A stretch of DNA of 56,309 bases. It comes from a virus. The notes under the pieces are model-generated. The model did not search any database, was not told where the DNA came from, and was given only the letters and a program-made list of their open reading frames with translations. Positions 1-56,309 of the stretch are shown here, piece by piece. Made by a program: the position numbers and the translations under genes. The stretch covers positions 1-56,309 of the IMG/VR virus record IMGVR_UViG_3300020465_000022; one strand, 5' to 3'. The number at the start of each line of letters is the position of its first letter. The stretch's first letter is position 1.

Positions 1-3000
1 TGTTGTTGCCTGTAAGGTCATCTATGATTTCATCATCATCACCATATTGAACTCCCATTGATGGAACTGCGGTTTGGTCAACTTGCGTTTTAGCAGTAGG
101 CATACTTGCTTGACTTCCTACATTAGGTTTAACTTCTGATTGTCCTGCACCGCTACCAAAGAAGTCTTTTACTTGACTGGCAACATCTTTAATTTTGTCA
201 AAGAATGTTGTTTCTGCTGGAACACCTTTTTCTAATCTTGCCAATGCGGCAGTTAGTGTGTCTATGCTTGAAGCAAATTTTATAACACTATCTGCTGTAC
301 CGTCTAAGCCGTCAAACATATCTATAGCACTCTTAGATTCTGATAGTCCTTTAAATGCTTCTCCTAATATGAATATGCCCATCATATCCACGCCTTGTAA
401 TCCTTTAGCAAAGTCTATAACTTTTTCCATTGGAGATTTAGCACCAAACAGTTTTCCAATTCCGTCCATTAAACCTGATAGTAAAGAACCACCGGACATA
501 ACTGCCAAGCCGGCACCTATTGCCGCCAATCCTGCACCAACTAAGATTAAGTTTTTGCCATCTACCATACTCATTAACACAATGTTTGGTACAAACATTT
601 CAAATGCTTTTGCGGCTATCATTGCCGCCACTGCGAACGGAATAAGTGCGGCACCCAATACACCAATTGCTAATGCACCTGCCATCACAAATCCTACAAT
701 AGGTGGCATACCAATAATACCAGCCGCAACTGCCAGGGCGGCAATCGCCGTTGCTAACACACCTATTGTTTTAAATCCTACATCTTTCATAAGGTTAAGA
801 CCAAATGCCAATGGAACCATTGCAGTACTAAGTGCTAATACTCCAACTGCACCCTTAACCATACTAGTTGATGATTTTTCTAATAGTTTGGATAGTCCTA
901 TCATACCACCCATTGCAAGTAAGCCTTTACCCATTGAGGCAAAGTCCACTTCATTAAATTGTTTTAGTCCTACAGCCAACAATGCAACTGCGGCACCCAT
1001 CATTACCATACTTGCGGCACCTTTAACTACTTTGTTGTCTCCAAACTTCTTAACTGCATTTGCTATATTACTTAAGAAGCCTCCACTCTTACCGCCTTTG
1101 GTCATAGCACCTGTTATGCCGTCTGCTTTATCACTTGCACCACCTAACACCTTAGCCGCAACAGAACCTCCACTGCCAACTCCGGAACTAGCCGCGCCGG
1201 CAACTGTACTGCCTCCGCCACCCATTATGCCACTAATTAATTTAGAACCACCTTTCTTAATCAGACCTCCTAAGAATCCTAAAGCCTGTTTACTGGCACT
1301 ATAGGCAAACACAGCCAGGAATAGATATTTTAGTCCACTCATTAATGCATCTATTAATGGTTGTTTTATTCTGTCTATTACATCAGTAAACATAGCACCA
1401 AAATCTATGCCGCCATCATCAGTTCTAAATCCATCTATATATTTTTTAAGAGACTTGAATGCTCCAACTACTGCTTCTATACCAGTTTTTAACATTGGTA
1501 AAAACTTCTTAGCCATTTCTTTACCCATGTCAGCCATGCCTTGTGCACCGCCACTCATGTCATCTGAAGCAAATCCAAATATGCCCATTATTTCTTTCAA
1601 GCCGTCTTCTAATGCTTTTGTGATTTCCGGGTCTGCAAATAAACTGTAAAATGCACTACTAAATCCTGATGTTGCCTGTGCAACTATCTTGTTAAAGTTA
1701 TTTGTGCCTTTTTGTACAGTATCCATATTAAATCCTGTACCAAGCATTTCATTAACTTCCTTCATTTTGGATTCACTTTGTTCGAATTGTGTGATTGCTT
1801 GTGCCATTTGTTTTGCACTTTCGTCACCAACCCTAGCCAACATAAAGATCCTGTCTTTTTCTTCTTTGCTTACATTTCCTAAATCCTTAACAAGTCCTTG
1901 CACCATTTCATCTGCTTGACTTTGTGTAAGTGTACCTGCTTGTACGGCATCTCTAAATTCGTTCATTGGGCCTGCTAATCTTGGCAATGCTTGAACCATA
2001 CCAATAGCGGCATCACTCAATCCAATAGCACCCATTGTTGCTTGTTCTGTGAATGCTTCTGCTAATGCTTGTCCACCTTGTCCTCCAAGTGCGGCAAGTC
2101 CACTAGCAAATACTTCAACACCAGCAACTAAATCACTTCTTACTGTGTCTCCAAATCTTAGGAAACTTGCAGTAAGCATTCCGTTGTTTGCAATTAATCC
2201 ATCAACAAATGCCTGTATCTCTTCTGTACTTTCACCAAGTGCAGTAGCATAAGCAGTTTGGAATCTAGTTGTTGTTTGGATTTGTTTGTTTAATCTTCCT
2301 TGGTCAACACTACCAACGTTTAATAATCTTTGACGTCTTTGTAGTGATTCACCAAATGTGTTCATGCTGTCTTCAAAACTCATACCAAGTTCTTCTGAAG
2401 TATCAGCGGCAAATTTCATTGTGTTTTCAAATCGTTTTAGACCTGCTGTTGCAACAACTCTTGAATTGGCGGCAATAAGTTGTGCGGCTCCTTCAAAGCC
2501 TAAACCTAAAGCACCCAGTCTAGCAATACCTTGTGTAGCACTTGTATCCAAGCCACCTAGTGTACTGTTAAAACCTACACCAACTTTGGTCAGTTTGTTA
2601 AGTTCGTCTCCAACACCTAATGCCTTAGTGGCTACAAAAGATAAACCACCAGCAACTATACCTGTAAGAGCAGTACCTACACCTAATGCAACATCACCAA
2701 GTTTGCCCACAAAACCTAAAAGTTCTTCACCATCTGATTCTAGTTGTCTGCCAAACTTAACAATACCAGCACCAGCCGAGTCTAGGAAACCTCTACCTTT
2801 TGCATTGTCGGCTCGTGTTTTGCCCTGTTCTTCTTTTATGGTTTTGCTATTGTCTTTAAAACCTTTTTCGATTGCTTTCTTTTGTTCTTCAGTGGCTTCT
2901 AACTGTTCTTCATTTGATTTTTCTTCTTTTTTGTTAGCCTTCTGAGTTGCTTTAAGCATGTCCTCATTTGATTTTTTGAGTTCTGCTAATGCTTTACCAC

Positions 3001-3118
3001 TTACGCCATTAGCCTTTGCAATTTCCGTAAGAATATCCACCATTTGCTTAGAAGTGGATTCACTTGCCCAGTCTGGGAAACTGTAACTTTGTCCTTCAAT
3101 GTTAAATGAAACTGCCAT
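1..3118 (-). CDS. Tail tape-measure-like protein (5' part; runs off the window)
   Basis: An uninterrupted minus-strand frame of 1039 codons starts with ATG at 3118 and is still open at base 1, so the C-terminus is missing. The first ~120 residues are charged and Lys/Glu-rich, consistent with a coiled coil. Long Gly/Ala/Val-rich hydrophobic stretches follow, alternating with amphipathic helices, the usual composition of tape measures, which set tail length and fill the tube. Its place next to gp26 and its late promoter support a tail role; in T4 the equivalent is gp29, but I cannot show homology by eye. The start is well fixed: GATAAATA (3131-3124 on this strand) lies exactly 5 nt upstream of the ATG and there is no Shine-Dalgarno, so the mRNA is probably leaderless. 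Proline-rich frames on the opposite strand are shadows of this gene. Another large tail protein remains possible. Confidence 0.72.
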   Translation of the reverse strand, partial: MAVSFNIEGQSYSFPDWASESTSKQMVDILTEIAKANGVSGKALAELKKSNEDMLKATQKANKKEEKSNEEQLEATEEQKKAIEKGFKDNSKTIKEEQGKTRADNAKGRGFLDSAGAGIVKFGRQLESDGEELLGFVGKLGDVALGVGTALTGIVAGGLSFVATKALGVGDELNKLTKVGVGFNSTLGGLDTSATQGIARLGALGLGFEGAAQLIAANSRVVATAGLKRFENTMKFAADTSEELGMSFEDSMNTFGESLQRRQRLLNVGSVDQGRLNKQIQTTTRFQTAYATALGESTEEIQAFVDGLIANNGMLTASFLRFGDTVRSDLVAGVEVFASGLAALGGQGGQALAEAFTEQATMGAIGLSDAAIGMVQALPRLAGPMNEFRDAVQAGTLTQSQADEMVQGLVKDLGNVSKEEKDRIFMLARVGDESAKQMAQAITQFEQSESKMKEVNEMLGTGFNMDTVQKGTNNFNKIVAQATSGFSSAFYSLFADPEITKALEDGLKEIMGIFGFASDDMSGGAQGMADMGKEMAKKFLPMLKTGIEAVVGAFKSLKKYIDGFRTDDGGIDFGAMFTDVIDRIKQPLIDALMSGLKYLFLAVFAYSASKQALGFLGGLIKKGGSKLISGIMGGGGSTVAGAASSGVGSGGSVAAKVLGGASDKADGITGAMTKGGKSGGFLSNIANAVKKFGDNKVVKGAASMVMMGAAVALLAVGLKQFNEVDFASMGKGLLAMGGMIGLSKLLEKSSTSMVKGAVGVLALSTAMVPLAFGLNLMKDVGFKTIGVLATAIAALAVAAGIIGMPPIVGFVMAGALAIGVLGAALIPFAVAAMIAAKAFEMFVPNIVLMSMVDGKNLILVGAGLAAIGAGLAVMSGGSLLSGLMDGIGKLFGAKSPMEKVIDFAKGLQGVDMMGIFILGEAFKGLSESKSAIDMFDGLDGTADSVIKFASSIDTLTAALARLEKGVPAETTFFDKIKDVASQVKDFFGSGAGQSEVKPNVGSQASMPTAKTQVDQTAVPSMGVQYGDDDEIIDDLTGNN

Positions 3119-3123
3119 ACCAA

Positions 3124-3156
3124 TATTTATCATAAAGTATTAAAACACGTTTTAAT
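3124..3156 (-). promoter_or_regulatory. Bipartite late promoter of the tape-measure gene
   Basis: Read on the minus strand, an 18-bp palindrome with 8-bp arms ATTAAAAC/GTTTTAAT (3156-3139) is followed by 7 nt and then GATAAATA (3131-3124). The box matches T4-type late promoters (TATAAATA) recognised by gp55. The ATG follows after 5 nt. The same arrangement occurs at four other places in this window. Confidence 0.75.
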
Positions 3157-3174
3157 AGGTTTTTTACACAAAAA

Positions 3175-3207
3175 ATTAAAACTAGTTTTAAAGATGATAA
3201 ATAAATA
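3175..3207 (+). promoter_or_regulatory. Bipartite late promoter of gp26
   Basis: The palindrome-like ATTAAAACTAGTTTTAAA (3175-3192) is followed by 7 nt and AATAAATA (3200-3207). A GATAAATA at 3196-3203 overlaps this box, so the exact -10 is ambiguous. The leader to the gp26 ATG is ~36 nt and contains AGGAG, unlike the leaderless class. It lies back to back with the tape-measure promoter. Confidence 0.72.
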
Positions 3208-3243
3208 CAGTTTTAATTCATACTAGAAAAATCAGGAGATTAA

Positions 3244-4125
3244 ATGGCAGAGAACATACAAAGTCAAAATCCGTTAAGTGCTTACTTTAGAGCACCTAAA
3301 CTTTACACCACTATTCCTAGTGGCGGTAGGTTTTATAGCGAAAACGTAATGACTGTTCCAGAGAATGGCGAATTGGCTATTTTCCCAATGACTACAAAAG
3401 ACGAACTAATGCTTAAAAATCCAGATGCATTGTTAAATGGAGAAGCAGTAGCAAGTTTAATTAAGTCATGTGTACCAGACGTCCTAGACCCTAAAAAAAT
3501 GTTTAGTGCTGACGTCGATGCATTGTTAATTGCAATCAGAGGTGCAAGTGGAGGAGATGATGTTGAAGTTCAAGCAACATGTCCAGAATGTGAAACAATT
3601 ACAGATGTAACAATCAGTGTTGAAGCATCATTACAAGGCATGGAAGAACTTGACTCAGAATACGAACTAACATTGACTAATGGTCTTGTTGTAAAAGGTT
3701 TACCGTTTACATACTTTAGCACAATTAGAGCAGGTGTTGCCAGTTTCCAAAGCACAAGAAGTATGCAAAGTATTTCAGAAATGACTGACGATATGGAACG
3801 TTTAAGTGCGTTCAACGAAAGTTTTGTTAAACTTGCAGATTTAAACTTTGAACTATTAGTGGACAGTATAAAGAGTATAGTTTATCAAAATGAAGAAGGC
3901 AAAGATGTTATTATTAACGACAGTCAAATCATTAGAGAGTTTTTAGAGAACACGGATAATACTACAGGAAAAGAAATTGAAACTTTTGTTAATTCTATTA
4001 ACGACAAAGGAGTTAAAAACGAAGTATTGGTTAAGTGCGAAAATGAAGATTGCCCAGTAGAAGGCGGCAACGAATTTACTGCACCTATCAACTTTGATCC
4101 TGTAAATTTTTTCACGGGTTCCTAG
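3244..4125 (+). CDS. 26: Baseplate hub protein gp26-like
   Basis: The 293-residue product resembles the gp26 baseplate hub/assembly proteins of T4-like phages, especially the longer marine forms; T4 gp26 is ~208 residues. Two cysteine pairs, C113-x2-C116 (CPEC) and C265-x4-C270 (CENEDC), could form a zinc ribbon. The N-terminal ~100 residues carry the conserved segment reading LYTTIPSGGRFY. The start is supported by AGGAG 5-8 nt upstream and by a late promoter. The gene ends in TAG inside a 25-nt overlap with a -1 frame that continues for 77 codons (see the slippery site), so two products are expected. The partner genes are the divergent tape measure and the downstream baseplate block. The assignment rests on family resemblance recalled without a search. 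Confidence 0.78.
   Translation: MAENIQSQNPLSAYFRAPKLYTTIPSGGRFYSENVMTVPENGELAIFPMTTKDELMLKNPDALLNGEAVASLIKSCVPDVLDPKKMFSADVDALLIAIRGASGGDDVEVQATCPECETITDVTISVEASLQGMEELDSEYELTLTNGLVVKGLPFTYFSTIRAGVASFQSTRSMQSISEMTDDMERLSAFNESFVKLADLNFELLVDSIKSIVYQNEEGKDVIINDSQIIREFLENTDNTTGKEIETFVNSINDKGVKNEVLVKCENEDCPVEGGNEFTAPINFDPVNFFTGS
4104..4110 (+). other. Candidate -1 ribosomal frameshift site (A AAT TTT)
   Basis: In the gp26 frame the heptamer reads A AAT TTT, a canonical X XXY YYZ slippery sequence, four codons before the TAG. The -1 frame opens only after a TGA at 4095-4097, so the shift must occur between there and 4125, and the heptamer lies in that interval. The -1 frame downstream has no ATG and is coding-like to 4343. 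I did not identify a strong stimulatory hairpin or upstream Shine-Dalgarno. Confidence 0.7.
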
Positions 4126-4343
4126 GGACAGCCGAGCCTGAAGAAATTTCAGGCTACTTAGGTAAACTCGACAAAGACCAAAAAAGCATTCTTAAGCAAG
4201 TAGCAGAGTTGGCTATATTCAGTGAAGGTGCCGTGTCATATACAGAAGCATGGCAACTGTCTCCTATTGAAAGAGAAACACTCATCAAAACTGTGAACCG
4301 TTATAATAAATTAAAGAGCGGTGATAAATCAGAAAGTTTATAA
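4110..4343 (+). CDS. Frameshift extension of gp26 (gp51-like tail-assembly module)
   Basis: After a -1 shift at 4104-4110 the frame continues 77 codons to TAA at 4341-4343, giving a 366-residue fusion product. The extension is hydrophilic and helical, with EEISGYLGKL near its start and SPIERETLIKTVNRYNKL near its end. It has no in-frame ATG; TTG and GTG codons occur only well inside it. The arrangement mirrors lambda G/GT and P2 E/E', where a -1 frameshift next to the tape-measure gene makes tail-assembly chaperones. In T4, genes 26 and 51 are separate, as far as I recall. Calling this gp51-like is inference from size and position. It overlaps the 3' end of the convergent lipoprotein gene by 6 nt. 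Confidence 0.65.
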   Translation, partial: FHGFLGTAEPEEISGYLGKLDKDQKSILKQVAELAIFSEGAVSYTEAWQLSPIERETLIKTVNRYNKLKSGDKSESL

Positions 4344-6743
4344 AGATAAACTAATACCAAACTGTACATTATCATTAATAGTATCTGCTTTTAAATAAGC
4401 AGTTACATTATTAAAAGCATGACTAATAGTTGCTCTAAATACAGTTTCGTTGCTTTTAAATTCACTTTTAAGACCGTTAAATTGTATGTTAGTATTGGAT
4501 AAAGAGTTAATATTACTAACACCCAAAGATATAAAAGTAGTGCCTTTAGACGTATTAAAACGTGCAGTAAGGTCTGAATAAAGTTCAATATCATTTAAAC
4601 TAAACTTGTTTATTTCTGCATTAAAGTTACTATTTTGCTCTGTAAAACTGTCTACAGTTGTGTTATACAACGATACACCTGTTTGTAGATACCAATTGTT
4701 ATTAATAGCAAACAAACGTTCTGCAAACAAATTAATTGTGTCTACATCTAACTTTGCATTACCTGTTCCATAATATTTGCCTGGATTATCAACATACATA
4801 TCACTTTTCATGTATCCTAATCCAACATGATATTTGTCAATTTGTGTATCAAAAAATACAACTCCGCCACCTTCTGTTTTACCAAACAATAGTCCGTACT
4901 CACCAAAGTTTTTACTGTATCCTAAAATGCTGTCATAGTTGTTATCAGCATAAAACACTTTGCTATCATATAATGTGATGTTTTTGATATCATTAAAAAG
5001 ACTTTTGTTTTCAAAAACTGTTTGGGCATATTGAGTTGGTTTGTTAGCAATTTCATTTGCCATTTGTTCTAACACATTCACAGGATCCATCATTAACCAA
5101 AAAGTATTATCACTATCTGTGTCGCTTACTGTTACAGTTGATCCTACAAAATCATACCAATCTTTACCATCTATTTCTACAGGAAATAAACCTGTTAAAT
5201 GACCACTATCAAAACTTGGAAAGTCATCATACAATTCAAATACGCCATTATTGTTTAATAATACATAACTGTTTACACCTGTTGAAACAATATCCAAATC
5301 ACCGTCTTTATCAAAATCTACTTTTGTGAGAAAAACTTGTCCATTCCATACTTCAGGATTATGTGGGTTTCCGTCTGCATATTTTGTATTAGGATTTGCA
5401 GTAGATGTAATGTCAGTCCAAGTTCTATTAGCACCATTCTTAAAAACTTGTATCATGTTACCAACATAATAATTAGAATCATCACTAGTAGGTGTAACAC
5501 TCATAACAATGTCTATAAAGCCGTCTCCATCTATATCAAAGGCTTCCATATCTATAGCACCACCTATGGCACCAAAGTAATTCGCAGGTAGAGCCACTAC
5601 ATCATTACGCCAGTCATTGTTACCATTATTATAATATACTGCACCAGCACTATTTGTAGGACCACCAGGTATATTGTTATGCGAATTACCAGCATACTGC
5701 CAACCTACTGCAACATCGCCGTATCCGTCATTGTCGAAATCAGCAACTGTGGCTGTGGTTGCCCAAGTAGAGTTTTGATGATTGTAAGTAGGAAAGTTTC
5801 TATTTGCAACAAAGTTACCTGTTCCGTCATTTATTAACATGGCCCATGGTTCAAAATTATTTGTGGTATATCCATCTCCCCAATCGGTGCCTGTGTTTCT
5901 AGCAAATAAAGGAACAAATATGTCTTGGTCTCCATCGCCATCTGCATCACCATTGGCAACATCATGTGCAAATGGTCCCATGTTTCCACCTACTTCATCA
6001 TTAAACCAGATACTTGCAGGTAGTGTAGAACTTTTATCTTCCAGTTTGCCGTTGTTACTTAATAGTAATGTGCTACCACCAAAAAAGTCATCTATGCCAT
6101 CTCCATTTAAGTCAGCAACTAATCCACTTGTAGGTGATGTGTTGTTATTGCAATTTGTACCCATAAAACAAAATGATTCATCTTGTAATGTAAAGTGTCC
6201 GTTGCCATCATTAATAAATGTAAAAATTTTACTGTCTGGATTGTATGCTTGTTGGCTAGTGTTATATCCTCCAACAAAAGAAATAACATAAAAGTCCATG
6301 TGTTCATCACCATTTAAATCTGCTTCAAACACTCGTGTGGATTGATTGTAAGGACCTTGGTCTTGTATTTCTTGTCCGTTTGCAAAACCTGGATGTGTGC
6401 CTAATACATTTATATTAAGAAATCCATAATCTTCAATGTAATATTTTTCTGTTGGTGCAGGTAATCCTGTTGCAGTATAGTCCAACATACTATATGTTAC
6501 AACTATGTTTTCAGAATAGCCTGATGCATTAGGATTATATTCACTTGTAAAAGTTTCAAAACTGTGACGTTTGTCATTGGATGGACTGTTTTGTGCAGGT
6601 GGTGTATATGATTGTTGTTCAGGCAATGGCAAACTGCTACCGCCTCCACTACTTGCACAAGACGTGAGTGCTAATATAACAAGACCTACGAATAGTAGGT
6701 CCATTAGTTTGTAAAAATATTTACGAACAGTATTCTTTGACAT
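4338..6743 (-). CDS. Surface lipoprotein: VCBS/FG-GAP propeller plus C-terminal beta-barrel
   Basis: The 801-residue product begins with a basic N-region and a hydrophobic stretch ending in a lipobox, LTSC (Cys29), so it should be exported, cleaved by signal peptidase II and lipidated. A Ser/Gly/Pro-rich linker follows. Six calcium-binding-type VCBS/FG-GAP motifs of the DxDGDGxxD kind lie at residues ~142, 211, 266, 335, 403 and 477, predicting a beta-propeller. The last ~200 residues alternate polar and hydrophobic positions like an autotransporter or outer-membrane barrel and end VQFGISLSL. It is last in an early-type operon with a sigma70-like promoter, so it is more likely placed on the infected cell than in the virion. 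Possible roles are superinfection exclusion or adhesion. Such an architecture is unusual for a phage. An alternative start is Met14. Confidence 0.75.
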   Translation of the reverse strand: MSKNTVRKYFYKLMDLLFVGLVILALTSCASSGGGSSLPLPEQQSYTPPAQNSPSNDKRHSFETFTSEYNPNASGYSENIVVTYSMLDYTATGLPAPTEKYYIEDYGFLNINVLGTHPGFANGQEIQDQGPYNQSTRVFEADLNGDEHMDFYVISFVGGYNTSQQAYNPDSKIFTFINDGNGHFTLQDESFCFMGTNCNNNTSPTSGLVADLNGDGIDDFFGGSTLLLSNNGKLEDKSSTLPASIWFNDEVGGNMGPFAHDVANGDADGDGDQDIFVPLFARNTGTDWGDGYTTNNFEPWAMLINDGTGNFVANRNFPTYNHQNSTWATTATVADFDNDGYGDVAVGWQYAGNSHNNIPGGPTNSAGAVYYNNGNNDWRNDVVALPANYFGAIGGAIDMEAFDIDGDGFIDIVMSVTPTSDDSNYYVGNMIQVFKNGANRTWTDITSTANPNTKYADGNPHNPEVWNGQVFLTKVDFDKDGDLDIVSTGVNSYVLLNNNGVFELYDDFPSFDSGHLTGLFPVEIDGKDWYDFVGSTVTVSDTDSDNTFWLMMDPVNVLEQMANEIANKPTQYAQTVFENKSLFNDIKNITLYDSKVFYADNNYDSILGYSKNFGEYGLLFGKTEGGGVVFFDTQIDKYHVGLGYMKSDMYVDNPGKYYGTGNAKLDVDTINLFAERLFAINNNWYLQTGVSLYNTTVDSFTEQNSNFNAEINKFSLNDIELYSDLTARFNTSKGTTFISLGVSNINSLSNTNIQFNGLKSEFKSNETVFRATISHAFNNVTAYLKADTINDNVQFGISLSL

Positions 6744-7068
6744 GTTTGCAATTTCCCCTATAAGTAAAACCAGGACAAGTGCAAGTCTTTTTGTCTAAGT
6801 CTATGATGTATTCTTTACCTGTCGAACCTTTTACTTTTATAATGTTACTATCTTGTTCAGTTTGTGGATCAGGACGTTCGCCTATCTTTTTAAACTTACG
6901 TCTTGATTTGCTGAATTGAGTGCTTGGAACATTTAACTCCTGTATAGGAGAATCAATGTTTGCCTGAAAGGCGACCAACTTACCTGAGGAATTTACATGA
7001 TAAACTCCATTGTTTACCTTGTATTTTCCCCAGTCAGTTATTTCTTGGAGTATCTCTATCATCCCCAA
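6721..7068 (-). CDS. Small SWIM zinc-finger protein
   Basis: The 115-residue protein ends with a SWIM-type CxCxnCxH motif (C96, C98, C107, H109) inside KTCTCPGFTYRGNCKH, preceded by a beta-rich segment (VKGSTGKEYIIDLDKK). SWIM domains bind zinc and mediate DNA or protein contacts; here the domain stands alone after a basic linker (SKSRRKFKK, about residues 53-61). The gene overlaps its upstream neighbour by 10 nt and the lipoprotein start by 23 nt, so all are co-transcribed from the promoter at 7593-7620. The function in the phage is unknown; an early DNA-binding role is plausible. Confidence 0.7.
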   Translation of the reverse strand: MGMIEILQEITDWGKYKVNNGVYHVNSSGKLVAFQANIDSPIQELNVPSTQFSKSRRKFKKIGERPDPQTEQDSNIIKVKGSTGKEYIIDLDKKTCTCPGFTYRGNCKHVKEYCS

Positions 7069-7304
7069 TCCTTGAAGTTACCATCAGCCTCATTATCATC
7101 GAAGCCTTTGTGATATTCTGCAATTTCTTTCGCAGTCATCTCAAATTCTTCAACACGTTTTCCATTGTAGGTACCGTGTGGATAATAGTGAGGATCTTTT
7201 CCTCTGCCGTAGTAACTGTCAGCACTACCTCTGTCATAAGGTCCGCCATGAACATAACCAGTGTCGTCCATGCCAGCATCGTATTCAGTTGCATTAGCAG
7301 ACAT
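7059..7304 (-). CDS. Conserved marine T4-like phage protein, unknown function
   Basis: The 81-residue acidic protein is rich in Gly, Tyr and Asp, with GGPYDRGSADSYYGRG in its first half and an amphipathic helix (EFEMTAKEIAEYHKGF) in the second. I recognise the general type from marine T4-like phages, where it is annotated only as hypothetical. It starts on the last base of the preceding gene's stop (1-nt overlap) and overlaps the SWIM gene by 10 nt, so translation is probably coupled. No enzyme motif is visible. Confidence 0.65.
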   Translation of the reverse strand: MSANATEYDAGMDDTGYVHGGPYDRGSADSYYGRGKDPHYYPHGTYNGKRVEEFEMTAKEIAEYHKGFDDNEADGNFKDWG

Positions 7305-7561
7305 TATACAGCCTCCAGCATTGATAATGGAACATTGTAACGTCCTTGCGGAAGTGTTACAATAGCCTTTTTGATATTGATTTTTTCAACAATACCCTTA
7401 GTTTTCTTAGTCTTTTGAACTACAAAAACTTCGTCACCAACTGAAATACTAGCCTTAGCCTGTTCAGTTTTAACATTTTGGATATAAGAACCTAAAGTAA
7501 TTAGGTCTTCGTTTGAGAAGTTGCCATTTCTAATAGCAAGTTTTATTTCATTCAATGTCAT
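7304..7561 (-). CDS. Small SH3/KOW-like protein
   Basis: The 85-residue protein has an N-terminal helical half and a C-terminal beta segment, VGDEVFVVQKTKKTKGIVEKI, that resembles a KOW/SH3-type barrel (Gly-Asp turn, then alternating hydrophobics). Such folds bind nucleic acid or ribosomal/RNA-polymerase partners. It is the first gene behind the promoter at 7593-7620, with an AAAGGAG ribosome site 6-12 nt before the ATG. The specific role is unknown. Confidence 0.68.
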   Translation of the reverse strand: MTLNEIKLAIRNGNFSNEDLITLGSYIQNVKTEQAKASISVGDEVFVVQKTKKTKGIVEKINIKKAIVTLPQGRYNVPLSMLEAV

Positions 7562-7592
7562 CGTTTACTCCTTTTCTTAAACAATACATACT

Positions 7593-7620
7593 ATTATACG
7601 TCTTTTAGGAGTAAAGTCAA
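7593..7620 (-). promoter_or_regulatory. Sigma70-type early promoter of the SWIM/lipoprotein operon
   Basis: On the minus strand TTGACT (7620-7615), a 16-bp spacer and TATAAT (7598-7593) precede the 85-residue gene. The pattern is nearly identical to the promoter at 13138-13111, including a shared TTGACTTTA. This suggests use of the host housekeeping sigma factor at an early stage. Confidence 0.8.
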
Positions 7621-7621
7621 G

Positions 7622-8136
7622 TTTTTTACCAAGAAAAATGGTAAAAAATTTATATATTTAAGTGCTTGTTTTATAAGGGTCTTAAGGGAAATGTGCTTAT
7701 TCTAACACATTATTTAGGTACTTCGTACCTTTTCCAACTGCGTTTTTCGTTCATTTCATTCACTTCATTACTTGTTGGAAACTATTTCTTTTGCTATCAT
7801 GTATGTTGAGTCATGATTCTCCTTATGCAAGGAGAACAATGAGAAGCCATCATGTGATGCATCGTCATCTCTATCTCGGGTGCTGTTAGGAGCCAGTGAG
7901 CATTTTGCCCCTTTACACTACCGTCTCGAATCTCACGGGAGTCTAATATAATTTGAAGAGTTCATTATACTAGACTTGTAGGTTGCTTTTTCCCAGAGCC
8001 TACATTCTTTTAATACCATAAAGTTGATTGTATCTTGCCTACCACAATCCAGTTCTGACGCCTACAAGGAGTCTCAAGGATACCGATTCCATCTGCCTCG
8101 GTTGGGCGGTGTGGTGCCTATGTTTTGCCTATGTTA
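7622..8136. other. Gene-free, hairpin-dense region: candidate structured RNA
   Basis: About 570 bases (7621-8176) hold no convincing gene but many inverted repeats: 7622-7630/7640-7648; 7690-7695/7706-7711; 7716-7721/7725-7730; 7731-7738/7774-7781; 7817-7824/7829-7836; 7848-7852/7855-7859; 7940-7957/7961-7976 (about 15 bp, one mismatch and a 2-nt bulge); 7977-7982/7999-8004; 8026-8031/8044-8049; 8082-8086/8098-8102. A 10-nt direct repeat lies at 8115-8124 and 8126-8135. By hand count 8050-8120 is ~56% GC, far above the surroundings, a known hallmark of structured RNAs in AT-rich genomes. Strand is unresolved; flanking genes are all minus. No tRNA cloverleaf, tmRNA end, RNase P or group I intron core was recognised. 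Confidence 0.5.
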
Positions 8137-8176
8137 GTTTGACTGGGTGTCTAATTTTGCCGTTACCAAAAAATAG

Positions 8177-8605
8177 TTATCTATCTTGCAACGACTCACG
8201 TAATAATTTTGAACCACCTATACGAACGTTGATGATTCCGTTGTAGTAATCGTCCTTAAGAAGCACTTCCCTATCAAATTGTTCCTTTGCTTCTAAGTAA
8301 CTCATTACACCTCTAGATTCACAGAAGTGTATAATTTCCCTGGTGAATTTTTCTTCTCCGAGTTTTGCAACATCTTCTTGGAGTAGGTCAGAACTTCCCC
8401 AATATGTTTTCCAGTCGCTTTCTTTGTGTCCACGTCTTTTGTTTTTTCTTCCTTTGAGAGGTGGTTTTGTTGTTTTGAATTTTGCGAGTTTTTTCCCAAT
8501 GTACTTTTTGTCATTTGTTGTATTCGTGATGAGGTAAACAAACCCCTCAAACTCTTCGGGTATAGCATCTATCTTTTTTCCTTTATATGTCCAATCTGCA
8601 CTCAT
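8177..8605 (-). CDS. GIY-YIG endonuclease-like protein
   Basis: The 142-residue protein carries a GIY-YIG core: VYL at residues 23-25 and YIG at 35-37, inside FVYLITN...KKYIGKK. A basic insert (KGRKNKRRGHK) and YWGSS follow at ~68-72, with a candidate catalytic Glu (EAKEQ) near 105. This matches small phage GIY-YIG nucleases, often mobile homing enzymes. It overlaps the upstream 261-residue gene by 4 nt and ends just before the hairpin-rich region, a common setting for intron- or intergenic-homing nucleases. Whether it is a homing enzyme or a DNA-processing nuclease cannot be told here. Confidence 0.72.
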   Translation of the reverse strand: MSADWTYKGKKIDAIPEEFEGFVYLITNTTNDKKYIGKKLAKFKTTKPPLKGRKNKRRGHKESDWKTYWGSSDLLQEDVAKLGEEKFTREIIHFCESRGVMSYLEAKEQFDREVLLKDDYYNGIINVRIGGSKLLRESLQDR

Positions 8606-9387
8606 CTACATGTCCAACTGTGGACATATTTATAATTGTTTAAAGGAGTAATGTCCACATCTTTGTTTAATAACTCTCCTAAAGGCAAACTTCCAATTGC
8701 TAATCTTTTGTCTCCCCACTTGTAAGGCATTTTGTGTTCTATCTTTTTGTAAAAGTCTAATAACTTAAATTTAAAAACATCTTCGTGTATTTGTTGTTTG
8801 AATCTGCCTTCCCCAAAATAAAGATACATATAGTTTGCTAACAAGTTTGTAGGTATAATTTGTTCTGCAGGAATATCAACATCATTGTCTATAAACAGTT
8901 CTGTTAGATGTTTACCAACATGTGGATATCCCATATACATTACACCGTATCTTTTTTGTATTGTAAAGAGGTCATAGGCTTCGTCTAACAACGGTTCGCC
9001 TTCATCCATACACGTTATATTAATTCTTTTTTCACCTGCGGCTTTTTCCAAATCTTCTTTATGATGTATATGGATATTTAGGTCCCACAGAAGCCGTTGT
9101 GTTGAGCCTGTGTATGCACTTTCATAACGTGCAAAGTCTTCGTGTAATTTATTAAGGTCATTACTGCTTTCTATAACTTTTAATTCTACAAGTTGTTCTA
9201 CAATAGAATTTATTTTGTCATCTACATCTTGTATAGTTTCACCAAAGTTATAAAATTCAGTTCTACTTAATAAGTCATTTTCCTGTTCTTGTAATCTTTC
9301 GAAAAATCTTTTGCTGACTGCATTATTATACAGTTTATATGATATTGTAAAATCTTTGTTTTTGCCAAAGTGTAAATCTACAATCAT
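8602..9387 (-). CDS. Conserved phage protein of unknown function downstream of gp46
   Basis: The 261-residue protein shows no known motif to me. It has a charged helical first half with probable coiled coil (residues ~25-95) and a mixed second half containing RYGVMYMGYPHVGKHLTELF and aromatic-rich segments. It overlaps gp46 by 4 nt upstream and the GIY-YIG gene by 4 nt downstream, so it belongs to the gp55-gp47-gp46 operon and may work in DNA metabolism or late-gene control. Marine T4-like phages often carry a gene of this kind beside gp46. The function is not assigned. Confidence 0.6.
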   Translation of the reverse strand: MIVDLHFGKNKDFTISYKLYNNAVSKRFFERLQEQENDLLSRTEFYNFGETIQDVDDKINSIVEQLVELKVIESSNDLNKLHEDFARYESAYTGSTQRLLWDLNIHIHHKEDLEKAAGEKRINITCMDEGEPLLDEAYDLFTIQKRYGVMYMGYPHVGKHLTELFIDNDVDIPAEQIIPTNLLANYMYLYFGEGRFKQQIHEDVFKFKLLDFYKKIEHKMPYKWGDKRLAIGSLPLGELLNKDVDITPLNNYKYVHSWTCR

Positions 9388-11186
9388 GTTTTAACTTTAA
9401 ATCTATATACATCTGAATCCTCGTCTAGTATTTCGATATCATTTGAATATGATGTAAAGCCTCCTTCTTTTACTACATACAATACATTATTAACTCTGCC
9501 TTGTAGTTCTTCTTTATGTGAAATAAGGAAAACATTTTTATTTGATTCTCGACCCATTTTCTTTAGAACTGCAAGGGCATTTTCAACACCAGTTGTATCC
9601 ATGCCACTATCTACAAGTTCATCTATGCACATTAAATTCATTGGCTGGTTAAGACTTTCATATATGTCTCTAAATGCCCAACTCATGCCAAGTATTAATC
9701 TATTACGTTCACCTCTACTTAAATTATCAAAGTCTAAGTCTCTGCCATACTCTGTAATGTCTACAGACAAGTCACTATTAAATTTAACATCATGTGGTAA
9801 TCCTAACTTGTCTAAATAATGACTTAGTCTATAATTTAGGTATTGTAAATTTTGGTCAATAATTTTCTTTCTAATAAAACTGTCTTTGCTAGTTAATAGT
9901 TTGTATAAAAACTCTTGATGTTCTTTTAAGTATGTCAAATCATTAATCAAATCATAATTGATTTCTTCCATACCTGTATCTTTTAATTGTTCAACTTGTT
10001 CTGTGTACGGATTTTCTTCTTTGACTTTTTCTTCTATTTGTTCTTTTAATGTTGTTACATTATGCATGTGTTGTAATGCATCTTCCATACTGCTATAGAA
10101 TGTAATAGGAGTTTCAGGCAATTCACCAAACTCTTCTATTTGTTTTTCTAAGTCATCTACTTTTAATGTAATCTCATTCAAGTATGTTTGTTCTTTTTCT
10201 AAATCTTCTTTAAGTTCTTTTGTGTATTCTTCATGTGTATCTAAATGGGCAGTATCTTGTCCACATGCAGGACATACACCTTCATCTGCTTTTACAATGT
10301 TTGTTTCTAATGTTTTAATCTGCTTTTCACTTCTGCCACTGCTTGTTTTTAACTGACTTAATTCACTTTCCAACCCTTGTATTTTTTGATACTGTTGGTT
10401 TATGTCTGTCATTTTTCTATGGTTCTCAAGTTCCATAGTGATGTCTGTTTCTTCTAATGCATCTAAACTGGTTTGTAATTCATTAACTTTTTCTTCTTTG
10501 TTTTTGCTCCATGCCTTACCGCGAAGTTCAATTTCAGCAATATTTTTTTCTACTCTATCATTTGCACTTTTAACTGCTTTTATTCTAATCTCTTCTTCTT
10601 TAATACTATCCCTGGTGCTTTTTAAAAGTTCTTTTAGTACATCCGCCTTTTGACTAATTTCTGTTATCCCCAACAACTGTTCAATCATGTCTCGTTGGTC
10701 ATTTGTTTTCATACTTAAGAAAGGTTCTGTGTATGTGTTTAATGCAATCAAATGTTTAAACATGTTATGCGGAAAGCCAATAATTTTTTCAATCTCTTTT
10801 TGTGTTTCACGCATGTCGCCTTGTTGTTCATTATCGCCTGGTTCTACACCATCAATGAAAAACTTAAGAACGTTAGGTCGTCTACCTCTTTCAATTCTGT
10901 ATTCTGTACCATTGATTTCAAAATCAACAGTAGTCATCATTCCTTTGCCGTTTGTTTTGTTTATGAGATTGTCTTTACGAATGTTTGTAAGTGCTTCACC
11001 ATACAATGCAAAACTTAATGCATTAATTATAGTAGTCTTACCTGTACCATTTCTACTGCCATCTCCACCTAAGTCTAAATTGTGTCCTAATACAAGTGTA
11101 AGCGAATCAGTATCAAAACCAACTGCTTGGGTATTGTTACCCACACTCATAAAATTCTTTGCAGTTACATTTTTTATTTTTAACAT
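9384..11186 (-). CDS. 46: Recombination nuclease subunit gp46 (SbcC/Rad50-like)
   Basis: The 600-residue SMC-like ATPase has Walker A GSRNGTGKTT near residue 45, long coiled coils on both sides of a CPAC zinc hook in the middle, the ABC signature LSRGER, Walker B LMCIDEL, and the H-loop region LISHKEEL near the end. With gp47 it forms the Mre11/Rad50-type complex that resects DNA ends for recombination-dependent replication and host DNA breakdown. Length is close to T4 gp46 (560). The start overlaps the gp47 stop by one base (TAATG), as expected for a coupled pair. Confidence 0.95.
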   Translation of the reverse strand: MLKIKNVTAKNFMSVGNNTQAVGFDTDSLTLVLGHNLDLGGDGSRNGTGKTTIINALSFALYGEALTNIRKDNLINKTNGKGMMTTVDFEINGTEYRIERGRRPNVLKFFIDGVEPGDNEQQGDMRETQKEIEKIIGFPHNMFKHLIALNTYTEPFLSMKTNDQRDMIEQLLGITEISQKADVLKELLKSTRDSIKEEEIRIKAVKSANDRVEKNIAEIELRGKAWSKNKEEKVNELQTSLDALEETDITMELENHRKMTDINQQYQKIQGLESELSQLKTSSGRSEKQIKTLETNIVKADEGVCPACGQDTAHLDTHEEYTKELKEDLEKEQTYLNEITLKVDDLEKQIEEFGELPETPITFYSSMEDALQHMHNVTTLKEQIEEKVKEENPYTEQVEQLKDTGMEEINYDLINDLTYLKEHQEFLYKLLTSKDSFIRKKIIDQNLQYLNYRLSHYLDKLGLPHDVKFNSDLSVDITEYGRDLDFDNLSRGERNRLILGMSWAFRDIYESLNQPMNLMCIDELVDSGMDTTGVENALAVLKKMGRESNKNVFLISHKEELQGRVNNVLYVVKEGGFTSYSNDIEILDEDSDVYRFKVKT

Positions 11187-12202
11187 TATATTACAATGTT
11201 CCTATAAATTTCTATCAGTTTATCTTTTTCAACAGTAGGACTTTCTATTGTGTCCAATTGAGATATAACAATTTGGTCGACACTTTCAAATTCAATTTCA
11301 GTGCCTTCATAAATTTCTTCTTCTTCCTTAATTGGAATAAGTTGCAGTTCTCTAACATTATATTGTTCAGCAAATGTTTCTCTAATAAAGTTTGCTTCTT
11401 CATAACTAATGCCAACATCCAGTTTTATTCTAGCATGTGTACATGAGTCTAAATATTTGCCTGGATCTTCTAACAGTTGTCTCAAACCCATCATTACATA
11501 TTTGGGACATTTATCCCAATTAACATACAACGGTTCTTCGCCCCATGTTAAAAACATAGCACCTCTTTCATTATCTCCCACGTCTGCGTAATTGTGTGGG
11601 AAAGCATTACCTATATAATGTATGTTGCCTTTGTATTGTCTTTTGTGGAAGTGACCACTAAACACATATTCAGGATTTGATAAGTGTTCTGCAGTTATGC
11701 CACCATGGTCTGGCATTTCTACCATTGCATTCATTTTAAAATAAGGCAACTCGAAATGACCAAACATATATTTGCAATCTAACTTGTTAAGTTTTTTGTG
11801 TTCATCACCTACAAGCCAAGGTATAATAGCAACACCATCTTCACAGAAATGTTCATCTATCATAACAATGTTAGGTAAGTCTCTAGCAAATTCAATACTA
11901 TTAAGGTCACGTTTTTCTCTGTAATACAAATCGTGATTACCTAAAATCATATAAACCTTTTCAAAAGATTCATTTAGTAATTTTAAGTCTCGTATTGTAG
12001 AATTCATAGTTGCAATATTAATACTTGCTCTATGATGATGCCAATCACCTAAAAAGATACATGTCTCACAATCACGTGCCTTGGCTTCTGCTATAAACCA
12101 TTCCACATAATCATGACAATCTTTTAAATGTTGTCTACTATTTTGTTTTAAGCCGTAATGTATATCGGTGAAACATGCGGCTCGCTCAAAGAGGTTCGCC
12201 AT
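11186..12202 (-). CDS. 47: Recombination nuclease subunit gp47 (SbcD/Mre11-like)
   Basis: The 338-residue metallophosphoesterase carries the Mre11 motif set in order: D13-x-H15 (FTDIHYG), GDWHHH, GNHD (ILGNHDLYY), and GHFH (FSGHFHKRQ) followed by GNAFPHNYAD. These residues coordinate two Mn ions in the nuclease site. Size matches T4 gp47 (339). It lies between gp55 and gp46 with 3- and 1-nt junctions. The partner is gp46, with which it acts on DNA ends in the cytoplasm. Confidence 0.95.
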   Translation of the reverse strand: MANLFERAACFTDIHYGLKQNSRQHLKDCHDYVEWFIAEAKARDCETCIFLGDWHHHRASINIATMNSTIRDLKLLNESFEKVYMILGNHDLYYREKRDLNSIEFARDLPNIVMIDEHFCEDGVAIIPWLVGDEHKKLNKLDCKYMFGHFELPYFKMNAMVEMPDHGGITAEHLSNPEYVFSGHFHKRQYKGNIHYIGNAFPHNYADVGDNERGAMFLTWGEEPLYVNWDKCPKYVMMGLRQLLEDPGKYLDSCTHARIKLDVGISYEEANFIRETFAEQYNVRELQLIPIKEEEEIYEGTEIEFESVDQIVISQLDTIESPTVEKDKLIEIYRNIVI

Positions 12203-12205
12203 AAA

Positions 12206-13072
12206 TTATTCGCTACTTGGTGTTTCAACTTCGTTTTCTGCATTTGCACGAAGTTCACGTAATTCTTCCTCATGTTGAATCTGTCTACCGTAACTTGGCA
12301 AGTGACCTTGCTCAATTAAAATATCATCTCTAATTGTTTGATTACGTTTTTCCAAATTCAATACCCTTGTAAAACTGTTATTGACAGTTGCAGTATAATA
12401 AGCAAATGGATTATCACTTTTTGCTTCATTAAATTGTAATCCAATTTGTGCTAATTGTACTAATGCTTGTCCACGCATTTCGTCAACATAAGTGTAACCT
12501 CTCCAGTTACCTCTTTGACTATAACGTTCAACAAGTTTCATAAACATTTTACCCAACTCATTTGTAATCCTTCCGTGGTCAACTGAAAAATGTCCATTGT
12601 GTAGTCCACCTACCCAATGACTTCTAACAACTTCTCTAGGATTGATTCCATTGCTGTCTAAAATATAGTGCTTAAATGGTGGAAAGTTTACTTTTGCTTT
12701 TGTGTCTGCAACAGTTTTTGTTGTTTTCTTCCTACCTGGCTCATCTGGAATATGGTCATAAGTCATAACTCTAAATACTAACTCATCTATAGCCATTGTT
12801 TTAGGATCAACAGTAAACTCTTTCTGTTTAGGCTTTTTAGTCCAATCGCCTTTTGCAACTGCTTGTTGATATGCTAAGGTGCTTAATTTAGCCGCCTTAT
12901 TTATTTGTGCTTGTTTGATTGCGGTTTTGTTTATCTTTTTAACTGATTCCACAATAATATCCGGCTCAGAGTATCTATCATCCTGTAAGTAACAGTATGT
13001 CATTTTGCTCTGATGGATTTGTTTTAGAATATCTTTATTATTAAGATAATTAACCTTTTTAGGTTGTGTCAT
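12206..13072 (-). CDS. 55: Late-promoter sigma factor gp55 with N-terminal extension
   Basis: The C-terminal part (residues ~165-270) matches T4 gp55: an ELGKMFMKLVERYSQR helix, then RGYTYVDEMRGQALVQL and NPFAYYTATVNNSFTRVL, the sigma-region-2-like segment that binds core polymerase and reads the late -10 box. The total of 288 residues exceeds T4 gp55 (185). The extra N-terminal ~160 residues begin with NNKDILKQIHQSKMTYCY, which recalls small free-standing proteins of marine T4-like phages, so this may be a fusion (memory only). It is first in its operon behind TTGACT-N16-TATAAT, with GGAG before the ATG. It presumably drives the GATAAATA promoters in this window. Confidence 0.85.
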   Translation of the reverse strand: MTQPKKVNYLNNKDILKQIHQSKMTYCYLQDDRYSEPDIIVESVKKINKTAIKQAQINKAAKLSTLAYQQAVAKGDWTKKPKQKEFTVDPKTMAIDELVFRVMTYDHIPDEPGRKKTTKTVADTKAKVNFPPFKHYILDSNGINPREVVRSHWVGGLHNGHFSVDHGRITNELGKMFMKLVERYSQRGNWRGYTYVDEMRGQALVQLAQIGLQFNEAKSDNPFAYYTATVNNSFTRVLNLEKRNQTIRDDILIEQGHLPSYGRQIQHEEELRELRANAENEVETPSSE

Positions 13073-13110
13073 TTAATCTCCTCAAAACTATCGTTCGTTT
13101 ATATTGTTGT

Positions 13111-13138
13111 ATTATACACATATCCTGTATAAAGTCAA
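13111..13138 (-). promoter_or_regulatory. Sigma70-type early promoter of the gp55-gp47-gp46 operon
   Basis: On the minus strand TTGACT (13138-13133), a 16-bp spacer and TATAAT (13116-13111) precede gp55. It is a near copy of the promoter at 7593-7620 (shared TTGACTTTA start, same spacing, TATAATA end), defining an early promoter class. Confidence 0.8.
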
Positions 13139-13173
13139 CTGTAAAATAAAATTCTGGTAACCTTTAATAAAAA

Positions 13174-13206
13174 ATTAAAGTACGTTTTTATTTATCCAGA
13201 TAAATA
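13174..13206 (+). promoter_or_regulatory. Bipartite late promoter of the tail/baseplate operon
   Basis: The imperfect palindrome ATTAAAGTACGTTTTTAT (13174-13191) is followed by 7 nt and GATAAATA (13199-13206). The leader is 27 nt with GGAG at 13218-13221 before the ATG at 13234. Sequence and spacing match the other bipartite late promoters. Confidence 0.75.
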
Positions 13207-13233
13207 GTCTTGTAAACGGAGATTTGATTTAAA

Positions 13234-14067
13234 ATGTCAGAAGAATTTGAACAAGGAACATTAGAAGGAAGTAGTAAAGGACAACCTACAAGAGGTACAT
13301 ATGAAAGTGCTAGGGCTCAAGGTCTGACCACAGATAAAGCCGATACTCTTATAGATACCTATGGTCAGAGCGGTACTAAAACTAACAGTAATGTAAAAAG
13401 TGCTGGGCGATCCAATGGTGTTATTCCCAAGATGGACTGGAGAGCAAGGATCAGACCCAAAAAAGGTGGCGAAGATGTTGCTTATGGAATGAGCAAAGAA
13501 GATGGTGGCGATGAGTCAAACAGTATTTTAAGACCTCTAAAAGAAAGAGGCGGTATTGTTTTTCCATATACACCAAACATATTCTTACAAGCAAGTGTGG
13601 AATACAATGAAGCAACATTTCATGGAACAAACTATCCGTTTTACACATATATTAACAGCAGACCTGCAACAATACCAGTGCAAGGTCAATGGACAGCAAA
13701 CACAACTGAAGAGGCTCAATACTTATTAGCAGTATTTCATTTCTTAAGAACAGTAACAAAAGGCTTTTACGGAGATAGTGCAGTACAAAACAACAGATTT
13801 GGTACTCCTCCTCCAGTAATGATATTTGAATATTTAGGTGAATATGGCTTTAACAAAGTTCCAGTTGTTATTAGAAGTTACAACATGCAACTACCAGACG
13901 GTATAGATTACATTCCTGTAACATACAATAACAAAACAACCTTTATGCCATCTGAAACAGATATTATGATTGAGATGGCGCCTCAGTACACATACAAAAA
14001 ACTTAGAAAAAGATTTGACCTAGGTGCTTTTTCTAGTGGTAAAGATTATACAAAAGGATTTATTTAA
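13234..14067 (+). CDS. Baseplate tail-tube cap/junction protein (gp48-like)
   Basis: The 277-residue protein has a low-complexity N-terminus (~1-95) and a conserved body: IVFPYTPNIF, TNYPFYTYINSRPATIPVQG, EEAQYLLAVFHFLRTVTKGFYG, GTPPPVMIFEYLGEYGFNKVPVV and DYIPV. This pattern is familiar from marine T4-like phages, where it is annotated as gp48 (tail-tube cap); the T4 paralogue gp54 is the alternative. It is first in the virion block and shares its stop region with gp53 (1-nt overlap). It would sit at the junction of baseplate and tail tube. Confidence 0.65.
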   Translation: MSEEFEQGTLEGSSKGQPTRGTYESARAQGLTTDKADTLIDTYGQSGTKTNSNVKSAGRSNGVIPKMDWRARIRPKKGGEDVAYGMSKEDGGDESNSILRPLKERGGIVFPYTPNIFLQASVEYNEATFHGTNYPFYTYINSRPATIPVQGQWTANTTEEAQYLLAVFHFLRTVTKGFYGDSAVQNNRFGTPPPVMIFEYLGEYGFNKVPVVIRSYNMQLPDGIDYIPVTYNNKTTFMPSETDIMIEMAPQYTYKKLRKRFDLGAFSSGKDYTKGFI

Positions 14068-14366
14068 TGGCAAGTTTCCACAGCAAAGATAGTTTCTTAA
14101 GACGTGCTCCAGTGAGAGGACTGTATCTTGATATCAATGAGTTGCCACGTATTCCTAAAAGCCGAGGTGACCAATTATACGAGATAGAAAATCAATATGA
14201 AGGTAGACCTGACTTACTTGCAAATGAATTATTTGGCACAGTTAGACTTTGGTGGATATTTGCTTTAAGAAATCCGGATCTTATAATAGATCCTATAGAA
14301 GACTTCAAAGCAGGTTTATCAATATTCATACCTAGTGGCGAATCTATACAACGAATAATTGGTTAA
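14067..14366 (+). CDS. 53: Baseplate wedge protein gp53
   Basis: The 99-residue protein matches gp53 of marine T4-like phages: EGRPDLLANELFGTVRLWWIFALRNPDLI, then DPIEDFKAGLSIFIPS, a LysM-like unit. T4 gp53 is longer (196), so this is the compact form. gp53 clamps the inner baseplate wedge. It starts on the last base of the preceding stop and ends 2 nt before the next start. Confidence 0.85.
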   Translation: MASFHSKDSFLRRAPVRGLYLDINELPRIPKSRGDQLYEIENQYEGRPDLLANELFGTVRLWWIFALRNPDLIIDPIEDFKAGLSIFIPSGESIQRIIG

Positions 14367-14368
14367 AA

Positions 14369-17071
14369 ATGGCAGACGATAACGCAAAAGCAGACGACAA
14401 AAGTCAAGAGGTTCCTAAGGTAGAGGACGTTTACCTTAATCGTGTCTTCGGCAATATATTAGACGAAGCAGTCAACACTTCATACAATCTCAAACTTTAC
14501 ATGATTAAAGATAAAACTTCTGATGGCGGTGGTTATATCAATGGTGCCAAAGCGGCAAAACCAATTGAAACAGTTGTTATTGCACAGACAGGTGTAACTG
14601 GTGTGCAAATGGATGGACTTACATTAGATTTTGTTAAAGACAAACAAGGACACTTTGCCTATGCCGCCAACTTTACATTAATACAACCAGGTGCGGCAGA
14701 TTTACTAGACCAAATACAAGCCGCAAAAGTTCACTTAGGCATAGAAGCAGGAATGTATGCCAACGTTCCTATATTTTTAGAAATAAATTTCAAAGGATAC
14801 GAATCTTCATTAGATGAAGAAGATGGTGGTGGCAGACCCATAACAGTATGTGGGCCATACATTTATAAATTAGAAATTGCAAAAGTCAGTATATCAATTG
14901 ACGACAGAGGCAGTGAATATGAATTTATGTGTACTGTGGGTAACAGTAGTGCATACATAGATAATCATTTTAGAATACCTATGGATACATCCGTACAAGG
15001 TTCTACAATCACAGAAGTATGTAAAGAATTAGAAGATAACATTAATAGATTTAGAGAAGAAAATTTAACAGACAATGCTGTACAAGATGAATTTAGATTA
15101 GACATAGACCAATTGGTAGAAGCATTGGGAGACGAAACAATAGTTTATGACAAAGCAAGTAGGAAAGCCGCAGAACAAGTAAACAGGTTAATGAATGCAG
15201 AGTCATTGGGTATAACAACTAAAGAAGAATATGAAAAAGCATTAGAAGAAGACCCAGACAGTTTAGATGGTGGTGCTAGTGTAAATGCTGGATTGTTTCA
15301 AAACGATAGGATAAATTTTAAAGAAGGAACAGACATTAACAGATTCTTCACAACAATACTTGTGATGAACAAAAAGTTTTTAGAAAGTGTAAGCAGAAAA
15401 ATAAATTTTGAAGATCCAGATTTTTCTGAAGCGAACTTAGACTTAAAACAAACATACACAAAATGGTATAAAATGGAAGCCGAAATGGAATATCTGGATT
15501 ATGACACAAATAGAAACAAGTATGCTCAACGTGTTACATTTCAGGCAATGATTTACGATACTGCGAACGAAAATCAAATTGTTTCTGCTAATGAAACTGA
15601 ATTAGACAAAGAGGCGGTAAACTCCAGAATCAAAGAACTAAACGAAAAGAATTTGCTTAAAGCATATCACTATTTGTACACAGGACTAAATGACCAAATA
15701 TTAAGTGCAGACATAAAGTTTGATGCTGGACAAGTATTACTTGTTGCTCCTGGTGGCGGAGCAATGGGAGATATGTCCACAAACCCAAACAGTACCAGTC
15801 CTTCGGCAGAACAATCCGGAGATGAAAAAGCAAAACAGCAAAAAGCAGAAACAGAAGCGGCACAAAAAGATGTATCTAAAATATCTGAAGCATTAAAAAA
15901 TGATGAAGGACTTAGACAAAGACTAAAAGACAAAGGTATTGCCACAGATGAAGAACTAAAGAACATGGACACAGATGAAAAATTGCGTGGGGACTTTGCC
16001 AAAACAGCAGTATATCTTGCCAACCAAGGTAAAGACCCATTAGGATTTAAAGATGGTTTAGTTGGTAAAGATACTAAAGAGAACTCACCAACAGAGAGTG
16101 ATAGTGAAAGAAACACCGGAGGAGGTGGTAAAGTTTATCAACCAGAACCAAGTGGATTTTTGTATGCCGCTGATATACTAGATGAAGCAGGTGGCATGGA
16201 AAGTGTAATCGGAGACAACCAAGCATTATCTGAACTGAGAAAAACGGCTAACGGTCCCAACAAAGAACCTGACGCAACAGATCCTAAACCAAAAATAGAA
16301 AGCAGTAAAAGTATTACAAACGAAGGTTCAGCAACATTTGACGGATCCAGTGCAACATTGTTTGGATATATGTATAATAATGTAAACGATGCCGCTATAT
16401 TGGTAAACATGAACATAGGGCTGAAAGGAGATCCTTGGTATTTAGGTCTGCCCACAACACTTGAAGATGCAAGAAAAGGAAAGAAAGTAACTTCATCTAA
16501 AGATAAAGCGACACAGTCCAAACCTGAAGGGTTGATTTACGATTTTGATGATAACTACTTTTTGTTCACCATGCAAACTCCAAGAGTTAGAGACCCAGAT
16601 GTTGATGACGAAGATAACAACACGGGTTATATGGATAAGCAAGGAACATCTTATTTTATCAGTGGTGTATATATGATAACAAAAGTTAGTGCAGTATTTA
16701 ACGGAGGAATGTTTTCCTGTGATGTATCTTCAGTGAAACAAACATCATTAAGTCTAGCAAAATTTGATATGACAAGAGACATGAACGATACCACTGAAAA
16801 AGAAGCCAGAGATGCTGATAAAAAGGCGGCAGAGGAAGCCAAAAATACAGAAAAGGATAATAAGACACCAACAGAAGGCACCGAAGTAGCAACTGAAGAT
16901 AAAAACATACCAGAAGGAACAACTACAGAAACTGTAACAAATCCAGACGGTTCAACAACTACAACTACTACAACAAGACAACGTAATTACATTGGACGTC
17001 AAATAGGGAATAACCCAGTAAGACCTACACAAGGAGAACCAGTGGCAGGTGAACCAGAGGATGACTTCTAA
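14369..17071 (+). CDS. Large baseplate hub-associated structural protein (between gp53 and gp5)
   Basis: The 900-residue protein has a folded N-terminal ~450 residues (for example QTGVTGVQMDGLTLDFVKD and GPYIYKLEIAKVSISIDDRG) and a charged, Lys/Glu/Ala-rich helical linker at ~485-540. A second folded region at ~650-800 includes YMYNNVNDAAILVNMNIGLKGDPWYLGLP and YFISGVYMITKVSAVFNGGMFSCDVSSVKQT. The C-terminus is Thr/Glu-rich and disordered. Similar genes precede gp5 in marine T4-like phages and are found in virions. The late-folded segment resembles tail hub proteins that carry a D-protein-like surface; the gp27 role is inferred from position. It overlaps gp5 by one base. Confidence 0.6.
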   Translation: MADDNAKADDKSQEVPKVEDVYLNRVFGNILDEAVNTSYNLKLYMIKDKTSDGGGYINGAKAAKPIETVVIAQTGVTGVQMDGLTLDFVKDKQGHFAYAANFTLIQPGAADLLDQIQAAKVHLGIEAGMYANVPIFLEINFKGYESSLDEEDGGGRPITVCGPYIYKLEIAKVSISIDDRGSEYEFMCTVGNSSAYIDNHFRIPMDTSVQGSTITEVCKELEDNINRFREENLTDNAVQDEFRLDIDQLVEALGDETIVYDKASRKAAEQVNRLMNAESLGITTKEEYEKALEEDPDSLDGGASVNAGLFQNDRINFKEGTDINRFFTTILVMNKKFLESVSRKINFEDPDFSEANLDLKQTYTKWYKMEAEMEYLDYDTNRNKYAQRVTFQAMIYDTANENQIVSANETELDKEAVNSRIKELNEKNLLKAYHYLYTGLNDQILSADIKFDAGQVLLVAPGGGAMGDMSTNPNSTSPSAEQSGDEKAKQQKAETEAAQKDVSKISEALKNDEGLRQRLKDKGIATDEELKNMDTDEKLRGDFAKTAVYLANQGKDPLGFKDGLVGKDTKENSPTESDSERNTGGGGKVYQPEPSGFLYAADILDEAGGMESVIGDNQALSELRKTANGPNKEPDATDPKPKIESSKSITNEGSATFDGSSATLFGYMYNNVNDAAILVNMNIGLKGDPWYLGLPTTLEDARKGKKVTSSKDKATQSKPEGLIYDFDDNYFLFTMQTPRVRDPDVDDEDNNTGYMDKQGTSYFISGVYMITKVSAVFNGGMFSCDVSSVKQTSLSLAKFDMTRDMNDTTEKEARDADKKAAEEAKNTEKDNKTPTEGTEVATEDKNIPEGTTTETVTNPDGSTTTTTTTRQRNYIGRQIGNNPVRPTQGEPVAGEPEDDF

Positions 17072-19779
17072 TGGCATATAAACCTAACGAATTTAGAAAA
17101 AGTAAACGTAACCCACGTGATAAAATGCGTGAAGGTGCAGACCTTGACTTTGGTGTTTACATGGGCGAAGTTATTGTAAGACCTAAAGATGCAACACACA
17201 GCGGACGTATTACTGTTTATGTTCCTATGTTAAGTAAAGACAGAAATGACCCTGCAGGATATTTCCATTGTTATTGGAGTTCACCTTTTGCAGGCACAAC
17301 TCCTTCAGCAAAAATAGGCGAGAATATAGCAGACTATCAAGACACAATGAAAACATATGGCATGTGGATGGTTCCACCTGATCCTGGTAACTTTGTATTG
17401 ATGTGTTTTGCAGATGGCAAAAAGAAAATGCCAGTCATTATAGGTTGTATGTTTCCGGATCAAATGCAATACATGGTTCCGGGTAATGCCGCAGGTCCAA
17501 CATATGGTGCAAATATGAATTTGCCTGTAGCAGAAAAAAACAAACTTGATGAAGATTTAGACCATGGTAACAAAGCACAACGACCATTAAACAACATAAT
17601 TACAGAATCAATTTTAAATCAAGGATTAATCAAAGACCCAATTAGAGGTATTACAACTGCAAGTGCAAGAAGAGAAAGTCCTTCACAAGTGTTTGGTATA
17701 TTAACTCCAGGACCTGATAATAGAAATTTAAAAACAGGAAAAAACGACGGAACAAATAGAAGAGGTGGTCATTCATTTGTAATGGACGACCATATGGATC
17801 AACGTCATATAAGATTGCGTACAGCATTAGGCAATCAAATATTAATGGACGATACAAATGGTCTTATATATGTTATCAATAGAGATGGTACTGCTTGGGT
17901 AGAATTAGATGAAGCAGGAAGTATTAATGTTTACAGTAATGAAAATTTAAACATAAGAGCAAAGCAAGATATAAACATTAGAGCAGATAACAATCTAAAT
18001 TTAGAAGGCGGTGTTAATGTAAACATAAGTGCTGGTGTGTTAGAATCAGGGGAAGGACCTGATGGCTCCAGTGGACCATACGGTGATGTAAAAATACAAT
18101 CTGGTAATAGTATTGAAAATTATACCATTAATAGATTTAAAGTTTTTACAAAAGACGAAGGCTCAGCAATAGAACATACGTCGGCAGGACAAATAAGAAA
18201 CTTTTCACAATCTCAAATGCATATCCTTTCACAGGAAGAAATTTTTATGTCCACAAATGCAGACATGCATGTTAAAAGTGGCGGCACAATGAATCAACAA
18301 GCAGGTGGAAGAAATAATATTATAGGATCAACTGTTCATTTAAATGATGGTGGAAGTGCTTCACAGGCAGAACAGGCTACAGAAGTAGAAAGAATAGCAC
18401 CAACAATTCACACAGATGTAAATGACCAAAATCCAGAATTTGAATACGAAGAAGGTAATGTATCAGAAGATACAAACCCATTACCAACGGACGGTGAAAG
18501 ACCTCCACCAGATCCAGATACATCTAACATAGCATCTATTTTACCAGTAGTTACAACCGTTGAACCTTGGATAGGACATGGTAGTGGTCCTGCAGGAGAC
18601 CCGCAAACGGTAACAAAAGATGGCAGAGCAAGTGAAAATAATCCCACTAATGCTATTAATCCAAATGATACATCACCAGCAAACTATACTGCAGATAATG
18701 GACAATTACAAGTAGGCACAGGATACGATGGTGTTGCTGGAGATGACATCAAAGCGGCAGGAGGAAAACCAGGACCTGGTAGTATTGCAGATTATACTCC
18801 AACAGATTTAAAATCCACAATGTCTGATCCAAGTGGTTTAGGTGATTCTTTTTACAAATCAGATTCTGCTAGTGTAGGAGCAGGTGTTATAGGCTCAGCA
18901 GTTAGTAATACAGCGATGCCTGTAGAATTAGACAACGGCAGAAAACTTTTAGGAAAAGGACACATACTATCTCCAGAAGAAGTAACTTCAGGTGTAACAG
19001 CATTTGGTGGTGGTAATATTTTAAATCCTAAATCAGGTGGACTTTTACCTGGAACAAATGTTAGTATAAACGATGCAACCAGTTTAGTTAAAGGTGGCAT
19101 AACACAAGATTTAGCAAATGCAGGATTATCAAGAATTATGGGTTCCAAAGGATCTTATCAAACAGGCACAGGATACATTATACATAACTTGGGAATGAAT
19201 ATGGCAACAGGTGTTGCAACCAAACTTGCAAAAAACACATTGGGCAATACTGCTAAATGGGTAGCATTAAGTTTAAGTGGTGCTCAAGGTGGTATGAGTA
19301 AAAATCAATACTTGGCAACAGTTATGTTTGCAGAAAGTATGGGAGAAGCAAATTGGATGACCAGTAGTGTAAAAAGTGCTATATTAAATGGCGACTATAT
19401 AAGAGTGCCAATTGAAATGATGAACTACTCAAGCAACAAACAAGGATACAAACAGAATCTTGCAAACAGAAGAGTTTATGAAAGCACACTTTGGGGAATG
19501 CCTGACACTTATAATCCTAATCACACAGAAGGCAGTGGAACAGGTTGGGGAAACAAGGCGGCCCAAATACAATTAGACAATTATGAATTAACTAAAAAGT
19601 ATGGTAAGTCATCACCTTCCTTCTTCCCAAGAAACGAAGATGCAAGAATTCCTTTAAGTAAAATTGACCTTGCTGACAGAAATGATAAGGCAAAGTTCTA
19701 TGATCCAAATGATGTAACGTTGAAAAACTTTGGTCAGCCTGGACCAATGTTACCGATGTTCAATATATTTAATATCTAA
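17071..19779 (+). CDS. 5: Baseplate central spike gp5-like (OB fold, beta-helix, degenerate lysozyme-like C-terminus)
   Basis: The 902-residue protein begins with a gp5/VgrG OB-fold segment (FGVYMGEVIVRPKDATHSGRI...GMWMVPPDPGNFVLMCF, ~27-115). HSFVMDDH...RLRTALGNQILMDDTNGLIYVINRDG (~231-275) follows, then repeated strands (SINVYSNENLNIRAKQDINI) typical of a spike beta-helix. An Asp/Pro-rich linker leads to a C-terminal region with LLGKGHILSPEE (~632-643) and NLANRRVYESTLWGM near 810, reminiscent of T4-type lysozyme. I cannot see the Glu-Asp-Thr catalytic set, so muramidase activity is doubtful. T4 gp5 is 575 residues with the lysozyme in the middle. The spike pierces the outer membrane at infection. 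Confidence 0.8.
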   Translation: MAYKPNEFRKSKRNPRDKMREGADLDFGVYMGEVIVRPKDATHSGRITVYVPMLSKDRNDPAGYFHCYWSSPFAGTTPSAKIGENIADYQDTMKTYGMWMVPPDPGNFVLMCFADGKKKMPVIIGCMFPDQMQYMVPGNAAGPTYGANMNLPVAEKNKLDEDLDHGNKAQRPLNNIITESILNQGLIKDPIRGITTASARRESPSQVFGILTPGPDNRNLKTGKNDGTNRRGGHSFVMDDHMDQRHIRLRTALGNQILMDDTNGLIYVINRDGTAWVELDEAGSINVYSNENLNIRAKQDINIRADNNLNLEGGVNVNISAGVLESGEGPDGSSGPYGDVKIQSGNSIENYTINRFKVFTKDEGSAIEHTSAGQIRNFSQSQMHILSQEEIFMSTNADMHVKSGGTMNQQAGGRNNIIGSTVHLNDGGSASQAEQATEVERIAPTIHTDVNDQNPEFEYEEGNVSEDTNPLPTDGERPPPDPDTSNIASILPVVTTVEPWIGHGSGPAGDPQTVTKDGRASENNPTNAINPNDTSPANYTADNGQLQVGTGYDGVAGDDIKAAGGKPGPGSIADYTPTDLKSTMSDPSGLGDSFYKSDSASVGAGVIGSAVSNTAMPVELDNGRKLLGKGHILSPEEVTSGVTAFGGGNILNPKSGGLLPGTNVSINDATSLVKGGITQDLANAGLSRIMGSKGSYQTGTGYIIHNLGMNMATGVATKLAKNTLGNTAKWVALSLSGAQGGMSKNQYLATVMFAESMGEANWMTSSVKSAILNGDYIRVPIEMMNYSSNKQGYKQNLANRRVYESTLWGMPDTYNPNHTEGSGTGWGNKAAQIQLDNYELTKKYGKSSPSFFPRNEDARIPLSKIDLADRNDKAKFYDPNDVTLKNFGQPGPMLPMFNIFNI

Positions 19780-20009
19780 TCTTTTTTCTGAGACTCTAGT
19801 AATTTAATTTCATTTTGCAAATCTGAAATTTTTACCCATGCTCGATATTTTCCATCTTGCTCATCTTTGATGTTTCTTTCAAGCAATTTAATATGGTCTC
19901 TAAGTTGATTGCACTCATTGTTCTTTTCAATAAGCATAAGTCTTATTTGCTCTTCTGCTGTATTGTTAAGTGTGAGTATATCTTTGTTTTTAATCTCTAT
20001 CGTTGTCAT
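19776..20009 (-). CDS. Small coiled-coil protein, unknown
   Basis: The 77-residue protein is almost entirely heptad-like: EEQIRLMLIEKNNECNQLRDHI, then KLLERNIKDEQDG, then SDLQNEIKLLESQ. It has no motif beyond a predicted coiled coil. It starts inside the end of the hydrolase gene (20-nt overlap) and its stop overlaps the convergent gp5 stop by 4 nt. It belongs to the three-gene minus island and is probably coupled to the hydrolase. Confidence 0.55.
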   Translation of the reverse strand: MTTIEIKNKDILTLNNTAEEQIRLMLIEKNNECNQLRDHIKLLERNIKDEQDGKYRAWVKISDLQNEIKLLESQKKD

Positions 20010-20622
20010 TAAACACTCGTTCCTTTATTAAGTTTACTATGTCCATTGATAATAGCACTTCATTGTGCGATAAGTCAACCGTTATATTTTCCTTATTCAC
20101 AAATCCCACAGGAACTTTAGTTTGTGTTTCAATTGTAAGCAGTCCATCATTAGGAGAACTTCCTAGTCCAGCGAGTGCATTACCACTACCTGTTCCTGCT
20201 GTTATAATATTAGTTATCGGAATTTCACTATAAGTATCCGCAATGGCTGTCAAAAAAGCACTTCCTGGAGTCATTGTTGCAAAAAGTTTACTTTGTCTAA
20301 AAACTAACGATAGCCATTTTGCAGTTCTACTACCTGCCCACGGTGAACTTAATGCAAATAAATGTTGAACATTGTCATAATATGATAGTAGTCGTGCAGA
20401 TAGCACACAGCCGTAACTATGTGCAATTATAGAAAAAGGTTCATTATCTAAATTTTGGTCTATAATAAATTTGAATCTTTTTAAAATTTCGTCTGGATCT
20501 TCTTGAACGTCATATTCCAAACTTAAAAGATTATGTTCTGGTAAAAATATTTCTAAAAAATTAAAACTTAATTTACTTTGACCACTGCCATGAATAAAGA
20601 CAACATTAGTTTGGTTCGCCAT
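19990..20622 (-). CDS. Alpha/beta hydrolase (lipase/esterase-like)
   Basis: The 210-residue protein has the alpha/beta-hydrolase order: oxyanion-hole VVFIHGSGQ (H11-G12), nucleophile elbow AHSYG (Ser69), candidate Asp159 in SSPNDGLLTIET, and His186 in DLSHNEVLL. The layout resembles small lipases/acyl hydrolases that act on lipids or GPI-like anchors. No signal peptide is visible, so it should act in the cytoplasm or be released at lysis. It lies in a minus-strand accessory island inserted between gp5 and gp25, under a promoter with a Fur-like palindrome. The substrate is unknown; host lipid breakdown or lysis are options. Confidence 0.8.
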   Translation of the reverse strand: MANQTNVVFIHGSGQSKLSFNFLEIFLPEHNLLSLEYDVQEDPDEILKRFKFIIDQNLDNEPFSIIAHSYGCVLSARLLSYYDNVQHLFALSSPWAGSRTAKWLSLVFRQSKLFATMTPGSAFLTAIADTYSEIPITNIITAGTGSGNALAGLGSSPNDGLLTIETQTKVPVGFVNKENITVDLSHNEVLLSMDIVNLIKERVFNDNDRD

Positions 20623-20887
20623 CCCTTATTAACTGCTCCATAAGGTCAAACTCACGTGGGATTTTATTTTTTTGGCCCACCATATTAACCATTTCAAAAA
20701 GTACATATTTCTTAGTGTGGTAATCAAATATGCCGAGTGAATGAATTCTGTTGCCGTTTTTGTGCAACATTTTACGAAATCTAGGTCCATACCCACTAGA
20801 TTCTACATAATTATTGTCATAGATTTTTTTGTTGACTTTGTATGCTAAATCAACTATCTTGTCGAAACGTTCTAATACGTTTTTCAT
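20606..20887 (-). CDS. Conserved small protein of unknown function
   Basis: The 93-residue protein starts at the ATG at 20887, with AAAGGA 7-12 nt upstream; a longer frame from a TTG at 20911 lacks such support. The sequence has an N-terminal helix (MKNVLERFDKIVDLAYKVNK) and a middle with LGIFDYHTKKYVLFEMVNMVG, a plausible small alpha/beta fold. No family is recognised. It is first in the accessory island and overlaps the hydrolase gene by 17 nt. Confidence 0.6.
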   Translation of the reverse strand: MKNVLERFDKIVDLAYKVNKKIYDNNYVESSGYGPRFRKMLHKNGNRIHSLGIFDYHTKKYVLFEMVNMVGQKNKIPREFDLMEQLIRDGEPN

Positions 20888-20911
20888 TAGCCATCCTTTG
20901 TTAAGGTTCAA

Positions 20912-20940
20912 AAAATAACGATAATGATTATCGTCTCCAA
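20912..20940 (-). promoter_or_regulatory. Putative promoter with a 17-bp Fur-like palindrome as its spacer
   Basis: On the minus strand TTGGAG (20940-20935) and TATTTT (20917-20912) flank exactly 17 bp that form a perfect palindrome with one central base (20934-20918), ACGATAAT-C-ATTATCGT. The core GATAAT-N-ATTATC equals the 6-1-6 form of a Fur box. An operator covering the spacer would allow repression. The -35 and -10 are weak matches, so the promoter itself is less certain than the palindrome. Confidence 0.5.
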
Positions 20941-20984
20941 TGTTACTTATAAAATGTTATTTGGAATGTGCTTAAAAATGGTGT

Positions 20985-21017
20985 ATTAAAACTAGTTTTA
21001 ATGGTATCAGATAAATA
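20985..21017 (+). promoter_or_regulatory. Bipartite late promoter of gp25 (perfect palindrome)
   Basis: The perfect 18-bp palindrome ATTAAAACTAGTTTTAAT (20985-21002) is followed by 7 nt and GATAAATA (21010-21017). The gp25 ATG begins 6 nt after the box and no Shine-Dalgarno is present. It restarts late transcription after the minus-strand island. Confidence 0.8.
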
Positions 21018-21022
21018 TTGGT

Positions 21023-21394
21023 ATGGCAAACATTTACAAAGGCTTTAGTACAGTAAACAAGATTAGGGCACCTTATACCTTAACGGATGCCGAACTTGTA
21101 AAAACTGATTTACTGAATGAACTCAATACTAGACAAGGTGAACGTGTTATGCGTCCAAAGTTTGGTACAAGAATTTTTGACATACTTATGAATCCACTAG
21201 ATGAATATGTTGTCAATGAAGTTGAGGAAGATGTAATCAGAATTGTCAACAAAGACCCTAGAGTTGAACTACAAACAGTAAAGACAGATGTTTTGGATCA
21301 CACAATAAGGTGTGCAGTACAACTTAGAATTTTGCCAAGATTAGGTAATGACGAGTTATATGTAGAATATGCTCGACAAGACGTAGAGTTATAA
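21023..21394 (+). CDS. 25: Baseplate wedge protein gp25
   Basis: The 123-residue protein is a typical GPW/gp25 family member: NELNTRQGERVMRPKFGTRIFDILMNPLDE, then an EEDVIRIVNKDPRVEL helix and strand. gp25 is a baseplate wedge subunit that seeds sheath assembly; T4 gp25 is 132 residues. The start is fixed by the family N-terminus and lies 5 nt after GATAAATA, with no ribosome site, so the message is probably leaderless. It ends 1 nt before gp6. Confidence 0.93.
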   Translation: MANIYKGFSTVNKIRAPYTLTDAELVKTDLLNELNTRQGERVMRPKFGTRIFDILMNPLDEYVVNEVEEDVIRIVNKDPRVELQTVKTDVLDHTIRCAVQLRILPRLGNDELYVEYARQDVEL

Positions 21395-21395
21395 T

Positions 21396-24300
21396 ATGGC
21401 AGTTAATAGTAGACAAAACAATTTATTTGCGGCAGAGGATTGGGACGTAGCCTATCAGGCATATACGCAAGTAGATTTACAAGCATACGACTTCGATACA
21501 ATTCGAAGTGCTATGGTCGAATATATAAAAACAAATTTCCCTGAAAACTTCAACGACTATATTGAAAGTTCAGAATTTATTGCTATTATAGAATTGTTAG
21601 CATATCTTGGACAAAGTATTGCTTTCAGAATGGATATCAATACTAGGGAAAACTTTTTAGAAACTGCAGAAAGAAGAGATTCAGTATTTAAACTTGCAAG
21701 AATGTTAGGATACAATCCTAAAAGAAATATTCCAGCAAGTGGATTAATGAAGGTTGTGAGTATATCAACTACAGAACCTTTATCAGACAGCCTAGGCAAT
21801 CAACTCAATAACAGAACAATCACATGGAACGATGCAAACAATCCAGACAGTTATGAGCAGTTCATCACAGTAATGAATAGTGCCTTTGGTCAAGTAAACA
21901 GATTTAGTAAGCCTGTTAAGACAGGAACATTGGGTGGTATTGTAACAGACTTATACGAAATAAATACCCCAACAAATGCTCCGTTAGTATTCAGTTTTGA
22001 CTCAACCATAAACGGACAAAAAAGACAATTTGAATTTGTTAATTCTGATTTCACAGATAACAAATTCTTTTTTGAAAAACATCCAGACCCTGTAAACAAC
22101 TTTGGAATGATTTATAGAAATGACGGACTAGGTCTGTCAAGCAAAAACAATGGTTTCTTTATGTTGTTTAAACAAGGAAAACTAGAACAAAGAGATTTTG
22201 ATTTTAGTGTGCCTGTAGAAAATAGAACAGAAGAAATTGGAGTATCAGGTATAAATGAAACAGACGTATGGTTGCAACAATTAAACAGTTTGAAAACAGT
22301 CGTAAACAAATGGACAAGAATACCAAATACAGTTGGACAAACATTACAATATAATGTACAGGCAAAAAATACTCCATTGTTATATGCAATATCTAATTTA
22401 GGTACAGGTGGTATAAAATTAGAATTTGCTGATGGTAACTTTGCTAACGTTCCAGTAGGCGATTATAGAGTATATTTCAGAAAGAGTGACAATGAAAGAT
22501 TTACAATGTCACCTGACGATGTTGGAACCACATCTACTAGAATACCTTACATAAATGCTAAGGGAGTAAGATATGTTTTAACTGTTACTTCGCAATTACA
22601 AAATACAGTTAATAACAGTTTGCCTGAAGAAACAGTAGCAGGTATTAAAGAACGAGCACCACAATCATACTATGCACAAGATAGAATGATTACAAACCAA
22701 GATTATCAAACATTGCCTTTAGCAAAGAATACTAATATTGCTAAACTTAAAGTTACTAATAGAACACATGCAGGGCATAGTAGATATATTGATATCACAG
22801 ACCCAACAAGCACATTCCAAACAACAGATGTAATTGCTGAGGATGGTGCATTATATTTAGACAACGTATTTACTAGCAGTAATTTTGTTATTGATGTAAA
22901 CAATACTGCTACAGAACAAATTGATAGAACAGTACAACTCATACTTAAAAATTTAAAACTAAACGATTTTATTTACAGTACGTTTAGAGATAGTTGGCTG
23001 TTAAGACAACCTAATAAATTTAATTTAGAAAACTACAATATAGTATGGCACACATTGCCAAGAACCACATCTAGTGTTACAGGATATATGACTGAAACAT
23101 TTACACAGAATGGAACTATTGCTGACCTTAATGTTGCAGATCCTAATTTGCAACTTATACAACCAGGTCATCTTATTAAATTTGTTAATCCACAAAACAA
23201 AGCAGAATTTATTTGGGCAAAGATTAAAGTTATACTTGATAATGGTAGACGTGGTGGAAACTTAACCACGGTGACAGGACCTATCACATTAAGTGAAGCA
23301 ATACCTGAAAATTGGGAAGGTGTTGAATTAATTACAACTTTAAGAAAAACATTCTTTGACAGTGAAAAAACTGCACTCAGAAATGCATTAGAAACTAAAA
23401 AGACTTTTGGACTAGGGTATAACCCAAGCAACAACTATTACTATATAATTCAAAATAGTAATCTTAATGCAGGCACAGATTTTGATATTGGTAACGGAGA
23501 AGATACATCAGGTAATGGAAGAGATAAAAGTTGGTTATTAAAGTTTCAATACGAAAGCATTGACACACTAAGTTATAGATATAATGTAACAACAAGAGGA
23601 ACAGAGTATGTATTTGAAAGTTTCGAAGATGTAAGATTCTATGATGTGTCATCGAACAGAATTGTTGATAGTGGAACAGGTTTAGCAAAGTTTGATACAA
23701 TTGAATTAACAACACTAAACAATAAACCTATATTAGAAGAAAATTTTGAATGGATAGATTCTAATGCTACTCCAGACTTTATAGGTGATAAATGGTTCTC
23801 AGTAGAACTTGGTCAGACATTTGACCAAATACCATTAAGAAGCAGAGACACAAACTTCGATGATGTTGAAGTAAAACTACAAAGTAACTTTGGTTTATTC
23901 AGAGAAGGTGATAGAACTAGTAATGCTTTTGTAAACGATGTTGTAATTGAATTAGGAACAACATTTGATACTAGTGATGTTTCCAACACTAACGTAGTCA
24001 TTGCAAACAATTCAGGAGTTATCAGTCAGTTACCTGGTAACATTAATATAGATTTCAGTAATACAACATTTGGATATAATATTGTATCTGCAACTGGTAA
24101 TGGTAATGTTGCATTCAAATACAATGCAGTTTCTTACGATACTGGAAACGTAGGATACGGACAACACATAAGTTTAGCAAATGCAAACGTATCAACGCAA
24201 ACAGGTAATTTGGTTATTGCAAATTATAATACTAAAAATCATTATGCTATAGATAGAACAGGTTTAACCAGTAAAGATAGACTTACTGTAACCTACCTTA

Positions 24301-25853
24301 ATGAAAAAAGTAGATTAGAAAAACCAATTAAATGGAGTGCTGTTGGTAACTTTGTTTCTTCTGATGGATACACAGATCCTAGAAAAGTTTTAGTAACACC
24401 TCAAAACAGCACAGGTGATGATAGTCCTGATAATCCTATTCAGTTTAAAGACTTTGTTAATCAAAGAAATATTATTTTATATGAAGATTTTGAAAGTTTC
24501 GACGGTTATACATATAGCAAACCAGTTAAAGCAGGAATATTAGATTTAAGAAGAGAAGATGGTGTTAATTTTAACGGAACATCATTTAGTAAAATAGCAG
24601 GTAACTCAACAGGAGAGGCAAGTACAGATACAGGTACTGTATATGAAGTAGCAGATTATGATTATTTCTTAGTTAAAAAAGAAAGCATAATAGATACTTT
24701 TGATAATACAAACGGAAAGTTACATAATAAAAAAGTTTATGCACAAGACACTAATAAAGTATATTTGATGACTTATAGTAGCACAAACTTAAATGTTGTA
24801 AAACATTATGAAAGTTCTAGACACAGAGCAAAAAAAGGAAGAAGTTTTACACAGAATACTCAATCATCTGCACAAGATGGTGTAATTTTTAAATGGCAAC
24901 ATGTTGCAGATAATAGCATGAGAATTGATCCAAGTATTAGTAATGTACATGAGTTCTTTATTTTAACAGAAACATATTATGATAAAATACAATCATACTT
25001 GAATGTTCCAGGAACAACCTTCCCCATAGCACCAAGTAGTTCAGAATTAGAAACAGAATTTGAAAACTTGCAAGAATTCAAATCTGCAAGTGACCAACTC
25101 TTATTTAAGAGTGGTAAGTTTAAATTATTATTTGGTAATGATGCACAACAAAGTCTACAAGCAAGATTTAAAGTTGTTAGATTACCTGGTACAAGTATCA
25201 GCGATAACGAAATTAAAACAAAAGTTATAGCGGCAATCAATCGATATTTTGAAATAGATAATTGGGATTTTGGTGATACTTTTTACTTTACAGAATTAAG
25301 CAGTTACATACATCAACAAGTAGGTAATACTATCGGAAGTATTGTAATTGTACCTAAAAACAGTCAGGGTGTATTTGGAGATTTATTCCAGGTCAAGTGT
25401 AGTTCAGAAGAATTATTCTTAAGCACCGCAACAGTTTTAGATGTAGATGTTGTTGATAAACTAACATCAGATAATTTAAGACCTGCACCTGCAACACAAA
25501 GTAACTTCTCAACATATGAAAATAGTTTAGAAGAAATTGGCCCATATGCAATAGATGGTTTTTATCCTCTTTACAGCACGGCTGAAGCGGCTAACTTTGT
25601 AGGTGATGGCACAAACGAAACATTTAAGTTTTTTGGAAAAACATTTTATATGCCTAAAGGCGTAACACAGTTTAAAGGAAATTATGTAACCAATCAAGCC
25701 ACAACTACAACTTACACAGGTACCACTGCAACAAATGATAGTGTTGGAAGTTCAGCATCATCAACAGGTGGTTCAACAGGATCAGGTGGATCTGGATCTG
25801 GTGGATCAGGCGGTGGAGGTTCCGGTGGCGGTGGCGGTGGCTACGGCTATTAA
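21396..25853 (+). CDS. 6: Baseplate wedge protein gp6 (enlarged)
   Basis: The N-terminal ~120 residues match gp6 of T4-like phages (VDLQAYDFDTIRSAMVEYIK, IESSEFIAIIELLAYLGQSIAFRMD, NFLETAERRDSVFKLARMLGY), followed by GLMKVVSISTTEP. gp6 forms the inner baseplate ring with gp7 and gp53. At 1485 residues it is more than twice T4 gp6 (660). The extra length is beta-rich middle sequence (~700-1150) and a Ser/Gly-only tail (residues ~1454-1485). Near the end KFFGKTFYMPKGVTQFKGNYV precedes the Gly tail, which looks like a flexible linker. It is followed after 13 nt by the giant gene. Confidence 0.88.
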   Translation: MAVNSRQNNLFAAEDWDVAYQAYTQVDLQAYDFDTIRSAMVEYIKTNFPENFNDYIESSEFIAIIELLAYLGQSIAFRMDINTRENFLETAERRDSVFKLARMLGYNPKRNIPASGLMKVVSISTTEPLSDSLGNQLNNRTITWNDANNPDSYEQFITVMNSAFGQVNRFSKPVKTGTLGGIVTDLYEINTPTNAPLVFSFDSTINGQKRQFEFVNSDFTDNKFFFEKHPDPVNNFGMIYRNDGLGLSSKNNGFFMLFKQGKLEQRDFDFSVPVENRTEEIGVSGINETDVWLQQLNSLKTVVNKWTRIPNTVGQTLQYNVQAKNTPLLYAISNLGTGGIKLEFADGNFANVPVGDYRVYFRKSDNERFTMSPDDVGTTSTRIPYINAKGVRYVLTVTSQLQNTVNNSLPEETVAGIKERAPQSYYAQDRMITNQDYQTLPLAKNTNIAKLKVTNRTHAGHSRYIDITDPTSTFQTTDVIAEDGALYLDNVFTSSNFVIDVNNTATEQIDRTVQLILKNLKLNDFIYSTFRDSWLLRQPNKFNLENYNIVWHTLPRTTSSVTGYMTETFTQNGTIADLNVADPNLQLIQPGHLIKFVNPQNKAEFIWAKIKVILDNGRRGGNLTTVTGPITLSEAIPENWEGVELITTLRKTFFDSEKTALRNALETKKTFGLGYNPSNNYYYIIQNSNLNAGTDFDIGNGEDTSGNGRDKSWLLKFQYESIDTLSYRYNVTTRGTEYVFESFEDVRFYDVSSNRIVDSGTGLAKFDTIELTTLNNKPILEENFEWIDSNATPDFIGDKWFSVELGQTFDQIPLRSRDTNFDDVEVKLQSNFGLFREGDRTSNAFVNDVVIELGTTFDTSDVSNTNVVIANNSGVISQLPGNINIDFSNTTFGYNIVSATGNGNVAFKYNAVSYDTGNVGYGQHISLANANVSTQTGNLVIANYNTKNHYAIDRTGLTSKDRLTVTYLNEKSRLEKPIKWSAVGNFVSSDGYTDPRKVLVTPQNSTGDDSPDNPIQFKDFVNQRNIILYEDFESFDGYTYSKPVKAGILDLRREDGVNFNGTSFSKIAGNSTGEASTDTGTVYEVADYDYFLVKKESIIDTFDNTNGKLHNKKVYAQDTNKVYLMTYSSTNLNVVKHYESSRHRAKKGRSFTQNTQSSAQDGVIFKWQHVADNSMRIDPSISNVHEFFILTETYYDKIQSYLNVPGTTFPIAPSSSELETEFENLQEFKSASDQLLFKSGKFKLLFGNDAQQSLQARFKVVRLPGTSISDNEIKTKVIAAINRYFEIDNWDFGDTFYFTELSSYIHQQVGNTIGSIVIVPKNSQGVFGDLFQVKCSSEELFLSTATVLDVDVVDKLTSDNLRPAPATQSNFSTYENSLEEIGPYAIDGFYPLYSTAEAANFVGDGTNETFKFFGKTFYMPKGVTQFKGNYVTNQATTTTYTGTTATNDSVGSSASSTGGSTGSGGSGSGGSGGGGSGGGGGGYGY

Positions 25854-25866
25854 AAGGTAAAAATTT

Positions 25867-28800
25867 ATGGCTGACGATAAGCAATATAGTAAATTACCTG
25901 CTAACCAACAAACAACAGCAGTCAAAAACTTTTTTGAAAGCACCGTTGAACAGTTGTTTAGTAAAGCAAATATTGAACAAGTTTCAGGATTTGTTGGTAG
26001 AAAAGAATACGAACAGTTTGAACCTACAGACCGTTATGTCAGTCAGCCTACCAGCGGAAGAAACTTTTACAGTTTTGAACCAGTAGTAAGTTCAGTAAAT
26101 CAAATAAGTGGTAGAAGTGAAAACAATGTTTTCTTTGATGACTTTGCTAACATATTAGAAAGTTATGGTGCAGATACATCAAAACAAAATGTACTTTTTG
26201 ATTCAGAATTTTACAGTTTCTTACCACCAATTAACATTGACAAATTTATAAACTTCCAAGAATATTTTTGGAGTCCTACGGGCCCTACACCTAAAACTAT
26301 AGAAGGTACAGTAACAAATCCAATTAATATTGAAAAAGATATTTTAGGAAAGAAAAGTTATACAGCACCTGACGGAACAGTATTTAAAAATGGTATGATA
26401 GTAACCTTTACAGGAAACTATGCAATACCTTTATCATATCAAGACGACCAACGTTGGATCATAGAAGGCGTTGGTGAAAGTATTATATTATTCAACAGAG
26501 ACCAAAACTTTGCAACTACATTTGCAACAGAATTGAATATACCTTTTGACAATACATTAATTACCAGTACAGATGAATTAGTAAGCACACCTGGTACTAG
26601 CATGTTAAGTGGTGGTCTTATTGGATTAGCGGATCCGGATGGCACTACAATCACAGACTCTAACAAGTTTACAGATTATGATGGATATGTTTTACATTAT
26701 AATGATAGGTATGCACCAGGCGGAAGAACTCCAGCAGTTGGTTATGTTAGTATGTCACAAGTTGATCCTGATTCAGGACAGCCTTTATGGGCAGGTTACA
26801 TTACACCAATTGGAACATCACTACAATATGTTGTAGGAGGTTCGGGTGCATTCGATACGCAACCTTTTGACAGTGATAATACTCAAACAGTTCCAGACTA
26901 TATTATGATGCAACGTGGAGCAAAAGATAATAATGTATGGAGTAGAATTAATTTTTGGTATCATAGACAAAACTTTTTGGACGTTGGTGACCAACTCCCA
27001 GCCAAAAGTGCTAGAGCAACAAGACCTATTTTAGAATTTGATAGAGACCTTGAACTATATAACTTTGGTAAATTGGGTGTTGATTCAGTTGAAATATCTT
27101 CTTATGATACAACATACTCAGAAGTAGACGGAAGACCTACTAACGGAGTTGTAGATTCTGTTACATTAAGAAGTGGTAATAAAATTTTGTTCCCATCAGA
27201 AGAACAAAATGTTAGCCAATACATATATCAAGTAGAAAGTAGCACAGAAGCAACTGTTTTTGCAGACGTAACTAGTTCAACAAATATAACTTTAACATCT
27301 ACAAATGATGATATAAAAGTTGGTGCAGTTGTTAGTGAGCCAGGAAATAGTTTAAACAATATTACAGTAGCAAGTATTAGTGGTACAGCACTTGTTGTTA
27401 ATTCAGCAATTAGTATTACTGCAGGTACAGTATTAAGTTTTGATGATAGAGTAATTTTAAAAAGAAAACCAGCAAGTACAAATCCTGCAGGAGCAGTTGA
27501 TGGTGATGCAAACTTTGTACCATATACACCTACAACAGGTGATGTAGTCAGTATTAAGTTTGGTGCTAATAAGCAAGGTGTAGAATATTACTGGAGTGGT
27601 ACTGCATGGTTAGAAGGACAAAAGAAAAATAAAGTTAATACTCCAATACTATTTAATGCTTACGATGTAAACAAAAAAGCATTAGACAATGAAGCAGTAT
27701 ATCCAAACAGTATGTTTATAGGAAATAAAATTTTCTCATACAAAGAAGATAATACAATTGGTGCTACAAGAGACACCGTATTGGATATGGCATTGTCATA
27801 TAGAAACTTTAATAACTTTAGTGAAATAGTTTTTGTAAACAATTTAGATGATGACTTAGTGTCATATAAAGCATTTGGGTCTACGCAAGATTCATTTGTA
27901 AAAGGTTATGTGTATTACAAACGTATATTACCAAACGGTGATTCAGAATATTGTACTACTTGGAAAACACATTCAACAAAAGCAAGTCAAATTGTAAGAG
28001 ACCAATATATTGTTAGTCAAAAAGATGTTGATGATGAGAGATTGCTTTGGAAAATTAGTGCAAAGCCAACTGACAATGCAAACAGCATTAGAGTTTATAT
28101 AAATGATAAAAGGAACAAAACATTTAGTTTTGATCCTAATCAAACTGCAATTACATTTAGCACATTTACATTCAAACTAAATGACGTAATTGATATAGAA
28201 ATAAAAACTACAGAAGGTAAAATTACTGCTGATGACAGATTCGGTCATTTTGAAGTTCCTGCTAGTTGGGTAAGCAATTATGAAAATGCAGACATTAAGG
28301 AAATATCACAACCACAATATTTAGAACATTTTAGAAACTTTGTTAAGAATCAAGAATTATTCAGTGGAGATCCATTAGGTTCTAACAACTTTGATAATTT
28401 AGAAAAAGACGAAACTTATGCAAACAGAATTATTCAAACAGATGATAGTTTGCAAATGGCATCTTGGCTAGTAAGTAATGAAAAATTTAATATCATAGAT
28501 GCAATTAATTTTAATGCTAACGAATATGTAAAATATAAAGCAAGACTGAAATCAGAAATTAAAAGATACATAGATAACAATGACACATCTACTATGAGTA
28601 ATAGTGAGATATTGGAATTTGTTTTACAAAATGTTATTGCATTTAATCCTGGTAAGTTAGTATTCGATTACAGTTACATGTTAGCATTTGGTGACAAGTA
28701 CACAGAAGAAAAAATTACAATTAACAATGTTGCCACTAAAAAATATACTCTAACAAATTACTTAGATTGTAATAATGTACAAAATACAATTTATGTTTAT

Positions 28801-31800
28801 GACCAAGTAAACAATGTTGACACAATGTTACTTGTTGATAAAGATTACACTATAAACAGTCTAAATGGTGTTGTAACATTAGAGTTTACATCAACATATA
28901 CACTTACATTAGGCAATATAATTAAAGTTAGACTGTTTGACTTAAACAGAGAAAGCACACAAACTCCCCCAACTCCAAGTGCTATGGGTATTACACCTCT
29001 ATATGTACCTGAGATTATAAGTGATACAAGTTTTATAAGTCCTATAAATGTTATTGTTGGACACGATGGTAGTAGAACAGTAGCAGACAATGATTTGCAT
29101 GATAACATTTTATTAGAATATGAAAGACGTGTTTATAACAATGTACTACAAGAATACAGAGATAAAGACAGTCATCCTGACTTAAACGTACACACTATCA
29201 GACCTGGTAGATTTAGAAATACAGGTCTGTCTAGAGAAAACTTTTATAACTTAATAAGAAATGATTTTAATCAATATGTTTCAAGAAACGATGTTGATTT
29301 TGTAAAAAATGAATTTTATGACACTGATAACTTCTTTACATGGAATTATAATAGTGGCACAACTAGCCCAGGCTATTGGAGAGGTATATACGAGAGTTGC
29401 TACGATACAGAAAGACCACATACTCATCCATGGGAGATGTTAGGGTTTACTAAAAAACCTACTTATTGGGACTCAACTTACGGTACAGATTACACAAGTG
29501 AAAATAAAAAACTTTGGAATGATTTAGAAGAAGGTAAAATTAGAGGTGGTTCTAGAGAGAACTTAACTAACAATAAGTTTAAAACAAATAATCCATATAG
29601 AAGAATAGGATTAAAAAATGAAATACCTGTTGATGAAAATGGAAACTTAGTAGCACCAGCAAACATTATCAGTACAGCCGCTACAACTAAAACAATAGAC
29701 TTTATAGAAACTACTACAGGTACTGCAACTGCAAATGCAAATAGTTTTATAAAAACAATTGATGGACTAAGTGTTAAAGAAATTGGCAGTAACATTTTTG
29801 TTAGTTCTACAAATGGTGTTAATCATGAAGTTGGAACTTTTCCAAGCACAAATAATACAGCATTTATAGACTTAAACAAAGTATCAAATTATAACATTGT
29901 TTCTCTTGCAGGTAACAACAACAGCACAACATATGGTAGTGCTACATCAACAGGAAATACTTCTGTGGGTGTTGCAGTAAATGGTGCATTAATATTTAAC
30001 GGTAACACAGGTGTACAACACTCTGAATCAAGTTCATTTAATTATGATGCTATGTACAGAAATGATGTAGACAGAGATAGTGCAGGTGGATATCCAGACA
30101 GAAATAATTTGTACGGATATGTACAACCTAGTCCACAAACAGTTGGTTTAACTGAGTGGGCAACAGATAGTCACTCACCAATTGTGGGTTGGGCATTTGA
30201 TGGATTCCCTATTTACGGACCATATGGATATACAGATAGACTTAACGTTTCATCTGATATCAAAAGATTACAAAGTGGTTACAGTTTAAAAACTACAACA
30301 AGAACAACAGTTGGTGGAACACCTACAGGCGAATTTATAGAAGATTATGAATACAGCAGTACAGGTGCAGACTTAGACGAATTCAACGGACGTTTTGGTA
30401 TTACTCCAGAATATCCAAGTGGTACATATTATTATGTAGCAACAATAGACGCAGACAGCAAACCTGCATATCCTTATACAGTAGGAGGCAAGTTTGCAGG
30501 AACATTACAAACAGAAGGACCATTTGCCGCATACGGTGAAGAAAATGCAGGTGGTAATTCTCATGGTAAAATTGGATACTTTTATCCATTGTACTTAACA
30601 GTAGATTCTGCTTTGAGAGAATCTACATCAGGTGGATATCATACCCACACATTTAAAGAACATCCTGGTGTTAAGTTCTATATGCCTAATCAATTTTCAA
30701 ATCATGGCACAGGTTCATACCCAGAAGGAACTTACACATTATACAGTTCAGCAAATGCATTAGATTCAGGTACTGCAACTTATACATTAGCAAGTACAGA
30801 AACAATCACATTTGGTGCAACTACAAGTTTAACAAATAACACATGGAAATTCAGTGACGGTGCACCTGTTGAAAATTCATGGAAAATTTCTGAGGGTTAT
30901 CCATTTGCGATTGCCTCAGCATTATATCTTACCAAGCCTGGTAAGTTTGCCAGTGTGTTTGCAGAGCCACAAAAAATAGTTCGTGGTTCTGCGAACACCA
31001 ACCAATTATTAGAGAATGCTAACTTTAGAAGATTCAAAGTTAAAAATAGTGTTGTACACGGAAGTAAAGATGACGACAACAAATTAAGAGCAAGTACTGG
31101 ATATACACAATTTATAGATTCATATTTGAGATTCCAGGGACTTGATACACATACTGAATTTGCAATTCCATTTGCATCAGTATCAAGTAAATTAGGTAGT
31201 AAGTTAGCAGGTTATATTGACAAAGATACAATGACTGTATTCTTGGATAACTATACCACTACAGGTAATAGTTCAAGTTTAATACTTCCACAAGAAGATA
31301 TACAAGTAGATGTACACATAGGTCCATATGCAACAACTAATGACTATACAGGTGTATTAGTAGAACTAACAGAAGATGCAAAATACAAAGTATTTGGATT
31401 TAATAGTGTTAAAAAACATTTTGATATAGAACCTAGTTTTAAAGAAGGACCTAGAACACAAATAGAAGTAGGCGGTGAACCTGCAGACTTTACTAATTTT
31501 AGTAACACAACAAATTATCCTGCAGGTGCTATTGTTAAATCAGGATTCAATTTCTTTAGAGCAAAAGAACAAGCAAATGCAGGTACTAGTGTAACAAATA
31601 CAGAAACATGGGAAAGACTTGCAAGTTTACCACAAATTGGTGGTGCTAGAGCAACACTATTCTTAGAAGGTACTGGACAAGTTGAACGTGTTGAGTATGG
31701 AACAGAATATGAAAAATTAGAAGATGTGTTTGACTTATTAATCAGCATAGGCAGACAACAAAAGAACATGGGATATGTGTTTGACCAATATGATGACAGC

Positions 31801-34800
31801 ATAGGAGACGTAAATGACTGGACATACAGTGGTAAACAATTCCTATTCTGGACATTAGGAAATTGGGCCGCTGGTAATACAATTAGTTTAAGTCCTGGTG
31901 CAGGTAAACTTACATTCCAACCTAATATAGGTAGAGTAAGTCCTATATTAGAATCAGACCAAGGACAGTTTAGCATTTTAGACGAAGAAGGTAAAGTTAT
32001 TTTGCCTACAGAATGTACCATAATAAGAGAAGATACACAATTGATTGTTAGTCCTCCAGAAGGAAAACAACTGTATGGTATTATTCTTTACACAAATGAA
32101 ATAGAACATTCAATGTTGATTAACAACCGAACAACTTTCGGTGATACTATATTTGATGACATATTTGGATCAAGACAAAAACGTGTTAAACTAAAAGGTA
32201 AGAGAACAAAAAATTGGGACGGTACTTTAACAGCAGAAGGTTATTTAATAACAAGTAACGGCTTGAAACCAAACTATGATACTTTAGCAGATGACATGAG
32301 AAGGTACACAGAAATTGGACATGTGCCTGTTGAAAAGAATTTATATGAATTAACCAGAAGACAATATGGTTATGCAGAGAAAAAATATCTAAGAGAGTTT
32401 GAATTAATCAACGACAACCAATTTGATTTTTATCGAGGAATGATAAAAAGTAAAGGTACTAAAACAGCAATAGAGACGTTGCTTAATAGTAATAAAGTAT
32501 TAGTACCGGGTTCAGTAGCAGTATATGATGAATGGGGACTGAAAGCAGGTGAGTTTGGTGATACAGAAAATGAACAAAGTTTAGATTTAAAAATAACAAC
32601 TGATGAAATTACAAGTGAATCACAACTAATACAAATTGCTTACCCTGAAAACATTGTTAGTAAAGTTAAAGAAGTTGAAGTCCTGGATAGAACAACAGTA
32701 TTCTATCAAAGACCTATATTAGAAATTGAACCACCACCAGCAGAGATTCCAGGATCTTTCACATACGGTGGAGGTACAACTGCTAAAGCAACAGTTAATA
32801 TTTCACAAGACGGAACTATTAGTGATGTAACAGTTGATGAGCCAGGATATGGTTATACAATTAATCCTGCTGTTACAGTTATTGCGGCTCAGTTGCTAAC
32901 AGCAAATGTAACAACAAACTTCTTACAACCATCTGCTATTACAACCAGTGTAGAAATAGGTGGGTCAGCATCAGGACAATACGTTGACCATGGTGGTATA
33001 TTTACTGGAGCAAATGCTTTAACAAATGGTATGTTTATAACAGACCACTTTGCACCGTCGGCTAATGCTAACACATTTGTTGACTTTACAGGACTATCCA
33101 ACATACAAGCAGTTGCTAATTTAATTAATAATACTGCAGAAGTAAACGCAAACATCAGTGCTAATACTACACTGATTACAACAGTAGACGGCAGTGGTAA
33201 CTTAGTTGAAAATTATCAATTAAATATTAAAGGTAATGACTTTTCATTAAGTAATTCAAATACTCAAATAGGTAATATTGCAAATGTTAATTTGCAAGGT
33301 AAGAGATATCAACCAAGACAAAGATATAGTTTTGAAAGTGCAAATAGTACAACACATAGTGATGTAGTAATCACAGTTAATGGTAACAGCACAACAGGTA
33401 ATGCCGTTGGTGCTGGTGGTAATATAGATTGGGAATTTGATCCAGGCAGTAGAACAACTGTAATAAGTGACAGAGGACTGGTAACAGGAAATGTTTCACA
33501 AACATTTAGTTTCCAACCTCTTAGTACAGCAAACATAAGCACATTAGCAGGATCTATTGCAACAGATAACTTAAACATTATTAATGGTTCTTATCCTCAC
33601 ATAGAAGTTTATGTTAATGGTAGTTTGCTTTCTGACAAATTAGAGTCAGACGCAACTAGCGGATATACAATTACTAATGTTGACTCAAATACAAATAATA
33701 TCATATTCCATGATGTAAGTCAGTTACCAGGTGGTCAATTAGATGCCCAAGCAAATATTTTAATTGTTGAAAAATCAACTGTTGATTTTACAGATACATA
33801 TCAAGGTGATTTACCAGGTAGCACTCTTAATATTAAAGTGTTTGCCAATGATGCCTTAGCGGCTAAACTAGAACAAGTTAGAACATTTGAAATTACACCT
33901 GACGATGAAAGTGATAACACAATCTTAATTGATGTTGACGATGCAAGTAGATTAGTAGTAAGACCATCAGATATGGCAGAAAAAAGTCTATGGCCCTTGA
34001 CAAGTAGTGTTAGTTATGTTGGTATAGTGGACAGTAAGTATGATCCTTTACCAAACTCAGGATATGTTTCCAAGTATGATGTAGATTACCAAGCAATGGA
34101 TTTAAGTGATGCTAGAGAACTGTTTAATTCAGATGTGAGAAGACCTAAAGAAATTCCAGGTGTAAATGATATCATTCATTTTGCTAGAGGAGAACACAAT
34201 GAGTTTGATGTTTATGAATTAGAAAAAGCAAATGTTTCTAGAATGTTTGTTGAATATGACGATGTTAATAATCAAAGTATTTTGTTCTCAGACGTAAGTT
34301 TAGATAACTTATACAAAGACAAAAATCAATTAGAAAGAATTACTGCTCCAATTTCAGGAGCAACAGCAGATGGTACAAATGTAACATTTACTGCAACACA
34401 ATTATTTAAGAAAGGCGATAAAGTTACAATATCAAATGTAACACCAAGTGTATTTAATTTAACAAATGCAAATATTATTGCGGCAAACATTTCAGCATTT
34501 ACAGTAGCAAGTAACATAAGCGGTACATACTCAGGTGGTGGTCGTGCAACAACAGATTACGATAATACATTATATTATGATAGTGTTATAGCATTAAAAG
34601 GAAATACAACATTAGGACCAAATGTTACATGGGCAGGTAACTTAACAAATGCAGAAGGTGATAAACTATTTGATCCTACAGCATTAAAGATGAATGAAAA
34701 ATTAATGCTGTATGTTGACGAAACTCAGATATCGGATCAAGCAGTAGAAGTTGCCAACATTACTTTTAATCCACCAACTTACAGAGCAATATCTACTATT

Positions 34801-37800
34801 GCTCCAAAAAATAGTGGCTCAATTACTACTATGGCAAACTATCCTAATGGTTCAGTTAGAGATAGTGCAAACAGCAACTTTAGTGTACAAGCAAACGTAC
34901 TAACAGGTGGTGATGTACAGATATCATTGGAAGAAAATGCCAACGCATCACCTAACAGAAGTAATATAGCAAATGGCAGATATGTAAGATTTGTGGACTC
35001 AACAAGCAGTACACTAAACAATAATGCGTTTGTTATTAGTAATGTAATATTTGGTGATGGTAATGTAACTAATACATTAACAGGCTTTGCAAATGTAGGA
35101 CCTATTGTACAATTAGAAACTTCAAACATCACAAGTAACACAAACATTGTTTACATAGATGAAGTTAAAGACGCAAACGGTAGAGTGCTTTGGGAAAATG
35201 AACAAGCAAATGCACAACTAGGAAATTATTTACAAGATTTTGATATTGCAAGTAATAGATTTTTCTCACCAACAGAAACATCATCAAACATTTTTATTGA
35301 TGGTGTAAATTTACATGCTAACGGAAAAGTAAATTATGTTGTATTAAGTGAAAATATTGCAGTATCAAGTAACATAGCCGCAAATACAGTTATTAACACA
35401 ACATCTGTACAAGCACAATTTACAAATGCAAATACAAAGATAACAACATTTACTATTAATGATCCGGGTGTAAGTTCAAATATTGCTCCAGCAGATTTAA
35501 CTGCAAGTGTAGATGATGGGTTATTGGTTACAACAGATGCAAATGTCAGTAACTTGATTGCAGGTGATACAGTATATGTTAATAGAGCAGGTGGATATAC
35601 CGATACATACATTTTAAGAAAAATAGAACCTAGCGATACTCCTGCAGGAACACAAACTGGTAAAATACTATTAGATGGTTTCTTCAGTGACCCGCTTTCA
35701 AACACATTAACTGTAAATGGTGCAGTTACAGATAGTCCAAATGTTATATTAAATGGCTCTCTAGTAAACGTACAAGGTGGTATGTTAGTAAGTGGTACAG
35801 GTGTTACTGCTGGTACCAAAGTTGTTGATGTAACAAGTCTAAGCAATATTACATTAAGTGCTAACGCAAATATTTCCAATGGTGCTACATTAACATTTAC
35901 TGAAGATACGTTTGGAAATGCAGACATAGTTGATTCAACAATTACAGTTACAACAAGAGAAAACCATGGACATCCAACAGATGGCACAGATAAGATTATT
36001 GGACAAACAATAACCATTGCAGACTTTGGTGCTGAATTCTACAACAAGAATTATACTGTATTAGATGTACCTAGTGACAATACCATTGAACTAGAAGGAT
36101 TTGGATTAGGACACCCACATGCACCAGGCGATGGAAATACTTATATTAACAAACAAGCATTCGATATGTTTGGCACAGGAGCAACACAAACAAGAGGTGA
36201 TTTAGACAACTTTACTGATGACAATGATGATGGAATAGATAATAGAGTTCCAGTATTAGTTGAAACTTCACAAGGTACATATAATATAGATGGTGCAGAT
36301 GTTGTTACTAGAGCATACAATTACTTAAATGCAGATGAACTTGTTGATGAAATAAACAGACAACTTATACAAAAACAAAATAGTGTAATGGACACAGGTT
36401 CCTTTAACGCCGGATTTGCAATACCTAAAGGGTCTCTAAATGCAATGAAGCATAGTATATTTGGACCAATGGGAAGAAAAGCAGGTGGACCTAAAGCAAT
36501 TAATGGTGCTGGTCGAATTCCAACTATACCCCCAGGATTCCAAGGTGCACCACAGATTAATAATACAGCCATTAACATGGCTAATCCAGGATCGTTCTTA
36601 AATCATTTTGGAGCAATAGGGCCTGCAGGAGCAGGTGGTGGATTAGGATTTAATCCATTCCCTGGTGGAACAAATGTTTCGTTTACACCAGTAGGACCAA
36701 TTAATTTACCATTTAATCCTGTGAATAATACAGGAACACCTCCACAAGTTCCAACACCAGGTGCAGGTGCAGGTGGTACACAGGCTCCGCCTTCACCACC
36801 GCAAACTCCTATACCACCGATAGTACCTCCAGTACCACCGGCTACACCAACACCTACATACAACAGTCCTAACTTGTCCAGTACAGTTAAGGTCGATTCT
36901 ATAGGAAGTAATTATGGTGTAACAGTTTTGAACTTGGATACGATTAAGACAATAACTCAATTTGATGAACCTTGTCCTCCACCTCCGCCACCGCCACCGC
37001 CACCACCGCCTAAGCCAGATGCGGTAACAGTTTGTGAAAAAGTTTCTAATACTAAAGGAACTGGTGTAACAGAGTGGAAAACATTTACATTTACAAGTAA
37101 TAATCAATTTGACTATACTGTTAAAATATTATTTGACATGTATAGTGCAAAAGATAAAATGACAGTTTATCAGAGTAGTTCTGCAAATCAAGGATCAGGT
37201 AGAGTAATTGCTACTACACAAGGCAGTCAAGGACTAGCATTGATGGATCAAAAAGAACTTAATGAGTTAGGAGCGGCATTTGGAATTGGTTCAGGCAGTT
37301 ATTATGGTGGACTGAAAAATTATGTGGGACCTGATGGTTCAGGTTTCTTAACATTTGCAGGTAAATTAACATTTAGTTATAATGCAGATAATGGTAGATA
37401 CATACATGTTAAATTAGAAAAAACACCTAAAAGAAGTATTGCATATAGATACTTTATGTGCTATCCGCAAGACGCAACATCAGGTGCGGCGCCTAAATTG
37501 CCTACACCTCCTGTAGCGGCTTTTGTACCACCAAAGATTCCATTAGGTAATATCCCACTTGGTATTCCAAACTTTGGAAACTTAATGGCAGGATCGTTAG
37601 GACTAGGAGGCGGAACTCCAAACTTTAACTTCTCTGCTCAAATAGGTGGTATAGGTGCTTTGAGTTATTCATCACTACCTATTAATATAAATTTAGGAAC
37701 AAGTAATAAGAGTTTACAGGCAAAAAATAATCCATTTGGATCAACTGTGGCTTCGGGTACTCCTACATATAGTGCTACCACACAAAGTGGTGCAACCAAT

Positions 37801-40800
37801 TTATTAACTTCTAATCAAGGAGCAGGTGTAGTTAATTATGGTGGAGGAGGAGTTGCTGGAATCAGTGTTCCTACTGTACCAGCATCCGCAGGAACACCTG
37901 TAACAACAGGAACTAAATTTATCTCATTGGCGCCATTAGCCAAAGCAAATGGCAAGTATCAACCTGTACAACCTCCTGTACAAATACCTGTATGTCCTCC
38001 AAAACCAAGAGTAAAAATTTGTGGTGAGCCATTAGGAGTAGGTAAAGGTGATTCATTTAAGATTGATGATTGTACAATTGATATGAACTTAGGTGCAAAT
38101 GCAACATTAAATAATGTTAAGAATGCAATTGAAAGTCAATGCGATAAAGTTATTGTAAACATTAGTTCAAGTCCAACAACTAATGAACAATGTTTAAGTA
38201 TTATTAAAAAGAGTTCAGACCCAATGGTTATTAGAAATGGGTGTGCAGGTGGTGTATTTAAAGAAGTACTAGACTATGCGGCACAAAAAACTAACCAAGT
38301 AAACTTTAATTCGCATCAACAACAAGATGCACAAAATAATCCAGCGGTTAATACAACATTCCAAAACCAATTGGGAGCGGCATCAAATCAGAATGATGCA
38401 TTCACAATGATTACTCCTGCTAGTGTTTCTAGTTTTGTAACAAATACAGTTACAGCAGACGAGAAAAAACGTCAAAACATTATAGCACAAAGAAGTGGAG
38501 TTGCAGGTACAGGTTATAGAGTAATGGATATACTAAGGGTTGTTGGTGGTACTCCTGTAGTTAGAGTACCTGCTTTGAGTATAGAATCATTAACAGTAAA
38601 CAATGCAGGCTCAGGATATTTAGACCAAAACAATCAAGCAAGAGGATTAGAAATCAGAATAGGTGATCCAAGTGATCCAGGTGGTGGCGCACAAGCAGAC
38701 ATGAATAACATTGTGTTTGATACTAATGGTGGACTTGTAGAGATACCATTACTATCAGGTGGTAGAATGTACAGTCCAGAAAATCCGCCTACAATCACAG
38801 TAAAAGGTTTAGGTAAAAATGCAAGAGTTTCTGCAAAATTTGCCACTGCAAAACCTGTAGAAAGAGTTGCTAAATTTGTTATAACACAAGTAGGTACAAA
38901 CGGAGAACCTTTAAACTTTGCATGTATTGACAGAGGTGTTTACAAAGAATTCCCAAGTGACCTAGATAGTGGTTTACCATTAGAATATGATATACAAAGA
39001 CAAACTCCGTCAGACAAACAAAGTGATGTATTAGGTACAGCAGGATATGAGGCAGGTTCAGGTACAGGTGCTAGAATTTATTTAACATCAAGATTTATAC
39101 CAGACTGTTCAGAAAAAGGTAATGCTTTAACAGACTTAGGATTAAATGAAGGTGTTGTTCCTAAACCATCAGATGCAGAACAATTAATGGAAACAATTAA
39201 TGACTATCCAATATTTGGCCCAGACGGTTTCCCATTGTTTGGTGCAGAACTTATAGATGACGGCAATGGATTCCAAATATTAAAAATTGGTGGACCAAAC
39301 ATTGATGGTATAAGACTTGGTGATGAACTTAATCCAGGTTTATTAGACTTACTAGGAATATTGCCAGGTTCATACATTAAAGATCCATTACCAGAAGCAG
39401 TTAAAATAGACACTGGTGACGGTGGTGGTGACACAATTGGTTTCTTGGGTACAAACGAGATTAATACAACAGCAGGTGATGTTATAGGTGGCAATGCTGG
39501 TATGTTCACATACACATTGTTAGATATCAATGGTGGCAATACACCTAGACCATTTGAACTAGATAAAAGAATTAAAGTTGATGGCTTAATGCTTAAGAGT
39601 TTAAGACATGCAACGCCTCCAACAGGTTTTGAAAATATGGCTAATGTATGGATTGACCAATACGATGCAAATGGTTGGGCATACTTAGAAGCAAATACAG
39701 TTATTAGAAAACAAGAAAAATTAGTAGATGTAAAACGTATTACAGACGTTATAACATATGATGAGGAAACAGCACATAAAGAATTTGATATAGATTTATA
39801 TGATCCATTCAAAGGTGTTATACCAGGATTTATAAGCAAGGATATAAACTATAGAAGTACAGTAGATCCTTGTGTATATGATCCTGCAAGAACAGAATGG
39901 GGTAGAGAGCAAGTAGGTACAACTTGGTGGGACACATATAATGCAATTTATCAATGGTACGAACAAGGATCAGGTGCATATGGCATCAGTAGATATGTTG
40001 ACGGCATGGTTGAAAAAGTAGGCTACAACAATACAGAAAGAGCAATTGGTTGGGGTGAAAGATTCCCTAGTTCACAAATTGAAGTTTATGAATGGGTTGA
40101 AAGTATTAACTTGCCTAATGCATATGAAGGACCAGGTGTTGTAAAAGATCCAAATGCATTTGTTGTAGAAAAACATGTGGACAATAGAAGCGGTAAGACT
40201 GTACAATATTATTACTATTGGGTAAGAGGTGTTTTAGATGTAAGTGATACAGCAAAACAAAAATATGGTAGAGACAGAAGTGTTGCAGACTTAGAAAGAC
40301 TATTAAATGATCCTTATGCAGAAAGAGTTGCTTTTGCAGGTATTATTTCACCTGACGGAATGATTGTTAATACACTATCTGATTTAATTAAAACAGATGA
40401 AAGTATTTTAAGTGTAAACTTCAAACGTAAAGATCCAATTGCAAGTCAGAAACATAGTAGTTGGAGACTAATTGGTGAAGGCGACCCACAAGAAAGTATA
40501 CCTGAGAATTTAAGTATAAAACTAATAGACAGTTTAGCAGGTTATAATGCAATTAATCAAGTTGTACCAACCAAAGGATTGAGTACAGCAGAACGTTACG
40601 GTTCTAAGTTTAGACCTAGACAAACAATGTTTAAAAATCTCAAAGATGCTAGAAAGCAAATGTTTGATGCATTAAATGAAATCTTTAGAGAAGTTAAAAT
40701 GGACAGCACGTTCTTAGATTGGAGAACAAAACTTCCTGCTACATTAACTTATTTAGATACTGTAAATTGGTTTGAAAAACTAAGAGTTAGTGGTATTGAT

Positions 40801-43800
40801 AATTCGCAACTATACTACAACGAAGATTATAAACCATTAAGAAAAGTAACAGATACAAAACAATTTGAATTATTAACAAATGTATTAGATAAGAGCATTA
40901 TACAAGTTCAAAAGAATGATACAAGCAAATATGAACTTTATGAATATACTAAAGCCACAGATACATTTAAGTTAATTGCAAAAGAAGATGAAACTGTACA
41001 ATGGAAAACAACAGTATATACTGATATACAAACTGAAGCAATTGGTACAGAAATTAGACAAGTATTATTTGCACTTTATAAAAATGTATTCATAGGCTCA
41101 GGTTCCGAATATTGGAATCAGTTCTTCTTTAAGATGCTTAAACATGCATACGCAGAACAAGGTGAACTTGATTGGGCATTTAAATCAACATACTTAAAAG
41201 TTGAAAAAGAAGAAACAGACTTAATTCCATTTAAAGGATTTAAAGTTGATAACTTTGATAAAGCCGTAGACTACTTTAATGAAGTAAAACCATATAGTAG
41301 TAAAATTAGAAATTACAGTGATATTAAGAAAACACCTGTAGAATTTTTAACAGGTTCAACAACAGACTTTGATAGACCTCCTTACTTTGATGAAAGTATT
41401 TCAAATGTTAGAATATTAGATGATAGTGTGAATACAGATGTTAATATTTTATCAAGTAATACATTGTATGCAGGATTTAACAGCAATAGTAATTTAACAA
41501 GACAAAGTAATACAACTATTGTATTTGATAGAGTTAAAGGTGACTTGTTTGAAAATACAACTGGTGGTAAAACTGAAACTGTTATTGCAGATGGTTCTAG
41601 TGCAGGATTTAGTTTTAACATAGATGTTAAAGACCAAGATAAATTTAAAGTATTTGTTAGCGGTGAACTTATACCTGCTAAATCTAAAAATAGAGATGCT
41701 ATAAGAGGCATAACAGGTTCTCATGATACATTGACATTAGGTAATGATGCAAATGCGTTCTTAGTATTGTCAAGTAACATTGGTGCAACTGCAAGTAGAA
41801 CACCAGGTACATACGCAAATGTAACAGGTACAAGTAATGGTGTAGGTGCTTCAACATTTAATAATATTGTTAGTGGTAACGGTAATACTAGATTAACATA
41901 CTCTGTAACAGTAGCCGCTGACGTAAATAGACAAGCAGGAACTTATAGTAATGTTGCTGGCACAAGTGATAATGGTAGTGCAACAGTAGGTACATATGAC
42001 GTTGTAGTTGATGCAATTACAGGTAATGTTTCAAGTGTTACAGCAAATGTTCCAGGAACAGGACATGTAGTTGGTGATACTCACACTATTATAGATGCAC
42101 TACTAGGAGCCGGTGGAGCACCAGCAGTAACATTTGATGTTGCAACTGTAAACAGAACACCTGGCACATATACTAATGTTGCTACAACAGGTGGTACTGG
42201 CACAGGTACAACAGTTGATGTCGTAGTAGACAGCATAGGTACCGTAACAGGTGTTACATCTAATGTAAATGGTAACGGCTATGTAGTTGGTGAAACTTTA
42301 ACAGTTGCAGATAGTCTATTAGGTAACACAGGCGCAAATAACATAACATTTGATATAGCAACAGTTGATTTATCCGTTGGTAATATAAATGTTACTGTTG
42401 AAGCCAATGGTGCAATACAAACAGTTAGTGTTACAAGTCCTGGCACAGGACATGCTATAGGCGATGTTATCACAATTAGTGATAGTGTACTAGGTAACGG
42501 TGGAGCCGCAGATGCTACATTTACAGTTTCAAGAGTAAACAGAAAGCCTGGTACATACAACGGAGTAACTGGAACATCAAGCAGTAGTAATTCAACAGTA
42601 GGAACATTTAATGTTACAGTTGATGGAATGGGTAACGTAACAGCAATACCAACAGTAGCATCATTTGGTTCTGGTAATAAGATTAATGATGTTATTACTA
42701 TTCCAGATAGTGCATTGGGTAGTGCTGGTGCAAATGCTTTACAGGTAAATGTTGCTTCAATTGGTAACTTGGTTGTAGATGTTGCAGACTTATCTGTTTA
42801 TAGAGATGACAGTGATACAGGTGTACAGTATTCAAGTGAATATGCAAATTCATCGATAACAGGTGAGAAAATTGTTGTTGAAAATGTGTACACAGAACAT
42901 GCAAACGGATTACCAGCAAGTAACGAACTAAACAATAAAGAATTCTTTGTTAAGGTTGACAATGATAAAATAGAGTTGTATAATGATAAACTACAGACTA
43001 CTAGACCTACACTAACAACACCATATGTAAGTGGAGGCTTCCTCACAGAAGAAGTAAACAACTACAATGTTAATTTCATTAGTAACTTTGTAACATTTGA
43101 ATCCAACGCAAGTTTAAATCCAAGAGTAGGTACTCCTATAAGTGGTACACCAATTACATTTGAATATTATGATGGATATGATCCAACAACAGAAAGTTTA
43201 AATGTTAGTATTGCTAAAAATATTGTAGACATAGAATCGAATGCAAATATTAATATTAGTAATGTAAGTCAAAAATGGACTGCTCCAGAAAAGATTTGGA
43301 AATATGATCCAACAGTAAGAAGTGAAATAGTAAAAGCATTTGATTTAGTATATGGTGAAGGGTCAACAAGTAATGCAAACATTATTCAAAATGTTGACAT
43401 TGTAACCAACATGGTTAATTCAGGTAATTTAACACCTGCATTGAATTTGGTTAAGAGAAAAGTTGGTGCTAATTTCCAAGGCAGTGAATTAGACGCAAGT
43501 ATATTTACAGACATTGTACCAGGTACACACTCAACAACTTTCTATACAGATACAAGAGGTTGGGACGTATTTGGCTTTGATACTGATGCATACGACAAGC
43601 AAGTAGATGTAGAAAACTTCATTGGTATATTCAACGAAGCAACACAAGGTAATGTTAATTACAGAGTTGATGATGAAACATATTACGGGTTCGATGCTGT
43701 TACATTTAGTAAAGCAACTTATGGTCCAGATAGACCTGAAGAACTTATTGTGGTACAACCATTTGAAACATTAGTAATGGATGTTACAACAAAGCCAACA

Positions 43801-44676
43801 GTATTCTTTACAGATGCAACTAAGACAGTTACAACAAGTAATACAACAGCATTTAGTGAAACAGTTGGTACAAATAGTGCAGAAGTAAGATTTAAAATTT
43901 TCCAAGACTTGTTTGGAAGAAGTGATTACTATAGACAAACAGTAGCACCTGCAACAACATTAAGTGCAAACTTAGAAATATTCCATAATGAAATAAGTGT
44001 TACAGATGCAAGTACATTGCCAGAAGCAAGTGAGATACAACCTGCGGCAATATGGATACAAGGCGAAAGAATAGAATACGAAACAAGAGATACTGCAACT
44101 AACTTACTAAAAGGTATTACAAGAGGTACAAGAGGTACAACTCCTAATACACTAATTGTTAGTGGTGCAGAGATAAGAAACGGACAAGAATCAGAAAACA
44201 TCAAACTAGTTGGAGGGGACGGCAAATTAGTACGTGATCCTGAACTGTACAACTGGATAAGACCTGTACAAATATTTGATAACCAAGTTCCGTTTGATGA
44301 TGACTTCGATGGAACTGGTGGTACATCAGGATTCCAAGATGGAGTTGAAACATTAGACGGTGATACAGGTGACTTATTGTATGATGTTGAAACAGGAAAC
44401 ACAACTGTAAGGTCAGACGGAAGTAGTGTTTCACAAGACGGTTTTGACGGACTATGGGACGAAAACAGAATTGCTAATGGTGGTAGTTATGCTGGACAAG
44501 TGATTGAATCCATTAATGGAAACACTCACATTATCTATCATGACATAGACACTGACAATGGTTTTGATAGTGGTCAAAAAGGTCAAAAAGATGCAATTAG
44601 CATCACAGATAAAGGTAGTGTGTTAGAAGCAAACAGCAGTATAATAGACTTCCTACATAATTTTGATAATAATTAA
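25867..44676 (+). CDS. Giant 6269-residue baseplate/tail structural protein
   Basis: A single uninterrupted frame fills a third of the window. Parts familiar from very large virion proteins of marine T4-like phages include the N-terminus (NFFESTVEQLFSKANIEQVSGFVG), a YHYH-domain motif SPIVGWAFDGFPIYGPYGY (residues 1437-1455), NQFDFYRGMIKSKGTKTAI with VYDEWGLKAGEFG (~2184-2235), and EYWNQFFFKMLKHAY...DYFNEVKPYSSKIRNY (~5080-5150). Between them lie beta-rich repeats, a Pro/Gly-rich hinge ending in twelve prolines (3704-3715), a Cys-containing section (~3720-4150), and a tandem repeat array (5311-5634). It sits where T4 has gp7/gp8, so a peripheral wedge/fibre-bearing role is inferred. Start: ATG at 25867 after AAAGGT. 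Confidence 0.8.
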   Translation: MADDKQYSKLPANQQTTAVKNFFESTVEQLFSKANIEQVSGFVGRKEYEQFEPTDRYVSQPTSGRNFYSFEPVVSSVNQISGRSENNVFFDDFANILESYGADTSKQNVLFDSEFYSFLPPINIDKFINFQEYFWSPTGPTPKTIEGTVTNPINIEKDILGKKSYTAPDGTVFKNGMIVTFTGNYAIPLSYQDDQRWIIEGVGESIILFNRDQNFATTFATELNIPFDNTLITSTDELVSTPGTSMLSGGLIGLADPDGTTITDSNKFTDYDGYVLHYNDRYAPGGRTPAVGYVSMSQVDPDSGQPLWAGYITPIGTSLQYVVGGSGAFDTQPFDSDNTQTVPDYIMMQRGAKDNNVWSRINFWYHRQNFLDVGDQLPAKSARATRPILEFDRDLELYNFGKLGVDSVEISSYDTTYSEVDGRPTNGVVDSVTLRSGNKILFPSEEQNVSQYIYQVESSTEATVFADVTSSTNITLTSTNDDIKVGAVVSEPGNSLNNITVASISGTALVVNSAISITAGTVLSFDDRVILKRKPASTNPAGAVDGDANFVPYTPTTGDVVSIKFGANKQGVEYYWSGTAWLEGQKKNKVNTPILFNAYDVNKKALDNEAVYPNSMFIGNKIFSYKEDNTIGATRDTVLDMALSYRNFNNFSEIVFVNNLDDDLVSYKAFGSTQDSFVKGYVYYKRILPNGDSEYCTTWKTHSTKASQIVRDQYIVSQKDVDDERLLWKISAKPTDNANSIRVYINDKRNKTFSFDPNQTAITFSTFTFKLNDVIDIEIKTTEGKITADDRFGHFEVPASWVSNYENADIKEISQPQYLEHFRNFVKNQELFSGDPLGSNNFDNLEKDETYANRIIQTDDSLQMASWLVSNEKFNIIDAINFNANEYVKYKARLKSEIKRYIDNNDTSTMSNSEILEFVLQNVIAFNPGKLVFDYSYMLAFGDKYTEEKITINNVATKKYTLTNYLDCNNVQNTIYVYDQVNNVDTMLLVDKDYTINSLNGVVTLEFTSTYTLTLGNIIKVRLFDLNRESTQTPPTPSAMGITPLYVPEIISDTSFISPINVIVGHDGSRTVADNDLHDNILLEYERRVYNNVLQEYRDKDSHPDLNVHTIRPGRFRNTGLSRENFYNLIRNDFNQYVSRNDVDFVKNEFYDTDNFFTWNYNSGTTSPGYWRGIYESCYDTERPHTHPWEMLGFTKKPTYWDSTYGTDYTSENKKLWNDLEEGKIRGGSRENLTNNKFKTNNPYRRIGLKNEIPVDENGNLVAPANIISTAATTKTIDFIETTTGTATANANSFIKTIDGLSVKEIGSNIFVSSTNGVNHEVGTFPSTNNTAFIDLNKVSNYNIVSLAGNNNSTTYGSATSTGNTSVGVAVNGALIFNGNTGVQHSESSSFNYDAMYRNDVDRDSAGGYPDRNNLYGYVQPSPQTVGLTEWATDSHSPIVGWAFDGFPIYGPYGYTDRLNVSSDIKRLQSGYSLKTTTRTTVGGTPTGEFIEDYEYSSTGADLDEFNGRFGITPEYPSGTYYYVATIDADSKPAYPYTVGGKFAGTLQTEGPFAAYGEENAGGNSHGKIGYFYPLYLTVDSALRESTSGGYHTHTFKEHPGVKFYMPNQFSNHGTGSYPEGTYTLYSSANALDSGTATYTLASTETITFGATTSLTNNTWKFSDGAPVENSWKISEGYPFAIASALYLTKPGKFASVFAEPQKIVRGSANTNQLLENANFRRFKVKNSVVHGSKDDDNKLRASTGYTQFIDSYLRFQGLDTHTEFAIPFASVSSKLGSKLAGYIDKDTMTVFLDNYTTTGNSSSLILPQEDIQVDVHIGPYATTNDYTGVLVELTEDAKYKVFGFNSVKKHFDIEPSFKEGPRTQIEVGGEPADFTNFSNTTNYPAGAIVKSGFNFFRAKEQANAGTSVTNTETWERLASLPQIGGARATLFLEGTGQVERVEYGTEYEKLEDVFDLLISIGRQQKNMGYVFDQYDDSIGDVNDWTYSGKQFLFWTLGNWAAGNTISLSPGAGKLTFQPNIGRVSPILESDQGQFSILDEEGKVILPTECTIIREDTQLIVSPPEGKQLYGIILYTNEIEHSMLINNRTTFGDTIFDDIFGSRQKRVKLKGKRTKNWDGTLTAEGYLITSNGLKPNYDTLADDMRRYTEIGHVPVEKNLYELTRRQYGYAEKKYLREFELINDNQFDFYRGMIKSKGTKTAIETLLNSNKVLVPGSVAVYDEWGLKAGEFGDTENEQSLDLKITTDEITSESQLIQIAYPENIVSKVKEVEVLDRTTVFYQRPILEIEPPPAEIPGSFTYGGGTTAKATVNISQDGTISDVTVDEPGYGYTINPAVTVIAAQLLTANVTTNFLQPSAITTSVEIGGSASGQYVDHGGIFTGANALTNGMFITDHFAPSANANTFVDFTGLSNIQAVANLINNTAEVNANISANTTLITTVDGSGNLVENYQLNIKGNDFSLSNSNTQIGNIANVNLQGKRYQPRQRYSFESANSTTHSDVVITVNGNSTTGNAVGAGGNIDWEFDPGSRTTVISDRGLVTGNVSQTFSFQPLSTANISTLAGSIATDNLNIINGSYPHIEVYVNGSLLSDKLESDATSGYTITNVDSNTNNIIFHDVSQLPGGQLDAQANILIVEKSTVDFTDTYQGDLPGSTLNIKVFANDALAAKLEQVRTFEITPDDESDNTILIDVDDASRLVVRPSDMAEKSLWPLTSSVSYVGIVDSKYDPLPNSGYVSKYDVDYQAMDLSDARELFNSDVRRPKEIPGVNDIIHFARGEHNEFDVYELEKANVSRMFVEYDDVNNQSILFSDVSLDNLYKDKNQLERITAPISGATADGTNVTFTATQLFKKGDKVTISNVTPSVFNLTNANIIAANISAFTVASNISGTYSGGGRATTDYDNTLYYDSVIALKGNTTLGPNVTWAGNLTNAEGDKLFDPTALKMNEKLMLYVDETQISDQAVEVANITFNPPTYRAISTIAPKNSGSITTMANYPNGSVRDSANSNFSVQANVLTGGDVQISLEENANASPNRSNIANGRYVRFVDSTSSTLNNNAFVISNVIFGDGNVTNTLTGFANVGPIVQLETSNITSNTNIVYIDEVKDANGRVLWENEQANAQLGNYLQDFDIASNRFFSPTETSSNIFIDGVNLHANGKVNYVVLSENIAVSSNIAANTVINTTSVQAQFTNANTKITTFTINDPGVSSNIAPADLTASVDDGLLVTTDANVSNLIAGDTVYVNRAGGYTDTYILRKIEPSDTPAGTQTGKILLDGFFSDPLSNTLTVNGAVTDSPNVILNGSLVNVQGGMLVSGTGVTAGTKVVDVTSLSNITLSANANISNGATLTFTEDTFGNADIVDSTITVTTRENHGHPTDGTDKIIGQTITIADFGAEFYNKNYTVLDVPSDNTIELEGFGLGHPHAPGDGNTYINKQAFDMFGTGATQTRGDLDNFTDDNDDGIDNRVPVLVETSQGTYNIDGADVVTRAYNYLNADELVDEINRQLIQKQNSVMDTGSFNAGFAIPKGSLNAMKHSIFGPMGRKAGGPKAINGAGRIPTIPPGFQGAPQINNTAINMANPGSFLNHFGAIGPAGAGGGLGFNPFPGGTNVSFTPVGPINLPFNPVNNTGTPPQVPTPGAGAGGTQAPPSPPQTPIPPIVPPVPPATPTPTYNSPNLSSTVKVDSIGSNYGVTVLNLDTIKTITQFDEPCPPPPPPPPPPPPKPDAVTVCEKVSNTKGTGVTEWKTFTFTSNNQFDYTVKILFDMYSAKDKMTVYQSSSANQGSGRVIATTQGSQGLALMDQKELNELGAAFGIGSGSYYGGLKNYVGPDGSGFLTFAGKLTFSYNADNGRYIHVKLEKTPKRSIAYRYFMCYPQDATSGAAPKLPTPPVAAFVPPKIPLGNIPLGIPNFGNLMAGSLGLGGGTPNFNFSAQIGGIGALSYSSLPININLGTSNKSLQAKNNPFGSTVASGTPTYSATTQSGATNLLTSNQGAGVVNYGGGGVAGISVPTVPASAGTPVTTGTKFISLAPLAKANGKYQPVQPPVQIPVCPPKPRVKICGEPLGVGKGDSFKIDDCTIDMNLGANATLNNVKNAIESQCDKVIVNISSSPTTNEQCLSIIKKSSDPMVIRNGCAGGVFKEVLDYAAQKTNQVNFNSHQQQDAQNNPAVNTTFQNQLGAASNQNDAFTMITPASVSSFVTNTVTADEKKRQNIIAQRSGVAGTGYRVMDILRVVGGTPVVRVPALSIESLTVNNAGSGYLDQNNQARGLEIRIGDPSDPGGGAQADMNNIVFDTNGGLVEIPLLSGGRMYSPENPPTITVKGLGKNARVSAKFATAKPVERVAKFVITQVGTNGEPLNFACIDRGVYKEFPSDLDSGLPLEYDIQRQTPSDKQSDVLGTAGYEAGSGTGARIYLTSRFIPDCSEKGNALTDLGLNEGVVPKPSDAEQLMETINDYPIFGPDGFPLFGAELIDDGNGFQILKIGGPNIDGIRLGDELNPGLLDLLGILPGSYIKDPLPEAVKIDTGDGGGDTIGFLGTNEINTTAGDVIGGNAGMFTYTLLDINGGNTPRPFELDKRIKVDGLMLKSLRHATPPTGFENMANVWIDQYDANGWAYLEANTVIRKQEKLVDVKRITDVITYDEETAHKEFDIDLYDPFKGVIPGFISKDINYRSTVDPCVYDPARTEWGREQVGTTWWDTYNAIYQWYEQGSGAYGISRYVDGMVEKVGYNNTERAIGWGERFPSSQIEVYEWVESINLPNAYEGPGVVKDPNAFVVEKHVDNRSGKTVQYYYYWVRGVLDVSDTAKQKYGRDRSVADLERLLNDPYAERVAFAGIISPDGMIVNTLSDLIKTDESILSVNFKRKDPIASQKHSSWRLIGEGDPQESIPENLSIKLIDSLAGYNAINQVVPTKGLSTAERYGSKFRPRQTMFKNLKDARKQMFDALNEIFREVKMDSTFLDWRTKLPATLTYLDTVNWFEKLRVSGIDNSQLYYNEDYKPLRKVTDTKQFELLTNVLDKSIIQVQKNDTSKYELYEYTKATDTFKLIAKEDETVQWKTTVYTDIQTEAIGTEIRQVLFALYKNVFIGSGSEYWNQFFFKMLKHAYAEQGELDWAFKSTYLKVEKEETDLIPFKGFKVDNFDKAVDYFNEVKPYSSKIRNYSDIKKTPVEFLTGSTTDFDRPPYFDESISNVRILDDSVNTDVNILSSNTLYAGFNSNSNLTRQSNTTIVFDRVKGDLFENTTGGKTETVIADGSSAGFSFNIDVKDQDKFKVFVSGELIPAKSKNRDAIRGITGSHDTLTLGNDANAFLVLSSNIGATASRTPGTYANVTGTSNGVGASTFNNIVSGNGNTRLTYSVTVAADVNRQAGTYSNVAGTSDNGSATVGTYDVVVDAITGNVSSVTANVPGTGHVVGDTHTIIDALLGAGGAPAVTFDVATVNRTPGTYTNVATTGGTGTGTTVDVVVDSIGTVTGVTSNVNGNGYVVGETLTVADSLLGNTGANNITFDIATVDLSVGNINVTVEANGAIQTVSVTSPGTGHAIGDVITISDSVLGNGGAADATFTVSRVNRKPGTYNGVTGTSSSSNSTVGTFNVTVDGMGNVTAIPTVASFGSGNKINDVITIPDSALGSAGANALQVNVASIGNLVVDVADLSVYRDDSDTGVQYSSEYANSSITGEKIVVENVYTEHANGLPASNELNNKEFFVKVDNDKIELYNDKLQTTRPTLTTPYVSGGFLTEEVNNYNVNFISNFVTFESNASLNPRVGTPISGTPITFEYYDGYDPTTESLNVSIAKNIVDIESNANINISNVSQKWTAPEKIWKYDPTVRSEIVKAFDLVYGEGSTSNANIIQNVDIVTNMVNSGNLTPALNLVKRKVGANFQGSELDASIFTDIVPGTHSTTFYTDTRGWDVFGFDTDAYDKQVDVENFIGIFNEATQGNVNYRVDDETYYGFDAVTFSKATYGPDRPEELIVVQPFETLVMDVTTKPTVFFTDATKTVTTSNTTAFSETVGTNSAEVRFKIFQDLFGRSDYYRQTVAPATTLSANLEIFHNEISVTDASTLPEASEIQPAAIWIQGERIEYETRDTATNLLKGITRGTRGTTPNTLIVSGAEIRNGQESENIKLVGGDGKLVRDPELYNWIRPVQIFDNQVPFDDDFDGTGGTSGFQDGVETLDGDTGDLLYDVETGNTTVRSDGSSVSQDGFDGLWDENRIANGGSYAGQVIESINGNTHIIYHDIDTDNGFDSGQKGQKDAISITDKGSVLEANSSIIDFLHNFDNN
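41797..42770 (+). repeat. Tandem beta-repeat array inside the giant protein (4-5 copies, ~55-75 residues)
   Basis: Residues ~5311-5634 repeat the theme RxPGTYxNVxGTS...VxVDxxGxVTxVxxNxxGxGxxxGDxxTIxDxxLGxxGAxxxTFxVAxVN. Copies begin near 5311, 5358, 5433, 5504 and 5562; the first and fourth are incomplete. Copies are diverged at DNA level. Likely a fibrous or filamentous beta stack. Confidence 0.75.
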
Positions 44677-44704
44677 AGTATATTTTAATGAAAAGTGATA
44701 AATA
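44672..44704 (+). promoter_or_regulatory. Bipartite late promoter overlapping the giant gene's stop
   Basis: The palindrome ATTAAAGTATATTTTAAT (44672-44689) contains the TAA stop of the giant gene. It is followed by 7 nt and GATAAATA (44697-44704). The next ATG (44710) begins 6 nt after the box, with no Shine-Dalgarno. Confidence 0.78.
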
Positions 44705-44709
44705 ACAGC

Positions 44710-45324
44710 ATGAGTGTAAGTAAGGATAAAGACAAAATCGAGGAACCTAAAGTGGACGATAATGCCGGTATCAAAATGTCAGGGCACATCTTAATTAGAG
44801 ATGCTGACACCAAAGAAGAAATTGTAAACAAAAGAAATGCAATTCACTATGGTAACATGGCAAACATGATAGCAAAAGCATTAACGAACTCTGCAGATTC
44901 ATATATTCACTTTATGGCTTTTGGCAACGGTGCAACAAGTGTTGATGCCGCAGGTAAAGTAATTTACAAAGCACCTAGAGTAAGTGAAGCATTTGAAAAT
45001 AGTGCAACACTTTATAGTAGGACCTTCCAAAAAGTTATTAGTAATAACACAACAACAGACAAAATTGAAATCATTCCAGGAACTAGTTACACAGATTTAA
45101 AGATAACTTGTACATTAGGTTATAACGAACCTTCAGCACAAGATACATTTGATACTAGTACCACCAATGATGGTCTTTATGTTTTTGATGAGTTAGCATT
45201 ATTAAGTTATGCAACTGATCCAACAAACAGCACAATGCTTACGCATGTGATTTTTCACCCAGTACAAAAAAGTGCAAACAGGACGATAGAAATAATATAT
45301 ACTGTAAGAGTACAGTTAAATTAA
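44710..45324 (+). CDS. Virion structural protein, conserved in marine T4-like phages
   Basis: The 204-residue protein has a charged N-terminal tail (~1-25) and a folded body with GHILIRDADTKEEIVNKRNAIHYGNMA and IHFMAFGNGATSVDAAGKV. It ends with a beta segment, IEIIYTVRVQLN. I recognise the type from marine T4-like phages as a tail/fibre-region protein of unknown detail. The start is set at 44710 because the late -10 box ends 5 nt before it; a GTG at 44695 lies inside the promoter. It is followed after 13 nt, with AGAGG, by the fibre-like gene. Confidence 0.7.
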   Translation: MSVSKDKDKIEEPKVDDNAGIKMSGHILIRDADTKEEIVNKRNAIHYGNMANMIAKALTNSADSYIHFMAFGNGATSVDAAGKVIYKAPRVSEAFENSATLYSRTFQKVISNNTTTDKIEIIPGTSYTDLKITCTLGYNEPSAQDTFDTSTTNDGLYVFDELALLSYATDPTNSTMLTHVIFHPVQKSANRTIEIIYTVRVQLN

Positions 45325-45337
45325 TAGAGGATAACAA

Positions 45338-47194
45338 ATGACATATTCAGTACAAAATAGCGATGGTTCATTAACCATCAATGTAGCCGCAAGTCAGGTT
45401 AACTCTTCATTTAGTGTTGCACTAGTTGGTCGAAATGTGTCTGGTTATGGACAATACTTTGTTCAAAACTCTATAAGACACTTGGAAAACTTTGCTAGTT
45501 CATCCGCACCTTCACCAGATATCAAATTAACAGGTCAAGCCTGGTATGATAAAGGCGAGAAGGTATTGAGAGTTTATGACGGAAACGGATGGCAAAGAGT
45601 AAGTGCAACAGTTTCAGCAACAGCACCAAGCGGCGGTGTAGCGGCAGGAACACAGTACTTCGATACAACAGATGATAAACTAAAATTGTATGACGGGTCT
45701 GCTTTCGTAGATTCAAGTTATGCAGGTAAAGTATCAAACGAATATAGTGGAGATTCATCAATTGGTTCTCCGCAAAAATACGGAACAAGATTAAGAACAG
45801 CATACATTCCAGACAATACAGGAGCCTACAAGGCAGTATTGACATTGATGTATGTTAGTGATGGTTCAAGTGGAACTGGTGTTACTAATGGTGAAACCAT
45901 TATGGCAATATTCAGTGACCATGATGAATTCACAGTTAGTAGTTCACTAAACGTAAACTTTGAAGGTTTAGGTTCTGCTAATGTTTATGCAGAATTAAAC
46001 GATACTACAAATGGTATAGGCGTACAAATTAAACCAGGTATGAACCTGAGAAAGAAATATGCGTCAACGGCTGTGGCACTGGCGGCAAACGCCAACGTAG
46101 CCGCAACGGCTAATGCTATTTACAATGGTACTTCTAACATCAATGGTGCTAATGTATTCACTACATCAAGTAACCAGTTAGTACCTGATACAGCATTAAC
46201 AGACCAAGTAGACATTGGTAGTTCAACAAACAGATATAACGACTTATACATTGGTTCTGTTATATCAGGTAACAACGCAAGTAACGTTACTCAGTACATT
46301 AAAAAAGCAGGTGCAAACGCAATATTAGATATTGGTGAAGCAGGTGCTCCAATCAACAACATGTATGTTGATAACTTAACAGCATCTAACATTTCAGGTC
46401 TAAACATTGAAAGTTTTGGTAATGCAACAAATGATATAGACTTTATTTTTGCAAGTAACATTACTGCAAGTAATACTATTGTTTCAAGCACAGGTGGTAT
46501 TAAAGGTAATGTGTTAAGTTCAGCAAACGTAGTTTTAATTGACCACGTTGCAGGAACATCAAACTTATCACTAAATGGTAATGTAATTGCTGGTACAGGT
46601 CTAAGTGCCGCGGCACAATATGACGGTACAAGTGATGTTACATTTAGTATTGATAGTACAGTTGTAACTGAAACAAGCACAGACACATTATCCAATAAAA
46701 CATTTGGTAGTGTAGTTAAAGCAAGTGCAGACAACACAATTGATATTGGTGAAAGTGGAACCAAGTTTGCAACAGTTCATGCTACAACATTTAGTGGTGT
46801 AGCAACATCGGCCCAGTATGCGGATATGGCTGAGATTTATGTTTCAGACGTAGAATACGAAGCAGGTACAGTTGTTAAGATTGGTGGAGAAAAAGAAATT
46901 ACACAAACATTAGAACATGCAGATATAGAAGTGTTCGGTGTTATATCAAGTAATCCAGCATACTTAATGAACAGTGAAGCACAAGGACAACCAGTAGCAT
47001 TAGCAGGAAGGGTTCCTGTTAAAGTAATTGGTAAACTTGCTAAAGGTGAAAGACTAGTAGCAAGTGATGTTCCAGGTGTTGCTTGGGGTGTTGCAGATGA
47101 AGATGTAGACGTAAAAGCAATAATTGGTAGAAGTCTTGAAGATAAAGAAGACGGTGACGCAGGAATAGTAGAAGCAGTCATTGGAGTTAAATAG
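45338..47194 (+). CDS. Tail fibre-like protein
   Basis: The 618-residue protein has an N-terminal SVQNSDGSLTINV-type strand region and GQAWYDKGEKVLRVYDGNGWQRVS (~65-88), a recurrent fibre motif. A long low-complexity beta region rich in Asn/Ser/Thr/Ala (~240-470) follows. The C-terminal domain contains YADMAEIYVSDVEYEAGTVV, VALAGRVPVKVIGKLAKGERLV and IIGRSLEDKEDGDAGIVEAV. That C-terminal block is common at the ends of fibres in marine T4-like phages. It should be part of the adsorption apparatus. The last codons contain the late box serving the next gene. Confidence 0.75.
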   Translation: MTYSVQNSDGSLTINVAASQVNSSFSVALVGRNVSGYGQYFVQNSIRHLENFASSSAPSPDIKLTGQAWYDKGEKVLRVYDGNGWQRVSATVSATAPSGGVAAGTQYFDTTDDKLKLYDGSAFVDSSYAGKVSNEYSGDSSIGSPQKYGTRLRTAYIPDNTGAYKAVLTLMYVSDGSSGTGVTNGETIMAIFSDHDEFTVSSSLNVNFEGLGSANVYAELNDTTNGIGVQIKPGMNLRKKYASTAVALAANANVAATANAIYNGTSNINGANVFTTSSNQLVPDTALTDQVDIGSSTNRYNDLYIGSVISGNNASNVTQYIKKAGANAILDIGEAGAPINNMYVDNLTASNISGLNIESFGNATNDIDFIFASNITASNTIVSSTGGIKGNVLSSANVVLIDHVAGTSNLSLNGNVIAGTGLSAAAQYDGTSDVTFSIDSTVVTETSTDTLSNKTFGSVVKASADNTIDIGESGTKFATVHATTFSGVATSAQYADMAEIYVSDVEYEAGTVVKIGGEKEITQTLEHADIEVFGVISSNPAYLMNSEAQGQPVALAGRVPVKVIGKLAKGERLVASDVPGVAWGVADEDVDVKAIIGRSLEDKEDGDAGIVEAVIGVK

Positions 47195-47202
47195 GATAAA
47201 TA
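47195..47202 (+). promoter_or_regulatory. Late promoter box GATAAATA without the palindrome
   Basis: GATAAATA directly follows the stop of the fibre-like gene. No palindrome occurs at the usual distance. The leader is 25 nt with AGGAG before the ATG at 47228, matching the class with normal ribosome sites. Confidence 0.6.
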
Positions 47203-47227
47203 TAAGCATAAAGTAGGAGATTAAACT

Positions 47228-48277
47228 ATGGCATCAGGATCAACATTAACAGTAAGCGGTGGAACTAACATGGTTCAAGTTGTCGCTAATACCGACACAG
47301 TTCAACCTGCTGATTATGATAACATGATTGCAAATGTATATAGGCAACTAGGTGCACCTAATGATGTTACATTGGGCTCATATACACTTAGTACTGTTTA
47401 TGGTTACAACAATGCAACAGGTAGTTTAGATGCCGCAACAGGCGAAACTATTAATGCTAGTAGCACAGACAATGGTTATAAAAACTTACAGGACGAGGTA
47501 CAGTCCTTAGCAACATTCTTAGGTTTAACATTAACAGGTAATTCAGGTTCAGACAGAACAAGCAGTAATACAATTACAGCCGCTGACTGGAACAACTTGA
47601 TGACTGATGTTAAAGCATGTTTTGATGCAAGAGTGGCTGTTCCATCAAGTAGTTTAACAACAGATGCCGCAGACACTAGCACAAGAACAAGTGCATGGGG
47701 TAATGCCGCAACAAACGAAGTCACACATCAATTCACAATGACGTTTCCAAGTGAAGCGGCAAGTAGAGGATTTTTTAACTCAGGTGGTGAAGTATTATTT
47801 ACAGGTTCACGTTCAGGTGGTACATCAGGTAGTGCCGCAGGAACAATTGGTTCTCAGAATGCAAACTGGACTTCATTGTTAAGTGCTATGGGTACATTAA
47901 CATTTAACTTAGATGATTTAGTAAGTTCAGGATCTACAGGCACAAGTGCTAACAAAGGTTTTTATGAACTAACAACTAGTTTCCAAACACTCTATACCAA
48001 AACAGGTTCAGGTGCATATTCAAGTAACTATTACAGAATTCAAGGTAAAGTTGACAGTACAACAAACCCAACAGTATTAACATTTAAAACAATATTTAGA
48101 GATGACCACGCATTAGGTTCAGGTGTTGGACCTGACGGTGTTGCTGGCAACTCAGATGACACACAAGGTTATGTTGATAGTGTTGACGGTACATTAACAA
48201 GTACAGTTCAAACTAAAAGAGCAAATAACGGTGTAACACATGCCGCTCCAACAACTGCTACAACAAGCGAACTATAA
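47228..48277 (+). CDS. Virion structural protein (phage tail/fibre region)
   Basis: The 349-residue protein is rich in Ser/Thr/Gly and beta-prone, with VQPADYDNMIANVYRQLGAPNDV near the N-terminus, TAADWNNLMTDVKACFDAR (~118-136) and THQFTMTFPSEAASRGFFNSGGEVLFTGSR (~167-196). It ends with an acidic calcium-site-like stretch (GPDGVAGNSDDTQGYVDS). Similar proteins are found with fibre genes in marine T4-like phages. It is the last gene before the terminator at 48301-48328. Confidence 0.7.
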   Translation: MASGSTLTVSGGTNMVQVVANTDTVQPADYDNMIANVYRQLGAPNDVTLGSYTLSTVYGYNNATGSLDAATGETINASSTDNGYKNLQDEVQSLATFLGLTLTGNSGSDRTSSNTITAADWNNLMTDVKACFDARVAVPSSSLTTDAADTSTRTSAWGNAATNEVTHQFTMTFPSEAASRGFFNSGGEVLFTGSRSGGTSGSAAGTIGSQNANWTSLLSAMGTLTFNLDDLVSSGSTGTSANKGFYELTTSFQTLYTKTGSGAYSSNYYRIQGKVDSTTNPTVLTFKTIFRDDHALGSGVGPDGVAGNSDDTQGYVDSVDGTLTSTVQTKRANNGVTHAAPTTATTSEL

Positions 48278-48300
48278 TAACAGACAAATATTAAAACTTA

Positions 48301-48328
48301 AAGCCAGTTCATAGTAACTGGCTTTTTT
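48301..48328 (+). terminator. Rho-independent terminator ending the virion operon
   Basis: A perfect 9-bp stem AAGCCAGTT/AACTGGCTT (48301-48309, 48316-48324) with a 6-nt loop runs into TTTT. It lies 24 nt after the stop of the last structural gene and directly before the next late promoter. Confidence 0.88.
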
Positions 48329-48334
48329 GTGACT

Positions 48335-48342
48335 AATAAATA
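48335..48342 (+). promoter_or_regulatory. Late promoter box AATAAATA of the glycan-related operon
   Basis: AATAAATA lies 6 nt after the terminator's T-run. The ATG at 48348 starts 6 nt after the box and there is no Shine-Dalgarno, so the message is probably leaderless. The palindrome position is occupied by the terminator instead. Confidence 0.6.
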
Positions 48343-48347
48343 TGAGT

Positions 48348-48707
48348 ATGTCGTCTAAACTAACAAAAGCATTAGAATTTGCTAATTATCGTAGAACGTT
48401 AAATGTTCAGCATAATAATTTAAAAGCAAAAGTCCAAACACTATTAAGTTACAGCATTAATGGTGGAACATTTCAAATAGACCAAGTATTGATATCGTTT
48501 GTAAAAACATTGTTAGACCAAGAACACACAAAAGCAGTATTGCTTGACATATACAATAACCCAATTCAAATTGAACTCGAAGAGTTCTTAGAGGAAATTA
48601 CATCACGTTACTTTGAAGCAACAAATGAATATCATGCAGAATACGAAAAATTAAAGAAGAGCAGAAAAGTACATAAGTTGATTGATTTAGATATCGATGA
48701 TACATGA
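48348..48707 (+). CDS. Small conserved helical protein, unknown
   Basis: The 119-residue protein is predicted all-helical: LTKALEFANYRRTLNVQHNNLKAKVQTLLSYSING, then FQIDQVLISFVKTLLDQEHTKAVLLDIYNNPI, then EEFLEEITSRYFEATNEYHAEYEKLKK. No enzyme motif is seen. It resembles a hypothetical protein type common after fibre genes in marine T4-like phages. I prefer the ATG at 48348 to the one at 48342, because the latter lies within the late -10 box and 48348 fits the 5-nt spacing. It overlaps the phosphomannomutase start by 11 nt. Confidence 0.65.
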   Translation: MSSKLTKALEFANYRRTLNVQHNNLKAKVQTLLSYSINGGTFQIDQVLISFVKTLLDQEHTKAVLLDIYNNPIQIELEEFLEEITSRYFEATNEYHAEYEKLKKSRKVHKLIDLDIDDT

Positions 48708-49392
48708 TTATATATTTGATGTTGACGGTACATTAACACCTAGCAGAGGAATAATAGACCCATCATTTAAAACAGAGTTTTTAAACTTTGCATTCAAGCA
48801 TAGAGTATTCTTAGTCACAGGCAGTGACAGACAAAAAACAATAGAACAATTAGGACGTGATGTATATCATGCATGTATGAGAGTGTATAATTGTAGTGGT
48901 AACAGCAGATGGATTAGAGACAGGGAACTGTATTACAGCGATTGGGAGTTGCCTATAGATCCAAGACAATGGTTACAATTTAAGTTAGACCACAGTCCTT
49001 TTGAATTACGCACAGGAACACATTTTGAAAACAGAATAGGCATGTGTAATTTTAGTATAGTAGGACGTGGTGCAAATCAAGAACAACGCAAACAGTATTA
49101 TGAATATGATTGCAAACATAAAGAAAGAGAAACAATAGCAAAACAGTTTAATGAAAAGTATCCAGACTTACAAGCAGATGTAGGAGGAGAGACAGGCATA
49201 GACATATTTCCAAAAGGCTGTAACAAAGCACAAGTAATAAAAGAGTTTAGCAATATAGAAAGAATAAAGTTCTATGGTGACAGAACAGATCCTGCAGGCA
49301 ACGATTATCCTTTAGCAAAACTGTTACAACCACATCAAGTGTTTGCAGTTAAAGATTGGAAACACACAAGGAGATTGTTAAGAAATGAGTAA
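48697..49392 (+). CDS. Phosphomannomutase-like HAD enzyme (eukaryotic PMM type)
   Basis: The 231-residue protein carries the PMM family signature in order: nucleophile FDVDGTLTPSR (Asp8, Asp10), RIGMCNFSIVGRGA (~109-122), GGETGIDIFPKGCNKAQVI (~163-181) and FYGDRTDPAGNDYPLA (~192-207). PMMs of this family interconvert mannose-6-P and mannose-1-P, the step towards GDP-mannose. Length is close to the family's ~245. It is followed with 8-nt overlap by a glycosyltransferase-like gene. The cap loop KTVxxQLG is shortened to KTIEQLG, and a Cys replaces the usual Trp in PxGWDK. Activity is likely but not certain. Confidence 0.85.
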   Translation: MIHDYIFDVDGTLTPSRGIIDPSFKTEFLNFAFKHRVFLVTGSDRQKTIEQLGRDVYHACMRVYNCSGNSRWIRDRELYYSDWELPIDPRQWLQFKLDHSPFELRTGTHFENRIGMCNFSIVGRGANQEQRKQYYEYDCKHKERETIAKQFNEKYPDLQADVGGETGIDIFPKGCNKAQVIKEFSNIERIKFYGDRTDPAGNDYPLAKLLQPHQVFAVKDWKHTRRLLRNE

Positions 49393-50275
49393 AGGGTTCT
49401 TGATGTTTGCTCACAACAACGATGAGATAGATTATCTCAAGTTGGCAACAGTAAATGCTATGCTAATAAAACAAAACTGTGATATACAAAACGTTACAGT
49501 TGTTACCAATAAAGCAAGTTATGATTATACAGTATCACAACTAGGAAAAGACTTTGTTGATAAAGCAATAAACAATATTGTATTTGTAGAAAAAGACAAG
49601 CATTTTAAATATGCCAATCAAAGATTATTCAAAGACACAAGTCATACTATTAAGCCACTTCCATTTTACAATTTAGACAGATGTGATGCATATGATATAA
49701 GTCCATATGACGAAACAATTATGATAGATGCTGACTATTTAATTTTAAGTAATGCATTAAATTCTTGTTGGGGTCACAACAATGAACTTATGATGAATTG
49801 GAAATATGAAGACATAATGTATGAAAGAGAAGATGACAGTTTAAAAAGATTACACCCAACGGGTATCACAATGTATTGGGCAACAGTAGTATATTTTCAA
49901 AAGACAGAATTTACAAGACAGTTTTTTGAAACTGTAAAACATGTAAGAGACAATAGTAGATATTATCAAGATGTTTACAAATGGCCCGGTTCATTATATC
50001 GTAATGATTATAGTTTTAGTGTTGCGGCACACATGTTAGGTGGCTTTGAGGATAAAGCAATACCACAACTTCCAGTGCCTTCATTATACAAAACTTTCGA
50101 CACAGATGATGTACATTCAGCACCAGCAAAGAATGAACTAATATTTTATCTTGAGAAACCAAAAAGTTTAGGCGACTTTATGTTATGTAGATGGAGGCAC
50201 CTGGATATTCATGTTATGAATAAATGGGCATTAAATAGAATAAGCGAACAGTTATTGGAGTATGCTAATGCGTAA
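49385..50275 (+). CDS. Glycosyltransferase-like protein 1 (GT-A, DxD)
   Basis: The 296-residue protein opens KGFLMFAHNNDEIDYLKLA, then VTVVTNKAS, and has a DxD metal site MIDADYL (Asp115, Asp117), the layout of GT-A fold nucleotide-sugar transferases. A C-terminal half with GITMYWATVVYFQKTEFTRQFF, and later DYSFSVAAHMLGG, likely forms the acceptor side. It is paralogous to the gene at 52490-53353 (same opening, DxD and SFxxAxxxLGG segments). Sugar and acceptor are unknown; the phosphomannomutase next door hints at mannose-derived donors. Confidence 0.75.
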   Translation: MSKGFLMFAHNNDEIDYLKLATVNAMLIKQNCDIQNVTVVTNKASYDYTVSQLGKDFVDKAINNIVFVEKDKHFKYANQRLFKDTSHTIKPLPFYNLDRCDAYDISPYDETIMIDADYLILSNALNSCWGHNNELMMNWKYEDIMYEREDDSLKRLHPTGITMYWATVVYFQKTEFTRQFFETVKHVRDNSRYYQDVYKWPGSLYRNDYSFSVAAHMLGGFEDKAIPQLPVPSLYKTFDTDDVHSAPAKNELIFYLEKPKSLGDFMLCRWRHLDIHVMNKWALNRISEQLLEYANA

Positions 50276-50456
50276 AAAGAAACCACCTCAATTAGGAGAC
50301 TACATAGAACATACATGTAGACTTAATGGAACTTTTGAAGGCACAGTGGTACAACTATTAGGTATGCAATTTGTATATGAAACTGGTGATGGTAATACTC
50401 GTTTTTGTTTGTATAAAGAAGATTGGAAACACATAGATGAAGATAATAATTGCTAA
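50268..50456 (+). CDS. Small basic/beta protein, unknown
   Basis: The 62-residue protein starts at ATG 50268 with GGAG 7 nt upstream; an ATG at 50262 is too close to that site. It has a basic start (MRKKKPP) and a beta-rich body LGDYIEHTCRLNGTFEGTVVQLLGMQFVYE that resembles a small SH3-like barrel. It overlaps both neighbours (8 and 20 nt). No function is assigned. Confidence 0.55.
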   Translation: MRKKKPPQLGDYIEHTCRLNGTFEGTVVQLLGMQFVYETGDGNTRFCLYKEDWKHIDEDNNC

Positions 50457-51039
50457 TTATAGAACAGGGTCATCAGTGTTTGCCAGAAGCATTGGTGGGG
50501 ACGGCAATGAATATTTACATTCTAAAACTAGAGCAGTAACAGGATTTGTTGGTCCTACTAAAAATACACATGTGTATAAAGTAATGCCTGACCAATTTGG
50601 TTTCGAAGATTACTATTCAAAATTTAGAGATTTATATTTGAGACCTGCAGAAAAAATTTATTATACAGTAAGAAGAGATTTTAATGCACAGATTACAAGC
50701 CACCTATATGCAGGTTTATCATTTGATTGGCACCCGTGGCAACAAATTGCACCAGATGGACTTTATCCAAAAGATTGGGGCAAGAGAATAAATCCTATGT
50801 TTAATACTGACTTACCATTACATCTTCAACAAGCAGAGATGGTAAAATTTGCTTCAAATTTTGCAAAAATGGATTTAAAAAATTTAAAATGGCAAGCAAT
50901 GATTTACAAAGAATTTGGTGGAGAACTTGTTTGGTTAGAAGATAACTTTGACGAAAAGGTTAAATATAAAAGAAGGAAACATATAAATTTACCTAAACTA
51001 GATTTTAGTGTAGACGTAGAGGCATTTTTTAATGAGTGA
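50437..51039 (+). CDS. Sulfotransferase-like protein
   Basis: The 200-residue protein begins MKIIIANYRTGSSVFARSI, resembling the PAPS 5'-phosphosulfate-binding loop (RTGSS) after the first strand of sulfotransferases. A second segment, EKIYYTVRRDFNAQITSHLYAG (~69-90), matches the typical place of the 3'-phosphate motif (RxxxxxxxS: R74...S83 approximate). The rest is poorly conserved by eye. If correct, it would transfer sulfate from PAPS to a glycan or lipid. Overlaps of 20 and 8 nt place it firmly in the glycan-related operon. A P-loop kinase relative is an alternative. Confidence 0.55.
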   Translation: MKIIIANYRTGSSVFARSIGGDGNEYLHSKTRAVTGFVGPTKNTHVYKVMPDQFGFEDYYSKFRDLYLRPAEKIYYTVRRDFNAQITSHLYAGLSFDWHPWQQIAPDGLYPKDWGKRINPMFNTDLPLHLQQAEMVKFASNFAKMDLKNLKWQAMIYKEFGGELVWLEDNFDEKVKYKRRKHINLPKLDFSVDVEAFFNE

Positions 51040-51382
51040 AGATTTTATAATAACATTAATAGCAATAGTTGTACTTGGTGGTGCATTATATCTTAATGTA
51101 GTATTACAAGACACTAAAGCAATGGATATAATGAAAAAAATATTTTGGCCCTTGATAAAATTAAAAGAATGGGTTGATCCAAATCATTGGGCAAATAAAA
51201 TAGGTGAAGGAAGTGGAGCCTATGACAAAGCAAGAAACAGCAAAATAAGAAAATGGGGCGACAGTTTAGAAGGCTGGCGATGGTGGACATGGCAAATTGT
51301 AGGTGGAGGTATTACACTTATTGTAATTGAATTTTTACTTAACATCACAATTGGTTACTCAATACTACCTTGGAGATGGTAA
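51032..51382 (+). CDS. Two-helix membrane protein, unknown
   Basis: The 116-residue protein has an N-terminal membrane helix (IITLIAIVVLGGALYLNVVL, ~6-25), a middle segment rich in Trp and charged residues (WPLIKLKEWVDPNHW, WGDSLEGWRWWTW), and a second helix (IVGGGITLIVIEFLLNITIGY, ~88-108). This topology would suit a holin-like or inner-membrane anchor protein, but nothing specific supports lysis. It shares 8 nt with the upstream gene and one base with the exported protein downstream. Confidence 0.6.
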   Translation: MSEDFIITLIAIVVLGGALYLNVVLQDTKAMDIMKKIFWPLIKLKEWVDPNHWANKIGEGSGAYDKARNSKIRKWGDSLEGWRWWTWQIVGGGITLIVIEFLLNITIGYSILPWRW

Positions 51383-51861
51383 TGAAAGGAAAAATAATTA
51401 TGTGGGGTGCAATTTTAGGTTTAGCATTATTAATGTTTTTACCAACAGCAAGTGCCATGACAAAAGAAGAAATTAAACAATATGTACAGGATCAACCATT
51501 TGATTTTAAACAAATGAGTCAAGATGCTGATGCATATAAAACTTTGTTGTTTAGAGAACGAGAAAGAAGATTGCAGTTTGTTGAAATAGACATATATCCA
51601 ACGCCAATAGAACGTAGAAGGTATTATATTTTAAATGCTATAGATGTTGGCATGACTATATGGGCATTGAACAATAGAGACAATATTAAAGAAGGTAATT
51701 TTTTATTAAGTAATGATCCAAGTAATAGAGCATTAATAACAAATAAATTAATGACAATACCTATATACCAAAATATGAATCGACCACAAGTAGTAGTAAT
51801 GAATCATATTACAGGTTTTGTAGTAGTAAGAAATTTGTATGTTATAGCGGAGCATGACTAA
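51382..51861 (+). CDS. Exported/periplasmic protein, unknown
   Basis: The 159-residue protein starts at ATG 51382 (GGAG at 51372-51375; TAATG junction) and has a signal peptide ending LPTASA, cleaved before MTKEE (~residue 25). The mature part contains RRYYILNAIDVGMTIWALNNRDNIKEGNFLLSNDP, a pattern seen in small membrane proteins of marine bacteria and phages whose second half is hydrophobic (~110-140). The function is unknown. A periplasmic or inner-membrane location during infection is inferred. Confidence 0.62.
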   Translation: MKGKIIMWGAILGLALLMFLPTASAMTKEEIKQYVQDQPFDFKQMSQDADAYKTLLFRERERRLQFVEIDIYPTPIERRRYYILNAIDVGMTIWALNNRDNIKEGNFLLSNDPSNRALITNKLMTIPIYQNMNRPQVVVMNHITGFVVVRNLYVIAEHD

Positions 51862-52091
51862 TGGTAAAAAAATATATACACGTTAATCAACACAAGATTA
51901 GAAGCAACTTAAAACACGGCACCAACGAGCCAGTAATTACAATTAAAGAAGGACGTAATAACACATACTGTCATGAAGTAGAAGTTAAAGGACCTAGTAA
52001 AGTTGTATATGGTGAAGAAGGTAAAAAATTATTATCGTGTGGTGCTAGAGTAGTAATAGAAACAGAAAGCGATATAGAGATTGTAAGATGA
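51861..52091 (+). CDS. Conserved small protein of marine T4-like phages
   Basis: The 76-residue protein reads VKKYIHVNQHKIRSNLKHG, ITIKEGRNNTYCHEVEVKGPSKVVYG and LLSCGARVVIETESDIEIV, a strongly patterned beta protein. I recognise this type as a near-universal hypothetical protein of marine T4-like phages. No function is known. It starts on the last base of the preceding stop, and its own stop overlaps the next start (ATGA). Confidence 0.75.
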   Translation: MVKKYIHVNQHKIRSNLKHGTNEPVITIKEGRNNTYCHEVEVKGPSKVVYGEEGKKLLSCGARVVIETESDIEIVR

Positions 52092-52264
52092 CATGGAATA
52101 ACAGTGACAGTTGGCAGAAAAATTCAGACGAGTGGGTCAAAGCAGTAGAGGAGTCACGCAAACTTAAAGAAGCAAAACGTAATGCAGTATGTGACCACGA
52201 TGACTTTGGCTGGTGTGAAGTATGTTTAACAACTGTTGATGGGGAAAAATTAGAACCGGTATGA
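52088..52264 (+). CDS. 58-residue zinc-finger-like protein
   Basis: ATG at 52088 overlaps the upstream stop (ATGA) and the gene ends TGA at 52262-52264, overlapping the next ATG the same way. The product is hydrophilic, with Trp-rich WNNSDSWQKNSDEWVKAVEESRK and then CDHDDFGWCEVC, a C-x-H...C-x2-C pattern that could bind one zinc. The perfect ATGA coupling on both sides supports a real gene. Confidence 0.65.
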   Translation: MTWNNSDSWQKNSDEWVKAVEESRKLKEAKRNAVCDHDDFGWCEVCLTTVDGEKLEPV

Positions 52265-52497
52265 GAACAATAGCAAAGGGTGAAAAGTTTAGAGTATTAG
52301 AACACAGAGTATTTGGGTTAAATATGAATCCTTTTCGATATTATATATTAGAGGATAACAGAGAAGCAACCAGAACTCAAGGTGTAGATTACAATGTAAA
52401 AATTAGTTACTTCTATTGGTACACAGAACCTATGATGAAATTATACTGTCACGATATATTCGATGATGTATTTGCACAAGGCGTTTGGCATGGATAA
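52261..52497 (+). CDS. Small conserved protein, unknown
   Basis: The 78-residue protein is beta-rich and aromatic: EKFRVLEHRVFGLNMNPFRYYILED, then YNVKISYFYWYTEPMMKLYCHDIFDDVFAQG. No motif is recognised. It is coupled by ATGA to the preceding gene and overlaps glycosyltransferase-like protein 2 by 8 nt, so it is part of the same operon. Confidence 0.58.
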   Translation: MRTIAKGEKFRVLEHRVFGLNMNPFRYYILEDNREATRTQGVDYNVKISYFYWYTEPMMKLYCHDIFDDVFAQGVWHG

Positions 52498-53353
52498 AGG
52501 TTATATAGTAATTGCACAAAACAACGACACAACTGATTATCTAGAACAGGCGTATGCCCTTGCATTAAATTTAAAACTTACACAGAGTACTGTAAGCAAT
52601 CTAACAGTATGTGTAGATGACAAAACTAAAAAATTAATTAAACAAAAGCACAAAGATATATTTGACCATATAGTAGATATACCTTGGAATGACCAGGCTA
52701 AAGATGCCGAATGGAAAATTAATAACAAATGGAAATATTATTACATGACTCCTTATAAGGAAACTGTAATACTAGATACAGATATGATATTCCCAAATGA
52801 TGTAAGTCATTGGTGGGATATGTTAAGCGAAAAAGATATATGGGCATGTACCAATGTAAAAACATACAGAGGTGAACCTATAGAAGATTATCATTATAGA
52901 TTACATTTAAAAAATAATAAAATGCCAAATGTATATACAGCATTCTTTTATTTTAAACAATGTCCATTAGCAGAAGAATTTTTTAAAATGTCTCAAACTA
53001 TATTTGAAAATTGGGAAAGATTTTATTTTAAATATATGCCAAAAGGTAAACCAGATTGGCTAAGTGCTGATGTGGCATTTAGTTTAGCAATACAACTATT
53101 AGGAATAGAAGATAAAACAACAATGGATCATATGACAGAGTTACCTACGTTTATACATATGAAAAGTAGAATACAAAATATACCAACAAGTTTTATGGAA
53201 GAGGATTGGACAAAAAGTATTCCTACATATTATAACAGTTATAACAATTTTAAAATAGGTAACTTTCAGATAACACAACCTTTTCATTATGTTGAAAAGC
53301 ATTGGATGGACAAAGACAAGATTACACAAATGGAGATGGCATGGCAGAATTAA
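52490..53353 (+). CDS. Glycosyltransferase-like protein 2 (GT-A, DxD), paralogue of protein 1
   Basis: From the ATG at 52490 (287 residues) the N-terminus DKGYIVIAQNNDTTDYLEQAYALA aligns with GF(L/M)FAHNNDEIDYLKLA of the gene at 49385. LTVCVDD follows, then the metal site VILDTDMIF (Asp96, Asp98), and VYTAFFYFKQCPLAEEFF parallels the paralogue's MYWATVVYFQKTEFTRQFF. This supports a GT-A fold transferase. An upstream in-frame ATG at 52463 would add nine residues absent from the paralogue. The acceptor is unknown. Confidence 0.75.
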   Translation: MDKGYIVIAQNNDTTDYLEQAYALALNLKLTQSTVSNLTVCVDDKTKKLIKQKHKDIFDHIVDIPWNDQAKDAEWKINNKWKYYYMTPYKETVILDTDMIFPNDVSHWWDMLSEKDIWACTNVKTYRGEPIEDYHYRLHLKNNKMPNVYTAFFYFKQCPLAEEFFKMSQTIFENWERFYFKYMPKGKPDWLSADVAFSLAIQLLGIEDKTTMDHMTELPTFIHMKSRIQNIPTSFMEEDWTKSIPTYYNSYNNFKIGNFQITQPFHYVEKHWMDKDKITQMEMAWQN

Positions 53354-53949
53354 CACCAGGCGAAAAACTTGCATTACTAAAAAAAGAACATGGCTCTTTG
53401 AAAGAGGCAGAAAAACAAAGAACAGATACAACGTTTCTTGTGTATAATGATGAGGGTATAATATTTTATAAAAGTCATGAAAGACCCGAAGATATGCGTA
53501 AGCATAAAAATAAAAAGTTAGTAGAAATGGAAACTAATGCAGTATCGTTTATGGACGAAGAAGGAAGAAGTGTAGCAGAATTTATAGTCGAAGAAAATGA
53601 TGATGGTATTCCATACGTTACATTTAAGCCTGTGGATAAACCTACATATGATGTAGAACAAGAATTTTTAACTGAAGTAAAAGAGTATAAAGAAGATGAT
53701 AAGTGGGATATAATGATTAATGTACAACAAAGCAAGTTTACTGTTACATTAAATTCCAAAAAGAAAGTAAAAGAAAATATTGTTTTGTATATTACGTCTC
53801 CAGGCGACCCACATATACTGTACGAAAAATTAAATATCAATATTAATGATTTACAAAACTTAAAAATAATGAATTTTAAAAAGGACTATAACCTAAACGA
53901 TTTTAGCATTTACACAAGGAAATTATATGATAAATATGTGCGTAGTTAA
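53341..53949 (+). CDS. Conserved phage protein, unknown
   Basis: The 202-residue protein starts at ATG 53341 with GGAG ~6 nt upstream, inside the end of the glycosyltransferase gene (13-nt overlap). It has a helical N-terminus (ELTPGEKLALLKKEHGSLKEAEKQ), a beta-rich middle (FLVYNDEGIIFYKS, AEFIVEENDDGIPYVTFKPV) and a C-terminal beta/helix region (YITSPGDPHILYEKLNI). No family is recognised. The late box for the next gene lies in its last codons. Confidence 0.6.
   Translation: MAELTPGEKLALLKKEHGSLKEAEKQRTDTTFLVYNDEGIIFYKSHERPEDMRKHKNKKLVEMETNAVSFMDEEGRSVAEFIVEENDDGIPYVTFKPVDKPTYDVEQEFLTEVKEYKEDDKWDIMINVQQSKFTVTLNSKKKVKENIVLYITSPGDPHILYEKLNININDLQNLKIMNFKKDYNLNDFSIYTRKLYDKYVRS
53929..53936 (+). 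promoter_or_regulatory. Late promoter box GATAAATA inside the 3' end of a gene
   Basis: GATAAATA lies 33 nt before the ATG at 53970 and has no upstream palindrome. The leader contains AGGA. It lies in coding sequence (DKY), so chance occurrence is possible; the 20-nt gap after the stop, the largest in this operon, favours real use. Confidence 0.45.
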
Positions 53950-53969
53950 TTTTTTTACAGGACAAGCAC

Positions 53970-54968
53970 ATGGCAAAGATAGATGTCACCGAATTAGACA
54001 TATTTTACATATCGTATGACGAACCCAACTGTGAAGAGCATTGGGCAGATTTATTAAACAAAGTACCTTGGGCAAAGAGGGTACACGGCGTCAAAGGCTT
54101 TGATAAAGCACACAAGACTGCCGCAGAACAATCCGAAACAGAAAGATTTATAACCGTAGACGGTGACAACATCGTTATGGATGATTTCTTTGAACAAGTT
54201 TTAGAGGTTCCCGACACAGACCATGACGGGAACAACATATCAGAAAGTATTTTTAGTTGGAATGCTAAGAATATACTGAACGGTCTAGTATATGGTAATG
54301 GCGGACTTAAATGTTGGCCCACCGAATACACAAAGACCATACGAACTCACGAAGCCGCCGATGATGGAGAAGGAATGGAGTTTTGTTGGAAACTTAACTA
54401 CATACAACTGAATGACACATTCAGTGAAGTGCATCAAACAGCCAGTCCGTTCCAAGCCTTCAGGGCAGGCTTTCGTGAGGGAGTTAAAATGAGTTTAGAC
54501 CAAGGTAAGCGAATCAGTCCTGATGAGTTTATACAAAAAGTGTGGTGGCAAAACTATAACAGATTACAGACATGGTGTAACATAGGCAGTGATGTAGAGA
54601 ATGGCTTATGGGCAATCTATGGAGCAAGATTAGGATGTAAGATGACAGTTTTAAGCGATTGGAACACTAATCAAATATCAGACTTTGAATGGTTTAAAGA
54701 ATTCTTTGATAGCGACATACTACCTCGTTTTCCAGGAGACGAACTTTGTAAGTACACAAAAGTTACATGGAACAAAGAGATGTTAGAAATAGCAATTAAA
54801 GATTTAGGAGCAGAATTAAACGACAACATTAATGAAATGATGTTGTTTGATCCGGATCCTCAGATGTGTAAATTCTTTAAAAAGACTTTTGTTAATCCAA
54901 GACGTTGGGGAGCAATGGTTAGAGAAACACAGATACAAGAATTATTAGAAAAAGGATTATTACAATGA
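53970..54968 (+). CDS. Glycosyltransferase-like protein 3 (DxD)
   Basis: The 332-residue protein has an N-terminal LDIFYISYDEPNCEEHWADLL, then RVHGVKGF and a DxD site ITVDGDN (Asp64, Asp66), followed by a FSWNAKNILNGLVYGNGGLKCWP segment. It resembles GT-A-like proteins recurrent in marine T4-like phages, unrelated by eye to the two transferases upstream. Base composition is less AT-rich than in the genes before it, especially 53970-54500. Substrate is unknown. It ends overlapping the barrel gene by 4 nt (ATGA). Confidence 0.68.
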   Translation: MAKIDVTELDIFYISYDEPNCEEHWADLLNKVPWAKRVHGVKGFDKAHKTAAEQSETERFITVDGDNIVMDDFFEQVLEVPDTDHDGNNISESIFSWNAKNILNGLVYGNGGLKCWPTEYTKTIRTHEAADDGEGMEFCWKLNYIQLNDTFSEVHQTASPFQAFRAGFREGVKMSLDQGKRISPDEFIQKVWWQNYNRLQTWCNIGSDVENGLWAIYGARLGCKMTVLSDWNTNQISDFEWFKEFFDSDILPRFPGDELCKYTKVTWNKEMLEIAIKDLGAELNDNINEMMLFDPDPQMCKFFKKTFVNPRRWGAMVRETQIQELLEKGLLQ

Positions 54969-55606
54969 AAACAATATTAGTAGCAGGTTTGTTATTTTTG
55001 TTATGTAATCCTGCATTTGGAAGTACAACAGCAAACTTAGGATTAACATTGGTTGACAGTGATGCAACATTTAACGGAAAGTTCAAACACAATGTAGAGA
55101 AAGGAAAGTGGCAAAGTAATTATGAAGCCGCTTATGTATTTAAAAAATCAGACGGCATAGAAAAAACAAACGACTTTTATTTTCAGTTTAAAGAAAATTA
55201 TGCACTTACAGACAAAAGTTATGTAATAGGTGTAGCACAATTTGACTACGACAAGTTTAGAACTGCATACGACACAAGAACAGTTGTTGGTGCAGGATAC
55301 GGATATAAAATTTTAAGAACTGACAAATGGAAAGTAAGCAATGAAGTATCACTTGCATTTTTAAAAAGTGATAGTAATGAAATGATATTACGAAATAGTT
55401 TATGGGCAACATACAAGTTTAGTCCTAACTTAAATTTAACAAACAAACTGTTATATGAATCAGGTAATGACATGTATTTGAGAAACAGCACAGACTTAAT
55501 GTATAAACTTACAGATAAGATTTCAATTGGTGTTGGTAATACATATACAGATAATATAGAAACGAGAAATATTTTTACAATAAATTTAGCGATAAAATTT
55601 CAATGA
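54965..55606 (+). CDS. Outer-membrane beta-barrel protein (DUF481-like)
   Basis: The 213-residue protein has a signal peptide (MKTILVAGLLFLLCNPAFG, cleaved before STTAN) and about ten alternating amphipathic strands (YEAAYVFKKSDG, NDFYFQFKENYALTDKSYVIGVAQFDYD, VVGAGYGYKIL, NTYTDNIETRNIFTINLAIKFQ), as in the DUF481/YdiY outer-membrane family. The penultimate residue is Phe, close to the usual OMP C-terminal signal. ATGA overlaps on both sides tie it to the operon. A phage-encoded outer-membrane protein could mask receptors or change permeability; a virion component is the alternative. Confidence 0.72.
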   Translation: MKTILVAGLLFLLCNPAFGSTTANLGLTLVDSDATFNGKFKHNVEKGKWQSNYEAAYVFKKSDGIEKTNDFYFQFKENYALTDKSYVIGVAQFDYDKFRTAYDTRTVVGAGYGYKILRTDKWKVSNEVSLAFLKSDSNEMILRNSLWATYKFSPNLNLTNKLLYESGNDMYLRNSTDLMYKLTDKISIGVGNTYTDNIETRNIFTINLAIKFQ

Positions 55607-56309
55607 GTATATACGACGAAGCCGCGGATAAGGCAAAGAAACAACTGGACGAGATAAGTCCTACAATGTGCTATGCAAAATGGTCACAGGTGTCCATGCA
55701 CCTGACTAATGGTAAAACACATAGTTGTTATCATCCGCCAACTCACAGTATAGACGTAAGCGAATTAAAAACTAATCCTAGTGCATTACATAATACTAAA
55801 GAAAAGAAAGAACAACGTGCATTAATGTTAAAAGGTGAAAGACCTGAAGGGTGTAGTTATTGTTGGAACATAGAAGACACAGGTGCAAGAAGTGATAGAG
55901 TATATCGTAGTGGAGAGTATTGGGCACAAAATGCCAGAGAAGAAATTAAAGAAGCAGGTGCTGATGGAAATATAAATCCACGTTATGTAGAAGTAAACTT
56001 TAATCAAGCATGTAACTTTAAGTGTAGTTATTGTAGTCCACATTTAAGTACAGCATGGCATGAAGAAATAGACGAACATGGACCATATCAAATTAAAGAT
56101 GGTGAGCATAACAATACCGACAGTCTAAACAAAGGCGGACTTATGCCTTTAAGAGTTGCACAAAAAGAAAATCCATATGTAACTGCTTTCTGGAAATGGT
56201 GGCCCGAACTGTATAAGAACTTGGAAGTGTTCCGTATGACAGGCGGTGAGCCATTAATGGATAGTAACACGTTCAAGGTGTTAGACTATGTATATGAAAA
56301 TCCTAATGC
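55603..56309 (+). CDS. Radical SAM protein (twitch type; 5' part, runs off the window)
   Basis: The first 235 codons are visible. The radical SAM cluster motif CNFKCSYC provides Cys137, Cys141 and Cys144, and MTGGEPLM (~212-219) follows as the GGE SAM-binding motif. Before these, GCSYCWNIEDTGARSDR (~86-102) adds two further cysteines, as in the twitch-domain radical SAM proteins common in marine phages. The enzyme would cleave SAM reductively to start a radical reaction; the substrate is unknown, and sugar or peptide modification fits the neighbourhood. ATG overlaps the barrel gene stop (ATGA). Confidence 0.9.
   Translation, partial: MSIYDEAADKAKKQLDEISPTMCYAKWSQVSMHLTNGKTHSCYHPPTHSIDVSELKTNPSALHNTKEKKEQRALMLKGERPEGCSYCWNIEDTGARSDRVYRSGEYWAQNAREEIKEAGADGNINPRYVEVNFNQACNFKCSYCSPHLSTAWHEEIDEHGPYQIKDGEHNNTDSLNKGGLMPLRVAQKENPYVTAFWKWWPELYKNLEVFRMTGGEPLMDSNTFKVLDYVYENPN

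Follow-up and report, generated by a model that had tools for sequence, protein, structure and literature searches.

Predicted leaderless late mRNAs from T4-type promoters in a marine phage and its relatives

Introduction

Late transcription in T4 is the textbook case among phages, and leaders with Shine-Dalgarno (SD) sites are assumed for its genes. In the T4 numbering the first base of the late box (TATAAATA, served by gp55, gp33 and gp45) is -13 (PMC2988020), and the late promoters lack any conserved sequence at -35 (PMC2988020, PMC7892883). The leaderless mRNAs described from bacteria and phages, of which lambda cI is an example, have a 5'-terminal AUG, lack an SD site and strongly prefer AUG (PMC9031893). 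A third relevant system is the set of "-10 region next to the ORF" genes of Deinococcus-Thermus, where a -10 element directly before the ATG is reported to yield a leaderless mRNA (PMC12340547).

The DNA considered here, hereafter the window, is one IMG/VR virus record, IMGVR_UViG_3300020465_000022, of 56,309 nt. It comes from a phage of a marine group that is distantly related to the PA5oct-, RaK2- and Atu_ph07-like jumbo phages, and it carries gp25 (PF04965), a baseplate-hub-like gene, SbcC/SbcD-like genes and a gp55-type late sigma factor. Its late promoters resemble those of T4 in their 8-bp box, the predicted position of that box relative to +1, the gp55-type sigma and the structural genes that they serve, but in T4 the nearest ATG-initiated open reading frame (ORF) lies 12 nt past the box and an SD site is found in 23/29 genes at 15-69 nt. 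Several window genes would instead share with lambda cI a 5'-terminal AUG and SD-less translation. Unlike the lambda cI type, however, they belong to an entire class of late genes in a lytic myovirus, terminase, baseplate wedge and adaptor among them, that is driven by the promoters of a phage sigma factor; and whereas the Deinococcus-Thermus cases are host genes, these are phage genes behind gp55-type late promoters. The cultured pelagiphages HTVC008M and Mosig have the same class, a NATAAATA box 5 nt from an ATG, at 9 and 6 genes respectively. We found no report of leaderless T4-type late mRNA in the open-access literature, HTVC008M and Mosig included.

Materials and Methods

For each NATAAATA box, d was defined as the distance to the next ATG-initiated ORF of at least 60 aa, and SD sites were scored by four-base motifs. 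Two long related records, G001 (339,794 bp) and G002 (250,519 bp), were scanned whole. The chance expectation for the window rests on the 0.36% of its positions at which an ATG opens an ORF of at least 60 aa. The exact T4 box was rejected as the working box, as it has a single match in the window, fewer than chance; in its place NATAAATA was taken as the working box, G being its most common form.

Results and Discussion

The original prediction named four window promoters at which a late box and an ATG are separated by exactly 5 nt with no SD site, and all four are borne out at the sequence level. On the minus strand, the box at 3124..3131 reads GATAAATA-TTGGT-ATG and precedes a long ORF cut by the window edge (1..3118), which is tape-measure-like in length, composition and place and has no family match. 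The plus-strand box at 21010..21017 (GATAAATA-TTGGT-ATG) precedes the baseplate wedge gp25 gene (PF04965, phrog_261/43; 21023..21394), and the box at 44697..44704 (GATAAATA-ACAGC-ATG, with the ATG at 44710-44712) precedes a phrog_11259 gene of unknown function (44710..45324). The fourth box, at 48335..48342 on the plus strand (AATAAATA-TGAGT-ATG), lies directly 3' of a terminator-like hairpin and is followed by a 119-aa gene of unknown function (48348..48707), whose G002 orthologue (69% identity) also has d=5. None of the four ATGs has an SD site upstream.

A second set of promoters has longer leaders. GGAG-type sites had been claimed for three of them, and AGGAG or GGAG is indeed present at each: the box at 3200..3207 (+, AATAAATA) stands 36 nt, with AGGAG, before the baseplate-hub-like gene at 3244-4125; that at 13199..13206 (+) stands 27 nt, with GGAG, before the gene at 13234-14067; and that at 47195..47202 (+) stands 25 nt, with AGGAG, before the gene at 47228-48277. 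A fourth SD-led promoter, at 53929..53936 (+), has an AGGA site and a distance of 33 nt to the gene at 53970-54968. For the hub gene we also considered a box at 3196, but the constant 7-nt distance to the upstream palindrome described below favours 3200.

The 5-nt spacing is real and far above chance. In the window, 4/13 boxes have an ATG-initiated ORF of at least 60 aa at exactly +5, where 0.05 would be expected (binomial P = 1.2e-7), and the binomial P for d=5 ranges from 1e-7 in the window to 6e-39 in G002. Across the window, G001 and G002, no ATG falls at d=0 to 4, 46 fall at d=5, 6, 2 and 3 (11 in all) at d=6, 7 and 8, and from d=9 to d=15 the counts are 0, 1, 1, 0, 0, 2 and 0. Over the same three records, 60 permutations of the box gave on average 0.22 cases at d=5 and at most 2. 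A reversed-pattern control gave 0-3 cases per record. An SD site was found in 0/46 of the d=5 genes of the window, G001 and G002, and at d=15-69 in 38/44 genes of G001, 33/41 of G002 and 5/6 of the window. With 46 genes at d=5, SD-bearing genes at 15-69 nt and an almost empty gap at 9-14 nt, the distances therefore form two classes. The original prediction had held that such a split argues against coincidence and had suggested comparing box-to-ATG distances across related phages; the split holds genome-wide and across genomes, with the d=5 class recurring throughout G001 and G002. GTG and TTG starts account for one case each at d=5 in the three records, a near-exclusive use of ATG that a requirement of leaderless translation for AUG, as known from E. 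coli (PMC9031893), would predict.

These observations leave little room for chance or an annotation artefact in which the ATGs are not true starts: its only support is the additional in-frame start codons at three of the window sites, and it is refuted for the class as a whole by P values of 1e-7 and far lower, by gp25 N-termini that align from residue 1 in all relatives, and by the annotation of HTVC008M, in which the gene starts are the d=5 ATGs.

Because the first base of the T4 box is -13, +1 should lie six bases past the box, and the original prediction had on this ground placed +1 at the A of the ATG. The base composition of the leadered class points independently to the same start site. 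Among SD-led GATAAATA promoters (n=52), a purine occupies box+6 in 90% (A 73%, G 17%) and T occupies box+5 in 67%; in the SD class of Melnitz and PA5oct, base 6 after the box is A or G in 23/23 and 19/23 cases, respectively. The start deduced from the leadered class is thus box+6, which in the d=5 class would be the A of the start codon. Leadered-class boxes other than the G type do not have the A at +6, and some of these may therefore not be promoters.

We consider the best explanation of these data, with a probability of roughly 0.88, to be that T4-type, gp55-dependent promoters give rise to a regular and conserved class of late mRNAs without leaders, with +1 at the A of the ATG. Binding of the late holoenzyme to NATAAATA at -13 to -6 would lead to initiation at box+6, just as it would at this phage's leadered promoters; where d=5, that base is the A of the start codon, and the mRNA would begin 5'-AUG. 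Translation would proceed without an SD site, the ribosome presumably binding the 5'-terminal AUG directly. What supports this reading in the sequence is the box, the 5-nt spacing, the absence of SD sites, the conservation, the bimodal distances, the initiator composition and the gp55-type gene. A caveat to it is that three of the four window genes have a further in-frame start codon overlapping the box (ATG 3133, GTG 44695, ATG 48342), which could be used by a longer transcript; at the 21010 site there is no further start codon between the in-frame stop and the ATG.

Very unlikely, in our estimate, is that these genes are leadered after all, transcribed from an upstream promoter or by read-through, and that NATAAATA is an A/U-rich translation signal or a regulator site. 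The 44697 box lies only 21 nt past the stop of a same-strand 6269-aa gene, which makes read-through RNA likely there, and A-rich stretches can aid SD-less initiation. An A-rich enhancer, however, has no need for exactly 5 nt; SD-led genes of these phages are preceded, at 15-69 nt, by this very box with identical initiator bases; and it is the box, not the ATG, to which the palindrome holds a constant distance. About as unlikely is that the polymerase starts slightly ahead of the AUG, by 1-3 nt, at many promoters, leaving a very short leader. Start-site choice usually wobbles by about a base, and d=6 to 8 cases do occur, in G001 as well as in relatives of the 44710 gene, so that some leaders would be 1-3 nt long; against this as the general state stand the 46 cases at d=5 versus 11 at d=6-8, and the pyrimidine-purine start step of the d=5 GATAAATA class, in which base 5 is T in 84% and the A of the start codon follows as base 6.

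Conservation among relatives also bears on the predicted leaderless class, with the caveat that related contigs do not count as independent and that several loci come from one contig or are near copies. Among 46 gp25-like loci from IMG/VR, the arrangement palindrome-7 nt-GATAAATA-5 nt-ATG is present in 43, which are 43/43 of the marine relatives and comprise 17 distinct promoter 40-mers. The box is 100% conserved in these loci, the spacer between palindrome and box 49%, as if free to vary, and third codon positions downstream 68%. The gp25 gene of PA5oct has a GTG start and an SD-like leader, and that of Melnitz an ATG start and an AGGAG leader. The relatives of the 44710 gene, the close ones of which keep the box-5 nt-ATG arrangement, have the box at 5 nt and less often at 6 or 8 nt, and in several distant ones it lies 19-24 nt off, in some with an AGAG-type site. 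Orthologues of the leadered genes (hub, 47228, 53970) vary in distance and mostly keep their SD sites. Between G001 and G002 the class is retained in 28/34 orthologue pairs (9+19; Fisher P = 5e-4).

Informative switches occur among orthologues between a predicted leaderless message with ATG and an SD leader with GTG or TTG. The long minus-strand gene starting at 3118 has d=5 and ATG, and would be leaderless, in the window, L002, L003 and G001, and its orthologues in L007-L010 have a TTG start with an SD-like leader. Taking L004-L006 and L007-L010 together, these orthologues start with TTG or GTG, as opposed to the window's ATG without a leader.

Five window promoters, drawn from both classes (3131 minus, 3200, 13199, 21010 and 44697), carry a palindrome, ATTAAAACnnGTTTTAAT, 7 nt ahead of the box, a feature that the original prediction did not mention. 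Its copies are ATTAAAACGTGTTTTAAT at 3139..3156 (-), ATTAAAACTAGTTTTAAT at 20985..21002 (+) and ATTAAAGTATATTTTAAT, with 3 mismatches to ATTAAAACnnGTTTTAAT, at 44672..44689 (+), together with those at 3175..3192 (+), upstream of the box of the hub-like gene, and 13174..13191 (+); the window promoters at 47195, 48335 and 53929 have none. Palindrome-box pairs occur at five further places in G001 and three in G002, with a gap of 6-7 nt as a rule, and none was found in PA5oct, HTVC008M or T4. That this distance is constant in both classes adds to the evidence for the box as a promoter element. Upstream sequence is not conserved at T4 late promoters, a trait that describes T4's own promoters rather than defining the gp55-dependent type. 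The palindrome is a probable site for a dimeric activator, at about -38 to -21.

The late sigma factor of the window (288 aa; 12206..13072, -) matches phrog_12791 (3.4e-93), and the T4-type phrog_234 aligns to its residues 166-274. It has some 160 additional N-terminal residues relative to the T4-like core. We rejected this extension as the reader of the palindrome, as the PA5oct homologue has a similarly long frame (289 aa) and PA5oct has no palindrome-box pairs. A gp55-type late sigma is encoded in the window and in 10/10 other records tested.

The number of d=5 genes is 17 in G001, 25 in G002, 7 in G003 and 3 in Melnitz, beside those of HTVC008M and Mosig, and PA5oct has 2 (P 0.06). T4 (0/33) and Syn9 (0/22) have none, and in a pattern search KVP40, Phosso, Vibrio 2.275 and the cyanophages S-SSM5, P-TIM68 and P-SSM2 were at or below the control. 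The HTVC008M set, which lacks the upstream palindrome, includes the tape measure and the gp25 wedge and further comprises the DNA end protector, tail tube cap, wedge-initiator gene, CsgF, 2OG oxygenase, a transcriptional regulator and one gene of unknown function. In both G001 and G002 the terminase, head-tail adaptor and gp25 genes fall into the predicted leaderless class, and in G002 those for sheath, tube and portal have SD leaders. A group of marine T4 relatives and some SAR11 phages probably make structural proteins, baseplate and packaging motor among them, from messages that lack a leader and the usual ribosome-binding site.

Such messages might serve to keep assembly proteins of low copy number at levels under those of sheath and tube, which are SD-led. 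As a rule, copy number fits sheath, tube, terminase, wedge and adaptor, but the portal is SD-led and most genes are unannotated, and we do not adopt it. We offer only tentatively, as a joint proposal that is somewhat doubtful as a whole, that several T4-related lineages of the phages of pelagic bacteria sort their late genes by box position, with abundant proteins (sheath, tube) SD-led and low-copy ones (terminase, wedge, adaptor, tape measure) leaderless, and that a tail and baseplate subset in the window's clade adds the palindrome of a dimeric activator, giving a two-part late promoter unlike that of T4.

If the leaderless reading is true, the place of a promoter box is by itself enough to decide how virion genes are translated, which would account for absent ribosome-binding sites and misplaced starts in the annotation of marine phages. 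HTVC008M and Mosig would then allow a direct test of how well SAR11 ribosomes use leaderless mRNA in infection.

Several of these phages encode a ribosomal protein, bS21: G001 (L238, 145827-145979), G003, PA5oct, HTVC008M, Mosig and Melnitz (L237, L233-L236). It was not found in G002 and so does not follow the predicted leaderless class, for which reason it was rejected as a co-factor.

Two further features of the window may be recorded. A single 6269-aa ORF (25867-44676, +) occupies a third of it and ends just before the 44697 box. A 142-aa ORF at 8177-8605 (-) matches phrog_447, which is labelled NAD synthetase, as well as several homing endonuclease families, and it adjoins the SbcC/SbcD-like genes.
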